Below the pieces are notes generated by a model, which saw nothing but the letters and a program-made list of their open reading frames with translations, was not told where the DNA came from and searched no databases. From Rhodospirillales bacterium (GTDB lineage: Bacteria > Pseudomonadota > Alphaproteobacteria > ATCC43930 > CGMCC-115725): a stretch of DNA of 64,000 nucleotides. The stretch lies in the NCBI GenBank assembly GCA_947473305.1, contig CANJCB010000015.1, positions 1-64,000 of the forward strand, given 5' to 3'. This document shows positions 1 through 64,000 of this stretch, one piece after another. Within the stretch, counting starts at the first letter, position 1; each line of letters starts with the position of its first letter. Made by a program: the position numbers and the translations under genes.

Positions 1-48
1 GAAAGGTGAAAGCCACCGGTCAAGATCGGTTTTCCAGCTATCGTCCAT
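1..48 (-). mobile_element. IS701-type transposase, N-terminal end only (runs off window)
   Basis: An open frame on the minus strand starts with ATG at position 48 and runs off the left edge. The 16 visible residues read MDDSWKTDLDRWLSPF. A W-x-x-D-L-x-x-W-L-x-P-F opening is typical of IS701-family transposases as I remember them. Only the first codons are present, so catalytic residues cannot be checked. It would be transcribed leftwards, away from the YqhA-like gene. The call rests on a short motif only and could be another DDE transposase or a chance reading. Confidence 0.42.
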
Positions 49-287
49 GGTCGGCCCTCCGCGATGCCGACCACCCATGAATCACGCAATACGCGTTCCG
101 GGAATCCCTAAAACGCCGATCCCTCAAAAATCTGCCAAAGTAGTGCTAGCAACAATGCAGAGATTATTTGGAGATATCGTGAAGTCCGCAGGACGGAACA
201 AGGAAGAAAAATCGTCTTCAAAAAACGCTAATGCGGCAAAGTCGTTTTTGTCAATAAAAGCGGAGATTCGATACTGTCCCCCGTCTT
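49..287. other. AT-richer intergenic stretch beside the putative transposase
   Basis: This non-coding stretch separates the left-edge transposase start from the YqhA-like gene. It is visibly richer in A/T than the rest of the window, particularly about 120-270. I see no convincing gene, ribosome site or clear terminal inverted repeat. It probably holds the end of the insertion sequence and promoter DNA. A plus-strand reading frame at 47-322 is present but has no family resemblance and no good ribosome site. Confidence 0.4.
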
Positions 288-788
288 CTACTCGTGCTTG
301 CCGCCCAGCAGGCGATCCATGACAGCCAGCAAAAGCGCCGACACGACGAAGGTCAGATGGATCACGACCATCATCACCAGCTTCTCGGTCGAGATCTGCT
401 GAATGTTCATGAAGCCCTGAAGGAGATGGATTGCGGAGATCGCAACGATCGAGGCCGCGACCTTCAGCTTCAGGGTGCCGGCATCGAGCTTGCCCAGCCA
501 GGCGATGTGATTGGCGCTTTCCGCGATATCGAGGCGCGAGACGAAATTCTCATAGCCGCTCAGCATGACCATGACGGTAAGCCCGGCGATCAGCGTCAGA
601 TCGATGAGTGTCAGCGCGCCGAAGATCATGTCCACGTCACGCAGTTCGAGGATATGAATCGTGAGGTGCCATAATTCCTGGAAGAAATGCACGACGAAAA
701 GGACGAGGAGCCCTGCCAGCCCGAGATAAAGCGGCGCCAGGAGCCATCGGGCCGCAAAAAGGCATCTCTCCAGAATACGTTCCACCAT
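288..788 (-). CDS. UPF0114 (YqhA-like) inner-membrane protein
   Basis: A 166-residue protein with four hydrophobic segments at about 15-36, 54-77, 105-125 and 137-157. The stretch W-L-G-K-L-D followed by K-V-A-A-S-I-V-A-I-S-A-I-H-L-L is the hallmark of the UPF0114/YqhA family, small integral inner-membrane proteins of unknown biochemical role. The start at 788 is chosen because AGGGAGG lies just upstream and the family begins M-x-E-R-x-x-E. A longer frame to 965 exists but would run into the divergent lipoprotein gene and lacks family similarity. It is divergent from the next gene, so the shared promoter lies between 789 and 864. Confidence 0.85.
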   Translation of the reverse strand: MVERILERCLFAARWLLAPLYLGLAGLLVLFVVHFFQELWHLTIHILELRDVDMIFGALTLIDLTLIAGLTVMVMLSGYENFVSRLDIAESANHIAWLGKLDAGTLKLKVAASIVAISAIHLLQGFMNIQQISTEKLVMMVVIHLTFVVSALLLAVMDRLLGGKHE

Positions 789-864
789 TCCTCCCTGACT
801 TGTGACGCTCTGAAAATGATACAATCGCCCCTGGGGAACAAGAAACGGTTCAGGGGAAACGACG

Positions 865-1632
865 ATGGCCTCCGCGCGCCTTATCGCGAGCTTCGCGGTC
901 ATGCTGTTGGGGTCGGGTTGCGTCGGCGCTTTGACGCCGAAAGAGCCGCCGACCGCCGCCGGCAAGGCCTATATCGCCCAGCGCACGCCGACGGAGGATG
1001 AAAAACTCGCCACCGTCAGCGTCGCAGACAGCTACTTTGGCGTAAGCGTCCTGGCGGGCGGTGGAAACCTCGCGACGGGACTTCTGCTCGGGCCTATCGG
1101 CGTTGCGATGAACATCGCCGCTTTGCGGTCGGAGGCAAACGATCGGGCCTCGTCCATCAAGGCGGTGACGGCAATCGACGTCGCTGCGCTCCTCCAGGAA
1201 GCAGCGCCTGATCTCTCCTCCTCGGACGGATCGGCGATCCAACTCGTTCCTACGGTCGTCGCCCTCTTTTCGGACAAGGAAAGCTATCGCCTCTCCTGCT
1301 CGGTGCTGGCATCCACGGGAGCATGGCGTCTGCGCTACGTGACAGACCAAGACGCCGGCTACAAGGTTGCCACGAGTTCGGACCCGGCCATCATGCTGCC
1401 GGAAATCAAGGCCTGCATCGCCCGGGCTTATGATCTCTATCGAGCCCATGCGGCAGGCGAATTCGCAGCCTGGCGCAGCTATGAGTTCGAAACCGCCGAC
1501 GGAATCATCGGATCAGGCACCGTGACGCTGCCGCTTCACGAGGCGAGCCTGCCCGGCCGAGTCATAACGAACAGCGGCTTCGCCTTGCGGGAATTCCGAC
1601 GCAGCGCCATCCAGAAACTGACGCCGCGCTGA
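865..1632 (+). CDS. putative lipoprotein of unknown function
   Basis: A 255-residue protein whose N-terminus (positively charged start, hydrophobic core, then LLGSGC with Cys at about 19) looks like a lipoprotein signal, although the residues before the Cys are not a perfect lipobox. This suggests an envelope-anchored protein. A glycine-rich hydrophobic patch near 60-85 could be membrane-associated. I recognise no catalytic domain. The start is supported by a GGGGAAA-type ribosome site. It stands alone: it diverges from the YqhA-like gene and is followed by a hairpin at 1652-1666. Confidence 0.65.
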   Translation: MASARLIASFAVMLLGSGCVGALTPKEPPTAAGKAYIAQRTPTEDEKLATVSVADSYFGVSVLAGGGNLATGLLLGPIGVAMNIAALRSEANDRASSIKAVTAIDVAALLQEAAPDLSSSDGSAIQLVPTVVALFSDKESYRLSCSVLASTGAWRLRYVTDQDAGYKVATSSDPAIMLPEIKACIARAYDLYRAHAAGEFAAWRSYEFETADGIIGSGTVTLPLHEASLPGRVITNSGFALREFRRSAIQKLTPR

Positions 1633-1651
1633 AGATCGCCACGCCGCAATT

Positions 1652-1666
1652 GCCCCGGACCGGGGC
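1652..1666 (+). terminator. GC-rich hairpin after the lipoprotein gene
   Basis: A perfect inverted repeat GCCCCGG-A-CCGGGGC, realistically a 5-6 bp stem with a short loop, lies 20 bases after the lipoprotein stop and is followed by a short TTT. It plausibly terminates that transcript and separates it from the reductase/ThDP pair. The T run is weak. Confidence 0.5.
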
Positions 1667-1732
1667 TTTGACTAACATCCGCCCGCTTTAATCAATGGGG
1701 CGAGGCCCCTCAAACGCCTGGAGCAGTCCGCT

Positions 1733-2809
1733 ATGTCCAAGAAATACAAGATCCTCATCCTGGGAGCCTCTTACGGTTCGCTGCTCGGAACCAAGCTCGC
1801 CATGGCGGGACATAGCGTAAAGCTGATCTGCCTGCCGGCCGAAGCGGAACTCATCAACAAGAACGGCGCCATCGTCCGCATGCCGGTGAAGGGCCGCGAA
1901 AAGCCCGTCGAGATCAATACGAAGAACCTGTCGGGCCAGCTTTCGGCCGCCGGGACCGAAGGCATCAACCCCAAGGACTACGACCTCATCGCACTCGCCA
2001 TGCAGGAGCCGCAGTACCGCTCGCCGGGCGTGCGCGAATTGCTCGACGCGGTCGCGAAGTCGCGGGTTCCCTGCATGTCGATCATGAACATGCCGCCGCT
2101 GCCCTACCTCGCCCGCATCCCGGGCCTCGACACCCAGGCGCTGCGCCAGTGCTACACGGATCCGACCGTCTGGGACAGCTTCGATCCCAAGACCATCACG
2201 CTCGCGAGCCCCGATCCGCAGGCGATCCGTCCGCCGGATGAGCCCGTGAATGTGCTGATGGTCACGCTCCCCACCAATTTCAAGGTTGCGCGCTTCGACT
2301 CCGACGCCGACACCGCGATCCTGCGCCAGCTTCAGACGGACATCGAGGCGATCCGCTATGACACGGGCGATGGCGTCGTCGAGCTTCCGGTCAAGCTCAA
2401 GGTCCACGATTCGGTCTTCGTGCCGTTGGCCAAATGGGCGATGCTGATCACCGGCAACTACCGCTGCATTACTAAGGATGCCGCCCGCACCATCAAGGAA
2501 GCCGTCCACAGCGACCTCGCAAAGTCGAAAGAGGTCTATAACTGGGTGGTCGAGCTCTGCGAGAAGATCGGCGCCGACCGCAACGACCTCGTGCCCTTCG
2601 AGAAATACGCCGCGGCCGCCAATGGGCTGTCCCGGCCGTCCTCGGCGGCGCGGGCGCTTTTTGCCGGCGCACCGAACATCGAGCGGGTCGATTGCCTTGT
2701 CAGGACGATCTCCGGCATGAATGGCATGAAGTCCGACGTGGTGGTCGAAACGGCGGGCCTCGTCGATGCCCGTCTCAAGATGAACCGCGAGGCGGCCGCC
2801 GCTCGCTGA
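1733..2809 (+). CDS. ketopantoate reductase (PanE/ApbA)-like dehydrogenase
   Basis: A 358-residue protein beginning with a nucleotide-binding Rossmann fold, KILILGASYGSLLG (residues about 6-19), as in the N-terminal domain of 2-dehydropantoate 2-reductases. The C-terminal half is helical and loosely fits the PanE C-terminal domain (KLKVHDSVFVPLAKW onward). Length is a little above classic PanE (about 300). The gene ends 16 bases before a ThDP-enzyme gene, so the two probably form an operon. The pairing suggests reduction of a 2-oxo acid handled by the ThDP enzyme rather than pantothenate synthesis; the substrate is unknown. The glycine motif is GxSxGSxxG-like, so the NAD(P) preference cannot be told. 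Confidence 0.72.
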   Translation: MSKKYKILILGASYGSLLGTKLAMAGHSVKLICLPAEAELINKNGAIVRMPVKGREKPVEINTKNLSGQLSAAGTEGINPKDYDLIALAMQEPQYRSPGVRELLDAVAKSRVPCMSIMNMPPLPYLARIPGLDTQALRQCYTDPTVWDSFDPKTITLASPDPQAIRPPDEPVNVLMVTLPTNFKVARFDSDADTAILRQLQTDIEAIRYDTGDGVVELPVKLKVHDSVFVPLAKWAMLITGNYRCITKDAARTIKEAVHSDLAKSKEVYNWVVELCEKIGADRNDLVPFEKYAAAANGLSRPSSAARALFAGAPNIERVDCLVRTISGMNGMKSDVVVETAGLVDARLKMNREAAAAR

Positions 2810-2825
2810 TCGAGCGCACTTCCTC

Positions 2826-4427
2826 ATGAACAATTGCGATCTGATCGTCGCAACGCTTCGGCGCGCCGGAATCCAAAGGGGTTTCGGCGTGCCGAGCGGC
2901 AATGTCCTGCCGCTCATCGAGGCGATGCGCAAGGGCGGGATCGATTTCATCCTGACCGCGCATGAGGGCTCCGCCGGTTTCGCGGCGGACGTGACCGCGC
3001 GGATGACCGGGAAGCCGGGGCTGGCCATTGCCACTCTCGGCCCCGGCGCCACCAACCTCGCGACGGGTGTGGGCGACGCCTTTCTCGACCGGTCGCCAAT
3101 GATCGCGATTACCTGCAACCTGAAGACGCCGCAGCTCGGCCGGCGCATTCAGATGTGGATCGACCATCACCAGCTCTTCAAGCCGATCACCAAGGGGACC
3201 TTCGCGCTCAGCGAGGGCAATATCGCCGCGACGCTGAAGAAGGCCATAGAACTGGCGCTCACCGAGCCCCAGGGTCCGGTCCATCTGGACCTCCCGGAAG
3301 ACGTCTCGGTGGCGCTTGCCACCGAAGAGGTGCCGGAACTCGATTTGCCGGCGCCGCTTCCGACGGCCTCCGATGCGGCGATCTCCGAGGCACAGCGCCT
3401 GATTGCCAAGGCATCCCGCCCCCTGGCGATCATCGGCTCTTCCGCGATGCGGATGAAACGGCCTGAATTGCTCAGGGAATTCATCGAGCGGCATCAGCTG
3501 CCCTTCGCCACCACGACTATGGCGAAGGGCCTCATCGACGAGGATCACCCCCTGTCGATCGGCTGTATCGAACGGGCAAAACGCCAGGTCCAGCGGGAAT
3601 TCCTGCGCCGGTCGGATCTCATCGTCGGCCTCGGCTACGACACGATCGAAGTCGAATACGAGGCCTGGATCGGTTTGATCCCGCTCCTCCAGATCGATAT
3701 CGAGCCGGTCGATACCGACGGTACGGTCAAAGTTCTCCATGAGGTTACCGGGGATCTCGACCAGAGCCTTGCTGCCCTAATCGACACCGAGGCCCGGGGG
3801 GCAACCTGGAGCGCTGCTGAAGTTGCCGCTCATCGGACCCGCTTCCAGTCATCCCTCCGCCCGGCCGCGAAGGAGTTTACACCCCACCGGGTCATCGACA
3901 TCGCCCGGGAACTGCTCCCCAACGACGGTGTCCTAGCCTTTGACGTTGGAGCGCATACTCATCAGATCGCAAGCCAATGGCCCGCCCACGGACCGCGCCA
4001 GTTCCTGATCACCAATGGCTGGTCGTCGATGGGCTTCGGCCTTCCGGCCGCCATCGCGGCGAAGCTGGCAGAACCGCAGAAGGCAGTGCTCTGTATCATC
4101 GGCGACGGCTGCTTCCAGATGACCTGCGGCGAGTTGACGGTGGCCGAGCGCCAGTCACTCCAGCTTCCCGTGATCGTGCTGAACGACGGCTGGCTCTCGC
4201 TCATCCGGGTGAAGCAGATGCGCCGGCAGTTCCCCTATTACGGCGTCGGCCTGGCCCAACGCTCCTATGCCGAGCCCCCGGCTCATTACTTCGGGGTCCC
4301 CGCCATTGGAGTCTGGAACGACGAGGAGTTGCGAAAGGCGCTCCGAACGGCGCTCGAAGCGGACGGCCCGACCGTGATCGAGGCCTTCGTCAACTCGGAC
4401 CACTACGACGAAACGGTCTTCGACTGA
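2826..4427 (+). CDS. thiamine-diphosphate-dependent enzyme (acetolactate synthase/2-oxoacid decarboxylase family)
   Basis: A 533-residue three-domain ThDP enzyme. The N-terminal pyrimidine-binding domain carries the catalytic glutamate in AHEGSAG (about residue 41), followed by GPGATN. The central domain is helical/Rossmann-like. The C-terminal PP-binding domain has the GDGCFQM...NDG metal/diphosphate motif (about 425-455). These are the signatures of the acetolactate synthase, benzoylformate decarboxylase and sulfo-/phosphonopyruvate decarboxylase superfamily. The exact reaction cannot be assigned. It follows the PanE-like gene by 16 bases and probably shares its transcript. A second, only distantly similar ThDP enzyme lies at 40640. 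Confidence 0.85.
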   Translation: MNNCDLIVATLRRAGIQRGFGVPSGNVLPLIEAMRKGGIDFILTAHEGSAGFAADVTARMTGKPGLAIATLGPGATNLATGVGDAFLDRSPMIAITCNLKTPQLGRRIQMWIDHHQLFKPITKGTFALSEGNIAATLKKAIELALTEPQGPVHLDLPEDVSVALATEEVPELDLPAPLPTASDAAISEAQRLIAKASRPLAIIGSSAMRMKRPELLREFIERHQLPFATTTMAKGLIDEDHPLSIGCIERAKRQVQREFLRRSDLIVGLGYDTIEVEYEAWIGLIPLLQIDIEPVDTDGTVKVLHEVTGDLDQSLAALIDTEARGATWSAAEVAAHRTRFQSSLRPAAKEFTPHRVIDIARELLPNDGVLAFDVGAHTHQIASQWPAHGPRQFLITNGWSSMGFGLPAAIAAKLAEPQKAVLCIIGDGCFQMTCGELTVAERQSLQLPVIVLNDGWLSLIRVKQMRRQFPYYGVGLAQRSYAEPPAHYFGVPAIGVWNDEELRKALRTALEADGPTVIEAFVNSDHYDETVFD

Positions 4428-4442
4428 CGACCTGCAACAAAT

Positions 4443-4458
4443 AGTGACCCGTGTCACT
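4443..4458. promoter_or_regulatory. perfect inverted repeat resembling a CRP/FNR-type operator
   Basis: AGTGAC-CCGT-GTCACT is a perfect 6-bp inverted repeat with a 4-base centre. Its core reads GTGA-N6-TCAC, the layout recognised by CRP/FNR-superfamily regulators. It lies 15 bases after the ThDP-enzyme stop and 57 bases before the start of the 83-residue gene, so it could control that gene or act as a weak terminator stem for the upstream pair. No T run follows. Confidence 0.4.
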
Positions 4459-4515
4459 GAATTGGAACATCGATTGCGCTATCTCTGCTCCCGGTTATGA
4501 AGAGCGAGGGCATCG

Positions 4516-4767
4516 ATGATTGGGCAGTCGGACATCCGAAAGGCGGCACGCTACATGATCGAGCAGCACGGCAGTTCGGCACTGGACCGCGCGAGACGGC
4601 GGGCCGAATTGCTGGAACTGACCGGCCAAACAGAAGTTGCCAAGCATTGGGCGAAGATCGCGGACCATCTCGACCCGACGGTTCCGAAGCTCGAGGTCCG
4701 CATGATGCCCGCCGCCGCCCGCGCGAAACGCGGCAGGGGGCGCCTGACGGCTCAACCCGCCGGCTGA
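4516..4767 (+). CDS. small conserved alphaproteobacterial-type protein, function unknown
   Basis: An 83-residue basic protein. The opening (DIRKAARYMIEQHG, then A-x-x-R-A-E-L-L-E and W-x-K-I) matches a widespread type of short alphaproteobacterial protein with an N-terminal pair of helices and no known role. The C-terminus is rich in Arg, Ala and Pro. The start follows GAGGG at good spacing. A CRP-like palindrome lies upstream. It converges with the secreted protein gene at 4789. Confidence 0.65.
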   Translation: MIGQSDIRKAARYMIEQHGSSALDRARRRAELLELTGQTEVAKHWAKIADHLDPTVPKLEVRMMPAAARAKRGRGRLTAQPAG

Positions 4768-4788
4768 ACCGCTCCAAGCGCACTGGCT

Positions 4789-5298
4789 TTAGCGACGGTC
4801 GTAAACGTCCACGTAGTCTTCCCTGTTGCCCTTGTTGTCGCTTTCGGTGCCACGGCAGATCATTTGCCTGCCATTAGGCGACAGGCTGCAGGAAAGATGG
4901 TCCGAGCCTCCATCGGGCGTGGTGAAGGCCACCGCCATCGTTCCGCCCTTGATCGTGAAGGCCGCCGTCGCGCTCATCTCATTGCCCTTCACCGGCCCCG
5001 GACGGCCATCGCCCGTCCCATTGAAGGATTGGATATGAGCTCCCCCTTTGGGGTCCATTTCCGTCATGCTCCATTCGACGCGACCGGGATCCGCCGCGAC
5101 GATCTCCAGCGTGAGACTGCGCGGCTCCGGAGGCTGCCCCTGCTGCTGGCCTGGCTGTGAGGAGGCGGCGGCATTCCAGACCCAGTGACCGACGAAGGTA
5201 TTGGCGGGAAGCGTCCCTAATTGCGCGTGAGCCTGGAGCGAGATGCCCCCGATGAGGAGGGCTGCGAAAGCCATGGCGGCGAGACGAGCGTGCGACAA
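4789..5298 (-). CDS. secreted protein of unknown function
   Basis: A 169-residue protein with a clear signal peptide: a short basic start, a hydrophobic core AAMAFAALLIGG, and a likely cleavage after AHA near residue 25, so it should be periplasmic. The rest is Gly/Ser/Thr-rich with a probable beta structure (FVGHWVWNAAAS at the mature N-terminus; two Cys at about 137 and 147 that could form a disulfide). The start codon is TTG, supported by GGAG 8-10 bases upstream; an ATG eight codons later is the alternative. I do not recognise a family. Confidence 0.6.
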   Translation of the reverse strand: MSHARLAAMAFAALLIGGISLQAHAQLGTLPANTFVGHWVWNAAASSQPGQQQGQPPEPRSLTLEIVAADPGRVEWSMTEMDPKGGAHIQSFNGTGDGRPGPVKGNEMSATAAFTIKGGTMAVAFTTPDGGSDHLSCSLSPNGRQMICRGTESDNKGNREDYVDVYDRR

Positions 5299-5391
5299 GG
5301 GATTTCTCCGTAACGAGATCGTGCATCGCGGAGGCCGCGAGACATCCGCAAGAGATATATGACGCGTCCCGTCCGAAACCAGCCGTGGCGG

Positions 5392-6162
5392 CTAGCTGAA
5401 GACCTTCTTGAGGAGATCGGTGGAGCGCGCAGCCGGATTCGTGCGGATCGAAGCTTCTTCCACGCCCAGGTAATGGAAAAGCCCGTCGAGCGCCTTGCCC
5501 ACCGTGAAATCCGTCAGGTTGAAGCCCTGAACCTCTTGGCCGGCGAAGGGGATCCCGGAAGCCTTCGACTGCACCGATTTGAAAGCCCCCACAGCACCGG
5601 CGCTGGACAGCGAGCTATCGACGATAGGCCGGAAGGACGTGGTGAGCGACGAAGAGGTCGTCCGCTTGAAATATTGCGTCGCCGAATCCTGGGGCCCGGT
5701 CAGGATGCCCCGCGCGTCGTCGATGGTCATGCGCGACGCCGCCGAGACGAAGATGTCGAGCGCCTTGGGCGCCGCCTGCTCGGCCGCCCGGTTCATCCTG
5801 ACATGGAGATCTTCCACCATGCCCCCCGCGCCGACCGCCTTGAGCGGCCCTTCGATCTTTTCCAAGGGACCCGGCAGCGGAATCCGGATCGAGGGATCGC
5901 CGTTATAGCCATCGGCCTTGCCGACGCGCCCAACCACGCGCTGCGACGCGACGTTCAGGGCGTCTTTCAAACCGGAACCGATCTCGCCCTGGCTGAGGCT
6001 GGCGCCGCCGCCCTTGGAGGCTCCCCCGGCCTGACCGCCCGGAACTTGGTTCAGCAGATTGCGCCCTTGATCGAGCAGGTTCCCCTGCGCCGCCGCGGCA
6101 AAAGGCATTCCGGCCAGAAAGGCGGCGAGAAGCGACCGCCGCGTCCGAAGTTCTTCGAGCAT
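5392..6162 (-). CDS. DUF4197-type exported protein
   Basis: A 256-residue protein with a twin-arginine-like or Sec signal (RTRRSLLAAFLAGMPFAAAAQG). After a Gly-rich linker comes the DUF4197 pattern: LKDALNVASQRVVGRVGKADGY, P-L-P-G-P-L-E-K, MNRAAEQAAPKALDIFVSA, then ILTGPQDSATQYFKR. DUF4197 proteins are periplasmic and of unknown role. The start at 6162 is chosen over one at 6282 because it gives the signal peptide immediately and is preceded by GGGGAG. It is monocistronic in appearance. Confidence 0.82.
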   Translation of the reverse strand: MLEELRTRRSLLAAFLAGMPFAAAAQGNLLDQGRNLLNQVPGGQAGGASKGGGASLSQGEIGSGLKDALNVASQRVVGRVGKADGYNGDPSIRIPLPGPLEKIEGPLKAVGAGGMVEDLHVRMNRAAEQAAPKALDIFVSAASRMTIDDARGILTGPQDSATQYFKRTTSSSLTTSFRPIVDSSLSSAGAVGAFKSVQSKASGIPFAGQEVQGFNLTDFTVGKALDGLFHYLGVEEASIRTNPAARSTDLLKKVFS

Positions 6163-6292
6163 TCGCTGTGGCTCCCCTGCTTTCGCTCCAGTGGAGGATA
6201 TCATGCAGCCAAGGCATCGCCGCGAAATAGATGAGTCAAAGGCTCCATCCCTGGCGCTTGACAAGGCGCGGAGGAAGGGCAACCCATTAGAT

Positions 6293-6499
6293 CCAGGCGG
6301 CGCCTGCGACGGCTTCGCGATCCTGGTTCCTTATATGCCGGGCGGGCTCGCCGATGTGGTCGATCTGGTCGTGCCGGAACTCCAGCGGCGGGAACTTTTC
6401 CGCACCGAATACGAGGGGACGACATTGCGCGAAAATCTTGGATTGCCGAGACCGGAAAACAAATTCGCCAAAACCGCCCAGCAGAGAAAGGCGGGCTGA
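6293..6499 (+). pseudogene. C-terminal remnant of an NtaA/DmoA-type flavin monooxygenase
   Basis: In one frame ending at the TGA at 6497-6499 the translation reads G-G-x-C-D-G-F, then MPGGLADVVDLVVPELQRR, then RTEYEGTTLRENLGLPR. This is the C-terminal end of NtaA/SnaA/DszA-type FMN-dependent monooxygenases. The intact gene that follows four bases later ends in a very similar way (VPELRRR..FRTEYEGKTLREN). About 85% of the gene, including every cofactor-binding part, is missing. It is a decayed paralogue or the leftover of a recombination between tandem copies. Confidence 0.8.
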
Positions 6500-6503
6500 T
6501 CCG

Positions 6504-7850
6504 ATGAAAGCGCGGATGCATCTTGCCTTCGATATCTCCTTCACCCATCTCGACGGGCGCTGGAGAACACCGGGCTCCTGGACCGGCAGGACCTATCCCA
6601 ATACCGACATCTTCGAGGAAGTCGCGCGGGCCGCCGAGCGTGGTTGCATCGACATGATCTTCTTCGGGGATGGCACCGGCATTCCCAATACCTGGGAGGG
6701 ATCGGAGAAAGCGGCGGCGCGCTGGGGCATCCAATGGCCACGCCACGACGTCAGTCCCTGGATCCCGCTGATGGCGCGGGCAACCAAGCACATCGGCTTC
6801 TGCCTTACCTATGCCTCGACCTTCATGCATCCTTTCTACGTGGCGCGGCTCCTGAATTCGCTCGACCATGTGACCGACGGGCGCATCGCCTTCAACGTCA
6901 TAACTTCGACCCGGCGCGCGGATGCCGCCAATTACGGGTTCGACGAGTTGATGGAACACGGCAGCCGTTATGACCGGATGGAGGAATTCGTCGATGTCTG
7001 CAAGGCGCTCTGGGCAAGCGTAGAGCCCGATGCCTTCCTCTGGGATCGCGAGACCGGAGTGGTCGCCGACCCCGACAAGGTCCAACCGATCAATCATGCC
7101 GGCAAGTTCTTCAAGGTTCGCGGGCCTTTGAACGCGGTGCCCTCCCCCCAGGGCCGGCCCGTGCTCCTCCAGGCGGGCGCCTCGGGGCGCGGCATCAAGG
7201 CTTCCGCCCATGTGGCGGACCATGTTTTCGCCTCGAGCCACGCGATGAACATCCGGATCAAGCATCGCGCCGAGCTCGATGCTGCGCTTGTCGCCGAAGG
7301 CCGCGATCCCGCCGAGGTGGGCATCCTCTGGGGCGTTCAGCTCGTCGTTGCCGAAAGCGAGCAGGAGGCTATCGCGCGCAAGGAAAACATCCTCCAGATG
7401 GTGCCTAGGGGCGAAGCCGTAGGCGCCTATCTCTCCCACAACGCAGGCTACGACTTCTCGAAGCTGCCCGCCCGCTTCACGCTCAACGACCTCAATGCCG
7501 AGATCGCGGCGTCCAATGCCTCGCCCGTCGGTTTCGTCCATCAGCTCGCGAACGAAATCGGCGGCAATACGGAGATCACCCGTGAAGAGCTTCTGGAGCA
7601 CGGACTTCGCAGCGCCACTTCCTACAACCGGACCGTCGCCGGCACGCCCGCCCAGGTAGCCGATCATCTGGAAGAGATTTTCGAGGCGACCGGCAGCCGG
7701 GGCGGTTTCATGTTCTCCCACCCGGTCTCGACCCCGCGCGACCTCTTGAGCGTCGTCGATTTCCTTGTGCCGGAACTGCGCCGACGCGGACGCTTTCGCA
7801 CCGAATACGAGGGCAAGACACTCCGCGAGAATATGGCGCTCGATCGCTAG
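6504..7850 (+). CDS. FMN-dependent two-component monooxygenase, NtaA/SnaA/DszA type
   Basis: A 448-residue TIM-barrel luciferase-like monooxygenase. The family pattern is clear: opening MHLAFDISFTHLDGRWRTPGSW, AARWGIQWPRHDVSPWIPLMA, FNVITSTRRADAANYGFDE, YDRMEEFVDVCKALW, PVLLQAGASGRG (FMN phosphate region), and the terminal RTEYEGKTLREN. Members oxidise nitrilotriacetate, EDTA, dibenzothiophene sulfone, dimethyl sulfide or pristinamycin using FMNH2 from a separate reductase. No flavin reductase is nearby. Start taken at 6504, directly after the stop of a remnant paralogue. Its stop overlaps the stop of the convergent acyl-CoA dehydrogenase (shared CTAG). Confidence 0.9.
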   Translation: MKARMHLAFDISFTHLDGRWRTPGSWTGRTYPNTDIFEEVARAAERGCIDMIFFGDGTGIPNTWEGSEKAAARWGIQWPRHDVSPWIPLMARATKHIGFCLTYASTFMHPFYVARLLNSLDHVTDGRIAFNVITSTRRADAANYGFDELMEHGSRYDRMEEFVDVCKALWASVEPDAFLWDRETGVVADPDKVQPINHAGKFFKVRGPLNAVPSPQGRPVLLQAGASGRGIKASAHVADHVFASSHAMNIRIKHRAELDAALVAEGRDPAEVGILWGVQLVVAESEQEAIARKENILQMVPRGEAVGAYLSHNAGYDFSKLPARFTLNDLNAEIAASNASPVGFVHQLANEIGGNTEITREELLEHGLRSATSYNRTVAGTPAQVADHLEEIFEATGSRGGFMFSHPVSTPRDLLSVVDFLVPELRRRGRFRTEYEGKTLRENMALDR

Positions 7851-8878
7851 GCGAGGCCCGTCAGCTCAGCATAGCGCACCCGCTGCGCGTCAGCGTTGCC
7901 ATAGCACGCCGCCAGCGTCATGGCGCGCTTCAGATGCCAGCCGACCGCCAGGTCGTCGGTATAGCCGATGGCCCCATGCATCTGGATCGCCGACTTCGTC
8001 ACATGAAGTGCGGCGGCCGAGGCCTTCGCCTTGACCGCTTGGGCCAATCCCGCGCCTGCATGCCCTGCGTCGACGGCGGCGCAGACCTGATAGAGCAGCG
8101 AACGGGTCAGTTCGACCTCGCGATAATCGGTGACCGCGCGGTGCTGGATCGCCTGGAAACTGCCGATCGGGCGGTCGAACTGCCTGCGCGTCTTTACGTA
8201 GTCGAGCGCCATTTCCAGGGCCCGTTCCATCACGCCCAGAAGTTCCGCGCCTGTCGCCAGGAGAACCCGGTCCGTCATGCGGGATGCCAACTCCGCCGCC
8301 AATTCGCCGCTGGCAATAAGACGGGCGGGCGAATTCAGGAAGGATAGTGTTCCAGTATTGGCCCCATCGACGGTCCAGGCCGCCCGATGGGCAAGTCCCG
8401 TCTCACCATGGTCGGCGAGACAGAGGAACCCTCCGACAGTCGTTACGAGATAGGAATCGGCGGCCGCCACACCCTGGACCGTCCCCGAGAGCCGCAAGTT
8501 CTCGCCGGAACCCGCCGTCTCGATCCCATGACCGAGGACCGGCAAGACGACGCTCTCGCCGCCTAGCAACGTTTCGAGAACCTCGACTGCCTGGTTCGCT
8601 CGCGCCAGCACGCCCGCCGCAACGGCCACGGCCCCCACCGGCTCCTGTATCAACCCGCGCCCGGCGGCCTCCATCACGAGCGCCAGTTCAGTCGCGCCGA
8701 GCCCCAGTCCCCCCGCCACTTCAGGCACGTCGATGGCAAGCCATCCGGCCTCCGCGATGCGGCGCCAGCCACCTTGATCAACGGGCTTGGGTTTCGTTCC
8801 TTCGGCCCGCAGGCTGGCGACCAGCTTGCCGGCGCTTTCCGAAAGGATCCGTTGTTCCTCGGTGAGGATGAGTTCCAT
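7847..8878 (-). CDS. acyl-CoA dehydrogenase (shorter, partner-type subunit)
   Basis: A 343-residue protein of the acyl-CoA dehydrogenase fold. The helical N-terminal domain (LTEEQRILSESAGKLV) and the C-terminal FAD-binding signatures RRQFDRPIGSFQAIQHR (about 230-247) and QMHGAIGYTDDLAVGWHLKRA (about 302-322) are intact. Its short length and divergent middle domain are like the smaller subunit of paired alpha2beta2 acyl-CoA dehydrogenases used on steroid and aromatic side chains. The partner could be the longer gene at 9736. It begins 8 bases after the hydratase/lyase gene and is last in the minus-strand series. Confidence 0.87.
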   Translation of the reverse strand: MELILTEEQRILSESAGKLVASLRAEGTKPKPVDQGGWRRIAEAGWLAIDVPEVAGGLGLGATELALVMEAAGRGLIQEPVGAVAVAAGVLARANQAVEVLETLLGGESVVLPVLGHGIETAGSGENLRLSGTVQGVAAADSYLVTTVGGFLCLADHGETGLAHRAAWTVDGANTGTLSFLNSPARLIASGELAAELASRMTDRVLLATGAELLGVMERALEMALDYVKTRRQFDRPIGSFQAIQHRAVTDYREVELTRSLLYQVCAAVDAGHAGAGLAQAVKAKASAAALHVTKSAIQMHGAIGYTDDLAVGWHLKRAMTLAACYGNADAQRVRYAELTGLA

Positions 8879-8886
8879 GGCGGACG

Positions 8887-9717
8887 TTACCTGTCCTTGC
8901 CCTTCACGGGCTCGAAACCGGGACGGAACTCCTTCTCGTCGATGAATTTCCGGATGCCTTCGTCGCGGGTCCCGGCCCGGTCGGCGAAACGCAGCGCCAT
9001 CGATTTCGCCCCGAGATATTCGAGCGCATCGGAATGACTGAGATGCCGGACCGTCTTTATCGCCTGCTTGGTGAAAGCCAGCACGGTCGGGTTCTTCTCC
9101 ATGAGCTGGCGCGCGAGCAAAATCGTTTCCTCACGGAGTTTTTCCCTCGGCACCGCATAGGTCACAAGCTTCAATTCGGCGGCCCGCTTCCCGTCGAAGG
9201 TCTTGCCGGTCATGGCGTAGTAGAGCGCATCGCGTATATCCATCGTATCGGTGATGACCTTGGCCACCGCTCCGCCCGGAATGACGCCCCAATTGATTTC
9301 CGAAAGGCCGAAGACCGCATCCTCTGCCGCGATTGCAAGATCGCAGGAACAAAGCGGGATGAAAGCCCCGCCGAAGCAATAGCCGTTGACCATGGCGATG
9401 CTGGGCTTGCGGCTCATGCTCAGCACTTCGCCGGCCCAACGTTCGAAGGAGCTGAAGGAGCGATAACGCAGGGCCGGGCTCTCGTCGGCCTCCCGGAAGA
9501 ATTCCTTCAGGTCCATCCCAGCGCTCCAGCTGTTGCCAGCGCCAGTCAAGACGATGACCTTCGTCTCGTCGTCGGTCTCCAATTCCAGAAGCAGTTCCTC
9601 CATCTCGAAGATCAGCGTTGGATTGAAGGCGTTGCGCTTTTCCGGCCGGTTGAAGGTGATCCAGGTGATGCCTTCGGTCTTCTCGACCGTCAGGGTCGTC
9701 AGCGGCTTCTGGGGCAT
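8887..9717 (-). CDS. p-hydroxycinnamoyl-CoA hydratase/lyase-like crotonase
   Basis: A 276-residue crotonase-fold enzyme. It has the oxyanion-hole segments GAGNSWSAGMDLKEFFRE (about 59-76) and MVNGYCFGGAF (about 109-119), and Glu140 in FGLSEINWGVIPGG. These segments, YYAMTGKTF and the terminal DEKEFRPGFEP follow feruloyl/p-coumaroyl-CoA hydratase-lyase (HCHL, Ech, FerB) much more closely than ordinary enoyl-CoA hydratases. That enzyme converts hydroxycinnamoyl-CoA to a hydroxybenzaldehyde plus acetyl-CoA. The start follows GAGGAG. Neighbours are two acyl-CoA dehydrogenases and an ADP-forming acyl-CoA synthetase, which fits side-chain removal from phenylpropanoids. The substrate remains inferred. 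Confidence 0.78.
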   Translation of the reverse strand: MPQKPLTTLTVEKTEGITWITFNRPEKRNAFNPTLIFEMEELLLELETDDETKVIVLTGAGNSWSAGMDLKEFFREADESPALRYRSFSSFERWAGEVLSMSRKPSIAMVNGYCFGGAFIPLCSCDLAIAAEDAVFGLSEINWGVIPGGAVAKVITDTMDIRDALYYAMTGKTFDGKRAAELKLVTYAVPREKLREETILLARQLMEKNPTVLAFTKQAIKTVRHLSHSDALEYLGAKSMALRFADRAGTRDEGIRKFIDEKEFRPGFEPVKGKDR

Positions 9718-9735
9718 GATGTCTCCTCGATTTTC

Positions 9736-10887
9736 TTAGCGCGGCAGGCCCAGCACGCGGGTGGCGATGACGTTCCGCTGGATCTCGTTGGTGCCGCCAT
9801 AGATCGTTGCATGGCGGTTGAAGAGGAAGGTGGTGGCGACCTCCACCGGACCCTCCGATGTTTCGAAGGGTTGGGTACTTGCCGCCTCCTCTCCCGCCGC
9901 CTCCAGAAGGAGGTCGGAAAGGGCCTGCAGGGTTTCTGTTCCCACCAGCATGATGATCGAGGATTCAGGGCCCAGCACCTTGCCGGCGGCGATGCTTTCG
10001 ATCGCATGATTGAAGATCGCCGCATGGCAGAGGACGTCGATCTCCACCTTCACGAGCCGATCCCGGAAAGCCGCGTCGTTCAGAGCGCCGGCGCTGCGCG
10101 CCACATTCTTGACCCGCTCCAGAAGCGCGAAGCAGCGATAGGGATCGGCGCTGGTGATCCGTTCGAATCCCAACACATGGTTGGCGACCTTCCAGCCGCC
10201 GTTGAGCGGCCCCACCAGATTGGCCTGGGGCACCCGCACGTCGTCGAAGAAGACGGTGGCGAGTTCGTCATCACCCGCGATGCTTTGGATCCCCCTGATC
10301 GTAACGCCGGGGCTTTTGGCGTCGATCAGCAGGAAGCTGATGCCGGCCTGCTTGGGCTTGGCGTCGGGGTCGGTGCGGACCAGCGCGAAAATCCTGTCGG
10401 CCCAGACCGCCCGCGTCGTCCAGATCTTCTGTCCGTTGACGACGAAATCGTCGCCGTCCGGCACCGCGCGGGTGATGAGGCTTGCAAGGTCGGAACCCGA
10501 ATTGGGTTCGGAATAGCCCTGCACCCAGACCGTATCGCCGCTCAGGATGCCGGGGAGATAAGCCTCTTTCTGCGCCTCCGTGCCGAAAGCCATCAAGGCC
10601 GAGGCGAGAAAGGTCAGGCCGAGCGGACTTAACTGGGGTGCCCCCGCCTTCGCCAGTTCTTCCGCGAGAATGACCTGCTCGCGAACGGAAGCCCCCATGC
10701 CTCCATATTCCTTGGGCCAATGGGGGGCGACCCAACCCCGCCGGTAGAGCAGCCGGTGCCAGGGCCGCAGTTCGTCCATATTGGGGCGCAGCACGCGATG
10801 CCGCAGGGAATGGGGGAGATTGGCTTCGACCCAGTCCCGCACCTCGGTGCGGAAGCGGGCTTCGTCTTCGCTGTCCTTGTGAAACAT
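9736..10887 (-). CDS. acyl-CoA dehydrogenase (full-length subunit)
   Basis: A 383-residue flavoprotein dehydrogenase. Visible landmarks are the N-terminal WVEANLP region, the middle-domain VQGYSEPNSGSDLASLITRAV (substrate/FAD loop), GQKIWTTRAVWADRIF (about 145-160), FDDVRVP (about 217), and the C-terminal YGGTNEIQRNVIATRVLGLPR. It belongs to the FadE17/FadE28-like group that often acts with a second, shorter subunit on bulky CoA thioesters. It lies 9 bases after the amidase stop and 18 bases before the hydratase/lyase. In this operon it could desaturate a dihydro-cinnamoyl-CoA type substrate; that is inference. Confidence 0.9.
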   Translation of the reverse strand: MFHKDSEDEARFRTEVRDWVEANLPHSLRHRVLRPNMDELRPWHRLLYRRGWVAPHWPKEYGGMGASVREQVILAEELAKAGAPQLSPLGLTFLASALMAFGTEAQKEAYLPGILSGDTVWVQGYSEPNSGSDLASLITRAVPDGDDFVVNGQKIWTTRAVWADRIFALVRTDPDAKPKQAGISFLLIDAKSPGVTIRGIQSIAGDDELATVFFDDVRVPQANLVGPLNGGWKVANHVLGFERITSADPYRCFALLERVKNVARSAGALNDAAFRDRLVKVEIDVLCHAAIFNHAIESIAAGKVLGPESSIIMLVGTETLQALSDLLLEAAGEEAASTQPFETSEGPVEVATTFLFNRHATIYGGTNEIQRNVIATRVLGLPR

Positions 10888-10896
10888 CCGATGCGC

Positions 10897-12294
10897 CTAG
10901 AGCGATGGTCGCCGGTCGAGGGTCGGGCGCGCCGACTGATAGGCGCGCGCGGCCCGCAGCACGAGGGCATCCTGATACATCCCGCCGACAACTTGCAATC
11001 CCACGGGCAGCCCCTCTTCCGTGAAGCCGCAGGGAACGGTGGCGGCCGGTTGTCCTGTCAGGTTGAAGGGGAAGCAGAAGGGTGTCCAAGGCAGCCAGTC
11101 CTCCGCCCAGCCTTCGGGAGCAAGACGACCTGCCGTGAAGGCGGCCACGGCCAGGGTCGGCGTCAGCAGCAGGTCGTATTTCTGATGGAAGGCGCGGGTG
11201 GCCCGACCCAACGCCCCCCGCCGGTCGACCGCCGTCATATAGTCTTCCAGGGAGAGCTGGCGCGCCTGCTCGACGACCCGCTGCAGACCGGGATCGAGCA
11301 GCTTCAACTGATCCGGCGTGAAGTTGTGGCAGGAATGGGCGATGCCGGCGAAGAAATGCATCCGGAAGACTTCGGTGGGGTCTTCGAAGGGCGCTCCCAC
11401 CTCCTCGACCGTCGCTCCCATTTCCTCGAAAACCCGCGCCGCCTCGGCGGTGAGGGCCGCGACCTGCGGCTCGACTTTCGCGTAGCCGAGGGCCGGGCTC
11501 CAGGCAACCCGCAACCCACGCACGCCGCCGTCCAATCCCACGCGATAATCCACCTCCGGCGCGGGCAGGCAGAGCCAATCGCGGGGATCAGGCTGGCCGA
11601 TGACCGTCAGCATCAAGGCGGCATCCTCGACCGTATGGGTCATAGGCCCGACATGCCCCATCGTCCCCGCGGCGCTCGGCGGATAATTCGGGACACGGCC
11701 AACGGTCGCCTTGACCGCCACCAAGCCGCAGAAAGCGCCCGGAATGCGAACCGATCCCCCCGCATCGGTGCCGATCGCCCCATGGCCGACGCCCGCCGCC
11801 AGGGCCGCGGCCGATCCACCGCTCGACCCGCCGGGGGTCTTGTCGATATTCCAGGGATTGCGCGTGATGCCGGAGAGCGGACTGTCGGTCACGCCCTTCC
11901 AGCCGAATTCCGGGGTCGTGGTCTTGCCGAGGATGATGGCGCCCTCTTCCAGCACCCGCGCCACTGCCGGGGCGTCCTCGGGCGTCGGCGAGGCATCGAC
12001 CAGTCTCGATCCTTTGCGGGTCGGCCAGCCCTTGGCGAGGATCGCGTCCTTGACGGTGATCGGCACCCCGTCGAGCAACCCCTGGGGCTCGGCCTTCTTC
12101 CATCGCGCCTCGGCAGCGCGGGCCAGTGACAAGGATTCCTCGCGATCCACCAGATGGCAGAAGGCGTTGATCTTAGGTTCGACCCGCTCCAGCCGACGAT
12201 AGGCGGCCTCGACGGCCTCGACCGGCGAGAGCGACCCATCCCGATACCGCCGCACCAGCTCCGATATCGAAAGATATTCGATCGAGTCCGCCAC
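10897..12294 (-). CDS. amidase-signature hydrolase
   Basis: A 465-residue amidase-signature enzyme. The Ser-cisSer-Lys triad is visible: Lys82 in GVPITVKDAI, Ser157 in TPGGSSGGSAAA, and the nucleophile Ser181 in GTDAGGSVRIPGAFCG. Members hydrolyse amides, carbamates or aryl acyl amides. The start is GTG at 12294. It follows a strong hairpin at 12377-12398, so it may have its own promoter or depend on read-through, and it leads into the acyl-CoA dehydrogenase after 9 bases. In a catabolic setting it would release an acid from an amide before CoA activation. Confidence 0.9.
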   Translation of the reverse strand: MADSIEYLSISELVRRYRDGSLSPVEAVEAAYRRLERVEPKINAFCHLVDREESLSLARAAEARWKKAEPQGLLDGVPITVKDAILAKGWPTRKGSRLVDASPTPEDAPAVARVLEEGAIILGKTTTPEFGWKGVTDSPLSGITRNPWNIDKTPGGSSGGSAAALAAGVGHGAIGTDAGGSVRIPGAFCGLVAVKATVGRVPNYPPSAAGTMGHVGPMTHTVEDAALMLTVIGQPDPRDWLCLPAPEVDYRVGLDGGVRGLRVAWSPALGYAKVEPQVAALTAEAARVFEEMGATVEEVGAPFEDPTEVFRMHFFAGIAHSCHNFTPDQLKLLDPGLQRVVEQARQLSLEDYMTAVDRRGALGRATRAFHQKYDLLLTPTLAVAAFTAGRLAPEGWAEDWLPWTPFCFPFNLTGQPAATVPCGFTEEGLPVGLQVVGGMYQDALVLRAARAYQSARPTLDRRPSL

Positions 12295-12376
12295 GTTTCA
12301 CCCCGAGTAAACAATCAGGGTTCATCATCCACCCGACGAAGCGGCTTTGACAAGCCGATGGGGCCGCATCCCTCAG

Positions 12377-12398
12377 CCTCGGCTTCCCGCAGCCGAGG
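12377..12398. terminator. strong hairpin between acyl-CoA synthetase and amidase genes
   Basis: CCTCGGCT-TCCCGC-AGCCGAGG forms a perfect 8-bp GC-rich stem with a 6-base loop, 22 bases past the stop of the acyl-CoA synthetase. On the plus strand it is followed by ATTTTCTC; on the minus strand, the direction of the genes, no T run follows. It may therefore pause or attenuate rather than fully terminate the operon. Confidence 0.6.
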
Positions 12399-12420
12399 AT
12401 TTTCTCGGCGGTAAAAGGAG

Positions 12421-14514
12421 CTAGGCCGTCTCGACCGCGATATCGACGGCGACCACGCCCTGGCCCTTGGGCTTGACGATGACCGGGTTGAGGTCGAGCG
12501 ATTTGAAACGCCCATAGTTCGCCGCCGCAAAACGCCCGAGCTTCACGAGGAAGTCGGCGAGCGCATCGATATCGCCGGCGGGACGTCCCCGGGCACCTTC
12601 CAATATGGCCGCGCCCTTAAGGCGACGGATCATGGCCAGAGCATCGTCCCGTTCCAGGGGCGCCATCTCCGTCGCGACATCCTTCAGGATCTCGATGAAG
12701 ATGCCGCCGAGGCCGATAGTGACAGTCGGTCCGAAAAGCGGATCGTTCACGATCCCGGCGAAAAGCTCGGCGACACCCGCTTCCATCGGCTGCATCAAAA
12801 CGTGGCGCGTGTCGGAGAAGCCCGCGGCCCTGGCCTTGGCGACCACGTCGTCATAGGCCTCCGCGACGGCCTCCGGAGTGGCGCAATTGAGCCGGACACC
12901 GCCGATGTCGCTCTTGTGCAGGAGACCCAAAACCTCGGCCTTGACCGCGACCGGCCGGCCAAGTTCGCGGAAAGCTGCCACGGCTTCGTCGCGGGACCCG
13001 GCGAGACGCGCATCGACGATGGCGACGCCCTCGGCCAGGAGCGCTTTGCGAGCGGGAAGGAAATCCCATTCGCCGCCCGGCGCATGGCGCGTCAGATCAT
13101 AGGAGCCGGCGTCTCGCCGTTTCCAGTAATCGCGACGGGTCGGCAGATGGCGAAGCGCCCGCAAGCCGTTCTCGGCACCAGCAAGGGCGGGAATATGGGC
13201 GTCCCGCAGCATGCTCACGATGTCGGATTTGTAGGGTCCGCCAAGCGGTGAAAAGGTGAAGGAAACGATGGTCCGCCCCGCCGCCGACCGAGCGGCCTCG
13301 GCGAGATCCACCGGATGTTTCACCGCGGCCCCCTTGGGGTCCTTCAACGCGACAGCACTGGTAATGATCGGCCGTCCCGGCTGATCGAGCAGCACCGTCA
13401 GGAGCCGGGGCAGGACCGTCGGATCGTCGTACATCGCGCCGGTCGCGTCCAAAGGATTGGTGACGCTGCCGAATTCGGGAAGAATTTCCCGGATCTTCGC
13501 CTGGGTCGCCTCATGCAGCGGAGCGAGCGGCATGCCGATGGCATGGAGTTGGTCGGCGATGATCGCGCTGCCGCCGCCGCTGCCGGTGAGGACGATGACT
13601 TCCCCGTCGATCTCTTCGTCGGCCGGGACGACGGCCATCATGGCCGCCGTTTCCACCAATTCGTCGAAGCTCAGAGGCTGGATGATCCCGCAGCGGCGCA
13701 GGAAGGTTTCCGTCACCACCGCGCTGCTGACCAGCGCGCCGGTATGGGATTGGACCATGACTTGGCCCAGGGGCGAGCGGCCGGTTTGGAAAAAGATCAG
13801 GGTCTTCTTCTTTTCCCGCGCCCTCCGGCCGATCTCCAGCAGCCGGCGCGGCTCGAGCAGACATTCGAAGACCACCACCACGACCGAGACATCGGGGTCG
13901 TCGACGAAATATTCGGTGTAGTCCTCCACCGTCGTCGCAAGCTGGTTGCCACAGGAAACGATGTGGCTGAAGCCCACCTGACGGTCGTCCATCAGCGGGG
14001 CATAGACCATGGTGCTGAGCCCGCCGCTTTGCGAGACCAGGGCGACGCGCCCCTTAAGGATCGGATCGGGCAGCGCGCCGCTGAAGGCGGCCGCATTGGT
14101 CAGGGCGTTGAAGACGCCGTAGCAATTGGGTCCGCAGATCGACATGCCCTTGGCGCCCAGGGCCCGGAGCCGGTCGGCGCGGTCCTTGCCCGTGCCGCCC
14201 TCGCCGAAGCCGCTCGACAGGACGACGGCCGCGCGGATGCCATGAACGAAGGCCCGCTCCAGCGTCTCGCAGGCGGCATCCGCGCCAACCGCGATGACAA
14301 GGCAATCGATGTTTGGCGGCAAAGCCTCGACCGAGCGATAGCACCTGGTGCCCTGCACTTCGTCGTAGTTGGGATTGACCGCGACGATCTCGCCCGCGAA
14401 ACCGAATTTCTGGATGCTGATCAGCGCGCGGGACGCTCGGGTCAGACGCTGGGAGGCACCGACGACCGCGATGCCCTTGGGGTTGAGGAGCGACGCGAGA
14501 GAGGGATGGACCAT
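12421..14514 (-). CDS. ADP-forming acyl-CoA synthetase (acetate-CoA ligase/FerA type)
   Basis: A 697-residue single-chain enzyme. The N-terminal CoA-binding domain (GIAVVGASQRLTRASRA) is followed by succinyl-CoA-synthetase-like domains with ICGPNCYGVFN, SQSGGLSTMVYA and the phosphohistidine motif SHTGAL (His about 257). The C-terminal part is an ATP-grasp domain (KSDIGGVRLN, FAGIVNDPLFGPTVTIGLGGIFIEILKD). The same architecture is used by feruloyl-CoA synthetase FerA as well as by acetyl- and pimeloyl-type ligases. The start at 14514 is preferred over 14559 because the homologous region begins directly there and AGGAAA precedes it. With the hydratase/lyase downstream, an aryl-propenoic acid is a plausible substrate. 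Confidence 0.87.
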   Translation of the reverse strand: MVHPSLASLLNPKGIAVVGASQRLTRASRALISIQKFGFAGEIVAVNPNYDEVQGTRCYRSVEALPPNIDCLVIAVGADAACETLERAFVHGIRAAVVLSSGFGEGGTGKDRADRLRALGAKGMSICGPNCYGVFNALTNAAAFSGALPDPILKGRVALVSQSGGLSTMVYAPLMDDRQVGFSHIVSCGNQLATTVEDYTEYFVDDPDVSVVVVVFECLLEPRRLLEIGRRAREKKKTLIFFQTGRSPLGQVMVQSHTGALVSSAVVTETFLRRCGIIQPLSFDELVETAAMMAVVPADEEIDGEVIVLTGSGGGSAIIADQLHAIGMPLAPLHEATQAKIREILPEFGSVTNPLDATGAMYDDPTVLPRLLTVLLDQPGRPIITSAVALKDPKGAAVKHPVDLAEAARSAAGRTIVSFTFSPLGGPYKSDIVSMLRDAHIPALAGAENGLRALRHLPTRRDYWKRRDAGSYDLTRHAPGGEWDFLPARKALLAEGVAIVDARLAGSRDEAVAAFRELGRPVAVKAEVLGLLHKSDIGGVRLNCATPEAVAEAYDDVVAKARAAGFSDTRHVLMQPMEAGVAELFAGIVNDPLFGPTVTIGLGGIFIEILKDVATEMAPLERDDALAMIRRLKGAAILEGARGRPAGDIDALADFLVKLGRFAAANYGRFKSLDLNPVIVKPKGQGVVAVDIAVETA

Positions 14515-14584
14515 GGGGTTTCCTGACGGCCTGTATATTTCTGATTTTCCACTCCCCACCTTCGGCGAAGAGCGGTCTCCGGGT

Positions 14585-15379
14585 TCAGGTATATCCGGCC
14601 TTTGCGGTGCCTCCCGACGTTTGGCCGAGCGCCGCTCTCACATCGGCCTTAACCGCCGCCTGAAGGGCTGAACTGTCTTTCGTGATCGTCACCAGCCCGA
14701 AGCCCAGTTTCGCATATTTATGGCCGGAGGCGCCGGAACCGCATTGGATGCCGGCGACGATCCCATTCGCCTGGCAGGCTTTCAGGATGCGCGCCACGGC
14801 GGCCACATGCTCCGGCTCCTCCTTGTCGAGGTCCGGGGTCATGCCGAGGCCCAGCGCGAGATCCGCCGGCCCGATATAGATGCCGTCGAGACCGGGCGTG
14901 CCGGCGATCTCATCGATATTGTTCAAGGCTTCGCGCGTCTCGACCATGACGAAGCAGAAGGGCTCGCCTCCCAGGGTCGCGGTGTCGCGCGCTTCCATGA
15001 CAAGTGCGGCCCGGGTCGGACCGAAGGAGCGGAAGCCGTTCGGCGGATAACGGCAGGACCCCACGGCCTGGAGCGCCTGTTCGCGGTTGTTCACCATGGG
15101 CACCACCAAGCCTTGGGCGCCGGCATCGAGCGCCTTGCCGATAAGCCACTGCTGGTTCTCCGGCACCCGGGTGATCGGCACGGACTTGGGCTCGATGCCC
15201 CGGAACATCTGCACCATCTCGGCATAGTCGATGACGCCGTGCTGCTGATCGACGCAAATATAGTCGATCCCCGGCACCGCCATCAGCTCCGCCGCAAAGG
15301 CACAGGGCAGCGCCGCCCAGGCGCCGAAGGCGGTCTCGCCCCTGGCCCATTTCGCCCTGATATCCCGCGCCTTGCCCAT
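14585..15379 (-). CDS. HpcH/HpaI-type class II aldolase
   Basis: A 264-residue aldolase of the 2-keto-3-deoxy sugar acid/4-hydroxy-2-oxo-heptanedioate family. Features are GIDYICVDQQHGVIDY, the Arg in PITRVPE, the metal-binding Glu in FVMVETREAL (about 150) and Asp in GIYIGPADLALGLGM (about 175). These enzymes split 4-hydroxy-2-oxo acids to pyruvate and an aldehyde with a divalent metal, and often finish aromatic meta-cleavage routes. The start at 15379 follows AGGGAGAAAG and lies 11 bases after the oxygenase beta-subunit stop, so it is co-transcribed with the ring-hydroxylating oxygenase. Confidence 0.88.
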   Translation of the reverse strand: MGKARDIRAKWARGETAFGAWAALPCAFAAELMAVPGIDYICVDQQHGVIDYAEMVQMFRGIEPKSVPITRVPENQQWLIGKALDAGAQGLVVPMVNNREQALQAVGSCRYPPNGFRSFGPTRAALVMEARDTATLGGEPFCFVMVETREALNNIDEIAGTPGLDGIYIGPADLALGLGMTPDLDKEEPEHVAAVARILKACQANGIVAGIQCGSGASGHKYAKLGFGLVTITKDSSALQAAVKADVRAALGQTSGGTAKAGYT

Positions 15380-15390
15380 GGGCTTTCTCC

Positions 15391-15891
15391 CTAGATTATG
15401 AAGGTCAGGTTGCCCTGCGGCATCTCGCGATTGATGAGCAGGATTTGTTTCAGCGCGATCTTCCACGCCCCGTCCACCAGCCGCATCTCATGACGCATGG
15501 AGGCGACGATCGGCCGAAGCTCGCCCAATCCATACTGCGAGAAATCGCCCAGCCTGGTCTCATAGATGATCTGGTTGGAGTGGATCACGGCCTCGCTATC
15601 GCCCCGGCCTTCGACTTCCACATTATTGATGAAATGGAGAAGTCGCGACGGCGGCGTCTGCGCGGGGAAAACCGTATGAAGCAGGTGATAGACCCGCTCG
15701 TCCCGCCGGGCCGGCGAATCATAGATGAGCGAGGCGTTCTCGCTGATCGGCTTGGTCTCGTCGATGGGGATCCAATAGACCCCATCCTCGGCGAAAAGTG
15801 TCTGCCATTCGTCGAGTTGCCGCGTGTCGAGAAGACGGGCTTCCCGATAGAGGAGGGCCTCGGCCTCGGCGCGCGTGAGTGTCGATGCCAT
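15391..15891 (-). CDS. ring-hydroxylating oxygenase beta subunit (copy 1)
   Basis: A 166-residue small subunit of the SnoaL-like/NTF2 fold. The start LTRAEAEALLYREARLLDT, GVYWIPIDETKP, LHFINNVEVEG and the C-terminus WKIALKQILLINRE...NLTFII are typical of aromatic ring-hydroxylating dioxygenase beta subunits, which are structural. It begins 11 bases after the alpha-subunit stop with GGGACG as ribosome site. The beta subunit at 34555 is closely similar along its whole length, including the GxYWIPIDETKP motif and the Phe-Ile-Ile terminus, so the two oxygenases are paralogues. Confidence 0.9.
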   Translation of the reverse strand: MASTLTRAEAEALLYREARLLDTRQLDEWQTLFAEDGVYWIPIDETKPISENASLIYDSPARRDERVYHLLHTVFPAQTPPSRLLHFINNVEVEGRGDSEAVIHSNQIIYETRLGDFSQYGLGELRPIVASMRHEMRLVDGAWKIALKQILLINREMPQGNLTFII

Positions 15892-15902
15892 CGGGTCGTC
15901 CC

Positions 15903-17225
15903 TCACGCCTGTTCCATGAGCTTGCTGTAGCGGCGCCAGAAGGCCCGCTGCGCCGTTTCGCTCGACAACATCCCCTCGTAATCGCCGTTGTCGAGGAGCT
16001 TTTCCTGGTCGATGCCGCGGTCGAGGATCAGCCAATCCATGGCCGAGGCTTCGAGCCCCTGCTGGTTGACGGCGAACATCTCGACATCGTCCGCCATGCC
16101 GTGGCCGGCAGGTCCATAGAAGCGTTCCTGGCTCCGGAGCCAACCCTCGTTCAAGCGGTCGGGGGCGCCCTTCACGTCATAGAGATAGATCCGAACCTCG
16201 GTCACATCCGGCGACACCGGCCGCCAGGTGCGGATCTGCTGATGGATCATGCCCATGTTGGGGAAGATCGAGGCCGCGTTGGTGCCGATGATCCAGCCGA
16301 ATTCCTCCTCGCCCCGAAGCGCCCGCAGCTCCTTGTGGTAATCGGCATATTCGCCGGTCACGAGGTCGTCGATATTGGCCGCCCTGCGGAAATTGATGCC
16401 ATGGCCCTGAGGACACCCATAGACGGTGCCCTGGATGCGATGCTTGCGCATCTCCGAGATCGAGGCGCCCTTGTGCACGCCGAAGTCGCCGGTGGTGTCC
16501 TGGTATTTCTCCTGGAGCTTTACGAAGGCGTAATGCGTCTGGATGAAATGGTAACCGTCGACGATGTTCTCGGACTGGAATTTCCAATTGCCCTTGAAGC
16601 GCGCGACATAGGGTACGGACCGCAGAACCAATTCGCCCACGGGAGAACGCTCGACCCGCCGGTCGATCATGAGCTTTGCGGTGCCGAGCTGGTCGAGAAG
16701 CGGTTGCACCTTGGAATTGAGGCTCGCGAAGATGAAGCCGCGATAGCTTTCGACCTTGGGGATCCGATAGAGCCCTTCCGGCATCTGGAAATGCTCGGAA
16801 TAGCCGTTTGGCTCGTGATGATAGGGAATGCCCGTCAGCTTGCCGTCGATACCATAGGTCCAGGCGTGATAGGGACAGGTGAAGGACTTGGAGTTGCCCT
16901 TGGCCTCACGGCAGATGGACGCCCCGCGATGGGCGCAGCGGTTCAGGAACGCGCCAAGACGGCCTTCCTGGTCCCGTGTGACGATGATCGGCTGGGTTCC
17001 GATATGACTGGTTTTCCAATCATAGGCCGCCGGGATCTCGCTCTCATGTCCCACATAGACCCAGATTTTCCCGAAAATCTGCTTCTGCTCGCGGGCGAAG
17101 ACTTCGGCATCCGTATAGGCGCGGGTATGAACCCGGAACGCATGCGGTGCGGTACGGACAAGCTCGTCGCGGTTTTCCCCCTCCGCGCCTAAAGATCCGG
17201 CATTGTCAAAGGCGTTCATCGTCAA
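15903..17225 (-). CDS. ring-hydroxylating oxygenase alpha subunit (copy 1)
   Basis: A 440-residue terminal oxygenase large subunit. The Rieske cluster ligands are C97-x-H99 (NRCAHRG) and C117-x2-H120 (CPYHAW). The catalytic domain carries the bridging Asp223 and iron ligands His226 and His231 in ENIVDGYHFIQTH, with a third acidic ligand likely in GMADDVEMF (about 379). The enzyme would add dioxygen to an aromatic ring using electrons from a reductase, but no reductase gene is adjacent. It heads the minus-strand operon, whose promoter must lie in 17226-17482, downstream of the LysR gene. Confidence 0.92.
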   Translation of the reverse strand: MTMNAFDNAGSLGAEGENRDELVRTAPHAFRVHTRAYTDAEVFAREQKQIFGKIWVYVGHESEIPAAYDWKTSHIGTQPIIVTRDQEGRLGAFLNRCAHRGASICREAKGNSKSFTCPYHAWTYGIDGKLTGIPYHHEPNGYSEHFQMPEGLYRIPKVESYRGFIFASLNSKVQPLLDQLGTAKLMIDRRVERSPVGELVLRSVPYVARFKGNWKFQSENIVDGYHFIQTHYAFVKLQEKYQDTTGDFGVHKGASISEMRKHRIQGTVYGCPQGHGINFRRAANIDDLVTGEYADYHKELRALRGEEEFGWIIGTNAASIFPNMGMIHQQIRTWRPVSPDVTEVRIYLYDVKGAPDRLNEGWLRSQERFYGPAGHGMADDVEMFAVNQQGLEASAMDWLILDRGIDQEKLLDNGDYEGMLSSETAQRAFWRRYSKLMEQA

Positions 17226-17269
17226 ACCTCATCCTTTGTAAGCCTTCCCAGAGCTTCACTCGCGGACTG

Positions 17270-17407
17270 TCATTGCGAGCGCCAGCGAAGCAATCCAGCT
17301 TGGGACCGGCATTCTGGATTGCCACGTCCCCTTCCCGCCGAAGCAGAGCTTCCGCTGCGGCAGGCGAAGCTACGCTTTGCTGAGAGCTTGCGCTCCTCGC
17401 AATAACG
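17270..17407. repeat. dispersed palindromic repeat, copy 1 (with insert)
   Basis: The left part reads TCATTGCGAGCG...AGCGAAGCAATCCAG (17270-17298). Its near-complement follows in two pieces, CTGGATTGC at about 17314 and GCGCTCCTCGCAATAACG at 17390-17407, so the whole can fold into a long interrupted hairpin. A second copy lies at 42201-42280. This is the CATTGCGAGC..GAAGCAATCC family of intergenic repeats common in many proteobacterial genomes. It sits in the gap between the LysR and oxygenase genes. Confidence 0.8.
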
Positions 17408-17442
17408 CAACTCCTGATTCCGAACACTAGAGCACGCGACAA

Positions 17443-17489
17443 TCATGAATTGAAATGAGATTATCTTGGGTATTCATGAGTTTTACCCA
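17443..17489. promoter_or_regulatory. candidate regulatory palindromes upstream of the oxygenase operon
   Basis: TCATGAATT at 17443-17451 and a perfect inverted repeat TGGGTA-N11-TACCCA at 17467-17489 lie at the end of the LysR gene, about 220-260 bases before the oxygenase alpha start. The centre of the second contains ATTCATGA. A related ATTCATGAAT palindrome occurs at 20006-20015, before the flavin-monooxygenase gene. They could be operators for the LysR product; no promoter boxes are convincing. Confidence 0.35.
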
Positions 17490-18424
17490 TGAGTATCCGC
17501 CTGCAGATCAAGCACGATCGCACCCGGTTCGCACATGCAGTCTCGGAAGCTCGTCACCGCGGGAGAGAGGGATCGCTTGCCGTGCCAGAAAAGAGCGATG
17601 GGCTGTTTCAAAGGCTCGCCCTGAAGCCGGCCGATCCGGAAGTTGTAGATCGGCGCCAGAAGCCGGACGAGGCCGGTGGTGATCCCCACACCGAGGCCCG
17701 CCGTCACCATTCCCACGATCGTCAAGGCCGATTCCACCTCGAAGGCAGGTTCGATGACGATCCCAAGTTCGCCAAGCCGGGCATTGATGATCTGCCGGGT
17801 TCCGACATCCTGGCCGATCATGATGCAGGGAAATTTGGCCAATTGCGCCCAGGCGACGGTCTTCTTGCGGGCCAGCGGATGATCGGGCCGGAAGATAGGC
17901 ACGACCTCGTCGGCCACGATCGTTTCCCAGGCGAAAGGCGGTTCCAGTCCCAGGGTCGTGCCGACGCCGAGATCGACCTCCCCATCCAGGACCAATTGCC
18001 GGACGCGCCCCGCGGGCACATCCTTCACGACAATGTCGATCTGGGGGTAGCGGCTGCGGTATCGGGCGATGATCCCCGGCAGGAACTGCGAAGAGAAGAT
18101 CGGCGAGGCCGCGATCCGAACGCGCCCGCGCTTTTTCTCGGCAAGTTCGCGGGAGGTCAGCACCGCGGCCTGCAAATCCACGAGGAGCTGCCGCGCCGGG
18201 CCGAGGAATTCCCGCCCCGAATCGGTGAGCTGGACAGACCGTGTCGTGCGGTCCAGGAGCTTCAGGCCGAGGTCGGTTTCCAACCCTCGAATCAGGAGGC
18301 TGACCGCCGATTGGGTGAGATTGATCGCCGCCGCCGCGGTGGTGAAGCTTCCCACTTCGGCGACCGTGACGAAGGCCCGCAGCTGGCGCAGCGATATGTT
18401 GCCGAAGTTCGGACTCTCACTCAT
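17483..18424 (-). CDS. LysR-family transcriptional regulator
   Basis: A 313-residue LysR regulator. The winged helix-turn-helix is at about 10-68 (SLRQLRAFVTVAEVGSFTTAAAAINLTQSAVSLLIRGLE in the N-terminal part, then RTTRSVQLTDSGREFL), followed by the two-lobe effector domain (GRVRIAASPIFSSQFLPGII; DLGVGTTLG). It diverges from the PrpD-like gene, with a classical LysR box in the gap, and lies directly upstream of the oxygenase operon on the same strand. It may control either or both. Its C-terminal codons overlap an inverted repeat at 17467-17489. Confidence 0.92.
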   Translation of the reverse strand: MSESPNFGNISLRQLRAFVTVAEVGSFTTAAAAINLTQSAVSLLIRGLETDLGLKLLDRTTRSVQLTDSGREFLGPARQLLVDLQAAVLTSRELAEKKRGRVRIAASPIFSSQFLPGIIARYRSRYPQIDIVVKDVPAGRVRQLVLDGEVDLGVGTTLGLEPPFAWETIVADEVVPIFRPDHPLARKKTVAWAQLAKFPCIMIGQDVGTRQIINARLGELGIVIEPAFEVESALTIVGMVTAGLGVGITTGLVRLLAPIYNFRIGRLQGEPLKQPIALFWHGKRSLSPAVTSFRDCMCEPGAIVLDLQADTHG

Positions 18425-18435
18425 TTTGAGACCTT

Positions 18436-18450
18436 ATCAATCAGCTTGAT
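18436..18450. promoter_or_regulatory. LysR box (ATC-N9-GAT, containing T-N11-A)
   Basis: ATC-AATCAGCTT-GAT fits the ATC-N9-GAT layout of LysR-family operators and contains T-N11-A. Its inner part AATCA-GCT-TGATT is a perfect inverted repeat. It lies 11 bases upstream of the LysR start and 116 bases before the divergent PrpD-like gene, the usual place for autoregulation plus activation of the divergent target. Confidence 0.6.
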
Positions 18451-18566
18451 TAAGATCGATACTGCATGGGATGAACGAGACGGACAATAGCGCAAGCCGT
18501 CGCCGGTTGTGACCTCGGCGGCGGTATGCCACCCTGCGCGACTTTCAAATTGGAGCTTTCTTCCTG

Positions 18567-19991
18567 ATGACCGACCCTACCCCCGCCGGCCCCGTCGACG
18601 AAATCGCCCAAGGTCTCGCAGCCTTCGTCTGCAGCCTCCCCCGCGAGATGGACGAGGCTACCGAGAAAGCGGCGCGGCTCGTTCTTCTCGACAGCTTCGC
18701 GGTGGCCCTGGGGGCGCTTTCCCATCCGGCCGCCGAGGCCGGGCGGCGATATGCTGCGCTCTTCCCGGCAGCGGAGGGCGCGCTCGTCTGGGGCACCACG
18801 ATGCGGGCCTCGCCCGAAATCGCGACCCTCGTCAACGGTGTGCCGCTGCGGGGTTACGATTACAACGACCTCTATATCGGCAAGGGCGGCGGCGGACATC
18901 CCAGCGACATCGTTCCCGGCGTGCTGGCCATGGCCGAATGGAGCGCCGTGGGTGGCCGCGACGTGCTATGGGCGTTGGCGGTGGGCTACGAGGTGGCGCT
19001 TCACCTTTTCGACACGGTCGCCATCAGCAAGAGCGCCTGGGACTATGTGAATATCACCGGGATCGCCGGCACCTGCGCCATCGGCGCGCTGATGGGCCTG
19101 ACACAGGATCAACTTGCCGAGGCTCTCGGGATTACCGTCATTCCGCATGCGGCAAGCCACGAGGTGGAATCGAGCGAACTTAACCGTCGCGGCGATCTAA
19201 CCATGTGGAAGCGCTTCAACGGAAGCGACGCGGTCCGCCAGTCGGTCTATGCCTGCCTCCTGGCGTCCGTGGGCGTCGAAGGAGCGGTGCGGCCCTTCAC
19301 CGGGAAATATGGCTTCATGAACCAGATCAACACCGATCCCGGTGCGACGGCGAAAGTCCTGGACCTGCTTTCCCGCCGCGACGCCCCCCGGCGGATCGCC
19401 CAAACGACCTTCAAGCGCTGGCCCGTGGGCTCCCGCGCCCAGAGCGCGATCCAGGCAATCCTGGAAGCGCGCGCCAAGATCGCCGGTCCGGCCTTGGTTG
19501 AAAAGCTCAGGATCTTCACGCAGGAAGGCGTTTACGAACATCTTGTCCGCAGCCGCAAGGATCCCTGGCATCCCTTCTCCCGCGAGACCGCCGACCATTC
19601 CCTCCCCTATGTAGCGGTGGCAGCGCTTCTCGACGGCAGAATCAGGCCGGAGAGCTTTGGCCCCGACCGCGTCGCGGATCCCGCGCTGCGCGACTTCCTG
19701 GAAAACCGGGTCACTGTCGAGGTGGAACCCCCGCTCGACAACGCCGAGCCCGGTGAGTTCCTGAGCCGGGTGGAGCTCCTGCTCAAGGACGGCTCGATCG
19801 TCCGTGGCGAAGCCCGGCCCGCTCCCGGCCACCCGAAGCAACCCTTCACCGAAGCGGAGATGGTGGCGAAACTCGGGGAAAACACGGCTGCCCTCCTGGG
19901 CAAAACCGGCGTCGCCAATCTGGCGGAAGCGGTGCGGACCTTGGGCGAGGCCAAGCGGGTCAACGGCCTCGTTTCATGCCTTTCGCTCTGA
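18567..19991 (+). CDS. MmgE/PrpD-family protein
   Basis: A 474-residue protein of the 2-methylcitrate dehydratase/cis-aconitate decarboxylase (MmgE/PrpD) fold. Recognisable stretches are LVLLDSFAVALGALSHP, VNGVPLRGYDYNDLYIGKGGGGHPSDIVPGVLA in two parts (about 91-122), MWKRFNGSDAVRQSVYACLLA, GKYGFM and the C-terminal domain with F-x-R-W-P-x-G. Family members act on tricarboxylic or related diacids; no other methylcitrate-cycle gene is present, so the substrate is unknown. It diverges from the LysR gene and is probably its target. Confidence 0.85.
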   Translation: MTDPTPAGPVDEIAQGLAAFVCSLPREMDEATEKAARLVLLDSFAVALGALSHPAAEAGRRYAALFPAAEGALVWGTTMRASPEIATLVNGVPLRGYDYNDLYIGKGGGGHPSDIVPGVLAMAEWSAVGGRDVLWALAVGYEVALHLFDTVAISKSAWDYVNITGIAGTCAIGALMGLTQDQLAEALGITVIPHAASHEVESSELNRRGDLTMWKRFNGSDAVRQSVYACLLASVGVEGAVRPFTGKYGFMNQINTDPGATAKVLDLLSRRDAPRRIAQTTFKRWPVGSRAQSAIQAILEARAKIAGPALVEKLRIFTQEGVYEHLVRSRKDPWHPFSRETADHSLPYVAVAALLDGRIRPESFGPDRVADPALRDFLENRVTVEVEPPLDNAEPGEFLSRVELLLKDGSIVRGEARPAPGHPKQPFTEAEMVAKLGENTAALLGKTGVANLAEAVRTLGEAKRVNGLVSCLSL

Positions 19992-20005
19992 CATTAATTT
20001 TCAAA

Positions 20006-20015
20006 ATTCATGAAT
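20006..20015. promoter_or_regulatory. ATTCATGAAT palindrome upstream of monooxygenase operon
   Basis: A perfect 10-bp palindrome, followed by TTATGAGAAA, in an AT-rich gap (19992-20126) between the PrpD-like gene and the flavin-monooxygenase gene. The string TCATGAATT...ATGAGA also occurs at 17443-17460 upstream of the oxygenase operon, suggesting a shared regulator. Evidence is by eye only. Confidence 0.3.
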
Positions 20016-20126
20016 TTATGAGAAATACGCGTTTCTGCGAATAAATCTCTCGTGCTCATATGACGGTGAGGCAGGTTTGGCGCGCGCTCCATGAGCCCTG
20101 CCGGCCTTTCGCCCTGGAGAGCAGAT

Positions 20127-21248
20127 ATGACGGGTAGTGGCGCCTCGGTCGACCGGATCACGCTCGGCAACGGCAACAAGTTCAAGCTGGGCGTCTTCGG
20201 GACGAATACGTCCAGCGGCGCCGGCCTTCCGATCGATGTGCCGGAACGCTGGGTGCCGGATTGGGCCTCGACCCTGAAGGTGACGGCTCTGGCGGACGAG
20301 CGCGGGCTCGACTTCACCCTGCCGGTCGCGCGGTGGAAGGGGTTCGGCGGCAAGGTGGATCCCGCCGGGACCTCCTATGAGCCCATCGCCTGGGCCTGCG
20401 CGCTGCTCGCCAAAACGAAGCGCATCCATATTTTTGCGACGGTCCATGCGCTGTTCATCCACCCGGTTTTCGCGGCCAAGCAATTCGTCACCGCCGACCA
20501 TGTGGGCGACGGCCGCTTCGGTTTGAATCTCGTCGCGGGATGGAACGGCAACGAGTTCGAGATGTTCGGCGTCAAGCCGGATATGGAGAACCGCTACGCC
20601 TATGCCGCCGAATGGCTGGACTGCATCAAGCGGCTCTGGTCCAGCGAAGGGACCTTCGATTTCGACGGCAAGTTCTTTCAACTGAAGGGGCTTCGGGCCG
20701 ATCCCCGTCCCTTCGGCAATACCCGGCCGGTGGTGCTGAACGCCGGCAAGTCCGCCCTGGGCGAGGCCTTCGCCATCGACCACTGCGATGGGCTCTTCTC
20801 CTCTCCCGTCCAAGGCGGCGACTTCGAGCTTTTCACCCGCACCGTCGCGGATGTGAAAAAACGGGCAACGGCCAAGGGCGTGCCCTATCCGATTTTCACG
20901 CCCACCACGATCCTGTGCCGGCGCACGAAGGCCGAGGCCGACGATTTCTTCGATTATCTGGCCGAAAACACGGATCTGGAAGCGCTGGGCAATATCACCT
21001 CCGTCCGCTCGCAGGCCGGCAAGCAGGTGCCGACCCGCGCCGAGGCGATCAAGCGCGGTTTCGGCGGCTTCCGCATCGTCGGCGATCCCGACCATGTGGC
21101 CCAGGAATTCGCCAAGCTCCATCGCGTCGGCGTGGACGGCGCTGCCATGATCTTCCTCAACCAGAACCTGGAGTTGGAATTCTTCCTGGACGAAGTTGTG
21201 CCGAGATTGGAGCGGATGGGTCTTCGCGTCCCGGCAAATCCAAGCTAG
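20127..21248 (+). CDS. luciferase-like FMN-dependent monooxygenase (RutA/SfnG-like)
   Basis: A 373-residue TIM-barrel flavin monooxygenase. It resembles RutA and dimethylsulfone monooxygenase types: KFKLGVFGTNTSSGA, PDWASTLKVTALADERGLDF, HALFIHPVFAAKQFVTADHVGDGRFGLN in two parts, LVAGWNGNEFEMFGV, Y-A-Y-A-A-E-W and RPVVLNAGKSALG (flavin phosphate region). It needs FMNH2 from an external reductase, absent here. The start at 20127 follows GGAGAG. It is the first gene of a plus-strand series continuing with FAH hydrolase, thiolase-like and DUF35 genes, possibly oxidising a heterocycle or sulfur compound for that route. Confidence 0.88.
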   Translation: MTGSGASVDRITLGNGNKFKLGVFGTNTSSGAGLPIDVPERWVPDWASTLKVTALADERGLDFTLPVARWKGFGGKVDPAGTSYEPIAWACALLAKTKRIHIFATVHALFIHPVFAAKQFVTADHVGDGRFGLNLVAGWNGNEFEMFGVKPDMENRYAYAAEWLDCIKRLWSSEGTFDFDGKFFQLKGLRADPRPFGNTRPVVLNAGKSALGEAFAIDHCDGLFSSPVQGGDFELFTRTVADVKKRATAKGVPYPIFTPTTILCRRTKAEADDFFDYLAENTDLEALGNITSVRSQAGKQVPTRAEAIKRGFGGFRIVGDPDHVAQEFAKLHRVGVDGAAMIFLNQNLELEFFLDEVVPRLERMGLRVPANPS

Positions 21249-21276
21249 GCTGGCCCCAAAAGCGGGGGAGAGGACA

Positions 21277-22200
21277 ATGAAGCTGGTGCTGTTCGACGAC
21301 TTCAAGCTCGGCGTGCTTAAGGACGGCAGCGTTTTCGATGCGATGTCGGCGGTTTCGGATATCCCCCGCCTCCATCCCCAGGATCTGATGAATGGGCTCA
21401 TCGCCCGCTTCGCGGACTATCGCGGCAAGCTCGACGCCCTGACCAAGGGCAAGGGCGTCCCGGTCGGACAGGTGAAGCTGCGCGCGCCGCTGCCGCGTCC
21501 CGCCACCATCGACTGCATGGCGGTCAACTACATGGAGGACGGGACCAAGACGGAAGCGCCGCTCATCAACGCCTTCCACAAGTCGCCCAGCTCCGTAATA
21601 GGCGACGGGGAGACCATGATCCTGCCCGATGTTCCCGCCACGGTCTTCGAGGGCGAGGCGGAACTGGCGGTCGTCATCGGCAAGCCCGCGAGCCACGTGA
21701 AGGCGGCGGACGCCATGGGCCATATCTTCGGCTACATGAATTTCATCGACGGATCGGCGCGCAACCTGCCCCCGCCGCTTGGTGTCTTCTTCCAATCGAA
21801 GTCACGCGACACCTTCGCGCCCATGGGTCCCTGCATCGTCACCGCCGACGAGATCCCCGATCCGCAGAAGCTCCAGGTCCGGCTCTGGGTCAACGGCAGG
21901 CTCACCCAGAATTTCAACACCGACGACATGGCCCATAAGATCCCGCGCTGCATCGAATGGCTGAGCTCGATCCATGCGCTGGTACCGGGCGACGTTGTCG
22001 CAACCGGCACCAATCACCGGGGCTTGAGCGCCTTTCAGGACGGCGACAAGGTCGAGTTGGAGATCGACGGCCTAAAAAGGCTGACCATCAACATCCGCGA
22101 CGAGTTGAAACGGACCTGGGGCCGCGAGACCCGGCTTGAGCGACAGGACAAAGGCCTCGAACCCATCTCGCCCCAGCGCACGGGGAAATATGCGCAATAA
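21277..22200 (+). CDS. fumarylacetoacetate-hydrolase-family enzyme
   Basis: A 307-residue FAH-superfamily protein. The metal-binding acids are visible in VFEGEAELAVVIGK (E-x-E, about 123-127) and GYMNFIDGSAR (Asp about 156); the C-terminal part has LVPGDVVATGTNHRG, where ordinary members have GTPxG. Relatives hydrolyse or decarboxylate beta-diketone acids, including meta-cleavage products. The start follows GGGGGAGAGG and lies 28 bases after the monooxygenase. The C-terminal tail is longer and more charged than usual. Confidence 0.87.
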   Translation: MKLVLFDDFKLGVLKDGSVFDAMSAVSDIPRLHPQDLMNGLIARFADYRGKLDALTKGKGVPVGQVKLRAPLPRPATIDCMAVNYMEDGTKTEAPLINAFHKSPSSVIGDGETMILPDVPATVFEGEAELAVVIGKPASHVKAADAMGHIFGYMNFIDGSARNLPPPLGVFFQSKSRDTFAPMGPCIVTADEIPDPQKLQVRLWVNGRLTQNFNTDDMAHKIPRCIEWLSSIHALVPGDVVATGTNHRGLSAFQDGDKVELEIDGLKRLTINIRDELKRTWGRETRLERQDKGLEPISPQRTGKYAQ

Positions 22201-22291
22201 GGTCGCAACCTAAACGACTGTCGGGTCTTGCGGGACCCTGTGTCGACAATCTACGATCCCTGGCGAAAGCCGAACGGAGGAAGGCAACCTA

Positions 22292-23461
22292 ATGAGACCC
22301 AATGACATAGCGATCGTCGGATATTCCGAGATCAAGAACGTGGTGAAATCGGGACAGTCGAACTTCGATCTGTCCGGCGCCGCGTTTTCGAAGCTCATGG
22401 AATCGACCGGCCTGGAGCCCTCGAAGATCGATGGCCTCGCCGTCACCATGCCGCTTACCGAGACCAACGCATTCTATGCCAATTACATGTGCGATGCGCT
22501 CGGCCTCTCGCCCACCTGGCTGCTTCTGAGCGCGCTCGGCGGTTGCTCCGCTTCGGGCGGCGTCGCCCGCGCGGTCTCGGCGATCCGCGAAGGCCAATGC
22601 GAGATCGCGGTCGTGCTGTCCTCGGACAATCCGACGAGCCGGCCCCGCGTTCCGACCGGCGGCTATAAGAGCGAATACGAGAACTCGGTCGGCGTCCAGG
22701 GTCCCTCCGGCTTCTTCGGCCTGCTGCTGAGCCGCTATATCGCGCAATACGAGTTCATTCCCGAGGCCCTCGGCAAGCTCGCCATCGCCCAGCGTGACCA
22801 CGCGATCATGAACGAGAACGCGGTCGAGAAGCTGCGCATCCCGCTGACCATGAAGGACTACCTCGACAGCCGGATGATCTCCGATCCCCTGCGGCTTTTC
22901 GATTGCGTCATGCGCTGCGACGGCGCCAACGCGATGCTGATGATGAGCACCGAGAAGGCCCGGAAGATGGGCTTCAAGAAGTTCGTCCACCCCGTCGCCT
23001 ATGCGGAACGGTCGAACCATCTCGGCCATACGATGCAGCCCGACATCACCGAAACGGGCTTCGCCGATGCGGGTCCCCGCGCCTTGAAGCAGGCAGGCAT
23101 GACGCCGAAGGACATTCGGATCTTCGCGCCCTATGACGACTTCACGGTCGCGCTCATGCTGAAGCTGGAGCAGATCGGCTTCACAGAGCGGGGCAAGGGC
23201 TGCCGCTATATCATGGAGACGGACTTTAGCCACAAGGGCACTCTGCCGCTCAACACCAGCGGCGGACAGATCTCGGCGGGGCAGCCGGGTCTCGCCGGCG
23301 GCGGCCTCAACATGGTTGAAGCCGTGCGCCAGCTCATGGGAGAGGCGGGCGAGCGTCAGGTCGAAAACGCCAAGAACGCGATGGTCACCGGCATCGGCGG
23401 CATCCCCTATGGCCGCAACTGGAGCATCAGCAACGTCACGATCCTGGAGCCAGGTAAATGA
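22292..23461 (+). CDS. thiolase-fold protein (lipid-transfer/acetyltransferase type), altered active site
   Basis: A 389-residue thiolase-superfamily protein. The nucleophile position is Cys85 in SALGGCSASGG. The usual GHP histidine region reads NTSGGQISAGQPG, with Gln331 where His is normal, and the second catalytic Cys of the CxGGG motif is replaced by TGIGG (about 366-370). Such altered thiolases pair with DUF35 proteins, as in the steroid retro-aldolase Ltp2 or benzoylsuccinyl-CoA thiolase. Its stop overlaps the DUF35 start (ATGA), so the two are surely translated together. Direct thiolysis is doubtful; C-C cleavage or formation on a CoA ester is possible. Confidence 0.85.
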   Translation: MRPNDIAIVGYSEIKNVVKSGQSNFDLSGAAFSKLMESTGLEPSKIDGLAVTMPLTETNAFYANYMCDALGLSPTWLLLSALGGCSASGGVARAVSAIREGQCEIAVVLSSDNPTSRPRVPTGGYKSEYENSVGVQGPSGFFGLLLSRYIAQYEFIPEALGKLAIAQRDHAIMNENAVEKLRIPLTMKDYLDSRMISDPLRLFDCVMRCDGANAMLMMSTEKARKMGFKKFVHPVAYAERSNHLGHTMQPDITETGFADAGPRALKQAGMTPKDIRIFAPYDDFTVALMLKLEQIGFTERGKGCRYIMETDFSHKGTLPLNTSGGQISAGQPGLAGGGLNMVEAVRQLMGEAGERQVENAKNAMVTGIGGIPYGRNWSISNVTILEPGK

Positions 23462-23895
23462 GCACCGCCCCCACCACTGCGAAGCCCGCGCCGAAGCGGC
23501 CCGTTCCCGTCCCGAACACCTATGTCAAGGCGCAGCCCTATTGGGACGGCATCAAGGAGAAGAAGCTCCTGCTGCAATACTGCACGGAAACGAAGCAGTA
23601 CCAGCATTACCCTCGCGCCGTGAGCAACTACACCGGCAAGGCCAATCTGGAATGGCGCGAGTCGTCCCAGAAAGGCGCCATCTACGCGATGACCCTGACC
23701 CGGGTCCCGCAGCCGGGCTTCGAGGAGCGGGCTCCCTATCCGATCGTGACCGTCGATCTCGACGAGAAGGTCCGGATGATCGGGCTTCTCCTCAACTGCA
23801 AGCCCGAAGAGGCCAAGATCGGCGACCGGGTGAAGGTTTGCTGGGAAGTCATCGGCGAGGGTCAGAATTATCCGGCGTTCGAACTCGACCGCTGA
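23458..23895 (+). CDS. DUF35 OB-fold protein with degenerate zinc ribbon
   Basis: A 145-residue Zn-ribbon/OB-fold (DUF35) protein. The ribbon normally has two CxxC pairs; here only Cys42 remains and the other three positions are Thr45, Ser56 and Thr59 (YCTETKQYQHYPRAVSNYT), so zinc cannot be bound in the usual way. The OB-fold half is normal (LEWRESSQKGAIYAMTLTRV, YPIVTVDLDE, IGDRVKVCWE). Its start overlaps the thiolase stop by four bases. DUF35 partners complete the active site or substrate channel of thiolase-like enzymes. Confidence 0.87.
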   Translation: MSTAPTTAKPAPKRPVPVPNTYVKAQPYWDGIKEKKLLLQYCTETKQYQHYPRAVSNYTGKANLEWRESSQKGAIYAMTLTRVPQPGFEERAPYPIVTVDLDEKVRMIGLLLNCKPEEAKIGDRVKVCWEVIGEGQNYPAFELDR

Positions 23896-23963
23896 TATAG
23901 CATGACCAGAGGCGTCACCCCGGCATCGGGCCGGGGTGGCTGCCCTCTGCCGGGGTAGTCCCG

Positions 23964-26900
23964 ATGTATTTCGACAGCCGGCTTTGGAAGCTCATGCGCG
24001 GCGCGCGTGGCCGGATCGTAGCTTCGGTACTGATCGGGCTCCTCGCCTCGGCAGTCGGTATCTCCCGCTTCATCTTTCTCGGCTGGCTGATCGCGCTGGT
24101 TTTCCAGGGTGCGGCCATGTCCTCGCTGGTCCTGCCGGCGGTGGGCGTCGCCGTCGCCGTGCTCCTGCGCGGCTACCTGGAACACGAGCGCACCATGATC
24201 GCGCATCGCACCGCGGCGCGGGTGCAGGAGAGACTGCGGGCGAAACTCTACGACAAGCTGGTGGAGCTGGGTCCGGCCTGGTTCACCGGCGAGCGCACCG
24301 GCGGCGTGATGCTCTCCCTCGTGGACGGGGTGGAGCAGCTCCAGACCTTCTTCGGCCAGTACCTGCCGCAGCTTTGCGTCGCCGCCGTGACCCCCCTCGC
24401 GATCTTCGCGTTCATCGCCTTCTGGGACGTGCCCGTCGCGGCGGTCATGGTGACCTTCGCGATCCTTTGCCTCTTCCTGCCCGCCGCCTTTCACAAGATG
24501 GACATGCAGGCGAGCCGAGAGCGCACCAAGTCCTTCAAGATCTTCGGGGCGGAATTCCTCGACGCGATCCAAGGCTTGAGCACGCTCAAAGCTTTCGGAC
24601 AGAGCGCCAGCTACGGTCGGATGCTGGCCGACCGCGCCCGCGCGCTCTCGGCCGCCACCATGTGGATGAATTCCACGAGCCTCATGACCCGGGGCATCAC
24701 CGATGTCTGCGTGGCATTGGGAGCGGCCGTGGCGATGGGCCTCGGCGCCTGGCGGGTCAGCCATGGGGAAATGAGCCTCCAGGCATTGCTGATCGTGCTC
24801 ATGGCGGGAACGGAGATCTTCCGGCCCCTGCGGGACCTCCGCATGGTCCTCCACCAGGGCATGATGGGCCAGTCGGCGGCCCTGGCGATCAACACACTTC
24901 TCGATGCGGAGGCTCCAGTGGCCGCCCGGCCAGGTCCTCGCAAAGGCATTCTCCAACCCACCATCGCCTTCGAGAATGTCCGCTTCTCCTATCCCGGCGG
25001 ACGGCGGCCCGCCCATGACGGGCTGAGTTTCGAAATCGCCGCCGGGGAACGCATCGGCATCGTGGGACCCAGCGGATCGGGCAAGTCCTCGATCACGCGG
25101 CTGCTGCTGCGGCTTTACGATCCGCAGGAGGGCGCGGTGCGGATCGGGGGACACGATCTTCGGACCGTTGACCCAGACGAGGTGCGTTCCCAGATCGCGC
25201 TCGTCCAGCAGGACACCTACCTCTTCCACGGCACGGTCGAGGAGAACCTGAGGCTCGGCAAACCCGACGCCACTCAGGACGAGTTGGAAGTCGCGGCGCG
25301 CGCCGCCAATGCCCATGACTTCATCGCCAGCCTACCCCAAGGCTATGGCACTGTTATCGGTGAGCGCGGGGCAAAGCTTTCAGGAGGGCAGCGTCAGCGT
25401 CTGGCCATCGCCCGAGCACTGTTGCGGGATGCCCCCATCCTGATCCTCGACGAGGCGCTTTCCGCTGTCGATGCCGAGAACGAGGCGGTGATCCAGCAGG
25501 CGCTGGAACGGCTGATGATCGGCCGTACCACGCTGATCCTCGCGCATCGGCTCTCAAGCGTGATCGACGCCGACCGCATCCTGGTGGTGGACCAAGGCAA
25601 GATCGCGGAGAGCGGCACTCATGCCGAACTGATCTCCCGGCCCGGACCCTACCGGAGCCTCATGGGCGCGCAGGCGGAAGAACGCCAGGCTGGCGCCGTC
25701 GAACCCATCATCGGTGACGCACCCGGCAAAAAAGCCGCTCAGGCCGCCGATCTCGTCGGCGCGAGCGATGGCGAGGCCCAGGATTCCGTCCTGCGTGGCA
25801 AGCAGATGAGCCTGTTCGCAACCGTCGCGGAACTGAGCCGCTATATCGTGCCCTGGCGAAAGCAGCTCGGCATCACCGTCGCCTCCGGCACGGGCCGCGT
25901 CGCCGCCTTCATCGGGGTCGGCATCATCGGCGCGTTGATGGTCGCGGCGGTGAAGAATGGGACCGACTATGGTCTCCTGCTCGCCGTGCTCCTGATCGTG
26001 GCGCCTGTCGCAGGCCTGCTTCATTGGCATGAATCCCGGCTCGCCCATATGATCGCCTATCAGCTTCTGGCTGAGATGCGGATTTCGCTTTTCGGGAAGC
26101 TCGATGCCCTGGCCCCCGCCTATCTCCTCCGCCGGCGCTCGGGCGATCTCGTCGGACTCGCGACCCAGGACGTCGAGACCATCGAATATTTCTACGCCCA
26201 TACGGTCTCGCCGGCGGTGGTCGCGATCCTGGTGCCGACAGCGGTCATGGCGACGCTGGCCTATATCGCCTGGCCGGTCGCCCTGGCGCTCTTGCCCTTC
26301 CTCTTGTACGGCGGCTTAGCGCCTGTATTGGTGCGCAGCCGCATCGACCGGCTTGGCGGACGATCGCGCGAGGCGCTTGGCGGGCTCACCGCCCATGTGG
26401 CCGATACGATCCAAGGCCTTTCAGAACTCTTCGCTTTCCAGGAGACGGGACGGCGGCGCGAGCGGTTCCTGGAACTGGTGCGCGGCTATCACGCTATCCG
26501 GCTCGATTTCTTCAAGGATCTGTCGCGCCAGGCGTCGCTGCTGGAAGTGGCAACCGGCCTTGGCGGCCTCGCCGTCACGGTGACGGGCGCGTTCCAGGTG
26601 GCTTCTGGTCAGCTTGAGCCGACCATGCTGCCGATCCTCACGCTCCTCGCCGTCGCGGCCTTTCTGCCGGTTTCCGAGATCGCCAATGTGGGCCGGCAGC
26701 TTGCCGATACCTTCGCATCGACCCGGCGGCTTCAGGCCGTCTACGACGAACCGGTTCCGGTCTTCGACGGCCCCGAGACACCGGCACCGCCGATCACGGG
26801 CGGAGCCGCCGTAAGGTTCCAGGATGTGGGGTTCTCCTATCCCGGAACGGGGCGCCGCGCGCTCGACATTCTGACCCTCGACATAAAGCCCGGCAGCACG

Positions 26901-27551
26901 CTCGCGCTGGTCGGGCGCTCGGGCGCCGGGAAGACGACTCTTGCGAACCTCCTCCTGCGCTTCTGGGATCCGGCGGAGGGGTCGATCTCGCTCGACGGGC
27001 ACGATCTCAGGAACTACCAGCTCGATCACTTGCGAAAGCGCATCGCCCTGGTCGCCCAAGACACTTATCTGTTCAACGACACGCTGCGCGCCAATGTACG
27101 CCTTGCCCGGCCCGAGGCTTCCGACGCGGAAGTCGCCCAGGCCATCGATCGCGCGGCGCTGACCGAATTCGTCGACAACCTGCCGGAGGGCCTCGACACC
27201 AAGGTCGGCGAGCGCGGGGTGCAACTCTCGGGCGGTCAGCGCCAACGGGTCGCCATTGCGCGGGCTTTCCTCAAGAACGCGCCCGTTCTCATCCTCGACG
27301 AAGCGACCTCCAGCCTCGACGCGATCAGCGAGGGCCAGGTGCGCCGCGCGCTGGCCGATCTCATGCGGGAGCGGACGACCATCGTGATCGCGCATCGGCT
27401 TTCGACCATCCGCTCCGCCGATCTCATCGCGGTGCTCGACGCCGGCCGTCTCGCAGAGGCGGGCACCCACGACGGCCTCCTTGCGCGGGGTGGGCTTTAT
27501 GCCGAACTCGTGGACCGCCAGCTCGGCCACGCCAGGGTCGCTGCCAAATAA
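23964..27551 (+). CDS. fused two-half ABC exporter, CydDC-like
   Basis: A 1195-residue protein holding two complete ABC exporter halves in one chain. Half 1: membrane domain about 1-310, Walker A GPSGSGKS about 367, LSGGQRQR about 471, Walker B LILDEALS. Half 2: membrane domain about 610-900, Walker A GRSGAGKT about 981, LSGGQRQR about 1088, Walker B LILDEATS. Both catalytic Glu residues are present, so both sites look active. Sequence is like CydD/CydC-type thiol exporters, which normally are two separate proteins. No cytochrome bd genes are near, so the cargo is uncertain. It ends 7 bases before a glycerol-kinase remnant. Confidence 0.87.
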   Translation: MYFDSRLWKLMRGARGRIVASVLIGLLASAVGISRFIFLGWLIALVFQGAAMSSLVLPAVGVAVAVLLRGYLEHERTMIAHRTAARVQERLRAKLYDKLVELGPAWFTGERTGGVMLSLVDGVEQLQTFFGQYLPQLCVAAVTPLAIFAFIAFWDVPVAAVMVTFAILCLFLPAAFHKMDMQASRERTKSFKIFGAEFLDAIQGLSTLKAFGQSASYGRMLADRARALSAATMWMNSTSLMTRGITDVCVALGAAVAMGLGAWRVSHGEMSLQALLIVLMAGTEIFRPLRDLRMVLHQGMMGQSAALAINTLLDAEAPVAARPGPRKGILQPTIAFENVRFSYPGGRRPAHDGLSFEIAAGERIGIVGPSGSGKSSITRLLLRLYDPQEGAVRIGGHDLRTVDPDEVRSQIALVQQDTYLFHGTVEENLRLGKPDATQDELEVAARAANAHDFIASLPQGYGTVIGERGAKLSGGQRQRLAIARALLRDAPILILDEALSAVDAENEAVIQQALERLMIGRTTLILAHRLSSVIDADRILVVDQGKIAESGTHAELISRPGPYRSLMGAQAEERQAGAVEPIIGDAPGKKAAQAADLVGASDGEAQDSVLRGKQMSLFATVAELSRYIVPWRKQLGITVASGTGRVAAFIGVGIIGALMVAAVKNGTDYGLLLAVLLIVAPVAGLLHWHESRLAHMIAYQLLAEMRISLFGKLDALAPAYLLRRRSGDLVGLATQDVETIEYFYAHTVSPAVVAILVPTAVMATLAYIAWPVALALLPFLLYGGLAPVLVRSRIDRLGGRSREALGGLTAHVADTIQGLSELFAFQETGRRRERFLELVRGYHAIRLDFFKDLSRQASLLEVATGLGGLAVTVTGAFQVASGQLEPTMLPILTLLAVAAFLPVSEIANVGRQLADTFASTRRLQAVYDEPVPVFDGPETPAPPITGGAAVRFQDVGFSYPGTGRRALDILTLDIKPGSTLALVGRSGAGKTTLANLLLRFWDPAEGSISLDGHDLRNYQLDHLRKRIALVAQDTYLFNDTLRANVRLARPEASDAEVAQAIDRAALTEFVDNLPEGLDTKVGERGVQLSGGQRQRVAIARAFLKNAPVLILDEATSSLDAISEGQVRRALADLMRERTTIVIAHRLSTIRSADLIAVLDAGRLAEAGTHDGLLARGGLYAELVDRQLGHARVAAK

Positions 27552-27558
27552 GACGCTT

Positions 27559-27705
27559 ATGACGCCCTATCTTCTCGCCATCGACCAAGGCACCACGCAA
27601 AGACGGCGCACGAGCGGTCTTTTCAAGCCTTCGCTCGACGAGACCGCCCGGCACTCGCTGTTCGAGGGATGGCGCGAGGCAGTCGAACGCTGCCTCGCGC
27701 GTTAG
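27559..27705 (+). pseudogene. glpK: glycerol kinase remnant with large internal deletion
   Basis: The 48-codon frame starts MTPYLLAIDQGTTQ, the N-terminal phosphate-binding loop of FGGY kinases and specifically like glycerol kinase. It then jumps to FKPSLDETARHSLFEGWREA followed by VERCLAR, which matches the extreme C-terminus of glycerol kinase (F-x-P-x-x-D, then G-W-x-x-A-V-E-R). About 450 internal residues are missing while the frame is kept. It cannot be an active kinase. It converges with a binding-protein gene one base away. Confidence 0.8.
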
Positions 27706-27706
27706 A

Positions 27707-29302
27707 TTATTTCGAGTACCAGCCGGTCCCGTAGCGGCCGTTCCCGAGCGTAGCGCCCCAGATGCCCTGCACGTTCTTCTGCACGGCATTGACCGGGAAA
27801 TACTGGCGCAGGTTAAGCGCCGGCAAGTCTTCCGCCAGGATGGTCTGGGCCTCCTTGTAGTATTTTCCACGCTCGGTGGGGCCGGTCGCGCGCTCCCCTT
27901 TTTCCCAGAGTTCTTCGAGCTTGGGATGGGAATAGCCCGAAGGATTACCGTAGCCTTGCCCCACAGTTGAGGCGCGATAGGCGCGGGCGATGCCGAGCGC
28001 GGGATCGGAATAGGCGGAATAGCCCACGAAGGTCACGTCGAAGTCGCGCTCCTGGAAGACTTCCTTGATGTAGGTGGCGCTTTCCAGAGGCTTGATGTCG
28101 CTGTCGACGCCAACCGCCTGCCACATGCTCTTGATCGCGATGGCGGCCTGTTGGAGCTCGGGATATTCGTTGCCGAAGATCTTCATGCGCACGCTGAAGC
28201 GCTTGCCGTCGGCACCACGCTTATAGCCCGCCGCGTCGAGGGCCGCATTCGCCTTGGCGACATCGAAGGGATACATCTTCCGATAGTCGATATCGGGATT
28301 GGCGGCCCAGGAAATCGCGGAAGTGAAGGGCTGCGTTCCGACCGACCCCACCTCATAGAAGGCATTTTTCATGAGGTAGTCGCGGTCGATCGCCATGAAA
28401 AGCGCCTGGCGCAGCTTCTTGTCGTCGAAGGGCTTTTTGGACACGTTGAAATAAAGAAGATTCTGGGAAGCCGAGGTGCTGTCCACCACCTTGAGCTTCG
28501 GGTCCGCCTTCACTTCCGCGACGCTCGCAGGAGGAAAGGTCGAAATGCCGTCGATCTCGCCGCCGCGCAAGGCCTGGAGCCGCGAGGCGGTCTGGCTGAT
28601 GACCTTGATGACGATCTCGTCGAAATAGGGTTTCGTCTGATCCCGGTATTTGGGATTGCGCACCAGCCGCATGGAATCGCCGCGTTTCCAATCGCTGAGC
28701 TTATAGGGACCCGTGCCCACCGGCGTCGCGCTGGTGGCGGGATTGGTCTTGGGATCCGTGCCCTTGAAGAGATGGGCGGGCAGGATCGCCGAGCCATATT
28801 CGCAGCCGAGCGACACCAGCAACGGACCGAAGGGCTGCTTCAGCTTGATGACCACCTTGTCGGGAGCCGGGGCCTCGACCCCCTCGATGACCCGACCCGC
28901 CGGCGCGAAGACCGAGGAGAGCTTCGAGCTGACTTCCAGCAGCGTGTATCTCACGTCCTCAGAGGTGAAGGGCTTGCCGTCCTGCCATTCGGTCTGCACG
29001 AGATCGAAAGTATAGGTCAGTCCGTCCGGGGAGATCGTCCAGGATTTGGCGAGCGCCGGCAGGGTCTCCCCGGCTGGCGTATTGTCCACCAGGGCCTCGT
29101 AGATCATGCAGCCGGTCGTCTGGTCGGGGACCGAGGTGGTGATATTCGGATTGACCGTCGGCGGATCCTGCGCAAGGGCCAGCACGAAGGTCCCACCCCG
29201 TTGGGGCGTTCCCGCCGATTGAGCCCAGGCTGCGCCTGTCAGAGCAATAGTCGACAGCAATCCTACCGTTGTCGCTTGGCGCCATTTCCCGTGAAGCTTC
29301 AT
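27707..29302 (-). CDS. ABC transporter substrate-binding protein, family 5 (peptide/nickel type)
   Basis: A 531-residue extracytoplasmic binding protein with a signal peptide (GLLSTIALTGAAWAQ) and the family 5 pattern: GGTFVLALAQDPPTVNPN, WTISPDGLTYTFDLV, PVGTGPYKLSDWKRGDSM and RQALFMAIDRDYL. This family feeds dipeptide, opine, nickel or glycoside importers. No permease or ATPase of that type lies next to it, so it is an orphan here. The start at 29302 follows AGGAGGGAG. It diverges from the family 3 binding protein at 29427. Confidence 0.9.
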   Translation of the reverse strand: MKLHGKWRQATTVGLLSTIALTGAAWAQSAGTPQRGGTFVLALAQDPPTVNPNITTSVPDQTTGCMIYEALVDNTPAGETLPALAKSWTISPDGLTYTFDLVQTEWQDGKPFTSEDVRYTLLEVSSKLSSVFAPAGRVIEGVEAPAPDKVVIKLKQPFGPLLVSLGCEYGSAILPAHLFKGTDPKTNPATSATPVGTGPYKLSDWKRGDSMRLVRNPKYRDQTKPYFDEIVIKVISQTASRLQALRGGEIDGISTFPPASVAEVKADPKLKVVDSTSASQNLLYFNVSKKPFDDKKLRQALFMAIDRDYLMKNAFYEVGSVGTQPFTSAISWAANPDIDYRKMYPFDVAKANAALDAAGYKRGADGKRFSVRMKIFGNEYPELQQAAIAIKSMWQAVGVDSDIKPLESATYIKEVFQERDFDVTFVGYSAYSDPALGIARAYRASTVGQGYGNPSGYSHPKLEELWEKGERATGPTERGKYYKEAQTILAEDLPALNLRQYFPVNAVQKNVQGIWGATLGNGRYGTGWYSK

Positions 29303-29426
29303 CGAACTCCCTCCTGTCATTCATTCATTTCCACCACGATAGTCGACAATCCGATCTCAGACAAAACCTCTTGCTTCCCGCGTGGATTGACGATCATCAT
29401 CGGCTAAAATTTGAAGGGGGAGAAGC

Positions 29427-30290
29427 ATGGGAGAGTTTCTGTCACGCCGATCCATACTGGCTGTCGCCGGTGTCGGGATCACCGGTCTTCGCCCCTGGAG
29501 CGCCGCCGCGCAAGGCAACGGCCTCCTCGACAAACTGCGGCGCGACAAACTCGTGCGCGTCGGCCTCACCAACGGGCCGCCCTATGCCTCGGTCAATCCG
29601 GACGGATCGGTCGATGGCGTGGCGCCGACCCTCACACGGTTGGTGATGGAACGCCTCGGCGTACCGAAGGTCGAAGGCATCGTCGGCAACTATGGGCAGA
29701 TGATCCCCGGCCTTCTCGCCGGCCGCTGGGATATCATCGCCGCCGACCTCGCCGTCACCAAGGCCAGATGCGAGCAGGTGGTCTTCACCGACCCTTTCAC
29801 CAGCGATCACGCGGCTTTCGCCTATATTCCCGGCTTCGTCAAAGACCCGCCGCGGTCGATCAAGGAAACCGGCACCAAAGGCGTCAAGATCGGCATGATT
29901 TCGGGAACCTATATGCAGCCCGCTGTCCAAGCAGCCCAGTCAACTCCCAATAACATCACTTTTTTCCCGGATTCTCCCACTTTGATGGAAGGTCTGGCGG
30001 CCCGGCGCGTCGATATCGCTTTCTCCGGCATCCTTGTGCTGCGCGAGCAGCGGGCGCAGCGGAACAATTCCTTCGAGATCGTCTATCCGATGCCGGACGA
30101 TCCGTTGCATCCCTCGGGCGGCGCGTTCCGGCCGGGCGACACGGATCTGATCGAAGCCTTCAAGGTCGAGTACCGTAAGCTCAAAGCCTCAGGCGAGGCG
30201 GAGAAAGTGGTCAAAGGCTTCGGTTTCGATGTCTTCAGCGGGCATCTTGAGATGACAGCGGAACAGGCTTGCCGCGACTCTCCGGTGTGA
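29427..30290 (+). CDS. ABC transporter substrate-binding protein, family 3 (amino acid type)
   Basis: A 287-residue periplasmic binding protein with a signal sequence (RRSILAVAGVGITGL... to AAAQG). Family 3 landmarks are LVRVGLTNGPPYASVNPDG near residue 42-60, LTRLVMERLGV, GNYGQMIPGLLAGRWDIIAADLAVT (in two parts, about 91-115) and TDPF. It is like ectoine or polar amino acid receptors. No permease genes follow, so the partner transporter must be elsewhere or lost. The start follows GGGGGAGAAG. Confidence 0.87.
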   Translation: MGEFLSRRSILAVAGVGITGLRPWSAAAQGNGLLDKLRRDKLVRVGLTNGPPYASVNPDGSVDGVAPTLTRLVMERLGVPKVEGIVGNYGQMIPGLLAGRWDIIAADLAVTKARCEQVVFTDPFTSDHAAFAYIPGFVKDPPRSIKETGTKGVKIGMISGTYMQPAVQAAQSTPNNITFFPDSPTLMEGLAARRVDIAFSGILVLREQRAQRNNSFEIVYPMPDDPLHPSGGAFRPGDTDLIEAFKVEYRKLKASGEAEKVVKGFGFDVFSGHLEMTAEQACRDSPV

Positions 30291-30306
30291 GTTCAGGGTG
30301 ACCGAC

Positions 30307-30375
30307 GTGGCCAATAGCGGCAATATGCTGGTGCGCTGGACCAACGAGCGCTTCCTCTCCCCCAAGCATCGGGAT
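30307..30375 (+). pseudogene. fragment of an IPNS-like Fe(II) oxygenase
   Basis: In frame with position 30310 the DNA reads GNMLVRWTNERFLSPKHR, which matches residues about 272-289 of the intact isopenicillin-N-synthase-like oxygenase at 44610-45647 (G-N-L-I-V-R-W-T-N-E-E-Y-L-S-T-K-H-R). It includes the distal iron-binding His. Similarity stops abruptly on both sides. It is a scrap of a deleted paralogue between the family 3 binding protein and gnd. Confidence 0.75.
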
Positions 30376-30515
30376 CCCCATGGGAGAGGCCGGCCACCCC
30401 CTAAAAAGCCCCGGAACCGTGACGCAACCTCCGGGTTAAATCCGACCCGGCGTTGAAGGCTGTCCTGAAGCGCGTATGCTCGACGCCTGAACTCTTTCTC
30501 GGGAGGAGCGGGACG

Positions 30516-31559
30516 ATGCAGATCGGCGTGATTGGCCTAGGCCGGATGGGCGGCAATATCGTGCGGCGGCTCGCCCGCCACGGGCATAGTTGCGTCGTCT
30601 TCGACCAGAACCCCGATGCGATCAAGGCCATCGCCGACGAGAGCACCGGCGCCGCCAACCTCCAGGGCCTGATCGCCAAGCTCAAGAAACCCCGGGTCAT
30701 CTGGGTGATGCTGCCCGCCGGCACGATCACCGAAGAGACCCTGATGACGCTCGCCGGGCATATGTCCAAGGGCGACATCCTGATCGACGGCGGCAATTCC
30801 TTCTACAAGGACGACATCCGGCGCGGGGAACTCCTCGGCAAGAAGGGCATCCATCTCGTCGATGCCGGCACCAGCGGCGGCGTCTGGGGGCTGGAGCGCG
30901 GCTATTGCCTGATGATCGGCGGGGACAAGAAAGCCGTCGAACATCTCGACCCGATCTTCGCGGCCCTGGCTCCCGGCCCGGGCGAGATTCCGAAGACCGA
31001 GGGCCGCAAGGATCGCGATCCGCGCGTGGAACTGGGATACCTCCACTGCGGGCCGACAGGTTCCGGCCACTTCGTGAAGATGATCCACAACGGGATCGAA
31101 TACGGACTGATGCAGGCCTATGCGGAGGGTTTCGACATCCTACGCCACGCGAATTCCGAGGCTTTGCCGGAGAACCAGCGGTTCAATCTCGATCTGGCGG
31201 ACATCGCCGAACTCTGGCGGCGCGGCAGCGTCATCTCCTCCTGGCTCCTCGACCTCACCTCCATGGCCCTGGCGGAGGACCCGCCGCTCGGAGGCTATTC
31301 CGGCTTTGTCGAGGATTCGGGCGAAGGCCGCTGGACGGTCCAGGCCGCCGTCGAGGAAGCGGTCCCCGCCGAGGTGCTGACCGCAGCACTCTATGCCCGC
31401 TTCCGGTCGCGCCAGGATCATACTTTCGCGGACAAGCTCCTCTCCGCCATGCGCCACAAATTCGGCGGCCATGTCGAGCCCAAGGCAAAGAAGACCCCGC
31501 CGAAGGTCGCGGAGCGGGCCAAGGCGAAGGCCAAAGCGGGAGGCAAGTCCCGTGGCTGA
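30516..31559 (+). CDS. gnd: 6-phosphogluconate dehydrogenase (decarboxylating), short type
   Basis: A 347-residue enzyme of the short (about 300-350 residue) 6-phosphogluconate dehydrogenase type. The N-terminal Rossmann motif is [19 protein letters not shown]; the substrate region includes [21 protein letters not shown] and [19 protein letters not shown] (catalytic Lys/Asn/Glu). It oxidises 6-phosphogluconate to ribulose 5-phosphate. The C-terminus has a Lys/Ala-rich tail from about 322. The start at 30516 follows GGGAGGAGCGGG. It is first in a gnd-zwf-pgl-glucokinase operon. Confidence 0.93.
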
Positions 31560-33072
31560 AACAGAAACCTCTGGCGCGTCATCCCCCGCCCCGCCCTGCA
31601 CCCTCGTCATCTTCGGTGCGACCGGGGATCTCACCAGCCGGCTCCTCATGCCTTCGCTCTGCCATCTCCATCATTCCGGCCTTCTGCCGAAAGACTTCGC
31701 CGTTATCGGGGTCGCGCGCTCCGACCTCAGCGACGACGCGTTTCGGCAGAGGCTCGACGAGAATGTGAGAAAAGCCTCTCCAAAGATCGACAGCGACGAC
31801 CTGCAATGGCTGCTGAAGCGCTGCCACTACGTGTCGGGCTCCTTCGACGACGCCAAGACCTATGGCGCGGTCGCTGCCCGCCTGCCAGAGGTCGCGTCGA
31901 CGGATGGCAGTGGCGACAACGTGCTTTTCTATCTCGCGACCGCGGCCAATGAATTCACCAGCGTCGTTCAGCATCTGGGCAAGGCGGGCCTCGTCAAGGA
32001 AGGCGAGGACTACTGGCGCCGGGTCATCGTGGAGAAGCCCTTCGGCCGCGACCTGCCCTCCGCCCAGGCGCTGAACCGCGACCTTCTGCAGGTGCTCACC
32101 GAAAACCAGATCTTCCGGATCGACCATTATCTCGGCAAGGAGACGGTCCAGAACATCATGGTCTACCGTTTCGCCAACGGCATGCTGGAACCTCTGTGGA
32201 ACCGCCACCACATCGACCATATCCAGATCACGGCCGCCGAGACCCTGGGCGTCGAGCGGCGCGGGGCCTTCTATGACGGCACCGGCGCGCTCCGGGATAT
32301 GGTGCCGAACCACCTCTTCCAGCTTTTCACCCTCGTCGCCATGGAGCCGCCCGTCTGCTTCGATGCGGAGGGTGTGCGGTCGGAAAAATCGAAGGTCCTC
32401 CAGGCAGTCAATTTCTACGACCACAAGGACGTGCTGAAGAACGTCGTGCGCGGGCAATATCGGGCGGGCAATGTCGGCGACAAGCATCTCGACGCCTATC
32501 GTGCCGCGCCGAATGTCGATCCCCATTCCACGACCGAAACCTATGTCGCCCTGAAGCTGATGGTCGATAACTGGCGCTGGGCCGGGGTCCCCTTTTATCT
32601 CAGGACCGGCAAGGCCCTGCACCGCCGCCGCAGCGAAGTCGTCATCCGCTTCAAGCACGCGCCTTTCGCGCTTTTCCGGGACACGCCCGTGGAACGGTTG
32701 CCGCCCAACGACATGATCCTGCAGATCCAGCCCGAGGAAGGCGTCCTGCTGCGTTTCAACGCCAAAGTGCCGGGTCCCGCCATCCATACCACGGGTGTCG
32801 GCATGCGCTTCAGCTACGGCGACTACTTTTCGAGCGAGCCCAACATCGGTTACGAGACGCTGCTTTACGAGGCGATGATCGGGGATGCGATGCTCTTTCA
32901 ACGCGCCGACAATATCGAAGGCGCCTGGCGGGTCGTGCAGCCGATCCTCGATGCCTGGAAGAAGGGCGGCGCGGATCTCGCCTATTACGAGGCGGGCAGC
33001 GAAGGCCCCGAAGAGGCCGATGAGCTTCTCGCCCGCGACGGCCGCAAATGGCGGCGCCTCGCCTCTCCATGA
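31552..33072 (+). CDS. zwf: glucose-6-phosphate 1-dehydrogenase
   Basis: A 506-residue enzyme with the NADP-binding [16 protein letters not shown] motif (about 18-33), EKPFGRDL (about 163-170) and the substrate-binding signature [14 protein letters not shown] (about 189-202). It makes 6-phosphogluconolactone, feeding the pentose-phosphate and Entner-Doudoroff routes. I place the start at GTG 31552, which overlaps the gnd stop and has GGGAGG upstream; the frame itself is open much further upstream. Its stop overlaps the pgl start. Confidence 0.93.
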
Positions 33073-33773
33073 AACCGGACGCTATCGAAGTGCTGGCCGA
33101 CGCCGAGGCCCTCGCCCGGCGCGCGGCGGATTGGCTGGTCGAGACATTGAGCGCTTCGACCGACGAGGCATTGGCGGTAGCGCTGGCCGGCGGTTCGACG
33201 CCCCGGTCGCTTTATCGCCTGCTCGCTACGCCAGCCTATGCGGCGAAGCTTCCCTGGGCACGGATCCATTGGTTCTGGGGAGACGAGCGCTTCGTCCCGC
33301 CGGACCATCCCGACAGCAACTATCGAATGGCTCGGGAGGCCATGCTGTCCCACACGCCGGTTCCCGCCGCAAATATCCATCCGATTCCCACGGAAGGCCT
33401 GACGCCGAGAGCCTCGGCCGCCGACTATGAGCGGACGCTCCGGGCGGCGCGAGGACCCTACTTCCATGTGACCCTTCTGGGGCTGGGTCCCGATGGCCAC
33501 ATCGCCTCGCTCTTTCCCGGCAGCGGCGCGCTCCAGGAGCGGCAACGCTGGGTCGTCGCGGTCGAAGGCGAAAAGCCGGAGGCCCGGATATCCCTGACCT
33601 ATCCGGCGCTGGAAGCGAGCCGAGAGATTGCCTTCCTGGTCGCAGGCAAGGAAAAATACCAGATCCTTCAGCGGATCCTTGCCGGATCGGACCTGCCGGC
33701 GGGGCGGCTCAAGCCTTCCGGCAGCTTGCGCTTCTTCCTCGACCGGGCCGCTGCGGGAGAGATCGCCTTATGA
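33069..33773 (+). CDS. pgl: 6-phosphogluconolactonase
   Basis: A 234-residue lactonase of the NagB/RpiA-like fold. It shows ALAGGSTPRSLYRLLA (about 45-60), WFWGDERFVPPDHPDSNYRMA (around 76-96) and LLGLGPDGHIASLFPGSGAL, the standard Pgl motifs. It hydrolyses 6-phosphogluconolactone made by the adjacent zwf product. The ATG overlaps the zwf stop (ATGA) and its own stop overlaps the glucokinase start, so the four genes are translationally coupled. Confidence 0.92.
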   Translation: MKPDAIEVLADAEALARRAADWLVETLSASTDEALAVALAGGSTPRSLYRLLATPAYAAKLPWARIHWFWGDERFVPPDHPDSNYRMAREAMLSHTPVPAANIHPIPTEGLTPRASAADYERTLRAARGPYFHVTLLGLGPDGHIASLFPGSGALQERQRWVVAVEGEKPEARISLTYPALEASREIAFLVAGKEKYQILQRILAGSDLPAGRLKPSGSLRFFLDRAAAGEIAL

Positions 33774-34558
33774 CCGGCAAGCGAGAGAAACCCAAGGGGC
33801 CCGGCCCTCACACCCTGGCGATCGATGTGGGCGGGACCGGCATCAAGGCCTCCGTGCTCGATGTCAAGGGGCGCATGGCGGCAAAGCGCGTGAGAGCGGA
33901 CACGCCTCATCCGCTCCGGTCAGCGACGCTTCTGCATGTGATCGACGGGCTGACCGCGGGACTGCCCGGTTTCGACCGCATATCGCTGGGATTCCCGGGT
34001 GTCGTGCGAGCGGGCCATGTCGTCACCGCACCCAACCTCGGGACGGCGGATTGGGCCGGCGCGCCGCTCGCACGGCAATTGTCCGCCCATTTCCAGCAAC
34101 CCGCCCGTATCCTAAACGACGCGGATGTCCAAGGCCTCGGGATCATCAAAGGCCAGGGCGTTGAAATGGTCATCACGCTGGGCACGGGTCTGGGAAGTTC
34201 GCTTTTCAGCGACGGGCAGATTGCCCCCCACCTCGAACTGGCGCATATGCCCTTCCGCAAAGGGCTGACCTTCGAGGACTACGTCTGCAACGCCGCCCGC
34301 AAGCAGGTCGGCCGCAAGACCTGGAACCGCCGTGTCAGGCGAATCATCGAGACGATCCGCATCCTCGTCAATTTCGACACGCTGCATGTCGGCGGCGGAA
34401 ATGCCAAACACCTGCGGGGCGATTTGCCCGAGGGCGTGATCTTGGCATCGAACGAAGCCGGTATAATCGGCGGCCTGCGTCTCTGGGACGACAAGGTTTG
34501 GCGCCTCGTGCCCGAGGGCAGCCTGCGCTCTCCCTTCACCCTCGTCCGACGATCCTAG
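33770..34558 (+). CDS. ppgK: polyphosphate-glucokinase-like ROK kinase
   Basis: A 262-residue sugar kinase. Motifs are LAIDVGGTGIKASVLD (phosphate 1), ISLGFPGVVRAGHVVTAPNL, catalytic Asp in LNDADVQGLG, and ITLGTGLGSSLFSDG (phosphate 2). The Cys-rich zinc motif of ordinary ROK kinases is missing, and the pattern GTGxGSSLFxDGxxxPxLELxH is that of PpgK, which uses polyphosphate and/or ATP. It would supply glucose 6-phosphate to the upstream zwf product. Its stop shares CTAG with the convergent oxygenase beta gene. Confidence 0.78.
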   Translation: MTGKREKPKGPGPHTLAIDVGGTGIKASVLDVKGRMAAKRVRADTPHPLRSATLLHVIDGLTAGLPGFDRISLGFPGVVRAGHVVTAPNLGTADWAGAPLARQLSAHFQQPARILNDADVQGLGIIKGQGVEMVITLGTGLGSSLFSDGQIAPHLELAHMPFRKGLTFEDYVCNAARKQVGRKTWNRRVRRIIETIRILVNFDTLHVGGGNAKHLRGDLPEGVILASNEAGIIGGLRLWDDKVWRLVPEGSLRSPFTLVRRS

Positions 34559-35061
34559 ATAATAAAGGCGAGAATACCCACCGAGAGATCCCGGTCGATC
34601 AGGGTCACCTTCTTGAGCGCGATCCGAAGTGCGCCGTCCTCGGCCCGCAGCACATGCTCCATACGGGTGACGATGGTCCGCAACTCGCCAAGACCGGTCT
34701 GGCGGAAATCGCCGACCCGGGTCTCGTAGATCACCTGGTTCGACCGGATCAGGATATTCCCCGCCTCGACCCCCGCTCCGACCGTCACATTGGAGATCAG
34801 ATGGACCGTCCGGGACGGTGGCGATTGCGAAGGAAAGCGCGTCCGCATCAAGTGATGCACCCGCTCTTCGCGCCGCAACGGCGGGTCGTAGATGATCGAA
34901 ACCGACTGATCGCGCGGCTTCGTCTCATCGATGGGAATCCAATAGAGCCCGTCCTTGGTGAAGAGGGGCAGCCAATCGTCGAAGAGCCTGTCATCGAGGA
35001 TTTGGGCCTCGCGATAGAGGAAATCCTCAGCTTCGGCGCGCGTCATCGAAGGCATCGCCAT
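34555..35061 (-). CDS. ring-hydroxylating oxygenase beta subunit (copy 2)
   Basis: A 168-residue beta subunit, paralogous to that at 15391: MTRAEAEDFLYREAQILDD, GLYWIPIDETKP, VHLISNVTVG and terminus LAFII. The ATG at 35061 overlaps the alpha stop as TGATG, implying coupled translation and equal amounts of both subunits. It is last in the minus-strand importer/SDR/oxygenase operon and its stop overlaps that of the glucokinase gene on the other strand. Confidence 0.9.
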   Translation of the reverse strand: MAMPSMTRAEAEDFLYREAQILDDRLFDDWLPLFTKDGLYWIPIDETKPRDQSVSIIYDPPLRREERVHHLMRTRFPSQSPPSRTVHLISNVTVGAGVEAGNILIRSNQVIYETRVGDFRQTGLGELRTIVTRMEHVLRAEDGALRIALKKVTLIDRDLSVGILAFII

Positions 35062-36359
35062 CACGCCTCGCTCATGAGCTGACGCCACCGCCGCCAGAAA
35101 CCGCGCATGCAGGCCTCGCTCGACGGCTTCCCCTGCACGTCGCCGGATTCCAGCACCGTATCGGTATCCACTCCGCGCTCCAGGAGCACCCAATCGACAG
35201 CACGACCCGAGAGGCCTTCGTGGTTGATGGCGAACATCTCCATATCGTCGGTCGCCCCATAGCCGGCGGGGCTGTAGAAACGCTCCTGCGCATGAAGCAC
35301 GCCCTCGTTATAGGCGTCGGGCGCCCCCTTCAGCGCATAGGGATAGATCGTGACTTCCGTGAGGTCCGGCGCGATCGGCCGCCAGGTCCGGATCTGCTGA
35401 TGGATCATGCCCATGTTCGGGAACATGCTGATGATCCCCCGGCCAGCGATCCAGGCCAGTTCGTCCTCGCCATATTTGTCCTTGAGAACCTTGTAGTGCT
35501 CGGCGAAGCGACCGGTCAGCAAGGGCTCGAGCGTCCCGAGCTGCGCATCGAGAATACCGTGGCCCTGGGGAGTGCCCCAGACATTGCCGCGATAGCGCTG
35601 CTTGCGCATCTCCGCCGTATTGCCGCCGGGATGGAGACCGAAATTGCCGGTCGTATCGCCGTATTTGCTTTGCAGATCGACGAAAGCCCGGTGGACGAAA
35701 AGGAAGTGATAGTCGTCGACGATATTTTCAGTCTGAAATTTCCAGTTGCCCTTGTAACGCGCGACGAAGGGTTGTGACCGTAGCACGATCTCCCCTTCGG
35801 GCGACTGGTTGAGACGCCGGTCGATGATCGTCCTGGCGCGTCCCAGATGCTGGAGCAGAGGCTGCACCGCGTCGTTGAAGCTCGCGAAGACGAAGCCACG
35901 ATAGACCTCGACCTTCGGCACTTTGAACAACCCCTTGGGCTGATCGAAATCCGCCGAATAGCCGCCAACCTCGTCCTTATGCGTCACCGCCACGAGCTTG
36001 CCGTCGTTGGTATAGACCCAGCCGTGATAGGGACAGTCGAACTGCTGGGCGTTGCCGTGCGCCTCGCGGCAGAGCACCGCGCCCCGATGCATGCAGCGAT
36101 TGACGAAGACGTTGATCACATCGCCATCGCCCCGCGTGACGATCACCGGCTGGAGGCCGATGTAGCTCGTCTTGTAGTCGTAGCGGTTGGGGATCTCGCT
36201 GGTATGGCCGACATAGATCCAGGTCTTCTCGAAGATGCGGCCCATCTCCGCCTCGAAGACTTCGCGGTCCGTATAGGCCTTGGTGTGGACCCGGAACGTA
36301 TGGGGCTTGTCGAGGACCAGCCCGTCGATTGCGTTGTTCGCGATGATTCCGCCTTCCAT
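35061..36359 (-). CDS. ring-hydroxylating oxygenase alpha subunit (copy 2)
   Basis: A 432-residue terminal oxygenase large subunit. Rieske ligands are C89-x-H91 (NRCMHRG) and C109-x2-H112 (CPYHGW); mononuclear iron ligands are His218 and His223 with bridging Asp215 in ENIVDDYHFLFVH. It is similar to the alpha subunit at 15903 over the whole length. I take ATG 36359 (GAGGG upstream); an in-frame TTG at 36371 overlaps the SDR stop. No ferredoxin or reductase is in this operon. Its link to a dedicated importer and an SDR suggests a defined aromatic acid substrate. Confidence 0.92.
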   Translation of the reverse strand: MEGGIIANNAIDGLVLDKPHTFRVHTKAYTDREVFEAEMGRIFEKTWIYVGHTSEIPNRYDYKTSYIGLQPVIVTRGDGDVINVFVNRCMHRGAVLCREAHGNAQQFDCPYHGWVYTNDGKLVAVTHKDEVGGYSADFDQPKGLFKVPKVEVYRGFVFASFNDAVQPLLQHLGRARTIIDRRLNQSPEGEIVLRSQPFVARYKGNWKFQTENIVDDYHFLFVHRAFVDLQSKYGDTTGNFGLHPGGNTAEMRKQRYRGNVWGTPQGHGILDAQLGTLEPLLTGRFAEHYKVLKDKYGEDELAWIAGRGIISMFPNMGMIHQQIRTWRPIAPDLTEVTIYPYALKGAPDAYNEGVLHAQERFYSPAGYGATDDMEMFAINHEGLSGRAVDWVLLERGVDTDTVLESGDVQGKPSSEACMRGFWRRWRQLMSEA

Positions 36360-36367
36360 CTCGGCCC

Positions 36368-37099
36368 TCAATCCATGAATCGGCCACCGGAGAGATTAAG
36401 CGTCTCCCCGGTCACATAACCCGCGTCCTTCGACGCCAGATACAGCACGGCATGCGCCGCCTCTTCCGAACGCCCGAAGCGCCCGACCGGCACGCCCTTG
36501 GCAACCTCTTTCTGGTGTTCCTCGGACATGGAGGCCACCTGCACGTCGAAAAGCGCGGTCGCGATGCAATTCACGGTAACGCCGGTCGGGGCAAGATCCG
36601 CCGCCATGGAACGGGAAAAAGTAATGAGCCCGCCCTTCGACGCCGCATAGGGCGAGACGCCGCCGTGGACGCCTGTCTTGCCGGACATGGAACAGAGGGA
36701 AATGATCCGCCCGCCCTTGCGCGCCACCATGCGCCGGGCCGTCTCCTGCAGGCAGAGAATCACGTCGATCAGTTCCCGCTGCACCACCCGCGCGATCTCG
36801 TCGGGGGCGATGTCCAGCACCTTGGCAACCTTTACCGGCCGTGCCGACATGACCAGCACGTCGAGCCCGCCCAACTCCTTCTCGCAGCGGTCGAGGAAGC
36901 TTGTGACCGATTGGGTTTGGGCCAAGTCGACTGGGATGATGAGGGCTTCGGGCGGATGCTGCTTCGGAGACTCGCCGAACTCGCCCACCGCGACCCTGGC
37001 ACCCTGCTCCAGGAAAGCGCGGACGATGGTCGGACCCACTCCCTCTGATGCGCCAACCACCGCAACTGCCTTGTCCTTGAATTCCGATACGCCGCTCAT
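36368..37099 (-). CDS. short-chain dehydrogenase/reductase
   Basis: A 243-residue classical SDR. The cofactor motif is AVVGASEGVGPTIV (an A-S-E-G-x-G variant of TGxxxGxG), the catalytic Ser lies in ISLCSMSG and the YxxxK motif in GVSPYAASKGG (Tyr about 157, Lys about 161). The C-terminal GRFGRSEEAAHAVLYLASK..YVTGETLNLSGG is typical. The Asn of the NAG motif is Ser (MSARP). Position directly before the oxygenase alpha gene makes a cis-diol dehydrogenase or side-chain dehydrogenase role plausible. The start follows GGAGG. Confidence 0.88.
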   Translation of the reverse strand: MSGVSEFKDKAVAVVGASEGVGPTIVRAFLEQGARVAVGEFGESPKQHPPEALIIPVDLAQTQSVTSFLDRCEKELGGLDVLVMSARPVKVAKVLDIAPDEIARVVQRELIDVILCLQETARRMVARKGGRIISLCSMSGKTGVHGGVSPYAASKGGLITFSRSMAADLAPTGVTVNCIATALFDVQVASMSEEHQKEVAKGVPVGRFGRSEEAAHAVLYLASKDAGYVTGETLNLSGGRFMD

Positions 37100-37155
37100 C
37101 GTGCCTCCGCCATCAATTGCGGGAGACTAAGCCGGAACGATCGAGGCTTCTAGCC

Positions 37156-37926
37156 CTAAGAGCGGGCGCCCGCTTTGCTCAGGAGTTCCCGGATTTCGAG
37201 GCTGAGTTCGGCGAAGCGCGGCAGACCCCGGACCTCCATCGAGCGCGGGCGCGGCAAGCCCACGTCGAGATTGGCGATAATCCCGTTCGGCGGCCGCCCC
37301 ATGACGACGATCCGGTCGGAGAGCGTCACCGCCTCGTCCGCGCTATGGGTGATGAAGATCACCGTCTTGCGGCTTTCCGCCCAGATCCGCTGAAGCTCAT
37401 AGCCCATGCTTTCCCGCGTATGGGCGTCCAGCGCCGCGAAGGGCTCGTCCATGAGCAGCACATCGGGCTCGGCGATCAAGGCGCGGGCAAGATTCACCCG
37501 CTGCCGCATGCCCCCCGAAAGCTGATGGGGATAGGCGTTGGCGAAATCGGGGAGGCCCACGGTCTCGAGATGAGCGAGCGCGCGTTCCCGGATCTCCTCT
37601 TTCCCATAGCGCTTCTGCATCTCGACGCCGAGTTCGACATTGCGCAGCACGCTGCGCCAGGGCAGGAGAGAAGCATCCTGGAACACCACCGCCCGCGCCG
37701 GCCCCGGCCCTGTCACCGGCTTGCCATCCACGGTGATGGCCCCGCTGGTCGGCGTCAGAAGCCCCGCGATCAGGTTCAGCAGCGTGGTCTTCCCGCAGCC
37801 GCTCAAGCCGACGATGGTCAGGAATTCACCGTCGGCGATATCGAGCGAGAGGTCCTTCAGCACGAAACGATGTTCGTTGTCCGTCTCGAACGCCATGGAA
37901 ACCCGGTCGACCGCTATACGCGCCAT
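37156..37926 (-). CDS. ABC transporter ATPase (nitrate/sulfonate/taurine type)
   Basis: A 256-residue ATPase: Walker A GLSGCGKTTLL (about 40-50), Q-loop VVFQDASLLPW, signature QLSGGMRQRVNLARAL (about 136) and Walker B LLMDEPFAALD. The sequence is of the SsuB/TauB/ThiZ group. It pairs with the two permeases and binding protein upstream on the same strand. The frame is open far upstream, but ATG 37926 with AGGAG fits the domain start. It is 56 bases from the SDR gene, so the operon probably continues. Confidence 0.92.
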   Translation of the reverse strand: MARIAVDRVSMAFETDNEHRFVLKDLSLDIADGEFLTIVGLSGCGKTTLLNLIAGLLTPTSGAITVDGKPVTGPGPARAVVFQDASLLPWRSVLRNVELGVEMQKRYGKEEIRERALAHLETVGLPDFANAYPHQLSGGMRQRVNLARALIAEPDVLLMDEPFAALDAHTRESMGYELQRIWAESRKTVIFITHSADEAVTLSDRIVVMGRPPNGIIANLDVGLPRPRSMEVRGLPRFAELSLEIRELLSKAGARS

Positions 37927-37940
37927 CTCAAAAATTCTCC

Positions 37941-38684
37941 TCAGACCGGACGCCAGGTCACGAAAGACCGCTCGATCCGCGCGAAGCCGGTATTGAGCAG
38001 GATGCTCGTGAACACGATCCAAGCCACCGCGGCATAGACCCGAGCCATATCGAGTTCGTTGCCGTAGCGCACGATGAGATATCCTAAGCCTCCGCCCGAG
38101 GCGAAGAATTCGCCCACGATAACACCTACCAACACGCGGCCGACGCCGATACGCAAGCCCGCCATGATCATCGGCACGGCTGCCGGGACCACGATGCGCA
38201 GCGCCAGTTCCAGGGGGTTCGCGCCGAAGACGCGGCCCACATTGACGAGATCCTTGCCCACTTCGCGCACGCCATCGCGGGTGCTGGCGATCACGAAGAC
38301 GATGCCGCTCATGATGCCGAGGCAAATCGGCACGCCGGGGCCAACGCCCAGGGTCACGATGAAGAAGGTCGTGAAGACGACGAGCGGCGCCGCATAGAAA
38401 AACCACATCAGCGCGCCAAGGAGCGCGTCGAGCTTCTCGCTTTGCGCCAGCACGACGCCGATCACGACACCCGAGAAACCGGTCAGCAGCAGCGAGACCA
38501 CGATCTCGAAGCCGGTGGAGAGGAAATCCGGCCAAACTTCCCCAGGCAAGGTTACGACCTGCCACAAGACCGTGGAGAACGGCGGCAGAAAGACCGGATG
38601 CATGAGGCCGGTGCGGCTTGCCACCTCCCAGGCGAGGAACGGGATCACAAGTCCCAAGAGACGCGGGATCCAGCGCCGGTTCAT
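37941..38684 (-). CDS. ABC transporter permease (nitrate/sulfonate/taurine type)
   Basis: A 247-residue inner-membrane permease with about six hydrophobic segments and the EAA loop (RVFGANPLELALRIVVPAAVP, about 135-155). It belongs to the BPD_transp_1 group serving NMT1/THI5-like binding proteins. Its ATG overlaps the stop of the preceding permease (ATGA). Two different permease genes in one operon suggest a heterodimeric channel. Confidence 0.9.
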   Translation of the reverse strand: MNRRWIPRLLGLVIPFLAWEVASRTGLMHPVFLPPFSTVLWQVVTLPGEVWPDFLSTGFEIVVSLLLTGFSGVVIGVVLAQSEKLDALLGALMWFFYAAPLVVFTTFFIVTLGVGPGVPICLGIMSGIVFVIASTRDGVREVGKDLVNVGRVFGANPLELALRIVVPAAVPMIMAGLRIGVGRVLVGVIVGEFFASGGGLGYLIVRYGNELDMARVYAAVAWIVFTSILLNTGFARIERSFVTWRPV

Positions 38685-39451
38685 GGGGTGCGCCAACCCG
38701 CAAAGGAACGGTCGAGCAGGTTGACCGCGCCGATGAGGCAAGCCCCGGCCGCCGCCACGAAGAGGGTTATGAAGGCGAGAAGATCGGCGTTCATGCCGTT
38801 TTGTCCCCGGCTGATCCAGAGGCCCAGGCCCCGCTGGGTCGCATACATCTCACCCACCAGCACCGCGGTCAGCGCACGACCGACACCGAGCCTGGTCCCA
38901 CTCAGCACCGCCAGCAGGGAATGGGGCAACACCACCTTTAAGAAGATATCGAGCCGGCTCGCGCCATAGACACGGGCCGCCCGCAGATAAGCGTCCGGCA
39001 CCGCCGCAGCACCGGCGCGACCGCTCACGAGGACCGGAATCACCGCACCGATGAAGGCGAGCGCGACCTTCGAATTGGGTCCGATACCGATGATCATGAT
39101 GATCGGGATGACCAGCGCCACGGTCGGCGTCGCGTTCAGCATCAGAAGCGGCAGTTCGACCGCGTTCCAGCCCGCCCGCCAGCGCCCCAGGATAACGCTG
39201 AGCGGCGCCCCCACGAGAAGCGACAGGGCGAGCCCGATGCCGAGCGTGCGGAAGGTAACCGCGATATCCGCCCAGATCTTGCCCTCGTCGAAGAGCCGCC
39301 CGCCCTCCTGATAAGCTCCGATGGGCGAACCGATCAAACCGCGATCGACAAGACCCACCGAGACGAGCAACTGCCAGAGGGCCAAAAATCCGACGAGCCC
39401 GCCGGCGCCCAGAAGGAGCCGGCCGACCCGCCGCGACCCCTTATTGGACAT
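38681..39451 (-). CDS. ABC transporter permease (nitrate/sulfonate/taurine type)
   Basis: A 256-residue permease with six predicted helices and an EAA loop (ARVYGASRLDIFLKVVLPHSL, about 158-178), GLGLWIS after it. It starts 11 bases before the end of the binding-protein gene, so the genes overlap. With the neighbouring permease, ATPase and binding protein it forms a complete importer of the SsuABC/ThiXYZ class; the cargo is unknown but probably the substrate of the downstream SDR and oxygenase. Confidence 0.9.
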   Translation of the reverse strand: MSNKGSRRVGRLLLGAGGLVGFLALWQLLVSVGLVDRGLIGSPIGAYQEGGRLFDEGKIWADIAVTFRTLGIGLALSLLVGAPLSVILGRWRAGWNAVELPLLMLNATPTVALVIPIIMIIGIGPNSKVALAFIGAVIPVLVSGRAGAAAVPDAYLRAARVYGASRLDIFLKVVLPHSLLAVLSGTRLGVGRALTAVLVGEMYATQRGLGLWISRGQNGMNADLLAFITLFVAAAGACLIGAVNLLDRSFAGWRTP

Positions 39452-40430
39452 ACCGGAGGTCGAAGATCTGCTGAACGAGCGCCGCCGGGCTATCCGCCTT
39501 CAACTGACCGTTTTCGAGCGCATCGGCCGCCAGAGGCTCGCAGCCGGCGAGCAATTCCTTGAGCCGCGCCTTATGCTCCGCCACCGTGGGAAAGGTCGCC
39601 TCGCCGAGCGATGCCTTCGCATCCTCGCTGGGACTCGCGGAATTGAGGCTCAGATATTTGGCGATCATGGCATTCGCTTCTGGCGAGCTGCGGATCCACA
39701 GGGACGCGTCGTCCATCGCCGCGAGGAAGCGTTTCATCGCCTCCTGGTTCTTGGCGATATAGTCCTCCTTGGCCCAGAGCACCTCGAGCGCGAAGTCCTT
39801 GGAATAATCGGCCATCTTGGCGAGTTCCTTGACCTTGCCCCGGCGCATGACCTCGTAGGTCTCGGGGACCGCGCTCAGCGCAAGCTGCACGCGCCCCGCT
39901 TCGAGCGCCGCGGTTCGCTGCCCGGGATTGCCGGCTTGCACGTATTTGATCTTGTTGGGATCGAGGTTCGCCCGCTTGAAGAGATAGCGGGTCACCACAT
40001 AGTCGAGGCTACCGATCCCGCTGACCGCCGCCGAGGCGCCCTTGTTCACCGCGTCCTGGAGCGAGGCGATCTCGGGGGATGCGAGGAGGTGGTAGAACGC
40101 GGCACCCGTCTCCACATAGAAGGCCTTAACCGGGAGATTGCGCTGGCGCAGCACCAGCACCGAGGAAAGGCCGGTATGGGCAATGTCGATTTCGCCCGAG
40201 ACCGCCGCCGTATTCAACTCCGGCGAGCCCCGGAACTCGGTGACCTCGACATCGAGGCCATGCTTCTTGAAGAAGCCCTGCTGCTCGGCGACAGTGCCCC
40301 GAAGCATGCCAAGGCTCGGACTCAACTTGCCGAAGCGCAGCTTGATCATGTCCTGGGCTTGGGCTTCCACCATGCCGAAAGCCAGCATGAGGCCGGCCAG
40401 AGCGACCGCCAGAATTTTGTTCTTCTTCAC
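39441..40430 (-). CDS. ABC transporter substrate-binding protein (NMT1/THI5/SsuA type)
   Basis: A 329-residue binding protein with a signal peptide (KKNKILAVALAGLMLAFGMVEAQAQ) and the NMT1-like pattern (LRFGKLSPSLGMLRGTVAEQQGFFK, in the first 40 mature residues; ELNTAAVSGEIDIAHTGLS). The GTG start at 40430 is chosen because GAGGAGG lies just upstream and it begins the signal. It is the first gene of the minus-strand importer/SDR/oxygenase operon, divergent from the ThDP-enzyme gene across a 209-base gap. Confidence 0.88.
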   Translation of the reverse strand: MKKNKILAVALAGLMLAFGMVEAQAQDMIKLRFGKLSPSLGMLRGTVAEQQGFFKKHGLDVEVTEFRGSPELNTAAVSGEIDIAHTGLSSVLVLRQRNLPVKAFYVETGAAFYHLLASPEIASLQDAVNKGASAAVSGIGSLDYVVTRYLFKRANLDPNKIKYVQAGNPGQRTAALEAGRVQLALSAVPETYEVMRRGKVKELAKMADYSKDFALEVLWAKEDYIAKNQEAMKRFLAAMDDASLWIRSSPEANAMIAKYLSLNSASPSEDAKASLGEATFPTVAEHKARLKELLAGCEPLAADALENGQLKADSPAALVQQIFDLRYVQ

Positions 40431-40639
40431 AGAAACCTCCTCGCTCGGGGGATCGGCGCTCTGCGCCGCCGCGACGCTTTTTCTTGCCCGGGTAGTTTTG
40501 AAACAGCGACCCTGGCAAATCAAGCCCAAGGAGCACCGCCCCGGCCGCGAATGTCAACAATCCGCAACCTTTGAGGCCACTCGACGCTGGCGACAAGAAG
40601 TGCCAGGGTTCGGCAATCGTCCAAATCCGGGAGGTCGCT
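40431..40639. promoter_or_regulatory. divergent promoter region
   Basis: The 209-base gap between the importer binding protein (leftwards) and the ThDP enzyme (rightwards) must hold the promoters of both. GAGGAGG for the left gene and GGGAGG for the right gene are seen at its ends. I see no convincing -35/-10 pair or operator, and no regulator gene adjoins it. Confidence 0.45.
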
Positions 40640-42193
40640 GTGAGAGGTGCTGAAAGTCTGGTTCATACGCTCGTGAAGGGCGGCGTCGATCATTGCTTCG
40701 CCAATCCCGGCACCAGCGAGATGCATTTTGTCGCAGCGCTCGACGTGATCCCGGGCGTGCGCTGCGTGCTGGGCCTCCAGGAGAATGTCGTGACCGGCGC
40801 GGCCGACGGCTTCTGGCGGATGACGGACAATCCCGCCGCGACCCTGCTCCATTGCGGGCCGGGCCTCGCGAACGGCCTCGCCAATCTTCACAACGCGCGG
40901 CGCGCCCGATCCGGCATCGTCAATGTGGTGGGCGACCAGGCGACCTATCACCGTCCCTTCGACGCGCCGTTGACGGCCGATACGGAAGGCTGGGCGCGCG
41001 GCGTCTCCGCCTGGGTCAGGACTTCGGTGAAGGCTGAAACGGTTGGCGCAGACGCAGCCGTCGCGATCCAGACGGCGCGCACTTACCCCGGACAGATCGC
41101 GACCCTGATCCTGCCGTCCGATTCCTCCTGGAACGAAGGGGGCGTGGTGGGAGAGCCGCTGCCGGTGGCGCCGCCCGCAGGGCTTGATCCGCAGCAGGTG
41201 AAGAACGCCGCCCGCATCCTGCGCGAGAAGAAGAACGCGCTGCTGCTTCTGGGCGGAAGAGCGATGCGCGAGGAAGGCCAGCGGCTGGCGCATCGGATCG
41301 AGGTTGCCACCGGCTGCAAGGTGATGAGCGAGATCTATAATGGCCGCTTCCAACGCGGCCGCGGGCGGCTTCCCATCGACCGGGTGCCCTATGCGGGTGC
41401 GGCCGCCAGGGAGATGCTGAAGTCCTACGAGCATATCGTGATGGCAGGGGCGATCCCGCCGGTCGCCTTCTTCGCCTATCCCGACCGGCCGAGTTTCCAC
41501 CATCCGGAGAATGCGGGGCTCTATGTGCTGGCCCGTCCCGAACAGGACGTGCTGCAGGCACTCCAAGCCCTGGTCGACGAACTCGGCGCGCCCGAGGCCG
41601 CGATCCCAGATGCAGGGCCCCGTCCTGAGTTGCCGAAAGGCGCTATATCGCCGGAGAGCGTCGCCGCTCTCGTTGCGGCCCTGATGCCCGAGAATACCAT
41701 CGTCGCCGACGAATCGATCGGCTACGGCCGTGCCTTCGGCCGAGCCACCCTGTCAGCGCCTCCCCATGACTGGCTGCCGCTCACCGGCGGGGCCATCGGC
41801 TGCGGCCTGCCGCTGGCAACCGGGGCCGCTGTCGGCGCGCGCTCCATCGGCCAGGGCGACCGCCGCGTGCTGAACCTCCAGGCGGACGGTTCGGCCCTCT
41901 ATACGGTTCAGGCGCTCTGGACCCAGGCCCGGGAAAAGCTGCCGGTCACGACTCTCATCTTCGCGAACCGCAAATATGCGAGCCTTTTGGACGAATATCG
42001 CGGCGTCGGCGCCAATCCGGGCCGCACAGCAATCGATATGCTGGACCTCGGAAACCCGGATATCAACTGGGTCCATCTCGCCGCCGGAATGGGTGTCGAG
42101 GCAGCCAAAGCGGAAACGCTGGACGCTTGCGCCGACCTGATGCGGCAGTCCTTCAAGCGTCCGGGGCCGTTTCTGATTGAATTGGTGATTTAA
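40640..42193 (+). CDS. ThDP-dependent enzyme (acetolactate synthase large-subunit-like)
   Basis: A 517-residue ThDP enzyme. The pyrimidine domain has ANPGTSEMHF and the catalytic Glu in GLQENVVTGAADG (about 50). The PP domain has LQADGSALYTVQALWT in place of the usual GDG, followed by FANRKYASL. It is like proteins annotated as acetolactate synthase large subunit or benzoylformate decarboxylase; there is no small regulatory subunit, which argues against branched-chain synthesis. The start is GTG at 40640 with GGGAGG upstream. It is monocistronic and followed by a repeat element. Confidence 0.86.
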   Translation: MRGAESLVHTLVKGGVDHCFANPGTSEMHFVAALDVIPGVRCVLGLQENVVTGAADGFWRMTDNPAATLLHCGPGLANGLANLHNARRARSGIVNVVGDQATYHRPFDAPLTADTEGWARGVSAWVRTSVKAETVGADAAVAIQTARTYPGQIATLILPSDSSWNEGGVVGEPLPVAPPAGLDPQQVKNAARILREKKNALLLLGGRAMREEGQRLAHRIEVATGCKVMSEIYNGRFQRGRGRLPIDRVPYAGAAAREMLKSYEHIVMAGAIPPVAFFAYPDRPSFHHPENAGLYVLARPEQDVLQALQALVDELGAPEAAIPDAGPRPELPKGAISPESVAALVAALMPENTIVADESIGYGRAFGRATLSAPPHDWLPLTGGAIGCGLPLATGAAVGARSIGQGDRRVLNLQADGSALYTVQALWTQAREKLPVTTLIFANRKYASLLDEYRGVGANPGRTAIDMLDLGNPDINWVHLAAGMGVEAAKAETLDACADLMRQSFKRPGPFLIELVI

Positions 42194-42200
42194 GGGTTTG

Positions 42201-42280
42201 TCATTGCGAGCGCGAGCGAAGCAATCCAGATCTGGTCGCCGGAAAAATCCCTGAATTGCTTCACCGCGTTCGCAATGACG
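42201..42280. repeat. dispersed palindromic repeat, copy 2
   Basis: TCATTGCGAGCGCGAGCGA followed by AGCAATCCAG (42201-42229) and the near-complement CTGAATTGCTTCACCGCG then TTCGCAATGACG (42251-42280) form a hairpin of about 29 bp with mismatches and a 20-base loop. The left arm matches the element at 17270. It sits between the stops of the convergent ThDP-enzyme and deacetylase genes and could also act as a terminator. Confidence 0.85.
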
Positions 42281-42295
42281 GCGTGAAGGTCGCGC

Positions 42296-43195
42296 CTAAC
42301 TCCCCGGAATTATGCCCTTTGGCAGGCCGGCGGCGTAGGTCGCGATGTCGCCCGGCTTGGTGACCCAGACCTTGTCGAAGCCTGGGTGGTTCATGATGTG
42401 CTTCAGTGCTTTGCGAAGCTGCGCCAGGCGGAACGGCTGGCCCACCACGAAGGTATGAAGCGAAACGCCGCAGACGAGCGGGCGATCCTGCGACAGTTCG
42501 AGCATGGTCTCGAATTGATCGATGATCATCTGGGTGAAGTCGGTCGCCGGCTGCATGCGGCTCAGCATGATCGGGCTGTCGTTGATCTCGATCGGATAGG
42601 GAACCGACAGGATTGGGCCGGCCCGCGTCTTCATCCAGAAAGGCTGATCGTCCGCCGGCCAGTCCAAAAGATAGCTATAGCCTGCTTCCTTCAGAAGGTC
42701 GGGGGTCGCCATGCTTTCCGAGATCCAGGGACCCATCCAGCCGTTGGGGCGGCTGCCGTGACCCTTGGTCAGGATCTCCGTCGCCTCGCGGATGAGCGCC
42801 GCCTCGCCTGCCTCGTCGAAATCGGCTTGGCGTTCGGAATTGGTAATACCGTGACCCACGATCTCATCGCCGCGTTCCCTGATCTTGGCGACGATCTGGG
42901 GATTGCGCCCGTAGATGCCGGCGTTGATGAGGTGACAGAGCGGAAGGCCCAGTTCCTTCGCCAGATCGAAAATGCGCCAGATGCCGACCCGCAAGCCGTA
43001 GTCGCGCCAGGCGAAGTTGCGCGGATCCGGTGGGGGCCCGAGGCTCGTCGGCGTGTGGCCCAGGGCGCCGCCCCAGCTGAAGGTTTCGACATTGAGCGCC
43101 ACATAGAAGGCGAGGCGCTTGCCCCCGGGCCAGCTGAAATCCGGCCGTTCGGTGATCGGTGAATAGTCGTAGCGGTTATGGTCGACGAGCTTCAT
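42296..43195 (-). CDS. polysaccharide-deacetylase-family (NodB/PuuE-like) hydrolase
   Basis: A 299-residue protein of the NodB homology fold. Landmarks are AFYVALNVETFSWG (first acidic motif as N-V-E, like the allantoinase/PuuE branch rather than the DD of chitin deacetylases), ERGDEIVGHGITNSE (the H-x-x-N type metal motif, about 108-122) and WMGPWISES...LKEAGYSYLLDW. The PuuE-like branch acts on cyclic amides and small molecules as well as sugars. It is transcribed leftwards from a 162-base divergent gap. Confidence 0.83.
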   Translation of the reverse strand: MKLVDHNRYDYSPITERPDFSWPGGKRLAFYVALNVETFSWGGALGHTPTSLGPPPDPRNFAWRDYGLRVGIWRIFDLAKELGLPLCHLINAGIYGRNPQIVAKIRERGDEIVGHGITNSERQADFDEAGEAALIREATEILTKGHGSRPNGWMGPWISESMATPDLLKEAGYSYLLDWPADDQPFWMKTRAGPILSVPYPIEINDSPIMLSRMQPATDFTQMIIDQFETMLELSQDRPLVCGVSLHTFVVGQPFRLAQLRKALKHIMNHPGFDKVWVTKPGDIATYAAGLPKGIIPGS

Positions 43196-43357
43196 CGGTT
43201 TCCTGTCAATCGAGGCCGACCTCAGCCGGCATGTTCCCCGTCAGCATATCGAGCTTCTTTGGCGGGCGGAAGTCGTCCCGCCGGTCTTGCTGGACGGAAG
43301 GAAAGCAGGCATCCTCCCGATTATCGAGCCTGTACGGAATGAGATGAGGGAAGCGCC

Positions 43358-44596
43358 ATGGATCTGATCGCCGATCGCGGACGCCGCGTGGCTGTCGAAG
43401 AGTTGAGCACCACAAAGCTCCTGGCGCATGCCACCCAGCAGGCGCGGGAACGCAACTACGACGACATGCTCATCGTCGACGTGGACTCCCACCACTACGA
43501 GAACGAGCATCTCGAACAGATCCTGCCTTTCATGGAGAACGAGTTCGTCAAGCAACTCGCCGTCGCCGGAGGCCGGAAGAATGTCCGCTCGGGGCTCATG
43601 GTCACCATGCCGGGCTTCCAGGACATGGGCGGGCGCGTCACCCGCTATCCTCTGCGATCGACGGAAAAGACCGGACCGGAACGGCATCGCGACATCGAGC
43701 TCGGCTACCGCTGGATGAACGCCATGGGGGTGGACTACACCTGCATGTTCCCGACCGGTATGCTCTATGTCGGCCTCCATCCCCAGAAAGAGGTCGAGGT
43801 CGAGATGTGCTGGGCCTACAACCGCTGGCTCACCGAGAAGGTGCTGCCCGAAGCGGACGGACGCATCTATTCGATGCTGTCGCTGCCGCTTTCCGATCCC
43901 GACGCGGCCTTGCGTCAGATTGAGACTTTCGGCGATCGCAAGGGTGTTGCGGGCTTCATGGTGACGAGCGTCCGGCACACGGCCGTCCACGATAACGCGA
44001 ATATGAAGGTCTATCGGGCACTTGAGGAACGCGGGCTCACGCTCTCTTTCCACGCCGGCCCGAATTGGACCGACCATACCTTCAAGAGCTGCAACCGCTT
44101 CATTTCGGCCCATGCGCTGGGCTTCGCCTTCTACAACATCCTGCATCTGACCAATTGGGTCATCAACGGCCTGGGCGAGCGCTTCCCCAAACTACCCGTG
44201 ATGTGGATCGAGGCGGGGCTCGCCTGGGTCCCCTTCGTGATGCAGCGGCTTGACCACGAATATATGATGCGAAGCTGCGAGGCGCCCTTGCTGCGCAAGA
44301 AGCCCAGCGAATATATGGCCGACATGTTCTATGCCTCCCAGCCCATGGAGATCCAGAACATGAAGGCGCTGGAATGCACCTTCGAGATGATCAACGCGGA
44401 AACGCAGCTGGTCTATTCGTCGGACTATCCCCATTGGGACTTCGACCTGCCAAGCACGATCTACGACCTGCCCTTCCTCTCGGAAAAGGCCAAGCACAAT
44501 ATCCTCGGCGGCAATGCGGCGCGGCTCTTCAAGCTGCCGCCCCGCAACGAGAAGCAGAAAGAAAACCTGCTCAAATACGGAAATCTGGCGGCCTGA
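43358..44596 (+). CDS. amidohydrolase-2 family metal-dependent hydrolase/decarboxylase
   Basis: A 412-residue TIM-barrel protein of the amidohydrolase-2 family. It begins its barrel with MLIVDVDSHHYENEH (about 39-48), has the barrel histidines in LSFHAGPNW (about 230) and the conserved Asp in YSSDYPHWDFDLPST (about 353), ending ILGGNAARLF. Relatives decarboxylate or hydrolyse aromatic and ring-cleavage acids (gamma-resorcylate or ACMSD types). It is divergent from the deacetylase and ends 13 bases from the convergent oxygenase gene. Confidence 0.87.
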   Translation: MDLIADRGRRVAVEELSTTKLLAHATQQARERNYDDMLIVDVDSHHYENEHLEQILPFMENEFVKQLAVAGGRKNVRSGLMVTMPGFQDMGGRVTRYPLRSTEKTGPERHRDIELGYRWMNAMGVDYTCMFPTGMLYVGLHPQKEVEVEMCWAYNRWLTEKVLPEADGRIYSMLSLPLSDPDAALRQIETFGDRKGVAGFMVTSVRHTAVHDNANMKVYRALEERGLTLSFHAGPNWTDHTFKSCNRFISAHALGFAFYNILHLTNWVINGLGERFPKLPVMWIEAGLAWVPFVMQRLDHEYMMRSCEAPLLRKKPSEYMADMFYASQPMEIQNMKALECTFEMINAETQLVYSSDYPHWDFDLPSTIYDLPFLSEKAKHNILGGNAARLFKLPPRNEKQKENLLKYGNLAA

Positions 44597-44609
44597 ACCG
44601 GGAGTCCCG

Positions 44610-45647
44610 CTAGTCGCGCGGCCCGTAATACCAGCCGCGCAGATTGCCGTAGGTGATGGGCTCATAGAGCGGCGGCCGGTCCGGCCCCTGGCAGGTCGGC
44701 AAGACCTCGATGAGCGCATCGCCGCTCGGCCCGAAGAAAACCGGGATCGAGTAGCGGTCCACCTTATTCGTGTTGATGACCCGGTGCTTGGTCGAGAGGT
44801 ATTCCTCGTTGGTCCAACGCACGATGAGGTTTCCCGTGTTGACCAGTAACGTGCCGGGCAGAATCTCCACCGCCCGCCAATGGCCGGACGGCATCCGCAC
44901 CGCGAGACCCGGCACCGTCGCCTGCGCCAGGAAGGTCATCAGCGAATTGTCGGTATGCGGCGCGATCCCGTATTGGCGGTTCCCGACCTCGATCTGCGGC
45001 GGGTAATGCAGTAGCGACATCAGGAGATGGGGCGTATCGAAGAACCGGTCGAGATAGTCCGGCGGCAGATTCAGCGAGATCGACCAGAGCGGCAGGAACT
45101 GTCGGCCCAGCTTTTCGATGGCCGCATGATAGGCCAGCAGGTTCTCGCGAAAGCCCGGCAGGTTTTCCGGCCAGACGTTGACCTTCTCCCTGGGCAGGCT
45201 CGCCCCTGCCGAACCGCCTTCCCGGTTGATCGAGAACTTGGCATAAAGGTTCGGGCGGGCATCGGTCACGATATTGACGTTGGAACCGGGATATTCGCGA
45301 TCCTCCGCGCAGCCTTGATAGCCCGACTTGAAGCTGTCGTTGTCGATATAGGGAATGCGCCGCTTGACCTCGTCCGGCAGACCGTGGAGCCGGCGCGCCT
45401 CGGCAAAAGTCTGATCGATGAGGCTCTGAGGGATCCCGTGGTTCTTTAGATAAAAGAAACCCACGGTCTTGGTGATCTCGCGCAATTTCGCCGCGACCTC
45501 CTCCCGCCCGCCGGGGCGGCCTTCGAGATAGGGCGCGAAGTCGAGGAGCGGGATTTCCTCGGTGCTGTCAGGATAATCCATGAGGGCGATGGCCGCCTCA
45601 TCGTCCCGGATATCACCCCTGGGATCACGCGTCTTCACATCGGTCAT
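44610..45647 (-). CDS. isopenicillin-N-synthase-like Fe(II)/2-oxoglutarate oxygenase
   Basis: A 345-residue double-stranded beta-helix oxygenase. The N-terminal DIOX domain has IPLLDFAPYLEG and GFFYLKNHGIP; the core has the iron ligands His231 and Asp233 (APHTDNS), His288 (STKHRV) and Arg298 in RYSIPVF for the co-substrate. Thus all catalytic residues are present. The substrate is unknown; plant gibberellin oxidases and bacterial ethylene-forming enzyme share this fold. A fragment of a paralogue lies at 30307. The class II aldolase gene lies 25 bases upstream on the same strand. Confidence 0.9.
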   Translation of the reverse strand: MTDVKTRDPRGDIRDDEAAIALMDYPDSTEEIPLLDFAPYLEGRPGGREEVAAKLREITKTVGFFYLKNHGIPQSLIDQTFAEARRLHGLPDEVKRRIPYIDNDSFKSGYQGCAEDREYPGSNVNIVTDARPNLYAKFSINREGGSAGASLPREKVNVWPENLPGFRENLLAYHAAIEKLGRQFLPLWSISLNLPPDYLDRFFDTPHLLMSLLHYPPQIEVGNRQYGIAPHTDNSLMTFLAQATVPGLAVRMPSGHWRAVEILPGTLLVNTGNLIVRWTNEEYLSTKHRVINTNKVDRYSIPVFFGPSGDALIEVLPTCQGPDRPPLYEPITYGNLRGWYYGPRD

Positions 45648-45672
45648 GGCTCATCCCTCCGATTGTCTCAGG

Positions 45673-46368
45673 TCAAAGTTTCCAGCGCGCGGCCCAGCTG
45701 TCCCAGGCGCGATTGAGCGGACTCGGCCGGATTTCCAGGCCCTTGTCGATCTCGCCGGGGCTCAGCGCATCGACCGCGCCGAGTGCAAGAGCGCCACGCT
45801 GCTCGTCGGCGTTGCGACAGAAATAGACGGAGCGGAAAACCATCTCCTTCAAGCTGCGGCCCACATTGGTCGCGCCATGCCGCTTCATCAATACGGCCCA
45901 ATGGGGGCCGAGCGCCCGGGCGAGCGAGGCCGCCTCCTCGTCCTTGACGATGAGAAGATTGGTGTCGCCGAATTCGTCGCGGCTGTCCCAGAACGGCACT
46001 TTGTGCCCGAGCGTCGCGCCCAATTGCGAGACGGGAACGATCGCGACGCCCGAAATGCAGAAAGGCATGATCGAGGCCGCGTGATGATGGCAGATCGCGT
46101 TCACGTCGGCGCGCGCCTGATAGATCGCTCCATGGATCACCCGCTCCGAATAAAGCGGCTCGGTGGTCTTGGTCACCGGCGCCGAATTGAGCTTGTAGTC
46201 GATCACGTCCTTGGGCTCGACCAGCACCGGCGCCATGGCGGTCGAGAGCCAATAGCGGTTGGGATCGGCTGGATCGCGCATGCTCACATGACCGAAGACG
46301 TCCAGCACGCCCTCGCCCACAAGGATTCGGTTCGCCAAAGCCACCTGCGCCCTGATCTCGTAACTCAT
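45673..46368 (-). CDS. class II aldolase/adducin-family protein
   Basis: A 231-residue protein of the fuculose-phosphate aldolase fold. Metal ligands are visible as Glu75/His79 region and His94-His96 in AICHHHAAS, with a further His in MKRHGAT. Sequence features such as GHVSMRDP and GRSLKEMVF are of the free-standing group near demethylmenaquinone-type or 3-oxo-tetronate aldolases. A very long frame reads upstream over the neighbouring CoA-transferase gene, but that part is its shadow. It diverges from the CoA transferase over 150 bases and precedes the IPNS-like gene. Confidence 0.88.
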   Translation of the reverse strand: MSYEIRAQVALANRILVGEGVLDVFGHVSMRDPADPNRYWLSTAMAPVLVEPKDVIDYKLNSAPVTKTTEPLYSERVIHGAIYQARADVNAICHHHAASIMPFCISGVAIVPVSQLGATLGHKVPFWDSRDEFGDTNLLIVKDEEAASLARALGPHWAVLMKRHGATNVGRSLKEMVFRSVYFCRNADEQRGALALGAVDALSPGEIDKGLEIRPSPLNRAWDSWAARWKL

Positions 46369-46518
46369 ATCGCCGTCGGACTCCCTTGTTCGATTTGAAG
46401 TGTATCGGCAATCGGCGCCAAAATCACGGAGAGCGCTTGCTCCTGTTGACGCATCCGCCGCGCGGCGGGAAGCTTGAACCGCCAAGTTTAAACTGTTGAG
46501 TTTTGCGGGAGCGTCGTC

Positions 46519-47706
46519 ATGAGACCCTTCGAGGGCATCCGAGTCATCGATACAACCCATGTCCTGGCCGGCCCCTTCGCGGTCTATCAATTGGCGCTCC
46601 TGGGGGCCGATGTCGTCAAGATCGAGAATCCGAAATCGCCCGACCAGGGTCGGCTGGTGGGTGGCGGTGCGGAATTCGCCGGGCGCCAGATGGGGGTCCA
46701 ATACCTGACCCAGGGGGCGAACAAGAAATCGCTGACCCTGGATCTCAAGACGCCCAGAGGCCGCGAGATCCTGCGGCAACTCCTGAAGAATGCCGATGTC
46801 TTCACCGAAAACTACCGGCCTGGATCCCTGGAGGCCCTGGGCCTCGGCTACGACACGCTGAAGGAAGAGTTCCCCAGCCTCATATACTGTTCGCTCTCCG
46901 CCTTCGGTCATACCGGTCCGCGCAAGGCTCAGACCGCCTATGACAACGTTATCCAGGCCACCTCCGGCATGATGGCGAAGACCGGCACCCAGGCGACCGC
47001 ACCCACTAAGGTCGGATTGCCGATCATCGACTATGCGACCGGCCTGATGGGGGCCTTCGCTCTTTCGAGCGCCCTCTTCCAGCGCAGCCGCACCGGCAGG
47101 GGCCAGCGGATCGATGTCGCCATGTGCGATGTCGCCCTGGCGCTCTCGACCAATTACATCATGGAATACCACCTGACCGGCGCGCCGCCGCGCCTCGAGG
47201 GCAACAACCATCCGCATTTCGCCACCAGCGGCTGCTATGAGACCAAGGCGGGGCTGCTCATGATGGGTGGGGCCAACCTGGCCCAGCAAGCGAGAATCTG
47301 GCAAGTCCTCGGCAGGCCCGAGATGGTCAAACAGACGAACGAGGAGCGTCTCGCCGACCGCGCGAGGGAGACCTCCCTGCTCGCCGAGCTTCTCAAGGCA
47401 AGGACGGCCGACGAATGGGAAAAGCTCTTCATGGACAACCACGTCCCCGCCGCGCGGGTGCGCCAGATGGACGAGACCCTACGCGACCCGCAATTCGCCA
47501 CCCGCAACATGACCCATCACCTTGAGCATGTGCCCAGCCTCGGCCGCGATCTCACAGTGCCTGCCGGCGCCTTCACCTTCGAGCATGGCGGGCCGCGGGT
47601 GGATACGTCCCCGCCGGCGTTGGGGGAGCAAACGGATGAAATTCTGGGAGGTTTAGGCTACAGCAGGGCCGAAATCGGCCGCTTGCGCGAGGAGGGAATT
47701 ATCTAG
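46519..47706 (+). CDS. family III (CaiB/BaiF) CoA transferase
   Basis: A 395-residue family III CoA transferase. It starts GIRVIDTTHVLAGPFAVYQLALLGADVVKIENP; further motifs are NKKSLTLDLKTPRG, VFTENYRPGSLEALGLGYD, and the catalytic Asp region LPIIDYATGLMGAF (about 171-178), where an aspartyl-CoA intermediate forms. It moves CoA between carboxylic acids without ATP. It may activate the acid of the divergent aldolase/oxygenase route; the substrate is unknown. Confidence 0.92.
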   Translation: MRPFEGIRVIDTTHVLAGPFAVYQLALLGADVVKIENPKSPDQGRLVGGGAEFAGRQMGVQYLTQGANKKSLTLDLKTPRGREILRQLLKNADVFTENYRPGSLEALGLGYDTLKEEFPSLIYCSLSAFGHTGPRKAQTAYDNVIQATSGMMAKTGTQATAPTKVGLPIIDYATGLMGAFALSSALFQRSRTGRGQRIDVAMCDVALALSTNYIMEYHLTGAPPRLEGNNHPHFATSGCYETKAGLLMMGGANLAQQARIWQVLGRPEMVKQTNEERLADRARETSLLAELLKARTADEWEKLFMDNHVPAARVRQMDETLRDPQFATRNMTHHLEHVPSLGRDLTVPAGAFTFEHGGPRVDTSPPALGEQTDEILGGLGYSRAEIGRLREEGII

Positions 47707-47712
47707 CGGTGC

Positions 47713-47892
47713 CTATTTCCGGGTTTCGAGATCCCGGGCCATCTTCTCGTAAAGATTGGCGAGTTCGACGAGTTCATAAAGCACGGTGCGCTCGCGCGCC
47801 TGACCGGCGAGACGCCGGAACTCGGCTGCCTTGGCTTTCAAGACCTCGGCATAGGCACGAGGCGTCCTACCGAGCGCGTCGTCGATCGTCAT
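47713..47892 (-). CDS. small alphaproteobacterial-type helical protein A
   Basis: A 59-residue, charged, mainly helical protein with EFRRLAGQARERTVLYELVE and LANLYEKMARDLE. This E-[FY]-R-R-L-A...L-A-x-x-[YC]-E pattern is common in short alphaproteobacterial proteins of unknown role. The start at 47892 has GGGACCTC upstream. The next gene encodes a protein with the same pattern (EYRRLASLTA...LASACEAKA), so the two are paralogues or share a fold. Confidence 0.6.
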   Translation of the reverse strand: MTIDDALGRTPRAYAEVLKAKAAEFRRLAGQARERTVLYELVELANLYEKMARDLETRK

Positions 47893-47960
47893 GAGGTCCC
47901 TGCCATCCCAAAGGTATGTGCCGCGGGCGCATATTATGGAACGCAACCTCGGCGAGCAAT

Positions 47961-47987
47961 ATTAACCTTAATAAAATTAACCTTAAT
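47961..47987. repeat. tandem ATTAACCTTAAT repeat
   Basis: Two exact copies of ATTAACCTTAAT (47961-47972 and 47976-47987) lie 15 bases apart in a strongly AT-rich patch within GC-rich DNA. Each is itself an inverted repeat (ATTAA-CC-TTAAT). They overlap the end of small protein B and lie about 70 bases upstream of small protein A. This is a plausible operator pair or promoter-proximal element. The spacing does not give the TTAA-N7-TTAA of CtrA sites. Confidence 0.55.
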
Positions 47988-48156
47988 TTCCGGGCGCGTC
48001 CACAGCCGGTTTCGAGATGGCCTTCGCCTCGCAGGCGGACGCGAGCCGGAACAGCTCCTCCTTGACCATTTCCATGGCAGTCAGCGAGGCCAGCCGCCGA
48101 TATTCCTGCGCCCGGGCCGTCCAAGAACCGTGATGCTCACCGGATACGCCGCTCAT
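47983..48156 (-). CDS. small alphaproteobacterial-type helical protein B
   Basis: A 57-residue helical protein: SWTARAQEYRRLASLTAMEM then KEELFRLASACEAKAI. It has the same helix pattern as the neighbouring 59-residue protein. The start at 48156 begins at the MSGVSGEHHG segment; the ribosome site is weak, and a TTG start further upstream (48219) is possible. Function unknown. Confidence 0.5.
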   Translation of the reverse strand: MSGVSGEHHGSWTARAQEYRRLASLTAMEMVKEELFRLASACEAKAISKPAVDAPGN

Positions 48157-48361
48157 TCTGAGACCAAGACCATCCACCTGGGCGATCAGGCTAAGCGGCG
48201 GGAGTCCGGCTCGCAACACAATTTAACCGTGAATCGAAAGGCTTGGCCTTTCTTGTGCCCCTGGCAGCTGTTGGGATATCGTCACTGAATTCAATCGCCT
48301 TCATGGGGATTTGCATTCTGGTTTCGAAGCCATACTTTCTTATTCTGCCCCGGTTGCCCGG

Positions 48362-49135
48362 ATGAGCCCGCCCGTCGTTTTCGATAGCGTCGAAAAGATC
48401 TATGCCAGTTCGAAAGGCCGAATCCATGCGCTGGGCCCCGTCTCCCTGACCTTCGAGCCCATGGCGACAACCGCCATCGTCGGCCCCTCCGGTTGCGGAA
48501 AGAGCACGCTTCTCCGGCTCATGGCGGGGCTGGAACGATCAAGCCGCGGGACCATACTCGTCGGCGAGAAGCGGGTAACCGATCCCCTGACCGATGTCGG
48601 CATCGTCTTCCAGCGCGACCTGCTGCTCGACTGGCGGACAGTCCTCGACAACACTTTGCTGCCGGCGGAACTGAAGCAGCTTCCCCGCAAGGAAATGGTT
48701 CTCCGCGCCCAATCTCTTCTTAATGAACTGGGGGTCGGCGATTTCGCCGACCGTCGCCCTTGGGAGCTTTCGGGCGGAATGCGGCAGCGCGTGGCGATCG
48801 CCCGGGCTCTGCTCTGCCATCCCTCTCTTCTCCTGCTCGACGAACCTTTCAGTGCGCTCGACGCCCTGACCCGCGACCAGATGGGCGTGATCTTGCAACG
48901 CGCTCAAGGGGCGGAGAGGGTCACGACACTTCTCATCACCCACAGCATCCAGGAAGCCGTTCTCTTGTCGGACCGGGTGCTGGTCATGTCGGGACGACCG
49001 GGGCGGGTGCTGGACGATATCGCCATACCCTTTCCCCGCCCCCGCCCCCTGAGCCTGCGCGAAAGCCCCGAGTTCGGAGCTATCGCCGGTCGTATTCGGA
49101 CGCTTTTCGAACAGACGGGAGTGCTCGCGGCATGA
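48362..49135 (+). CDS. ABC transporter ATPase (nitrate/sulfonate/taurine type)
   Basis: A 257-residue ATPase with Walker A VGPSGCGKSTLLR (about 40), signature ELSGGMRQRVAIARAL (about 140) and Walker B LLLDEPFSALD. It is of the SsuB/TauB group. Its stop overlaps the permease start (ATGA). First gene of a plus-strand importer, racemase-like and amidohydrolase operon. The ribosome site is weak, and a TTG at 48311 is the alternative start. Confidence 0.9.
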   Translation: MSPPVVFDSVEKIYASSKGRIHALGPVSLTFEPMATTAIVGPSGCGKSTLLRLMAGLERSSRGTILVGEKRVTDPLTDVGIVFQRDLLLDWRTVLDNTLLPAELKQLPRKEMVLRAQSLLNELGVGDFADRRPWELSGGMRQRVAIARALLCHPSLLLLDEPFSALDALTRDQMGVILQRAQGAERVTTLLITHSIQEAVLLSDRVLVMSGRPGRVLDDIAIPFPRPRPLSLRESPEFGAIAGRIRTLFEQTGVLAA

Positions 49136-49962
49136 GCGTCACCCCCATCGAACAAGGAGCTCCGCTGGCCGACGAGGAGAGCGAAAACGCTGCGACGGGA
49201 ACTAATATTGCTCTGCCGCTGCTCAGCGCGATCATTGGCCTCGGCATCTGGGAGGGCGCGGTCCGCTTTTTTGAGATGCCGACCTATCTCCTGCCGGCGC
49301 CGTCCTTGGTTGCCACCATCCTCGTACAACGCTGGGCGATCCTGCTGGAGCAATTCGGCTATACGGCCATGGCTTCCGTGGTCGGGCTGGCTATCGGGCT
49401 GGCGCTCGGCATCGGCACCGGGACGGCCATCTCGGCGTCCAAGATCGCGGAACGCATGCTTTACCCGTGGCTCGTCATCACCCATGCCGTCCCAAAGGTG
49501 GTCGTGGCTCCCTTGCTGCTCGTCTGGATCGGTTTCGGGGTCAAGGCGGAGATCATCTTCGTCATCATCTTCACCTTCTTTCCGATCCTGGTAAGCACTG
49601 TCACCGGTCTCAAATCCGCCGATCCCGAATTGCTGCAACTTGTTCGCTCCATGGGCGGCCGGAAAGGCCAAACGCTACTCAAGATCCGCATCCCCGGCGC
49701 GCTTCCGAGCATATTCGCCGGCATCAAGATCTCCGCGACACTGGCTCCCGTCGGCGCGGTGGTAGGTGAATTCGTCGCCTCCAATAAGGGGCTCGGACAT
49801 CTCTTGGTTGTGGCCGTCGGAAATTTTGACGTGCCGATCGCCTTCGCCGCCGTGACGGTCATCTCGGTTTTCGGCATCGCCATTTGGTATCTGGCAGAGC
49901 TTCTCGAGCGTTTGGCGATCCCTTGGCATGCCAGCCAGCGGACCACCATCGCCGGGACCTAA
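49132..49962 (+). CDS. ABC transporter permease (nitrate/sulfonate/taurine type)
   Basis: A 276-residue permease with about six hydrophobic helices (LPLLSAIIGLGIWEG first) and an EAA loop at VRSMGGRKGQTLLKIRIPGAL (about 183). The frame is open far upstream, but the coupled ATG at 49132, overlapping the ATPase stop, is clear. A single permease gene suggests a homodimer. The binding-protein gene follows after 20 bases. Confidence 0.9.
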   Translation: MSVTPIEQGAPLADEESENAATGTNIALPLLSAIIGLGIWEGAVRFFEMPTYLLPAPSLVATILVQRWAILLEQFGYTAMASVVGLAIGLALGIGTGTAISASKIAERMLYPWLVITHAVPKVVVAPLLLVWIGFGVKAEIIFVIIFTFFPILVSTVTGLKSADPELLQLVRSMGGRKGQTLLKIRIPGALPSIFAGIKISATLAPVGAVVGEFVASNKGLGHLLVVAVGNFDVPIAFAAVTVISVFGIAIWYLAELLERLAIPWHASQRTTIAGT

Positions 49963-49982
49963 CTTTCGAACAGGGGAAATAA

Positions 49983-50960
49983 ATGCGCAGGACGATCAGA
50001 GCTGCCGCTTTGGCTATCGGCTTCGGAGGCCTTGTCGCAATTCAGCCGAGTTTGGCGGCGGACAAGGTCAATTTCGTGCTCGACTGGAGTTGGGTGGCCT
50101 ATCATTCGGCCTTCCTGCTGGCGCAGGAGCGCGGCTATTACAAGGACGTCGATATCGATCTCAACCTTGAACAGGGCCGCGGTTCCGCTTCCTCCGCTCT
50201 TTTGGTGGGACAAGGCAGTTTCGACATCGCCCATATCAATATCACCAACGCCGCCCAGGCAGGTGCTAAGGGCATGCCGATCCGGACAGTCGCACTCTAT
50301 CAGCACGGCACGTCTTCGGCCTTCATCGGCATCAAGGGCAAGGTCAAGCTGGACGGACCACAATCCCTGATCGGCCTCAAGATCGGCAGCACGCCCGGCG
50401 GCTCGGATGGTTTCGCCATGGCGATCTTCCGCGAAGCCAACAAAATCCCCGAAAACAAGCTCGACATCGTGGCGCTCGACGCCAACGTGAAGACCGTGGC
50501 GCTGCTCAATGGACAGGTCGACGTGGTGAGCGGCGACAGTCATGCCTATAACGCCATTGTCCGCGGGGCGGGTAAGGAGCCGGAAATGCTCCAATTCTCG
50601 AAATATGGCGTCCCCCTGCTGGGCTTCGGCTTTGCCGCCAACGACAAATACTTTCAAAGCCATAAGGATGTGGTGAAGCGCTTCCTCGCAGCATCGAAGA
50701 AAGGTTTCGCCGAGGCGCAGAAGGATCCAGACGGCGCCTGCGATTTAATCCAGAAGGACGGCAAGCTGCCTGGCAGCCATATGCAATGCGTCCTCTATAT
50801 GACAGGACTCTTCGATCTTTCGACCCCTGCTACGGATGCGAATTGGGGCCGGATGACTGAGAAGGAATGGATCGATCTCCTGGCGACCCTGAAATCCGTT
50901 GGCCAGATCGAGAAAGAACGGCCGGTCGCCGATTACTACTCCAACGATGCGGTGCCCTGA
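49983..50960 (+). CDS. ABC transporter substrate-binding protein (NMT1/THI5 type)
   Basis: A 325-residue binding protein with a signal peptide (RRTIRAAALAIGFGGLVAIQPSLAA). The mature start KVNFVLDWSWVAYHSAFLLA with GYYKDVDIDLN is the NMT1/THI5-like pattern of pyrimidine-precursor and related receptors. SSALLVGQGSFDIAHI follows. It completes the importer encoded just upstream. Its stop overlaps the racemase-like start (TGATG), linking uptake with the two enzymes downstream. Confidence 0.9.
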   Translation: MRRTIRAAALAIGFGGLVAIQPSLAADKVNFVLDWSWVAYHSAFLLAQERGYYKDVDIDLNLEQGRGSASSALLVGQGSFDIAHINITNAAQAGAKGMPIRTVALYQHGTSSAFIGIKGKVKLDGPQSLIGLKIGSTPGGSDGFAMAIFREANKIPENKLDIVALDANVKTVALLNGQVDVVSGDSHAYNAIVRGAGKEPEMLQFSKYGVPLLGFGFAANDKYFQSHKDVVKRFLAASKKGFAEAQKDPDGACDLIQKDGKLPGSHMQCVLYMTGLFDLSTPATDANWGRMTEKEWIDLLATLKSVGQIEKERPVADYYSNDAVP

Positions 50961-51796
50961 TGCGCATCTGGCACCAGGGGCTGGTCGTCATGGACGATGT
51001 GCTCGACTACCGCACCGCCCTCGAAAAGCATATCAAGAACGCGGTCCGACCGGGAACCGAGGTCGTGGTCCATGGCCTCATACCCGGTACCTATACCCGG
51101 GATTATCCTATCGGGGACCTGCAGCACGGCTCTTTCTCTTATATCCACCACACTCAGACCCTTGCCGCGGCAGTTGCGGCGCAGCAGCAGGGTTTCGACG
51201 CCTATGCCATGGGGTTCCTCTCCAGCGGTCTGCTCCAGGAAGCCCGCAGCCTCGTCGAGATCCCCGTGGTCTGCTATGGTGAGGCGGCCTGCCACTTCGC
51301 CTCCTTCTATGGCCAGCGCTTCGGCATGATCCGCTTCGCGCCTGAACTCATCCGCCGGACCGAGGACATCGTCAGGGGCATGGGCTTCGAGAAGAATTTC
51401 GCGGGCGTCGCCCCGGCGGGCTTCACCTATCAGGACATCTTCGGGAAATTCGAGAACGCGGGCGCCACCATCGACCGCTTCAAAGAGACGGTGCGCCGTT
51501 TCGTCAAGGAAACGGGCGCCGACGTCATCATACCCGGCGAGATGCCGATGAATGTCTTCCTGGCCAGCAATGGAGTGAACCGGGTGGACGACGTGCCGAT
51601 CGTCGACGGCATGGCGGTAACGCTTCTCCTGGCCGAAATGATGGTCGACATGCGAGAGCGGCTCGGCCTTTTCCACAGCCGGCACGGTCAGGCCAATATG
51701 GAACCGCCGCAGAAGCGGCTCCGGCAGATCGTCGAGTTCTACGGCATGGAGAAAATCTGGCAGGCGATGGGCGTTGACCCGTCGGCAATGACCTGA
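50960..51796 (+). CDS. Asp/Glu-racemase-superfamily protein (hydantoin racemase-like), catalytic Cys not seen
   Basis: A 278-residue protein that looks like the Asp/Glu/hydantoin racemase and maleate isomerase superfamily: YIHHTQTLAAAVAAQQQGFD, SLVEIPVVCYGEAACHFA and a second lobe with ETGADVIIPGEMPM. The two reactive Cys of racemases are normally in an x-C-x-[DS]-P-G segment and a G-C-x-x-M segment. Here they read AMGFLSSG (about 83-90) and PGEMPM (about 192-197), without Cys. Cys105 and Cys111 remain. So it may be a non-racemising member. It is translationally coupled to the binding protein. Confidence 0.72.
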   Translation: MRIWHQGLVVMDDVLDYRTALEKHIKNAVRPGTEVVVHGLIPGTYTRDYPIGDLQHGSFSYIHHTQTLAAAVAAQQQGFDAYAMGFLSSGLLQEARSLVEIPVVCYGEAACHFASFYGQRFGMIRFAPELIRRTEDIVRGMGFEKNFAGVAPAGFTYQDIFGKFENAGATIDRFKETVRRFVKETGADVIIPGEMPMNVFLASNGVNRVDDVPIVDGMAVTLLLAEMMVDMRERLGLFHSRHGQANMEPPQKRLRQIVEFYGMEKIWQAMGVDPSAMT

Positions 51797-51838
51797 ATAC
51801 AGTTTACCGGCAATAATTTGTTCAAGGGGAGGCTGGCC

Positions 51839-52927
51839 ATGGGTTTTGCGAAAGTCATTTCAGCCGACTCCCATGTGATGGAGCCTCGCGACCTCTGGTT
51901 CAATGCGCTCGCCAAGCGTTACGGCGAGCATGCCCCGCAGCTTCGCAACGAACATCTCGGCAAGCCCGGCACCTTCTTCTATACGGGCGCCCAGGTCATC
52001 AAGGTCACGGAATCCGACCGGGACGCGCAGAAGATCGGCCTCCAGGCGGCTGGCTACGATCCCGCCGTCCGGCTCGACTTCCAGAACCGCGCGGGCGTCC
52101 AGGGCGAGGTGCTCTACGCGACCTTGATGCTGCTCATCATGCGCGGCGAGCAGCGGGCGGTGGTGCGGGCCGCCGCGGCGGTCTTCAACGACTGGCTGGC
52201 GGAATTCTGCTCCCACGACAATAAGCGCCTCTTCGGCGTCGGCATGATCCCCATGGACGATCCCGACTGGGCCGAGGCGGAACTTCACCGCATCGCCAAG
52301 AAGGGTCTGCGGGGCGCCATGATCCATCTGTCCCCGCCCGAGGGCTGCGCGCCCTATCACGATCCGCTCTATGACCGTTTCTGGGCGGCGGCGCAGGATC
52401 TCGACCTGCCGATCACGCTTCATATCGTGGCCGGGCGCTTCCCCGATCCCTTGCATTTCCATACGGCGAAGGAACAGGAAGACGCGCCGCGCGTGCTGCT
52501 CTCGATCCTCTTCGAGGTGATGAACGAGCTTGCCAACGAATTCATCTTCGGCGGCATCCTCGACCGCTTCGAGAAGCTGAAATTGGTCTGCAGCGAGTTC
52601 GAGATCTCCTGGATCCCGAACTTCATGTGGCGCTTGGACCAGATGCAGGACGACTTCGACGGGCGGCTTAATCTGCGCCAGCTCAAGATGAAGGCCAGCG
52701 ACTATATGAAAACGCGGATCTGGCACGGGATCATCGACGATCCCCTGGGCGCCGATGCGATCAAGGCCCTCGGCATCGAGCGGGTGATGTGGGGATCCGA
52801 CTTCCCCCATGTCCGCTCGATCGGGCTCGATGCCCACAGCCGGCTCGCCAAACTATTCGATGGCCTGAATCCCGCCGATCAGGCCAAGCTCATCGAGGGG
52901 AACGTTTGCGGCGTCTACAAGATCTGA
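51839..52927 (+). CDS. amidohydrolase-2 family metal-dependent hydrolase/decarboxylase
   Basis: A 362-residue amidohydrolase-2 barrel. It shows KVISADSHVMEPRDLW (about 5-20), ITLHIVAGRF (His about 191), LKLVCSEFEISWIP and the conserved Asp in VMWGSDFPHVRS (about 319). It is different from the similar enzyme at 43358. The ATG at 51839 follows GGGGAGG; a TTG seven codons upstream is less likely. It follows the racemase-like gene and precedes the Liv-type importer by 13 bases. Confidence 0.87.
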   Translation: MGFAKVISADSHVMEPRDLWFNALAKRYGEHAPQLRNEHLGKPGTFFYTGAQVIKVTESDRDAQKIGLQAAGYDPAVRLDFQNRAGVQGEVLYATLMLLIMRGEQRAVVRAAAAVFNDWLAEFCSHDNKRLFGVGMIPMDDPDWAEAELHRIAKKGLRGAMIHLSPPEGCAPYHDPLYDRFWAAAQDLDLPITLHIVAGRFPDPLHFHTAKEQEDAPRVLLSILFEVMNELANEFIFGGILDRFEKLKLVCSEFEISWIPNFMWRLDQMQDDFDGRLNLRQLKMKASDYMKTRIWHGIIDDPLGADAIKALGIERVMWGSDFPHVRSIGLDAHSRLAKLFDGLNPADQAKLIEGNVCGVYKI

Positions 52928-52940
52928 ACAGGGGGTTGGG

Positions 52941-54098
52941 ATGAAGCGGAACAACGGATTGCTTTTCGCCGCGGCGCTGGGCCTCGCGGCACTCGTCACT
53001 CAAGGAGCTCACGCCCAACAGGCCACGGGGGAGCCGGTCAAGCTGCCGTTCCCCTATGTCTTCAGCGGCCCGCTCATCGAATTCGGCGAGCGCGTCTGGA
53101 ACGAAGGCGTCGTGCCCGGCGTCGAGGCCGTCAACAAGAAGGGCGGGATCAAGGGCCGGCCTTTGGAATTCTACAAAGTCGACGTCCGTTTCCCGGAAAC
53201 CGCCGACTGGATCACCGAATTCCGCCGGCTCTGCGCCGACAAGTCGATCCCGGTCATGTTCGGGGTGGGGCCGACGAAGAGCGTGCTGGCGATCTATGAA
53301 GAGACCAAGAACTGCGGCATCCCGGTCTTCGCCCCGAGTTCTACCGGCGCTTGGCCCGAGAAGGACTACGCCGGCTGGTTCTATCGCTATCAGCCCATCG
53401 CGGAAGACGTCTGGCCGATCCTCTTCAAGGAGGCCAAGGAGAAGCATGGCCTCAAGAAGATGGCGATCACCTATACGCTCGACGACGACTACGCCGTCAC
53501 CAACCTCAAGATCGCCCAGAAGGTGCTGAAGGATCTCGGCATCGAGATCGTCACCGAGCAGTCGATCCGCGGCAAGGACACCAACCTGCAATCCCAGGTC
53601 GCCGCCATCCGCAATGCGCGGGCCGACGGCATCCTGCTGCTGCATCAACCGAACGACATGGGGACGATGCTGCTGCAGCTGCGCGAACGCGGCGTCACCA
53701 CCCCGGTCTATGGCGATGCCAATATCGGCGGCGTCGATTTCTGGAAGCTCTCCAACGGCGCCGCCAAGGGAGGCATCGGTTATTCGGTCTATACCGCAAC
53801 CGACCCCCGCCCGATGGTGCAGGACTGGGTGAAGCTCTGGCGCGAGAAGACCAAGCGGCCGAACGACGGGCCTGACGGTTTCGTCACCGTCTATTTCGAC
53901 GCGGTGCAGATCCTGGCGCATGTGCTGAACGATTCGAAGGCCATGACGCGGGAAGAAATCCGCAACGCCTTCAACCGCGTCAAGGATCTCGACACCATCA
54001 GCGGCAAGATCACCTGGACTCAACCGGGCGAAGTTACGCGGTCGAAGCCGATCCTGATCCAGGTCGGCGACAACGGCCTGCTCAACCCCTGGCCCTGA
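52941..54098 (+). CDS. ABC transporter substrate-binding protein, branched-chain amino acid type
   Basis: A 385-residue periplasmic binding protein (family 6, LivJ/LivK/UrtA-like) with a signal peptide (LLFAAALGLAALVTQGAHAQ). Typical segments are FPYVFSGPLIEFGERVWNEG, AVNKKGGIKGRPLEF, MFGVGPTKSVLAIYEETKNC and PVFAPSSTGAWP. It heads a complete five-gene importer (binding protein, two ATPases, two permeases). Such Liv-like systems often carry aromatic acids in soil bacteria, not only amino acids. Confidence 0.92.
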   Translation: MKRNNGLLFAAALGLAALVTQGAHAQQATGEPVKLPFPYVFSGPLIEFGERVWNEGVVPGVEAVNKKGGIKGRPLEFYKVDVRFPETADWITEFRRLCADKSIPVMFGVGPTKSVLAIYEETKNCGIPVFAPSSTGAWPEKDYAGWFYRYQPIAEDVWPILFKEAKEKHGLKKMAITYTLDDDYAVTNLKIAQKVLKDLGIEIVTEQSIRGKDTNLQSQVAAIRNARADGILLLHQPNDMGTMLLQLRERGVTTPVYGDANIGGVDFWKLSNGAAKGGIGYSVYTATDPRPMVQDWVKLWREKTKRPNDGPDGFVTVYFDAVQILAHVLNDSKAMTREEIRNAFNRVKDLDTISGKITWTQPGEVTRSKPILIQVGDNGLLNPWP

Positions 54099-54120
54099 TC
54101 GACCGACCCTGACAGCCACA

Positions 54121-54924
54121 ATGGTAAGCCCGCCGCCTGAGCCAAGCGGCCAGGCGGCGGGGGACTTCCTTGCCGTCGATCGGATTTCTGTCCGCTTCGG
54201 GGGACTGAAGGCGCTCGACGAGGTGAGCTTCGGCCTCATCCAGGGCGAAGTCCTATGCCTTATCGGTCCGAACGGGTCGGGCAAGACCACGCTCTTCAAC
54301 GTCATATCGGGCCTGCTGCGGCCGACCTCTGGCGCTGTCCGCTTCAAGGGCGACGAGATCCAGGGTTTGAAGTCCCATCGGGTCGCCGCCTCGGGCATCG
54401 GCCGCACCTTTCAGAACGCGCGGCTTTTCCCCGGCCTGACGATCTTCGAGAACCTGGTGCTGCCCCAGTTCGTCCGCAGTCCAACCGGTTTTTTCGATGC
54501 CCTGCTGACGACGCCGCGCCAAAGGGCGGAGAGCAAGGTCGTCAAGGAACGCGCCGAGCAGCTTCTCGGTGAGCTCGGCGGGGGGCGGCTTTACGCGCGG
54601 CGCTTCGACTACCCGACAAGTTGTTCCCTGGGTGAACAGCGGATGATCGAACTCATGCGAGTGCTGGCGCTCGATCCGGAACTGGTGCTGATGGACGAAC
54701 CCACCCAAGGGCTCAACCCCACTTGGATCGTCGAGATGCTGGACCTCGTCGAGGATGTCCGAAAGCGAGGCAAGACCATCCTTTTCGTCGAGCACAAGAT
54801 GTCGGTGGTGATGAAGATCTCGGACCGGATCGTCGTGCTCAATAACGGACGCAAGATCTGCGAGGGACCGCCGGATTTCGTCCGCAACGATCCCCAAGTG
54901 CTTCATGCCTATCTCGGTCAGTGA
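54121..54924 (+). CDS. LivG-type ABC transporter ATPase
   Basis: A 267-residue ATPase: Walker A GPNGSGKTTLFNVISG (about 50), SGIGRTFQNARLFPGLTIFENL (Q-loop, about 94-115), Walker B LVLMDEPTQGLNP. The usual LSGGQ signature reads SLGEQRMIELMRVL, an altered form in which the first glycine-rich bases are changed (S-C-S-L-G-E-Q). This may affect turnover. It is followed by the LivF-type ATPase. Confidence 0.9.
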   Translation: MVSPPPEPSGQAAGDFLAVDRISVRFGGLKALDEVSFGLIQGEVLCLIGPNGSGKTTLFNVISGLLRPTSGAVRFKGDEIQGLKSHRVAASGIGRTFQNARLFPGLTIFENLVLPQFVRSPTGFFDALLTTPRQRAESKVVKERAEQLLGELGGGRLYARRFDYPTSCSLGEQRMIELMRVLALDPELVLMDEPTQGLNPTWIVEMLDLVEDVRKRGKTILFVEHKMSVVMKISDRIVVLNNGRKICEGPPDFVRNDPQVLHAYLGQ

Positions 54925-54925
54925 C

Positions 54926-55657
54926 ATGCAACCCATCCTGACCGTGGACCGGATCGAGGTCCGTTATGGCAAGGTCGTCGCGGCCACCGACATCTCACTT
55001 GTGATCGGCAAAGGCGAGATCGTGACCCTGCTCGGCCCCAATGGCGCCGGCAAGACCAGCGTGCTGAAAGCGATCGCCGGCCTCGTGGCGCCGGCCGACG
55101 GCCGCATCGCCTTCGACGATGGCAAGACCGTCCATGAACTCGCCGGCAAGCCCGGCCATGTCCTGGCGAAGCTCGGCATCGCCCATGTCCCCGCACAAAA
55201 CATCGTTCTTCCGCGCATGACGGTCGAGGAGAACCTCGAAGTCGGCGGCCGTTTTCTGATGAGCGATCGGGCAGCGCTTCAGCGATCGGTCCGGAGCCTG
55301 ATGGATCGTTTTCCGATCCTCGCGGAGCGACGCACTCAATATGCCGGCCTGTTGAGCGGTGGCGAACAGCGACAACTCGCCATCGCTAGGGCATTGGTCG
55401 CAAAGCCGCGCCTCATGCTGCTGGACGAACCTTCCATCGGCCTTGCGCCCAAGACCCTGGGCGAAATCTTCGGCCTCTTGAAGCGCATCAATCGCGAGGA
55501 CGGCATCGAGATGCTGCTGGTGGAGCAGAACGTCGTGAAGGCGCTGGAACTCGCCAACCGGGCCTATGTCATGCGGGTGGGCGCCATGGATTTCAGCGGC
55601 CCCTGCGAGGATCTCGCCCGCGACGAGCGGCTCGCCAACGCCTATCTGGGGAGTTAG
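54926..55657 (+). CDS. LivF-type ABC transporter ATPase
   Basis: A 243-residue ATPase: Walker A GPNGAGKTSVLKAIAG, IAHVPAQNIVLPRMTVEENL, signature LLSGGEQRQLAIARAL, Walker B LMLLDEPSIGLAPK. The ATG at 54926 is one base after the LivG stop; an ATG at 54905 overlapping that gene is possible. It partners the LivG-type subunit of the same operon. Confidence 0.9.
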   Translation: MQPILTVDRIEVRYGKVVAATDISLVIGKGEIVTLLGPNGAGKTSVLKAIAGLVAPADGRIAFDDGKTVHELAGKPGHVLAKLGIAHVPAQNIVLPRMTVEENLEVGGRFLMSDRAALQRSVRSLMDRFPILAERRTQYAGLLSGGEQRQLAIARALVAKPRLMLLDEPSIGLAPKTLGEIFGLLKRINREDGIEMLLVEQNVVKALELANRAYVMRVGAMDFSGPCEDLARDERLANAYLGS

Positions 55658-55662
55658 GGGCG

Positions 55663-56550
55663 ATGGCCGAATATCTCTTCGAGCAATTCCTGATCGGCAT
55701 CAGCACCGGCGCGATCTATGCCATCGTCGCCATCGGCTACAATCTCGTCTTCGGCGTCATGAACGTGCTGAACCTCTCCCATGGCGCGGTCATGATGGTG
55801 GGGTCTTTCGGCGTGTTGCTGCTCTTCTATCTCGGCATCGACAATTTCTGGCTGGCGGTGGCCTTCGGCATCGCCCTCGCGCTGGTAACCGGCCTCCTGG
55901 TGGAGCGGATCGCAGTCAGACCCCTCAAGGGCAATTGGTGGAACATCAAGGTCGCGACCCTCGGCGCCGCGATGTTCCTGGAAAACTTCGTGACGCGCCT
56001 GACCGATGGGCGTCCGATGCCCTATCCGCGCCCCTTCAAGCCGGTCTATTACACGATCGTCGGCGATTTCGAGGTGTCCAACGTCCAGCTCTTCCTGATC
56101 GCCTGTTCGCTGGGGCTCATGGTCGCGATGATGCTCTTCCTGCGTCACACGACGCCCGGCAAGGCGATCCGGGTCGTGGCGCAGAACCCGGACCTCGCCC
56201 AATGCGTGGGCGTCAATGTCCAGCAGACCATGGTGCTGGGTTTCGCCCTGAGCGCGGCACTCGCCGGCTGCGCGGGCATCCTCAATGCCGTGACTTTCGG
56301 ATCGACCTATCCCTTTGTCGGGCAGTTCCTGGGGTTGAAGGGCCTCGTCATCCTGATCGTCGCCGGCATCGGCAATGTACGCGGCTGCCTGATCGTGGCG
56401 CTGGTGCTGGGCGTATTGGAAAGCTTCTCCGTGGTGGCCGGCGGGTCGCAGTACCGGGATCTTGTCGCCTATAGCGCGCTGGTGTTGACGCTTCTCGTCA
56501 GGCCCCACGGCCTCTTCGGCGAAGAAGGCCGAACCGGGCGGGAGATCTGA
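55663..56550 (+). CDS. LivH-type permease
   Basis: A 295-residue permease with about eight hydrophobic helices. It begins EQFLIGISTGAIYAIVAIGY and includes GVMNVLNLSHGAVMMVGSF, the LivH start pattern, and VAQNPDLAQCVGVNVQQTM for the ATPase-facing loop. It follows the LivF-type ATPase by five bases and overlaps nothing. It moves substrate through the inner membrane with the LivM-type partner. Confidence 0.92.
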   Translation: MAEYLFEQFLIGISTGAIYAIVAIGYNLVFGVMNVLNLSHGAVMMVGSFGVLLLFYLGIDNFWLAVAFGIALALVTGLLVERIAVRPLKGNWWNIKVATLGAAMFLENFVTRLTDGRPMPYPRPFKPVYYTIVGDFEVSNVQLFLIACSLGLMVAMMLFLRHTTPGKAIRVVAQNPDLAQCVGVNVQQTMVLGFALSAALAGCAGILNAVTFGSTYPFVGQFLGLKGLVILIVAGIGNVRGCLIVALVLGVLESFSVVAGGSQYRDLVAYSALVLTLLVRPHGLFGEEGRTGREI

Positions 56551-56551
56551 C

Positions 56552-57415
56552 GTGGATTGGCTGATGCAAGGGCTCACGGCGCATTTCGGCGGCATCACCT
56601 GGGCCTTCGTCCTCGACCTCTTCACCGATTACGGGCTTTTCCTGGTGTCGGCACTCGGCCTCTATGTGCTGATGTCGGCGGGCCAAGTCTCGCTCGGTCA
56701 TGCGGGAATGGTCGGGATTGCCTCCTATTCGGCGGCCGTCCTAGCGGTGAAGTTCCATGTCCCCTTCTGGCTCAGCCTGCCGCTCACCGGCTGCATCGGC
56801 ATGGTCGCGGGCATGGTCTATTGCTATTTGCTCGGCTGGCGGTTGAGCGGTTTCTATCTTGCCATCGGCACCTTCGCGTTCGGCGAGATGATGATCAACA
56901 TCTGGCTCACCAGCGATTATCTCGGTGGCGCCATCGGTTTCAGCGGCATTCCCCTCCTCGCCCGCTGGCCGGTGCTGCTGATCGTATTGCCGCCGATCTT
57001 CTATGCGCTCTGGCGGATCGAGCATTCGCGGATCGGCCTCGCCTTCCGGGCGATCCGGGATAACGAAACCGTCGCCGGCAGCATGGGGATCAATGTCGCC
57101 CGCACCAAGCTCATGGCCTGGATGATCGGCGGCTTCATCACCGGGCTTGGCGGCTGCCTCCATGCCCATCGCGTGACCGTCATCACCCCGACGGAATTCG
57201 GCATCTATACGTCGGTGACCATGCTCTTAGCGATCTTGATGGGCGGCTTGCGCACTTTCTGGGGCACGGTGCTGGGCGCGGCAGTCATCTATTTTGGCCC
57301 TTGGCTTACGACCACCAGCGAGCCTCGCGACCGGCTCATGTTCTATGCGGCGCTGATCGTCATCCTGATGATCCTCCGCCCGCAAGGATTGCTCGCCTCT
57401 CGCGCGGCACGCTAG
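56552..57415 (+). CDS. LivM-type permease
   Basis: A 287-residue permease with about eight helices: YGLFLVSALGLYVLMSAGQVSLGHAGM (read in two parts, about 29-55), then RAIRDNETVAGSMGINVART, the conserved LivM cytoplasmic loop, and MLLAILMGGLRTFWGTVLGA near the end. The GTG start at 56552 has GGGAGA upstream and lies one base after the LivH stop. It ends the Liv-like operon; the next gene starts after 85 bases. Confidence 0.92.
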   Translation: MDWLMQGLTAHFGGITWAFVLDLFTDYGLFLVSALGLYVLMSAGQVSLGHAGMVGIASYSAAVLAVKFHVPFWLSLPLTGCIGMVAGMVYCYLLGWRLSGFYLAIGTFAFGEMMINIWLTSDYLGGAIGFSGIPLLARWPVLLIVLPPIFYALWRIEHSRIGLAFRAIRDNETVAGSMGINVARTKLMAWMIGGFITGLGGCLHAHRVTVITPTEFGIYTSVTMLLAILMGGLRTFWGTVLGAAVIYFGPWLTTTSEPRDRLMFYAALIVILMILRPQGLLASRAAR

Positions 57416-57424
57416 GCAGCCAGT

Positions 57425-57451
57425 TTGACTCTTGACAGGGATCGTTACTAT
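57425..57451 (+). promoter_or_regulatory. possible promoter ahead of the aromatic/di-iron module
   Basis: TTGACT (57425-57430), 15 bases, TACTAT (57446-57451), in the only sizeable gap between the Liv-type importer and the hydrolase gene at 57501. A second TTGACA lies at 57432. This is a weak match with short spacing; read-through from the Liv operon is equally possible. Confidence 0.28.
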
Positions 57452-57500
57452 GGGGTCACATTTCGAGCAGCTGAGCGACGGCGGCATATAGGAAAGTTCG

Positions 57501-58331
57501 ATGAGGTTTTCCGTCGAAGAAATCATGGGCGCCCGGACCCGTTATCTCATTGGAGGTGAGGGTTCGCCTCTCATACTGGTTCATGGCGTCGGGATGTCGG
57601 CGGATTCCTGGCTGCTGTCGCTTCCCGCTTTGGCCAAGGAATACCGGGTCGCGGCCCCCGATCTTCTCGACAACGGCTTCACAGAATCGGGCCCCTATAA
57701 CGGGGGCCCGCCGCAGCCCTACATCGTCGATCATCTGATCGCCCTGGCCGACCATCTGAAATTCGACCGTTTCACCCTGGTCGGCAGTTCGCTCGGTGCG
57801 ATGATCACGCTCCTGACCTATTTTAAGATCCCCGACCGGATCGACAAGATCGTTCTGGTTGGACCAGGTTCCACCATCTGCCCGCCGCCGGGCTCCAACG
57901 ATCCGCCGGCACTCCAGGGTTCCTACGAGAACGGCAAAAAGGCCATCGAGGACCCAACCTACGAGTCCTGCAAGGCGCGGCTCGGCCGGGTCTTCCACGA
58001 CGCCGCCCGCGTGCCGGACGTGGTGGTCGCCATGCAGATGCTGCTTTATGCGATGCCCGGCGCGATGGAGCAATTCGAGCGTCGGATGGCCGGCTTGCGC
58101 AGCCCGGAAGCCCGCCAATACGAGGTCTTCAGCCGTCTCGGCGAAATCAAGGTTCCGACCCTCGTGCTCACCGGGCGCGAGGATATCCGAGGCAAATTTT
58201 CCGCCATCGCCGAATCGGCAAAACGGCTGCCGAACGGCAAGCTTCTACCCTATGATCGCTGCGGGCATTGGCCCCATATGGAACACCCGGCGAATTTCAG
58301 CCGCGACGTGTTGCACTTTCTGAAGAGCTGA
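57501..58331 (+). CDS. alpha/beta hydrolase (meta-cleavage-product hydrolase-like)
   Basis: A 276-residue alpha/beta-hydrolase. It has the HGVGMSADSW oxyanion segment (about 29-37), nucleophile Ser97 in LVGSSLGAMI, Asp228 in LTGREDIRGKF and His256 in CGHWPHMEHP. This set and length match C-C bond hydrolases of the BphD/XylF group, which split 2-hydroxy-6-oxo-dienoates from extradiol cleavage. An extradiol-type dioxygenase gene follows after 10 bases, which supports the role. Confidence 0.87.
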   Translation: MRFSVEEIMGARTRYLIGGEGSPLILVHGVGMSADSWLLSLPALAKEYRVAAPDLLDNGFTESGPYNGGPPQPYIVDHLIALADHLKFDRFTLVGSSLGAMITLLTYFKIPDRIDKIVLVGPGSTICPPPGSNDPPALQGSYENGKKAIEDPTYESCKARLGRVFHDAARVPDVVVAMQMLLYAMPGAMEQFERRMAGLRSPEARQYEVFSRLGEIKVPTLVLTGREDIRGKFSAIAESAKRLPNGKLLPYDRCGHWPHMEHPANFSRDVLHFLKS

Positions 58332-58341
58332 GAGGATCCCG

Positions 58342-59319
58342 ATGAGCCAGGCCGAAACCCTCGAACGCGCGGCTCAGACCGCGCTCTTCCATCCGCGCCG
58401 CCTCGGGCACGCCAACCTCTATGTGAGCGACTATGAGAAGGCCTTCGACTTCTATCATTCGGTGGTCGGCTTCGAGGAGGTCTATCGCCAGCCCGACAAG
58501 AAGGCGAGCTTCATCAGCAACGGCAACACCTATCACGACTATGGGTTGATGGACGTTCACGGCGACTATCTCGCCAAGGAACCCAAACCCGGCCTCAACC
58601 ATCTCGCCTTCGAGCTCGAGAACGAGGTGGCACTGGTCGAAGGCTATCGCGCAGCGCTCAAGGCGGGCGTGGTCTTCACCTCGACCCAGAACCACGATGT
58701 GGCCCATTCGGCCTATGCCAAGGATCCGGACGGCAATGTGGTCGAATTCTATGCGGATGTCTTCGCCGACTGGCGCACCGCCCGCAGCGGCGTCATTTCC
58801 GGCAAGAAGCCGAAATACGTTCCCGGTGAGACCGACGCGCCCAAGGCCGAGAGCTTCTATCCCGTCAATCCACCGATCCGGAAGGTGGATGCCTCGGTCT
58901 TCCGGGGCCGCACCGTCAGCCACGCCGGTCTCGTCGCGCGGAACTACGAGGAAATGGTCGATTTCTACACCGGCGTCGCCGGCCTGACGCCGGTTGCCGG
59001 AGGGCGCTCCGGTTCCTTCACCCTGCTGCGCGGCAGCTTCGGAACAGGCGATCTCAGCCTTTTCCGCCAAGGGCCGGGCCTCGAAGCCGGCCTTCATCAC
59101 GTGGGCATGGACGCCTGGAGCGAGACTGACCTCGACCGCGCGGTGGCCATGTTGCCGGAGAAGGGCCTGACGCTGGTGCGCGACGTCAGCCATCCTGCCC
59201 GCCGCGCCGTCACGATCAAGGATCCGGACGGCATCGGCCTGCAATTCTACGTCAACCGGCGCTGGGAGCCTTCTGTCATTGCGACGGTCGATGCCGCAAC
59301 CGCCCCTTACCTCCTCTAG
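58342..59319 (+). CDS. two-domain VOC extradiol-dioxygenase-like protein
   Basis: A 325-residue protein of two vicinal-oxygen-chelate domains. Metal ligands in the N-domain are His23 (LGHANL), His87 (LNHLAF) and Glu135 (VVEFYA), a complete 2-His-1-Glu set. In the C-domain the same places are His194 (SHAGL), His252/253 (LHHVG) and Gln301 (GLQFYV), so the Glu is missing. Classical catechol 2,3-dioxygenases use the C-domain, so the active site here may be in the other half. It sits between a C-C hydrolase and a binding protein. Confidence 0.85.
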   Translation: MSQAETLERAAQTALFHPRRLGHANLYVSDYEKAFDFYHSVVGFEEVYRQPDKKASFISNGNTYHDYGLMDVHGDYLAKEPKPGLNHLAFELENEVALVEGYRAALKAGVVFTSTQNHDVAHSAYAKDPDGNVVEFYADVFADWRTARSGVISGKKPKYVPGETDAPKAESFYPVNPPIRKVDASVFRGRTVSHAGLVARNYEEMVDFYTGVAGLTPVAGGRSGSFTLLRGSFGTGDLSLFRQGPGLEAGLHHVGMDAWSETDLDRAVAMLPEKGLTLVRDVSHPARRAVTIKDPDGIGLQFYVNRRWEPSVIATVDAATAPYLL

Positions 59320-59331
59320 GAGACCGCAACC

Positions 59332-60354
59332 GTGAGGCTTTTCGGCGTCGCCCTTTCCGCTGTCCTGCTCGCAGCGAGCACCGTCGCCTGGGCCCAACCC
59401 AAGACGGCGGACGGTCTGCGTATCGTGAAATTCGGCACCGTGGGCGGGACGACCGACGCCGGTCTCGTCATCGCCGACGAGATGGGCTTCTTCAAGGATT
59501 TGGGCATCAAGCTGGAATTGAACCGGATCGGCTCCGGCCCAGCCCTTCTGGCAGCCGTCGTGACCGAGCAGATCGATGGCGGCGGCGTCTCGCTCACCCC
59601 CGGCCTCTTCGCCGCGGCGCAACAGGGCGTGAAGCTCAAGCTCGTGGGCGACAAGCAGAGCTACAGCCCCGGCTTTTCCTCGTCCTGGGTCGTTGCCCGA
59701 CCGGAATATGTGAAGGCGACAGTCAAGGAGAGCTTCGTCGCCCTCAAGGGCAAGAAGATGGCGATCAATTCCAAGGGCACTATCGCCTATATGGCGCTGC
59801 TCGACGCCTTCAAGTTCTATGGCCTCGAGCCCAAGGACATCAATGTGGTGGAACTGGGCCATCGCGACATGATGCCGGGCCTCGCCAGCGGCGCCGTCGA
59901 AAGCGCCTATATGCTGGAACCCTTCATCACCCAGAGCGTGAAAGCCAACATCGGCAAGGAGGTTTCCGACCTGATGGATGTGCGCTCCCCCGGCTCGACC
60001 GCCGTGCCGATCGTCTATGGCGAGAAATTCGCTGCCGACACCAAGTCCGCCAACGCCTTCATGCTGGCCTATATGAAAGGCGTTCGCGCCTATAACGACG
60101 CCTATCGCAAGGACATCGACAAGGAGAAGGTTGTCGGCATGATCGCCCGCTATACGAAGCTCGATCCGGCGCTGATCCGCGACAGCCATCCAACCGCGCT
60201 CGAGCCCAACCAATATGTGAACCAGCCCTATATCGAGGAGGTCGAGAGGTTCTTCATGTCGCTGGGCTCGCTCCGGGCGATCACGCCGGCCAAGGAGATC
60301 GTCGATCCGTCTTTCGCGAATGAGGCGGTCAAGATCCTCGGCGAATATAAGTAG
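59332..60354 (+). CDS. ABC transporter substrate-binding protein (NMT1/SsuA type)
   Basis: A 340-residue binding protein with a signal peptide (LFGVALSAVLLAASTVAWAQ) and an NMT1-like body: IVKFGTVGGTTDAGLVIADE, GFFKDLGIKLELNRIGSG, LAAVVTEQIDGGGVSLTPG. The start is GTG at 59332, 12 bases after the VOC gene, with AGGAG upstream. The ATPase and permease that most likely complete its importer lie 2.7 kb downstream (63031 and 63858), with four redox genes in between. Confidence 0.88.
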   Translation: MRLFGVALSAVLLAASTVAWAQPKTADGLRIVKFGTVGGTTDAGLVIADEMGFFKDLGIKLELNRIGSGPALLAAVVTEQIDGGGVSLTPGLFAAAQQGVKLKLVGDKQSYSPGFSSSWVVARPEYVKATVKESFVALKGKKMAINSKGTIAYMALLDAFKFYGLEPKDINVVELGHRDMMPGLASGAVESAYMLEPFITQSVKANIGKEVSDLMDVRSPGSTAVPIVYGEKFAADTKSANAFMLAYMKGVRAYNDAYRKDIDKEKVVGMIARYTKLDPALIRDSHPTALEPNQYVNQPYIEEVERFFMSLGSLRAITPAKEIVDPSFANEAVKILGEYK

Positions 60355-60369
60355 CGGCGGAGGTCACTC

Positions 60370-61065
60370 ATGGCCCTCACGACAACGGACGTGCTGGAGA
60401 CGATCTCCCGGCTCAACGCCGAAAGCGGCCGGAAGGCCCATCCTCTCTATAGGGCGCTGGAGGACGGCGGGCTGAACCGCGCGCAGCTGCGGTACTTCTG
60501 CCTGCAGAACAGCGTGATCCCACTCTACAACCACAACCTCCACGGCCGGATGTATGTCTCCTGCCCCGATCCTGAGTTCCGCGAGAAACTCGCCGAAGTG
60601 GGATACGAAGAGGCGACCGGCCGGATCTATGCGGATGGAATCCCGCATTACAAACTCTACATCAACCATGCCAAGGCCTTCGGCATCACCCGCGAAGAGC
60701 TTTATTCGGTCGACTACTGCGCCGGTGCCGACACGGTGCTGCTCTTCCTCTCCGACGCCTGCGACCGCTTCATCGAGGGCGTGGCCGCAGTCATGCTGGT
60801 GGGCGAAGCGCAGGGGCCGGGCTCCGATGGCCGCATCGCCCAGACGCTGCAACGCGAGCATCACCTCTCCGACGAAGAAGTCGCCTTCTACGTCGTCCAT
60901 GACAAGGCAGATGAGGACCACGGCGACGTGGGCCGCTTCCTCCTGGAAAAATTCGTGAAGAGCGACGCCGAGCGTCAACTCATGATCGACGTCGCCGCCA
61001 AATCCAACAAGATCCGCCGCCGCATGTACGACGAGGTCTGGTCGAACATGCAAGGCTTGGCTTAG
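60370..61065 (+). CDS. haem-oxygenase-like di-iron oxidase (HDO) family protein, copy A
   Basis: A 231-residue all-helical protein of the PqqC/TenA/CADD-like superfamily. Likely metal ligands are Glu80/81 (YEEATGR), His93 (IPHYKL), Glu146 (LVGEAQ), His177, Asp181 and His184 (VVHDKADEDHGD). The H-x3-D-x2-H pattern matches CADD and other HDO enzymes, which use a di-iron cluster and O2 on amino acids, fatty acids or quinone precursors. A copy of the same length lies at 61982, with an aspartate-dehydrogenase-like gene between. PqqC- or TenA-like cofactor-free roles are less likely because the acidic ligands are kept. Confidence 0.82.
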   Translation: MALTTTDVLETISRLNAESGRKAHPLYRALEDGGLNRAQLRYFCLQNSVIPLYNHNLHGRMYVSCPDPEFREKLAEVGYEEATGRIYADGIPHYKLYINHAKAFGITREELYSVDYCAGADTVLLFLSDACDRFIEGVAAVMLVGEAQGPGSDGRIAQTLQREHHLSDEEVAFYVVHDKADEDHGDVGRFLLEKFVKSDAERQLMIDVAAKSNKIRRRMYDEVWSNMQGLA

Positions 61066-61104
61066 AACTCTTTCCCGGCTCTCGTTACATCAGGATTCAC
61101 CCTC

Positions 61105-61965
61105 ATGTCGTCATCGGTTACCGCATTGCATCCCGCACCCAAAGCTCAAACCGCAAGGCCTATGACCAGGGTCGCCATCGCCGGCCTCGGCGCGATCGGT
61201 GCGGCGCTGGCGCGGAAGCTGGGCGCTGGCGAAATACCGGGGATCGAGTTGGTCGCCGTTTCGGCGCGGGATCACGACAAGGCGCGGGCGACTCTCGGCG
61301 TTTCGCTGTCCAAGCTTCCGATCCTCTCCTTGAGTGAACTTGCCTCGGTGGCGGATGTGGTCGTCGAATGTGCCCCGGCAGCGATCTTCGAGCAGATCGT
61401 CCGGCCGGTGGTGGAAGCTGGCAAGAAGGCGATGGTCCTGAGCGTCGGCGCGCTGCTCTCCCACTACGACCTCGTCGAAGTGGCGCGCGTGAACGGCGGC
61501 CAGATCATCGTGCCGACCGGCGCGCTCCTCGGCCTGGACGCCGTGGGTGCGGCGGCCGAAGGCAAGATCAACAAGATCACCATGGAAAGCCGGAAGCCTC
61601 CCGCGGGTCTGATGGGTGCGCCTCACCTCATCGAGCACAAGATCAACATCGAGGGCCTCAAGGAACCGCTGCGGGTCTTCGAAGGCACCGCGCGAGAAGC
61701 CGCCAAGGGTTTCCCCGCCAATCTCAATGTCGCCGTCGCCCTCTCGCTCGCCGGCATCGGCCCGGACAACACGCGGCTGGAGATCTGGGCCGATCCGACG
61801 ATCACCCGCAACACCCATCGCATCACCATCGACAGCGACAGCGCCCACATCGACATGAAGATCGAGAACATCCCCAGCGAAAACCCCAAAACCGGGCGGA
61901 TCACCGCGCTGAGCGTTATCTCGGCGTTGCGCAAGCTCACCAGCCCGCTTCGCGTCGGCACCTGA
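61105..61965 (+). CDS. L-aspartate dehydrogenase (NadX)-like protein
   Basis: A 286-residue protein of the AspDH (DUF108) family: Rossmann motif VAIAGLGAIGAALA (about 23-36), VVECAP, SVGALLSH, VPTGALLGLDA, and the C-terminal catalytic region WADPTITRNTHRI with His238, then NIPSENPKTG. The family makes iminoaspartate from aspartate (first step to NAD) or runs in reverse. No nadA or nadC is near; instead it lies between two di-iron oxidase-like genes, so it may make or use an amino- or imino-acid in their pathway. An alternative start is 61162. Confidence 0.87.
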   Translation: MSSSVTALHPAPKAQTARPMTRVAIAGLGAIGAALARKLGAGEIPGIELVAVSARDHDKARATLGVSLSKLPILSLSELASVADVVVECAPAAIFEQIVRPVVEAGKKAMVLSVGALLSHYDLVEVARVNGGQIIVPTGALLGLDAVGAAAEGKINKITMESRKPPAGLMGAPHLIEHKINIEGLKEPLRVFEGTAREAAKGFPANLNVAVALSLAGIGPDNTRLEIWADPTITRNTHRITIDSDSAHIDMKIENIPSENPKTGRITALSVISALRKLTSPLRVGT

Positions 61966-61981
61966 GAGCGAGGAAAAGACC

Positions 61982-62677
61982 ATGGCGCTCACCACCTCGG
62001 ACGTGCTGGAAGCCGTCACGGAGATGAACCGCAAGAGCGGCCGCAAGAGCCATCCGCTCTATCAGGCGTTGGAGGCGGGCGATGTCAACCTTGCCCAGAT
62101 GCGTTACCTCTGCAAGCAGATGAGCATCATCCCGCTCTATAACCACAATATGCATGGGCGGATGTATGTGGCCTGTCCCGATCCGGAACTCAGGGAACGC
62201 CTCGCCGAGGTCGCCTATGAAGAGGCCACGGGCCGGATCTATGCGGACGGCATCCCGCATTACAAACTCTACATCCACCACGCCGAAGCCCTTGGCATCA
62301 GCCGAGAGGAACTCTACGCCACCGAATATTGCGCCAGCGCAGAAGGCATGATGCTTTTCCTGTCCGACGCCTGCAGCCGCTTCCTGGAGGGTGTCGCCGC
62401 CGTCTCGCTCGTGGGCGAAGCGCAGGTGCCGGGCCTCGCCAACCGCATCGCCCAGATGCTTCAGCGCAAGTTCGGTCTCGACGACAAGGGCGTCGCCTTT
62501 TTTGTGGTGCATGACAAGGCCGACGAAGATCATGGCGATGCGGGCCGCAGCATGCTCGACCGCTTCGCCAAGACCGAAGAACAGCGCCAACTCGTGATCG
62601 ACGTGGCCCGGAAATCCAACAAGATCCGCCGCGCGATGTTCGACGAGATCTGGACCACCGCCCAAAGTCTCGCTTGA
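61982..62677 (+). CDS. haem-oxygenase-like di-iron oxidase (HDO) family protein, copy B
   Basis: A 231-residue paralogue of the protein at 60370, alignable end to end without gaps, with all candidate ligands at the same places (Glu80/81, His93, Glu146, His177, Asp181, His184). Differences cluster at about 33-48, 114-125 and 148-166, parts that would line the substrate cavity or the subunit contact. The start lies 16 bases after the AspDH-like stop. The two copies could form a heterodimer or catalyse successive oxidations. Confidence 0.82.
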   Translation: MALTTSDVLEAVTEMNRKSGRKSHPLYQALEAGDVNLAQMRYLCKQMSIIPLYNHNMHGRMYVACPDPELRERLAEVAYEEATGRIYADGIPHYKLYIHHAEALGISREELYATEYCASAEGMMLFLSDACSRFLEGVAAVSLVGEAQVPGLANRIAQMLQRKFGLDDKGVAFFVVHDKADEDHGDAGRSMLDRFAKTEEQRQLVIDVARKSNKIRRAMFDEIWTTAQSLA

Positions 62678-62703
62678 GACCAACGACCCGCTAGAGGAAG
62701 ACC

Positions 62704-63006
62704 ATGGCAGAAATCATCCTGAACCTGAACGACATCCCCGATGGCGGGGCAAAGATCGTCGAGGCGGATCCCCGGCAGAAAATCGCCGTCTTCCGGGTCG
62801 GCGACAGATGTGCCGCGATCCTCAACCGCTGTCCCCATGCCGGGGGCTCGCTCGGCGAGGGTCCCTTCGACGGAACGACAGTCAAGTGCCCGCTGCACGC
62901 CTTCCGGGTGGACGTCTGGAAAGGCGTCGGCAATGCCGGCAAGCCCGTAAAGAAGTATGCGGTGCAGGTCGAGGGCGACAAGGTCTCGATCACCGTTCCC
63001 GAATAA
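62704..63006 (+). CDS. Rieske-type [2Fe-2S] ferredoxin
   Basis: A 100-residue soluble Rieske protein: cluster ligands Cys43-x-His45 (RCPHAGG) and Cys62-x2-His65 (KCPLHAF), with 16 residues between. It resembles the ferredoxin components of aromatic dioxygenases (BphF/CarAc type). In this position it could pass electrons to the two HDO proteins or serve the ring-hydroxylating oxygenases at 15-17 kb and 35-36 kb, which lack their own. No ferredoxin reductase gene is in the window. Confidence 0.9.
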   Translation: MAEIILNLNDIPDGGAKIVEADPRQKIAVFRVGDRCAAILNRCPHAGGSLGEGPFDGTTVKCPLHAFRVDVWKGVGNAGKPVKKYAVQVEGDKVSITVPE

Positions 63007-63030
63007 GACGGCCAGGGCGGGAGGCGGGAG

Positions 63031-63861
63031 GTGGCCGATACCGTGACCGACGCCCTGCGCCCCTTCGCCCTCGACCTCACCAATATTCGCAAAGTCTTTT
63101 TCGCGCGCCAGCAGGCGGTAGAGGCCATTTCCAATGTCTCGCTCCGCATCCAGGAGGGCGAAGTGGTCGCGGTGCTTGGACCGTCCGGCTGCGGCAAGAG
63201 CACCTTGCTGCGCATCCTCGCGGGCCTCGACACGGATTTCACGGGCACTCTCGACTGGGGCCATGTGGACGGCTCGACGGACAAGGAGCGCTTGCGCAGC
63301 GCGACCGTCTTCCAGTCCGATTCGACCTTTCCCTGGCTCGATGCGCGGAAGAACGTGCTGATGGGTCTTTCAGGCTTGACGCTCGACCGAAAGACCGCGG
63401 CGGCGCGGGCCGACACCTATCTCAACCTCGTCGGCCTCGGCGCCTTCCAAAAATCCTATCCCCACGAGCTTTCAGGTGGGATGCGGCAGCGCGTGGCCAT
63501 CGCCCGCGCGCTTGCCACCGAGCCGCTGCTTCTCTTGATGGACGAGCCCTTGGCGGCGCTCGACAGCCAGACCCGGCTCGTCATGCAGCAGGAATTGCTG
63601 CGAATCTGGGCCAAGACCCGCTCGACCGTCGTCTATATCACCCACGACATCGGCGAGGCGCTGACGCTCGCCGACCGGATCGTCGTAATGACCGCGCGGC
63701 CTGGCCGTATCAAGGCGATCGAGACAGTGCCCTTCGGGGCGGACCGCAACGTGATCGCCCTGCGGGGCGAACCCGAATTCGGGCGGCTTGAGGTCGCTCT
63801 TTGGCAACTCCTTGCCGATGAAGTCGGCCAGACCCTGCAACAGCAGGAACTCGCGTCATGA
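63031..63861 (+). CDS. ABC transporter ATPase (nitrate/sulfonate/taurine type)
   Basis: A 276-residue ATPase: Walker A GPSGCGKSTLLRILAGL (about 50), FQSDSTFPWLDARKNVLMGL (Q-loop), signature ELSGGMRQRVAIARAL (about 148), Walker B LLLMDEPLAALD. The start is GTG at 63031, preceded by GGGAGG. Its stop overlaps the next permease start (ATGA). It most likely serves the binding protein at 59332. Confidence 0.9.
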   Translation: MADTVTDALRPFALDLTNIRKVFFARQQAVEAISNVSLRIQEGEVVAVLGPSGCGKSTLLRILAGLDTDFTGTLDWGHVDGSTDKERLRSATVFQSDSTFPWLDARKNVLMGLSGLTLDRKTAAARADTYLNLVGLGAFQKSYPHELSGGMRQRVAIARALATEPLLLLMDEPLAALDSQTRLVMQQELLRIWAKTRSTVVYITHDIGEALTLADRIVVMTARPGRIKAIETVPFGADRNVIALRGEPEFGRLEVALWQLLADEVGQTLQQQELAS

Positions 63862-64000
63862 CCGAAGCGGTGGTCGCCGATCTTGGCACATTGCGCGATG
63901 CCGATCGTCAGCGCCGCCGGAAGACGAAGCAGCTCCAATTCGTTCTAGGGATCGGCTTCCCGATCTGCCTGCTGGTAGTCTGGGAAATCCTGACCCGGAC
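63858..64000 (+). CDS. ABC transporter permease, N-terminal part (cut by window end)
   Basis: An open frame begins at ATG 63858, overlapping the ATPase stop, and runs off the right edge after 47 codons. The translation starts MTEAVVADLGTLRDADRQ and goes on with a basic stretch (RRRKTK), then the hydrophobic helix FVLGIGFPICLLVVWEIL, as in permeases of the SsuC/TauC group. Only the first helix is visible. Confidence 0.75.
   Translation, partial: MTEAVVADLGTLRDADRQRRRKTKQLQFVLGIGFPICLLVVWEILTR

Follow-up and report, generated by a model that had tools for sequence, protein, structure and literature searches.

A possible import-and-degradation operon for a small ring compound, with two HDO proteins and a Rieske ferredoxin, in a Rhodospirillales bacterium

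The window, the whole 64,000-nucleotide stretch of DNA analysed here (G000:C15:1-64000, from a genome of 4.70 Mb in 105 contigs), closes with a run of genes that we read as an operon for importing and degrading a small ring compound, with HDO proteins as oxygenases that are perhaps fed by a ferredoxin. We give this reading as a whole a probability of roughly 45%. That the genes form a catabolic ring-cleavage operon is likely, and the substrate is probably an aromatic or nitrogen-containing aromatic acid; the assignment of the HDOs as the oxygenases that prepare the ring is tentative. We infer ring hydroxylation, the substrate and the role of the AspDH-like protein. No description of this gene set was found among the titles and opening lines of abstracts in the literature.

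In the proposed scheme, the ring compound would enter through the NMT1-type or the Liv-type ABC importer. HDO B would carry two metals with which it activates O2, and its oxidation of the compound, either by ring hydroxylation or by oxidative removal of a substituent, would yield a diol or aminophenol; HDO A would be a diverged partner with another substrate or a second step. The Rieske ferredoxin would relay single electrons to the HDO from an unlinked reductase, as T4moC does for toluene 4-monooxygenase (T4MO), a diiron enzyme unrelated to the HDOs. The VOC protein would then open the ring, the hydrolase would cut the product, and the AspDH-like protein and a hydroxyacid dehydrogenase would process the amino- or imino-acid and oxo-acid pieces.

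Gene organization

The genes discussed below are as follows.

54121-54924, + strand: LivG, importer gene
54905-55657, + strand: LivF, importer gene
55663-56550, + strand: LivH, importer gene
56552-57415, + strand: LivM, importer gene
57501-58331, + strand: alpha/beta hydrolase of the meta-cleavage-product-hydrolase type (Abhydrolase_1, 83.1 bits; triad S97, D228, H256)
58342-59319, + strand: two-domain VOC protein, here called VOC325 (Glyoxalase, 87.3 bits; catechol-2,3-dioxygenase-like model)
59332-60354, + strand: NMT1/SsuA-type binding protein (NMT1_2, 70.3 bits)
60370-61065, + strand: HDO A (Haem_oxygenas_2, 53.3 bits; E80, H93, E146, H177, D181, H184)
61105-61965, + strand: AspDH-like (aspartate dehydrogenase family) protein (Asp_DH_C, 106.5 bits; PRK13302, 403.5 bits); an alternative start at 61162 gives 267 aa
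61982-62677, + strand: HDO B (Haem_oxygenas_2, 69.9 bits; structure model)
62704-63006, + strand: Rieske [2Fe-2S] ferredoxin (Rieske, 40.9 bits)
63031-63861, + strand: ABC importer ATPase (Pfam/NCBIfam domain matches)
63858-64000, + strand, running past the window end and complete at L005:10859-11689: ABC importer permease (named for its resemblance to the other permeases compared)

The ORF list confirmed the nine-gene order from hydrolase to permease given by the first-pass annotation, on one strand and with short gaps, and the protein names proposed there for both HDOs, the AspDH-like, Rieske, binding, VOC and hydrolase proteins agree with the Pfam results. From the hydrolase to the ATPase the intergenic gaps are 10, 12, 15, 39, 16, 26 and 24 bp; the permease and ATPase genes overlap by 4 bp, as do the permease gene and that of a D-2-hydroxyacid dehydrogenase which follows it (L005:11686-12621). 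Between positions 3400 and 13000 of L005, promoter-like sites (3, against 1.9 in shuffled sequences) and terminator-like sites (7, against 6.2) are near the shuffle level, which is consistent with a single operon without proving it. An Rfam scan of window positions 44000-64000 gave nothing at the gathering score. Genes that we labelled as 2-oxoglutarate-type oxygenases lie downstream of the operon.

The LivFGHM importer (54121-57415), preceded by LivK and an amidohydrolase, ends 85 bp upstream of the hydrolase gene and is possibly co-transcribed with the remaining genes. With the NMT1-type importer genes, the run thus holds at least two importers. The Liv genes are 56-63% identical to those of G157:C6, where hydrolase and VOC325 genes flank the Liv genes on both sides and there is no HDO. 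It had been remarked earlier that the redox genes lie inside the importer genes. This arrangement stands, in that HDOs are found between importer genes in two aquatic genomes as well, but the importer proteins of those genomes show no more than distant similarity; at other HDO loci, only weak relatives of the binding protein and of the permease occur (best identities 23% and 31%).

HDO A and HDO B

HDO A and HDO B are 70% identical and score above the Haem_oxygenas_2 cut-off of 28.9 bits. In line with the two-HDO system of the first-pass annotation, alignment gives both a complete set of dimetal ligands (E80, H93, E146, H177, D181 and H184), unchanged across 38 aligned rows; the invariant columns of this alignment are these six and G105. 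The rows represent 38 of 57 collected HDO ORFs, the other 19 being truncated or from far subfamilies, and 9 of those 19 have no H-x3-[DE]-x2-H pattern. E81, next to E80, is the residue that aligns with E81 of CADD. The HDO B model (pLDDT 85.0) is nearest to CADD (1rcw; Z 25.0, rmsd 2.0, 211 residues aligned), and CADD, FlcD, HrmI, UndA, BesC and PolF are among the matches listed. HDO A presumably has the same fold, given its identity to HDO B.

Several familiar functions were compared with the two HDOs. Whether the HDOs might be plain PqqC proteins is answered in the negative: HDO B scores 24.3 bits with TIGR02111 against a cut-off of 240, and HDO A has no listed match. For TenA thiaminase, both exceed the TENA_THI-4 cut-off of 22 bits (29.0 and 31.1) but score higher with Haem_oxygenas_2. 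A T4MO-type multicomponent monooxygenase does not fit, since the HDO B fold is heme-oxygenase-like and only the principle of a Rieske donor is common to both; the hydroxylase of the bacterial multicomponent monooxygenases has been called ferritin-like (PMC13108848). CADD uses its Tyr27 as the sacrificed residue in pABA synthesis and Lys152 as amine donor, according to the part of the source available to us (PMC11965152). Tyr27 has a tyrosine counterpart in both HDO A and HDO B, and the equivalent of Lys152 is I156 by our reading of the alignment; as the TIGR04305 scores (50.6 and 70.1 bits) also stay far under the model's cut-off of 200, we rejected a CADD-type pABA synthase. HDO A found no match in plasmids and HDO B none in phages, and no viral contig was confirmed in a search with A3.

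Ring-cleavage context

The hydrolase has as its best PDB match a 2-hydroxy-6-oxo-7-methylocta-2,4-dienoate hydrolase, and its triad is invariant in 12 rows. It falls below the equivalog cut-offs for HsaD (81.6 against 400 bits) and BphD (66.9 against 462.15). The VOC325 model (pLDDT 76.2, with two stretches under 50) has a two-domain extradiol fold, resembling LapB (3hpv; Z 25.2, rmsd 3.2, 261 residues aligned) and XylE (1mpy; Z 24.8), and VOC325 scores 60.3 bits with the HpaD model against a cut-off of 321.4. Among 14 rows, H23 and H87 are invariant and E135 is present in 13, all three in the N-terminal module, and the C-terminal module has no invariant His or Glu. Characterised two-domain extradiol enzymes hold their iron in the C-terminal module, by a 2-His-1-carboxylate triad.

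VOC325 lies within 5 kb of an HDO at 14 of 33 places (expected 1.34) and the hydrolase at 9 of 35 (expected 1.49), where the counts include the window's own locus and related genomes, and the Poisson expectations assume uniform positions and set too low a bar because catabolic genes cluster anyway. A second tally gave 13 VOC325 places, the weak HDO of G157:C21 having fallen below the score limit. Restricted to G000, G157, G300 and G779, the genes near an HDO number 9 of 23 for VOC325, 6 of 21 for the hydrolase and 4 of 21 for the ferredoxin. Elsewhere in the window's genome, on C19, a LigB-family protein, an HDO and a hydrolase are encoded in a row with gaps of 30 and 2 bp, and on C21 a gap of 4 bp separates an HDO gene from a member of the HpaH/DmpE hydratase family, whose scores of 112.9 and 101.6 bits fall short of the equivalog cut-offs. 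The earlier link to ring cleavage thus gains from the hydrolase type, the VOC model and the LigB and hydratase neighbours of HDOs. Our own gene calls in G+C-rich loci are prone to antisense errors, so the key neighbours were rechecked by tblastn; the Rieske oxygenase, AKR, SDR, most RidA, C59 CMD and importer-part labels come from reading the sequences only.

The genes could instead make a natural product or cofactor, with the importer taking up a precursor. The dozen or so characterised HDOs are given biosynthetic roles in the HDO review, as far as the portion available to us goes. Judged by their domains, however, none of the ten genes that start with the hydrolase at 57501 and finish with the hydroxyacid dehydrogenase encodes an NRPS, a PKS, an ATP-grasp ligase or a carrier protein. 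The run has two importers and ring-cleavage-type enzymes, and up to 23 PF14518 matches occur per genome, the highest count being that of one aquatic alphaproteobacterial genome. Within 5 kb of 55 HDO genes there were 23 cases of a hydrolase of this cluster, 16 of an ABC ATPase and 15 of VOC325, some loci overlapping. A biosynthetic role is therefore improbable.

Catabolism of a ring compound leaves the step at which the HDOs act to be considered. The available portion of the review names no ring hydroxylation by an HDO. HDOs might come into play once the ring is open, or on its side chain, converting an amino or fatty acid-like intermediate in the manner of characterised HDOs (by N-oxygenation, C-C cleavage or desaturation), the ring being prepared otherwise and the AspDH-like protein taking an amino-acid product. 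The AspDH gene in the operon and the RidA-type proteins near HDOs at L033 (by Pfam) and L042 (by our own label) fit nitrogen-containing intermediates; the 2-aminomuconate deaminase of the amn pathway belongs to the RidA family. At the 27 of 33 VOC325 places examined, an HDO alone was found at 9, a Rieske oxygenase alone at 6, both at 4 and neither at 8 (Fisher P 0.69), and where both occur a ring hydroxylase may already exist. These counts show no alternation, and we dropped the idea that HDOs strictly replace Rieske oxygenases as ring hydroxylases. Against a separate ring hydroxylase in the operon's surroundings, searches with the collected Rieske oxygenases and with one FAD monooxygenase brought up no relative in the roughly 25 kb of the window next to the operon, nor in the 8 kb past the window. 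Action after ring opening or on a side chain is possible, though open to doubt.

Rieske ferredoxin

The nearest PDB relatives of the ferredoxin are those of toluene and biphenyl dioxygenases. The pairing with an HDO pointed out by the first-pass annotation recurs: six same-strand HDO-ferredoxin neighbours occur in five genomes, at the window, L033, L104, L112 and L146 (gaps of 26, 22, 68, 60 and 49 bp) and at L110. Six of 28 ferredoxin matches are thus within 1 kb of an HDO, against 0.22 expected on the same Poisson assumptions as above. L110, L112 and L146 look orthologous, which reduces the six pairs to about four cases. The four ferredoxin-linked rows of the HDO tree do not form one group, those of the window and L033 being close and the other two far off.

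Alternatively, the ferredoxin could supply electrons generally to Rieske oxygenases encoded at other sites of the genome and adjoin HDO B only incidentally. Its PDB relatives belong to Rieske dioxygenases, 22 of the 28 matches have no HDO nearby, and the genome has Rieske-oxygenase-like genes, one of them beside an HDO and VOC325 on C59. Among the five ferredoxins nearest to the window's, only that of L033 is beside an HDO; those of G255:C81, G025:C30, G157:C100 and C22 of the same genome are not. An incidental position is nevertheless rather unlikely in view of the recurrent pairs, which involve HDOs from distant parts of the tree, and of the distance of about 27 kb from the ferredoxin to the closest Rieske-oxygenase-like stretch in the window. 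Homologues of 16 collected Rieske oxygenases were absent from about 25 kb upstream and 9 kb downstream of the ferredoxin gene. On balance we favor the view that the ferredoxin serves the HDO.

AspDH-like protein and the C59 locus

The AspDH-like protein belongs to the AspDH family by its PRK13302 score, the cut-off being 253 bits. R235, N236, T237 and H238 are invariant in six AspDH rows, and we take the histidine of this RNTH motif to be catalytic. It is unlikely, at our present estimate, that the substrate is a 2-amino or 2-imino diacid, and an amino- or imino-acid step in the pathway is a guess.

The HDO-AspDH-HDO-Rieske set had been put forward as one oxidative route, with conservation of its gene order as a test. 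The idea of a conserved four-gene pathway was abandoned: the exact order was found only in the window in all searches of the genomes, among them a contig scan with two narrow peptide patterns that yielded only three loci. Seven AspDH genes in the seven genomes searched exceed the family cut-off, and the window's alone is near an HDO, apart from a broken relic on C59 of the same genome. Smaller blocks do recur, namely HDO with Rieske ferredoxin, HDO with VOC325, and HDO with LigB or a meta-pathway hydratase.

The relic on C59 adjoins a copy of HDO B that is 98% identical (63 synonymous and 8 nonsynonymous differences; dN/dS 0.028) and is the sole HDO there, with no HDO A, intact AspDH or adjoining ferredoxin. 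Because HDO B has been kept in this setting, it does not seem to depend strictly on AspDH or HDO A, though HDO A, AspDH and ferredoxin from C15 could act in trans. The suggested two-HDO heterodimer is unlikely as a general arrangement, and we rejected it as an obligate rule: on C59 the only HDO is of the HDO B type, and other loci pair one HDO with a ferredoxin.

Comparison with known systems

The self-sacrificing pABA synthases CADD and NePabS offer the solved fold nearest to HDO B, with a ligand set of the same kind, but CADD is only 21% identical to HDO B and its donor lysine is replaced. MboA and MboB of mangotoxin biosynthesis, in the part of the account available to us (PMC13185094), likewise combine an HDO with its own encoded electron donor; MboB, however, is a reductase with flavin and Fe2S2 instead of a Rieske ferredoxin, and the system is biosynthetic, whereas importer and ring-cleavage-type genes are present here. 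A Rieske-type ferredoxin, T4moC, feeds T4moH, a diiron oxygenase of aromatics, a relation that here is predicted from the genes; by the same partial source (PMC4200526), T4moH is multisubunit with an effector protein, while an HDO is one small protein of heme-oxygenase fold with no effector-like gene noted. The amn pathway of 2-aminophenol meta-cleavage resembles our proposal by description, in that a ring is cleaved by way of nitrogen-bearing intermediates; the opening lines of the abstracts name no HDO, Rieske ferredoxin or AspDH (PMC6742747, PMC3790839).

The HDOs described here belong to operons with import and ring-cleavage-type genes, and several of them adjoin a Rieske ferredoxin. They might represent a further, independent family of single-subunit oxygenases, fed by Rieske ferredoxins, that prepare aromatic rings for cleavage, a role that we regard as unlikely though worth naming. 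The HDO family is known mainly from making molecules, and here its members are placed in what appears to be an operon for importing and digesting one.

Gene order and flanking genes

The gene run lies where the first-pass annotation placed it, with genes for the hydrolase, the two-domain VOC protein (VOC325), the binding protein, HDO A, the AspDH-like protein, HDO B, the Rieske ferredoxin, the ATPase, and the permease following one another on the + strand with short gaps; the observation is real and not an artefact. Past the end of the window, the remainder of the permease gene is followed by a D-2-hydroxyacid dehydrogenase gene that overlaps it by 4 bp. Upstream, a LivFGHM importer ends 85 bp from the hydrolase gene, and ahead of this importer lie LivK and an amidohydrolase. 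The LivFGHM proteins are 56-63% identical to those encoded by the Liv genes on contig C6 of genome G157, which are flanked on both sides by hydrolase and VOC325 genes, without an HDO (heme-oxygenase-like dimetal oxidase).

Elsewhere in the window are two Rieske-oxygenase-like stretches and one FAH-like stretch, starting at about 16548, 21460, and 35688 (first bases of the matches), the nearest at a distance of some 27 kb from the ferredoxin gene.

Protein families

HDO A shares 70% identity with HDO B. We aligned 38 of the 57 HDO ORFs collected, the farthest having 19-21% identity to HDO B; among the 19 omitted, 9 lack the H-x3-[DE]-x2-H pattern. The invariant columns are E80, H93, G105, E146, H177, D181, and H184. 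Besides the glycine, the set comprises three histidines and three carboxylates, matching the 3H/3C ligand set named for HDOs in a 2026 review (PMC13108848). The best structural match to the AlphaFold model of HDO B (pLDDT 85.0, from 9 sequences) was CADD (Z 25.0, rmsd 2.0, 211 aligned).

The closest PDB relatives of the hydrolase are meta-cleavage-product hydrolases, and its catalytic triad is conserved; in the equivalog model search it fell below every cut-off. The VOC325 model adopts the fold of catechol 2,3-dioxygenases (Z 25.2), but the conserved His 23, His 87, and Glu 135 are all in the N-terminal module, which makes the fold a firmer assignment than the chemistry. Against the L-aspartate dehydrogenase model PRK13302, the AspDH-like protein scores 403.5 bits, above the cut-off of 253.

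Contig C8 of the same genome (L115:7983-10634) carries an HDO, a hydrolase-like protein, a small protein, and then a 229-residue protein that looks HDO-like by eye, without a Pfam match.

Distribution among genomes

Relatives of HDO A at E 1e-20 occurred in 7 of 385 genomes at class level, 1 of 39 at family level, and 1 of 398 at phylum level, and relatives of HDO B in 1 of 43 at order level; these sets overlap, and the window's own genome is among the carriers counted in each. Apart from that genome, the carriers comprise one genus with genomes G157, G255, and G025, another with G210, G300, and G378, and G779, a metagenome-assembled genome labelled Bordetella parapertussis. Matches to the HDO family PF14518 at E 0.001 numbered 9 in the window's genome, 23 in G157, 15 in G255, 6 in G025, 3 in G210, 4 in G300, and 2 in G779, including one match each in G157 and G025 under the Pfam cut-off. 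Tandem PF14518 triples occur at L105 (G157:C5) and L113 (G255:C43), in ORFs without the H-x3-[DE]-x2-H pattern. Outside the window's genome, the closest relative of HDO A and HDO B with a Rieske ferredoxin is at the G779 locus, L033; the Bordetella parapertussis label of that genome looks doubtful.

A neighbourhood check found the exact order HDO-AspDH-HDO-Rieske in the window only, and among the seven AspDH genes above the cut-off, in seven genomes, the window's is the sole one near an HDO. The earlier proposal that these four proteins form one oxidative pathway for an imported compound is supported only in part.

Recurring neighbours of the HDO genes

An HDO gene adjoins a Rieske ferredoxin gene on the same strand in the window and at loci L033, L104, L110, L112, and L146. 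Of the 28 Rieske ferredoxin matches in six genomes, six lie within 1 kb of an HDO, against 0.22 expected. L110, L112, and L146 belong to a single genus (three genomes) and look orthologous; counted as one, they leave about four cases. The four ferredoxin-labelled rows were ungrouped on the HDO tree (4 changes, shuffled mean 3.9); the HDOs of the window and L033, close neighbours on the tree, may share one origin.

VOC325 genes are within 5 kb of an HDO in 14 of 33 cases (1.34 expected; 4 of 5 in the window's genome), and hydrolase genes in 9 of 35 (1.49 expected; 3 of 4). On contig C19 of this genome (L041:8378-11019), a LigB-family protein and a meta-cleavage-type hydrolase flank an HDO, and on C21 an HpaH/DmpE-family hydratase adjoins an HDO. 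On G255:C84 and G157:C34, two HDOs directly precede an ATPase and a permease, as HDO B and the ferredoxin do in the window. The ATPases of these loci are 44-45% identical to the window's; the best identities in the locus set for its binding protein and permease are 23% and 31%. Because catabolic genes cluster in general, these enrichments, measured against chance expectation alone, link the HDOs to degradation operons and do not establish a set sequence of reactions.

Some of the evidence argues against the function proposed below. Among the 27 VOC325 places examined, of 33, 4 have both an HDO and a Rieske oxygenase, 9 only an HDO, 6 only a Rieske oxygenase, and 8 neither, one of these last having an FAD monooxygenase. 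HDO and Rieske oxygenase are found together as often as not, so ring hydroxylation need not fall to the HDO. In addition, 22 of the 28 Rieske ferredoxin matches are not beside an HDO, including the three nearest to the window's (70-73% identity; L130-L132, on G157:C100, G255:C81, and G025:C30). We found no HDO in the neighbourhoods of these three, which adjoin a transporter-like gene of roughly 460 codons (truncated by the contig end in L132).

The paralogous locus on contig C59

The same genome has a related locus on C59, arranged as follows.

L045:12497-12702, AspDH relic (C-terminal part only, frameshifted), directly upstream of the next two genes
Same run, hydrolase (65% identical), then HDO (98% identical to HDO B)
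Opposite strand next, CMD-labelled protein (by eye, no NCBIfam match), then binding protein
After the binding protein, Rieske-oxygenase-like protein, then VOC325 (84%)

Between HDO B and its C59 counterpart there are 63 synonymous and 8 nonsynonymous changes (dN/dS 0.028), compared with dN/dS of 0.256 for HDO A and HDO B, 0.132 for the two VOC proteins, and 0.155 for the two hydrolases. From these ratios, HDO B is strongly constrained at both places and HDO A has diverged more. AspDH has been lost in one of the two settings. The HDO A, AspDH, and ferredoxin of the window's contig could act in trans for C59.

Proposed function

The interpretation we favour is a catabolic operon: an imported ring compound would be oxidized by the dimetal HDO, with the Rieske ferredoxin as its reductant, before or around a ring cleavage that would be carried out by the VOC protein and hydrolase. 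Toluene 4-monooxygenase, a diiron oxygenase served by a Rieske ferredoxin (PMC4200526), is a precedent for the pairing. MboA/MboB (PMC13185094) is a precedent for an HDO with a dedicated redox partner, although its reductase is of a different kind. We infer the action of the HDO on the ring, the nature of the substrate, and the AspDH step. RidA-type proteins near HDOs at L033 (by Pfam) and L042 (labelled by eye), together with AspDH, offer no more than a hint of nitrogen-bearing intermediates.

We have not found this setting described for the HDO superfamily in the open-access literature, nor an electron donor of the kind that the Rieske ferredoxin probably represents.
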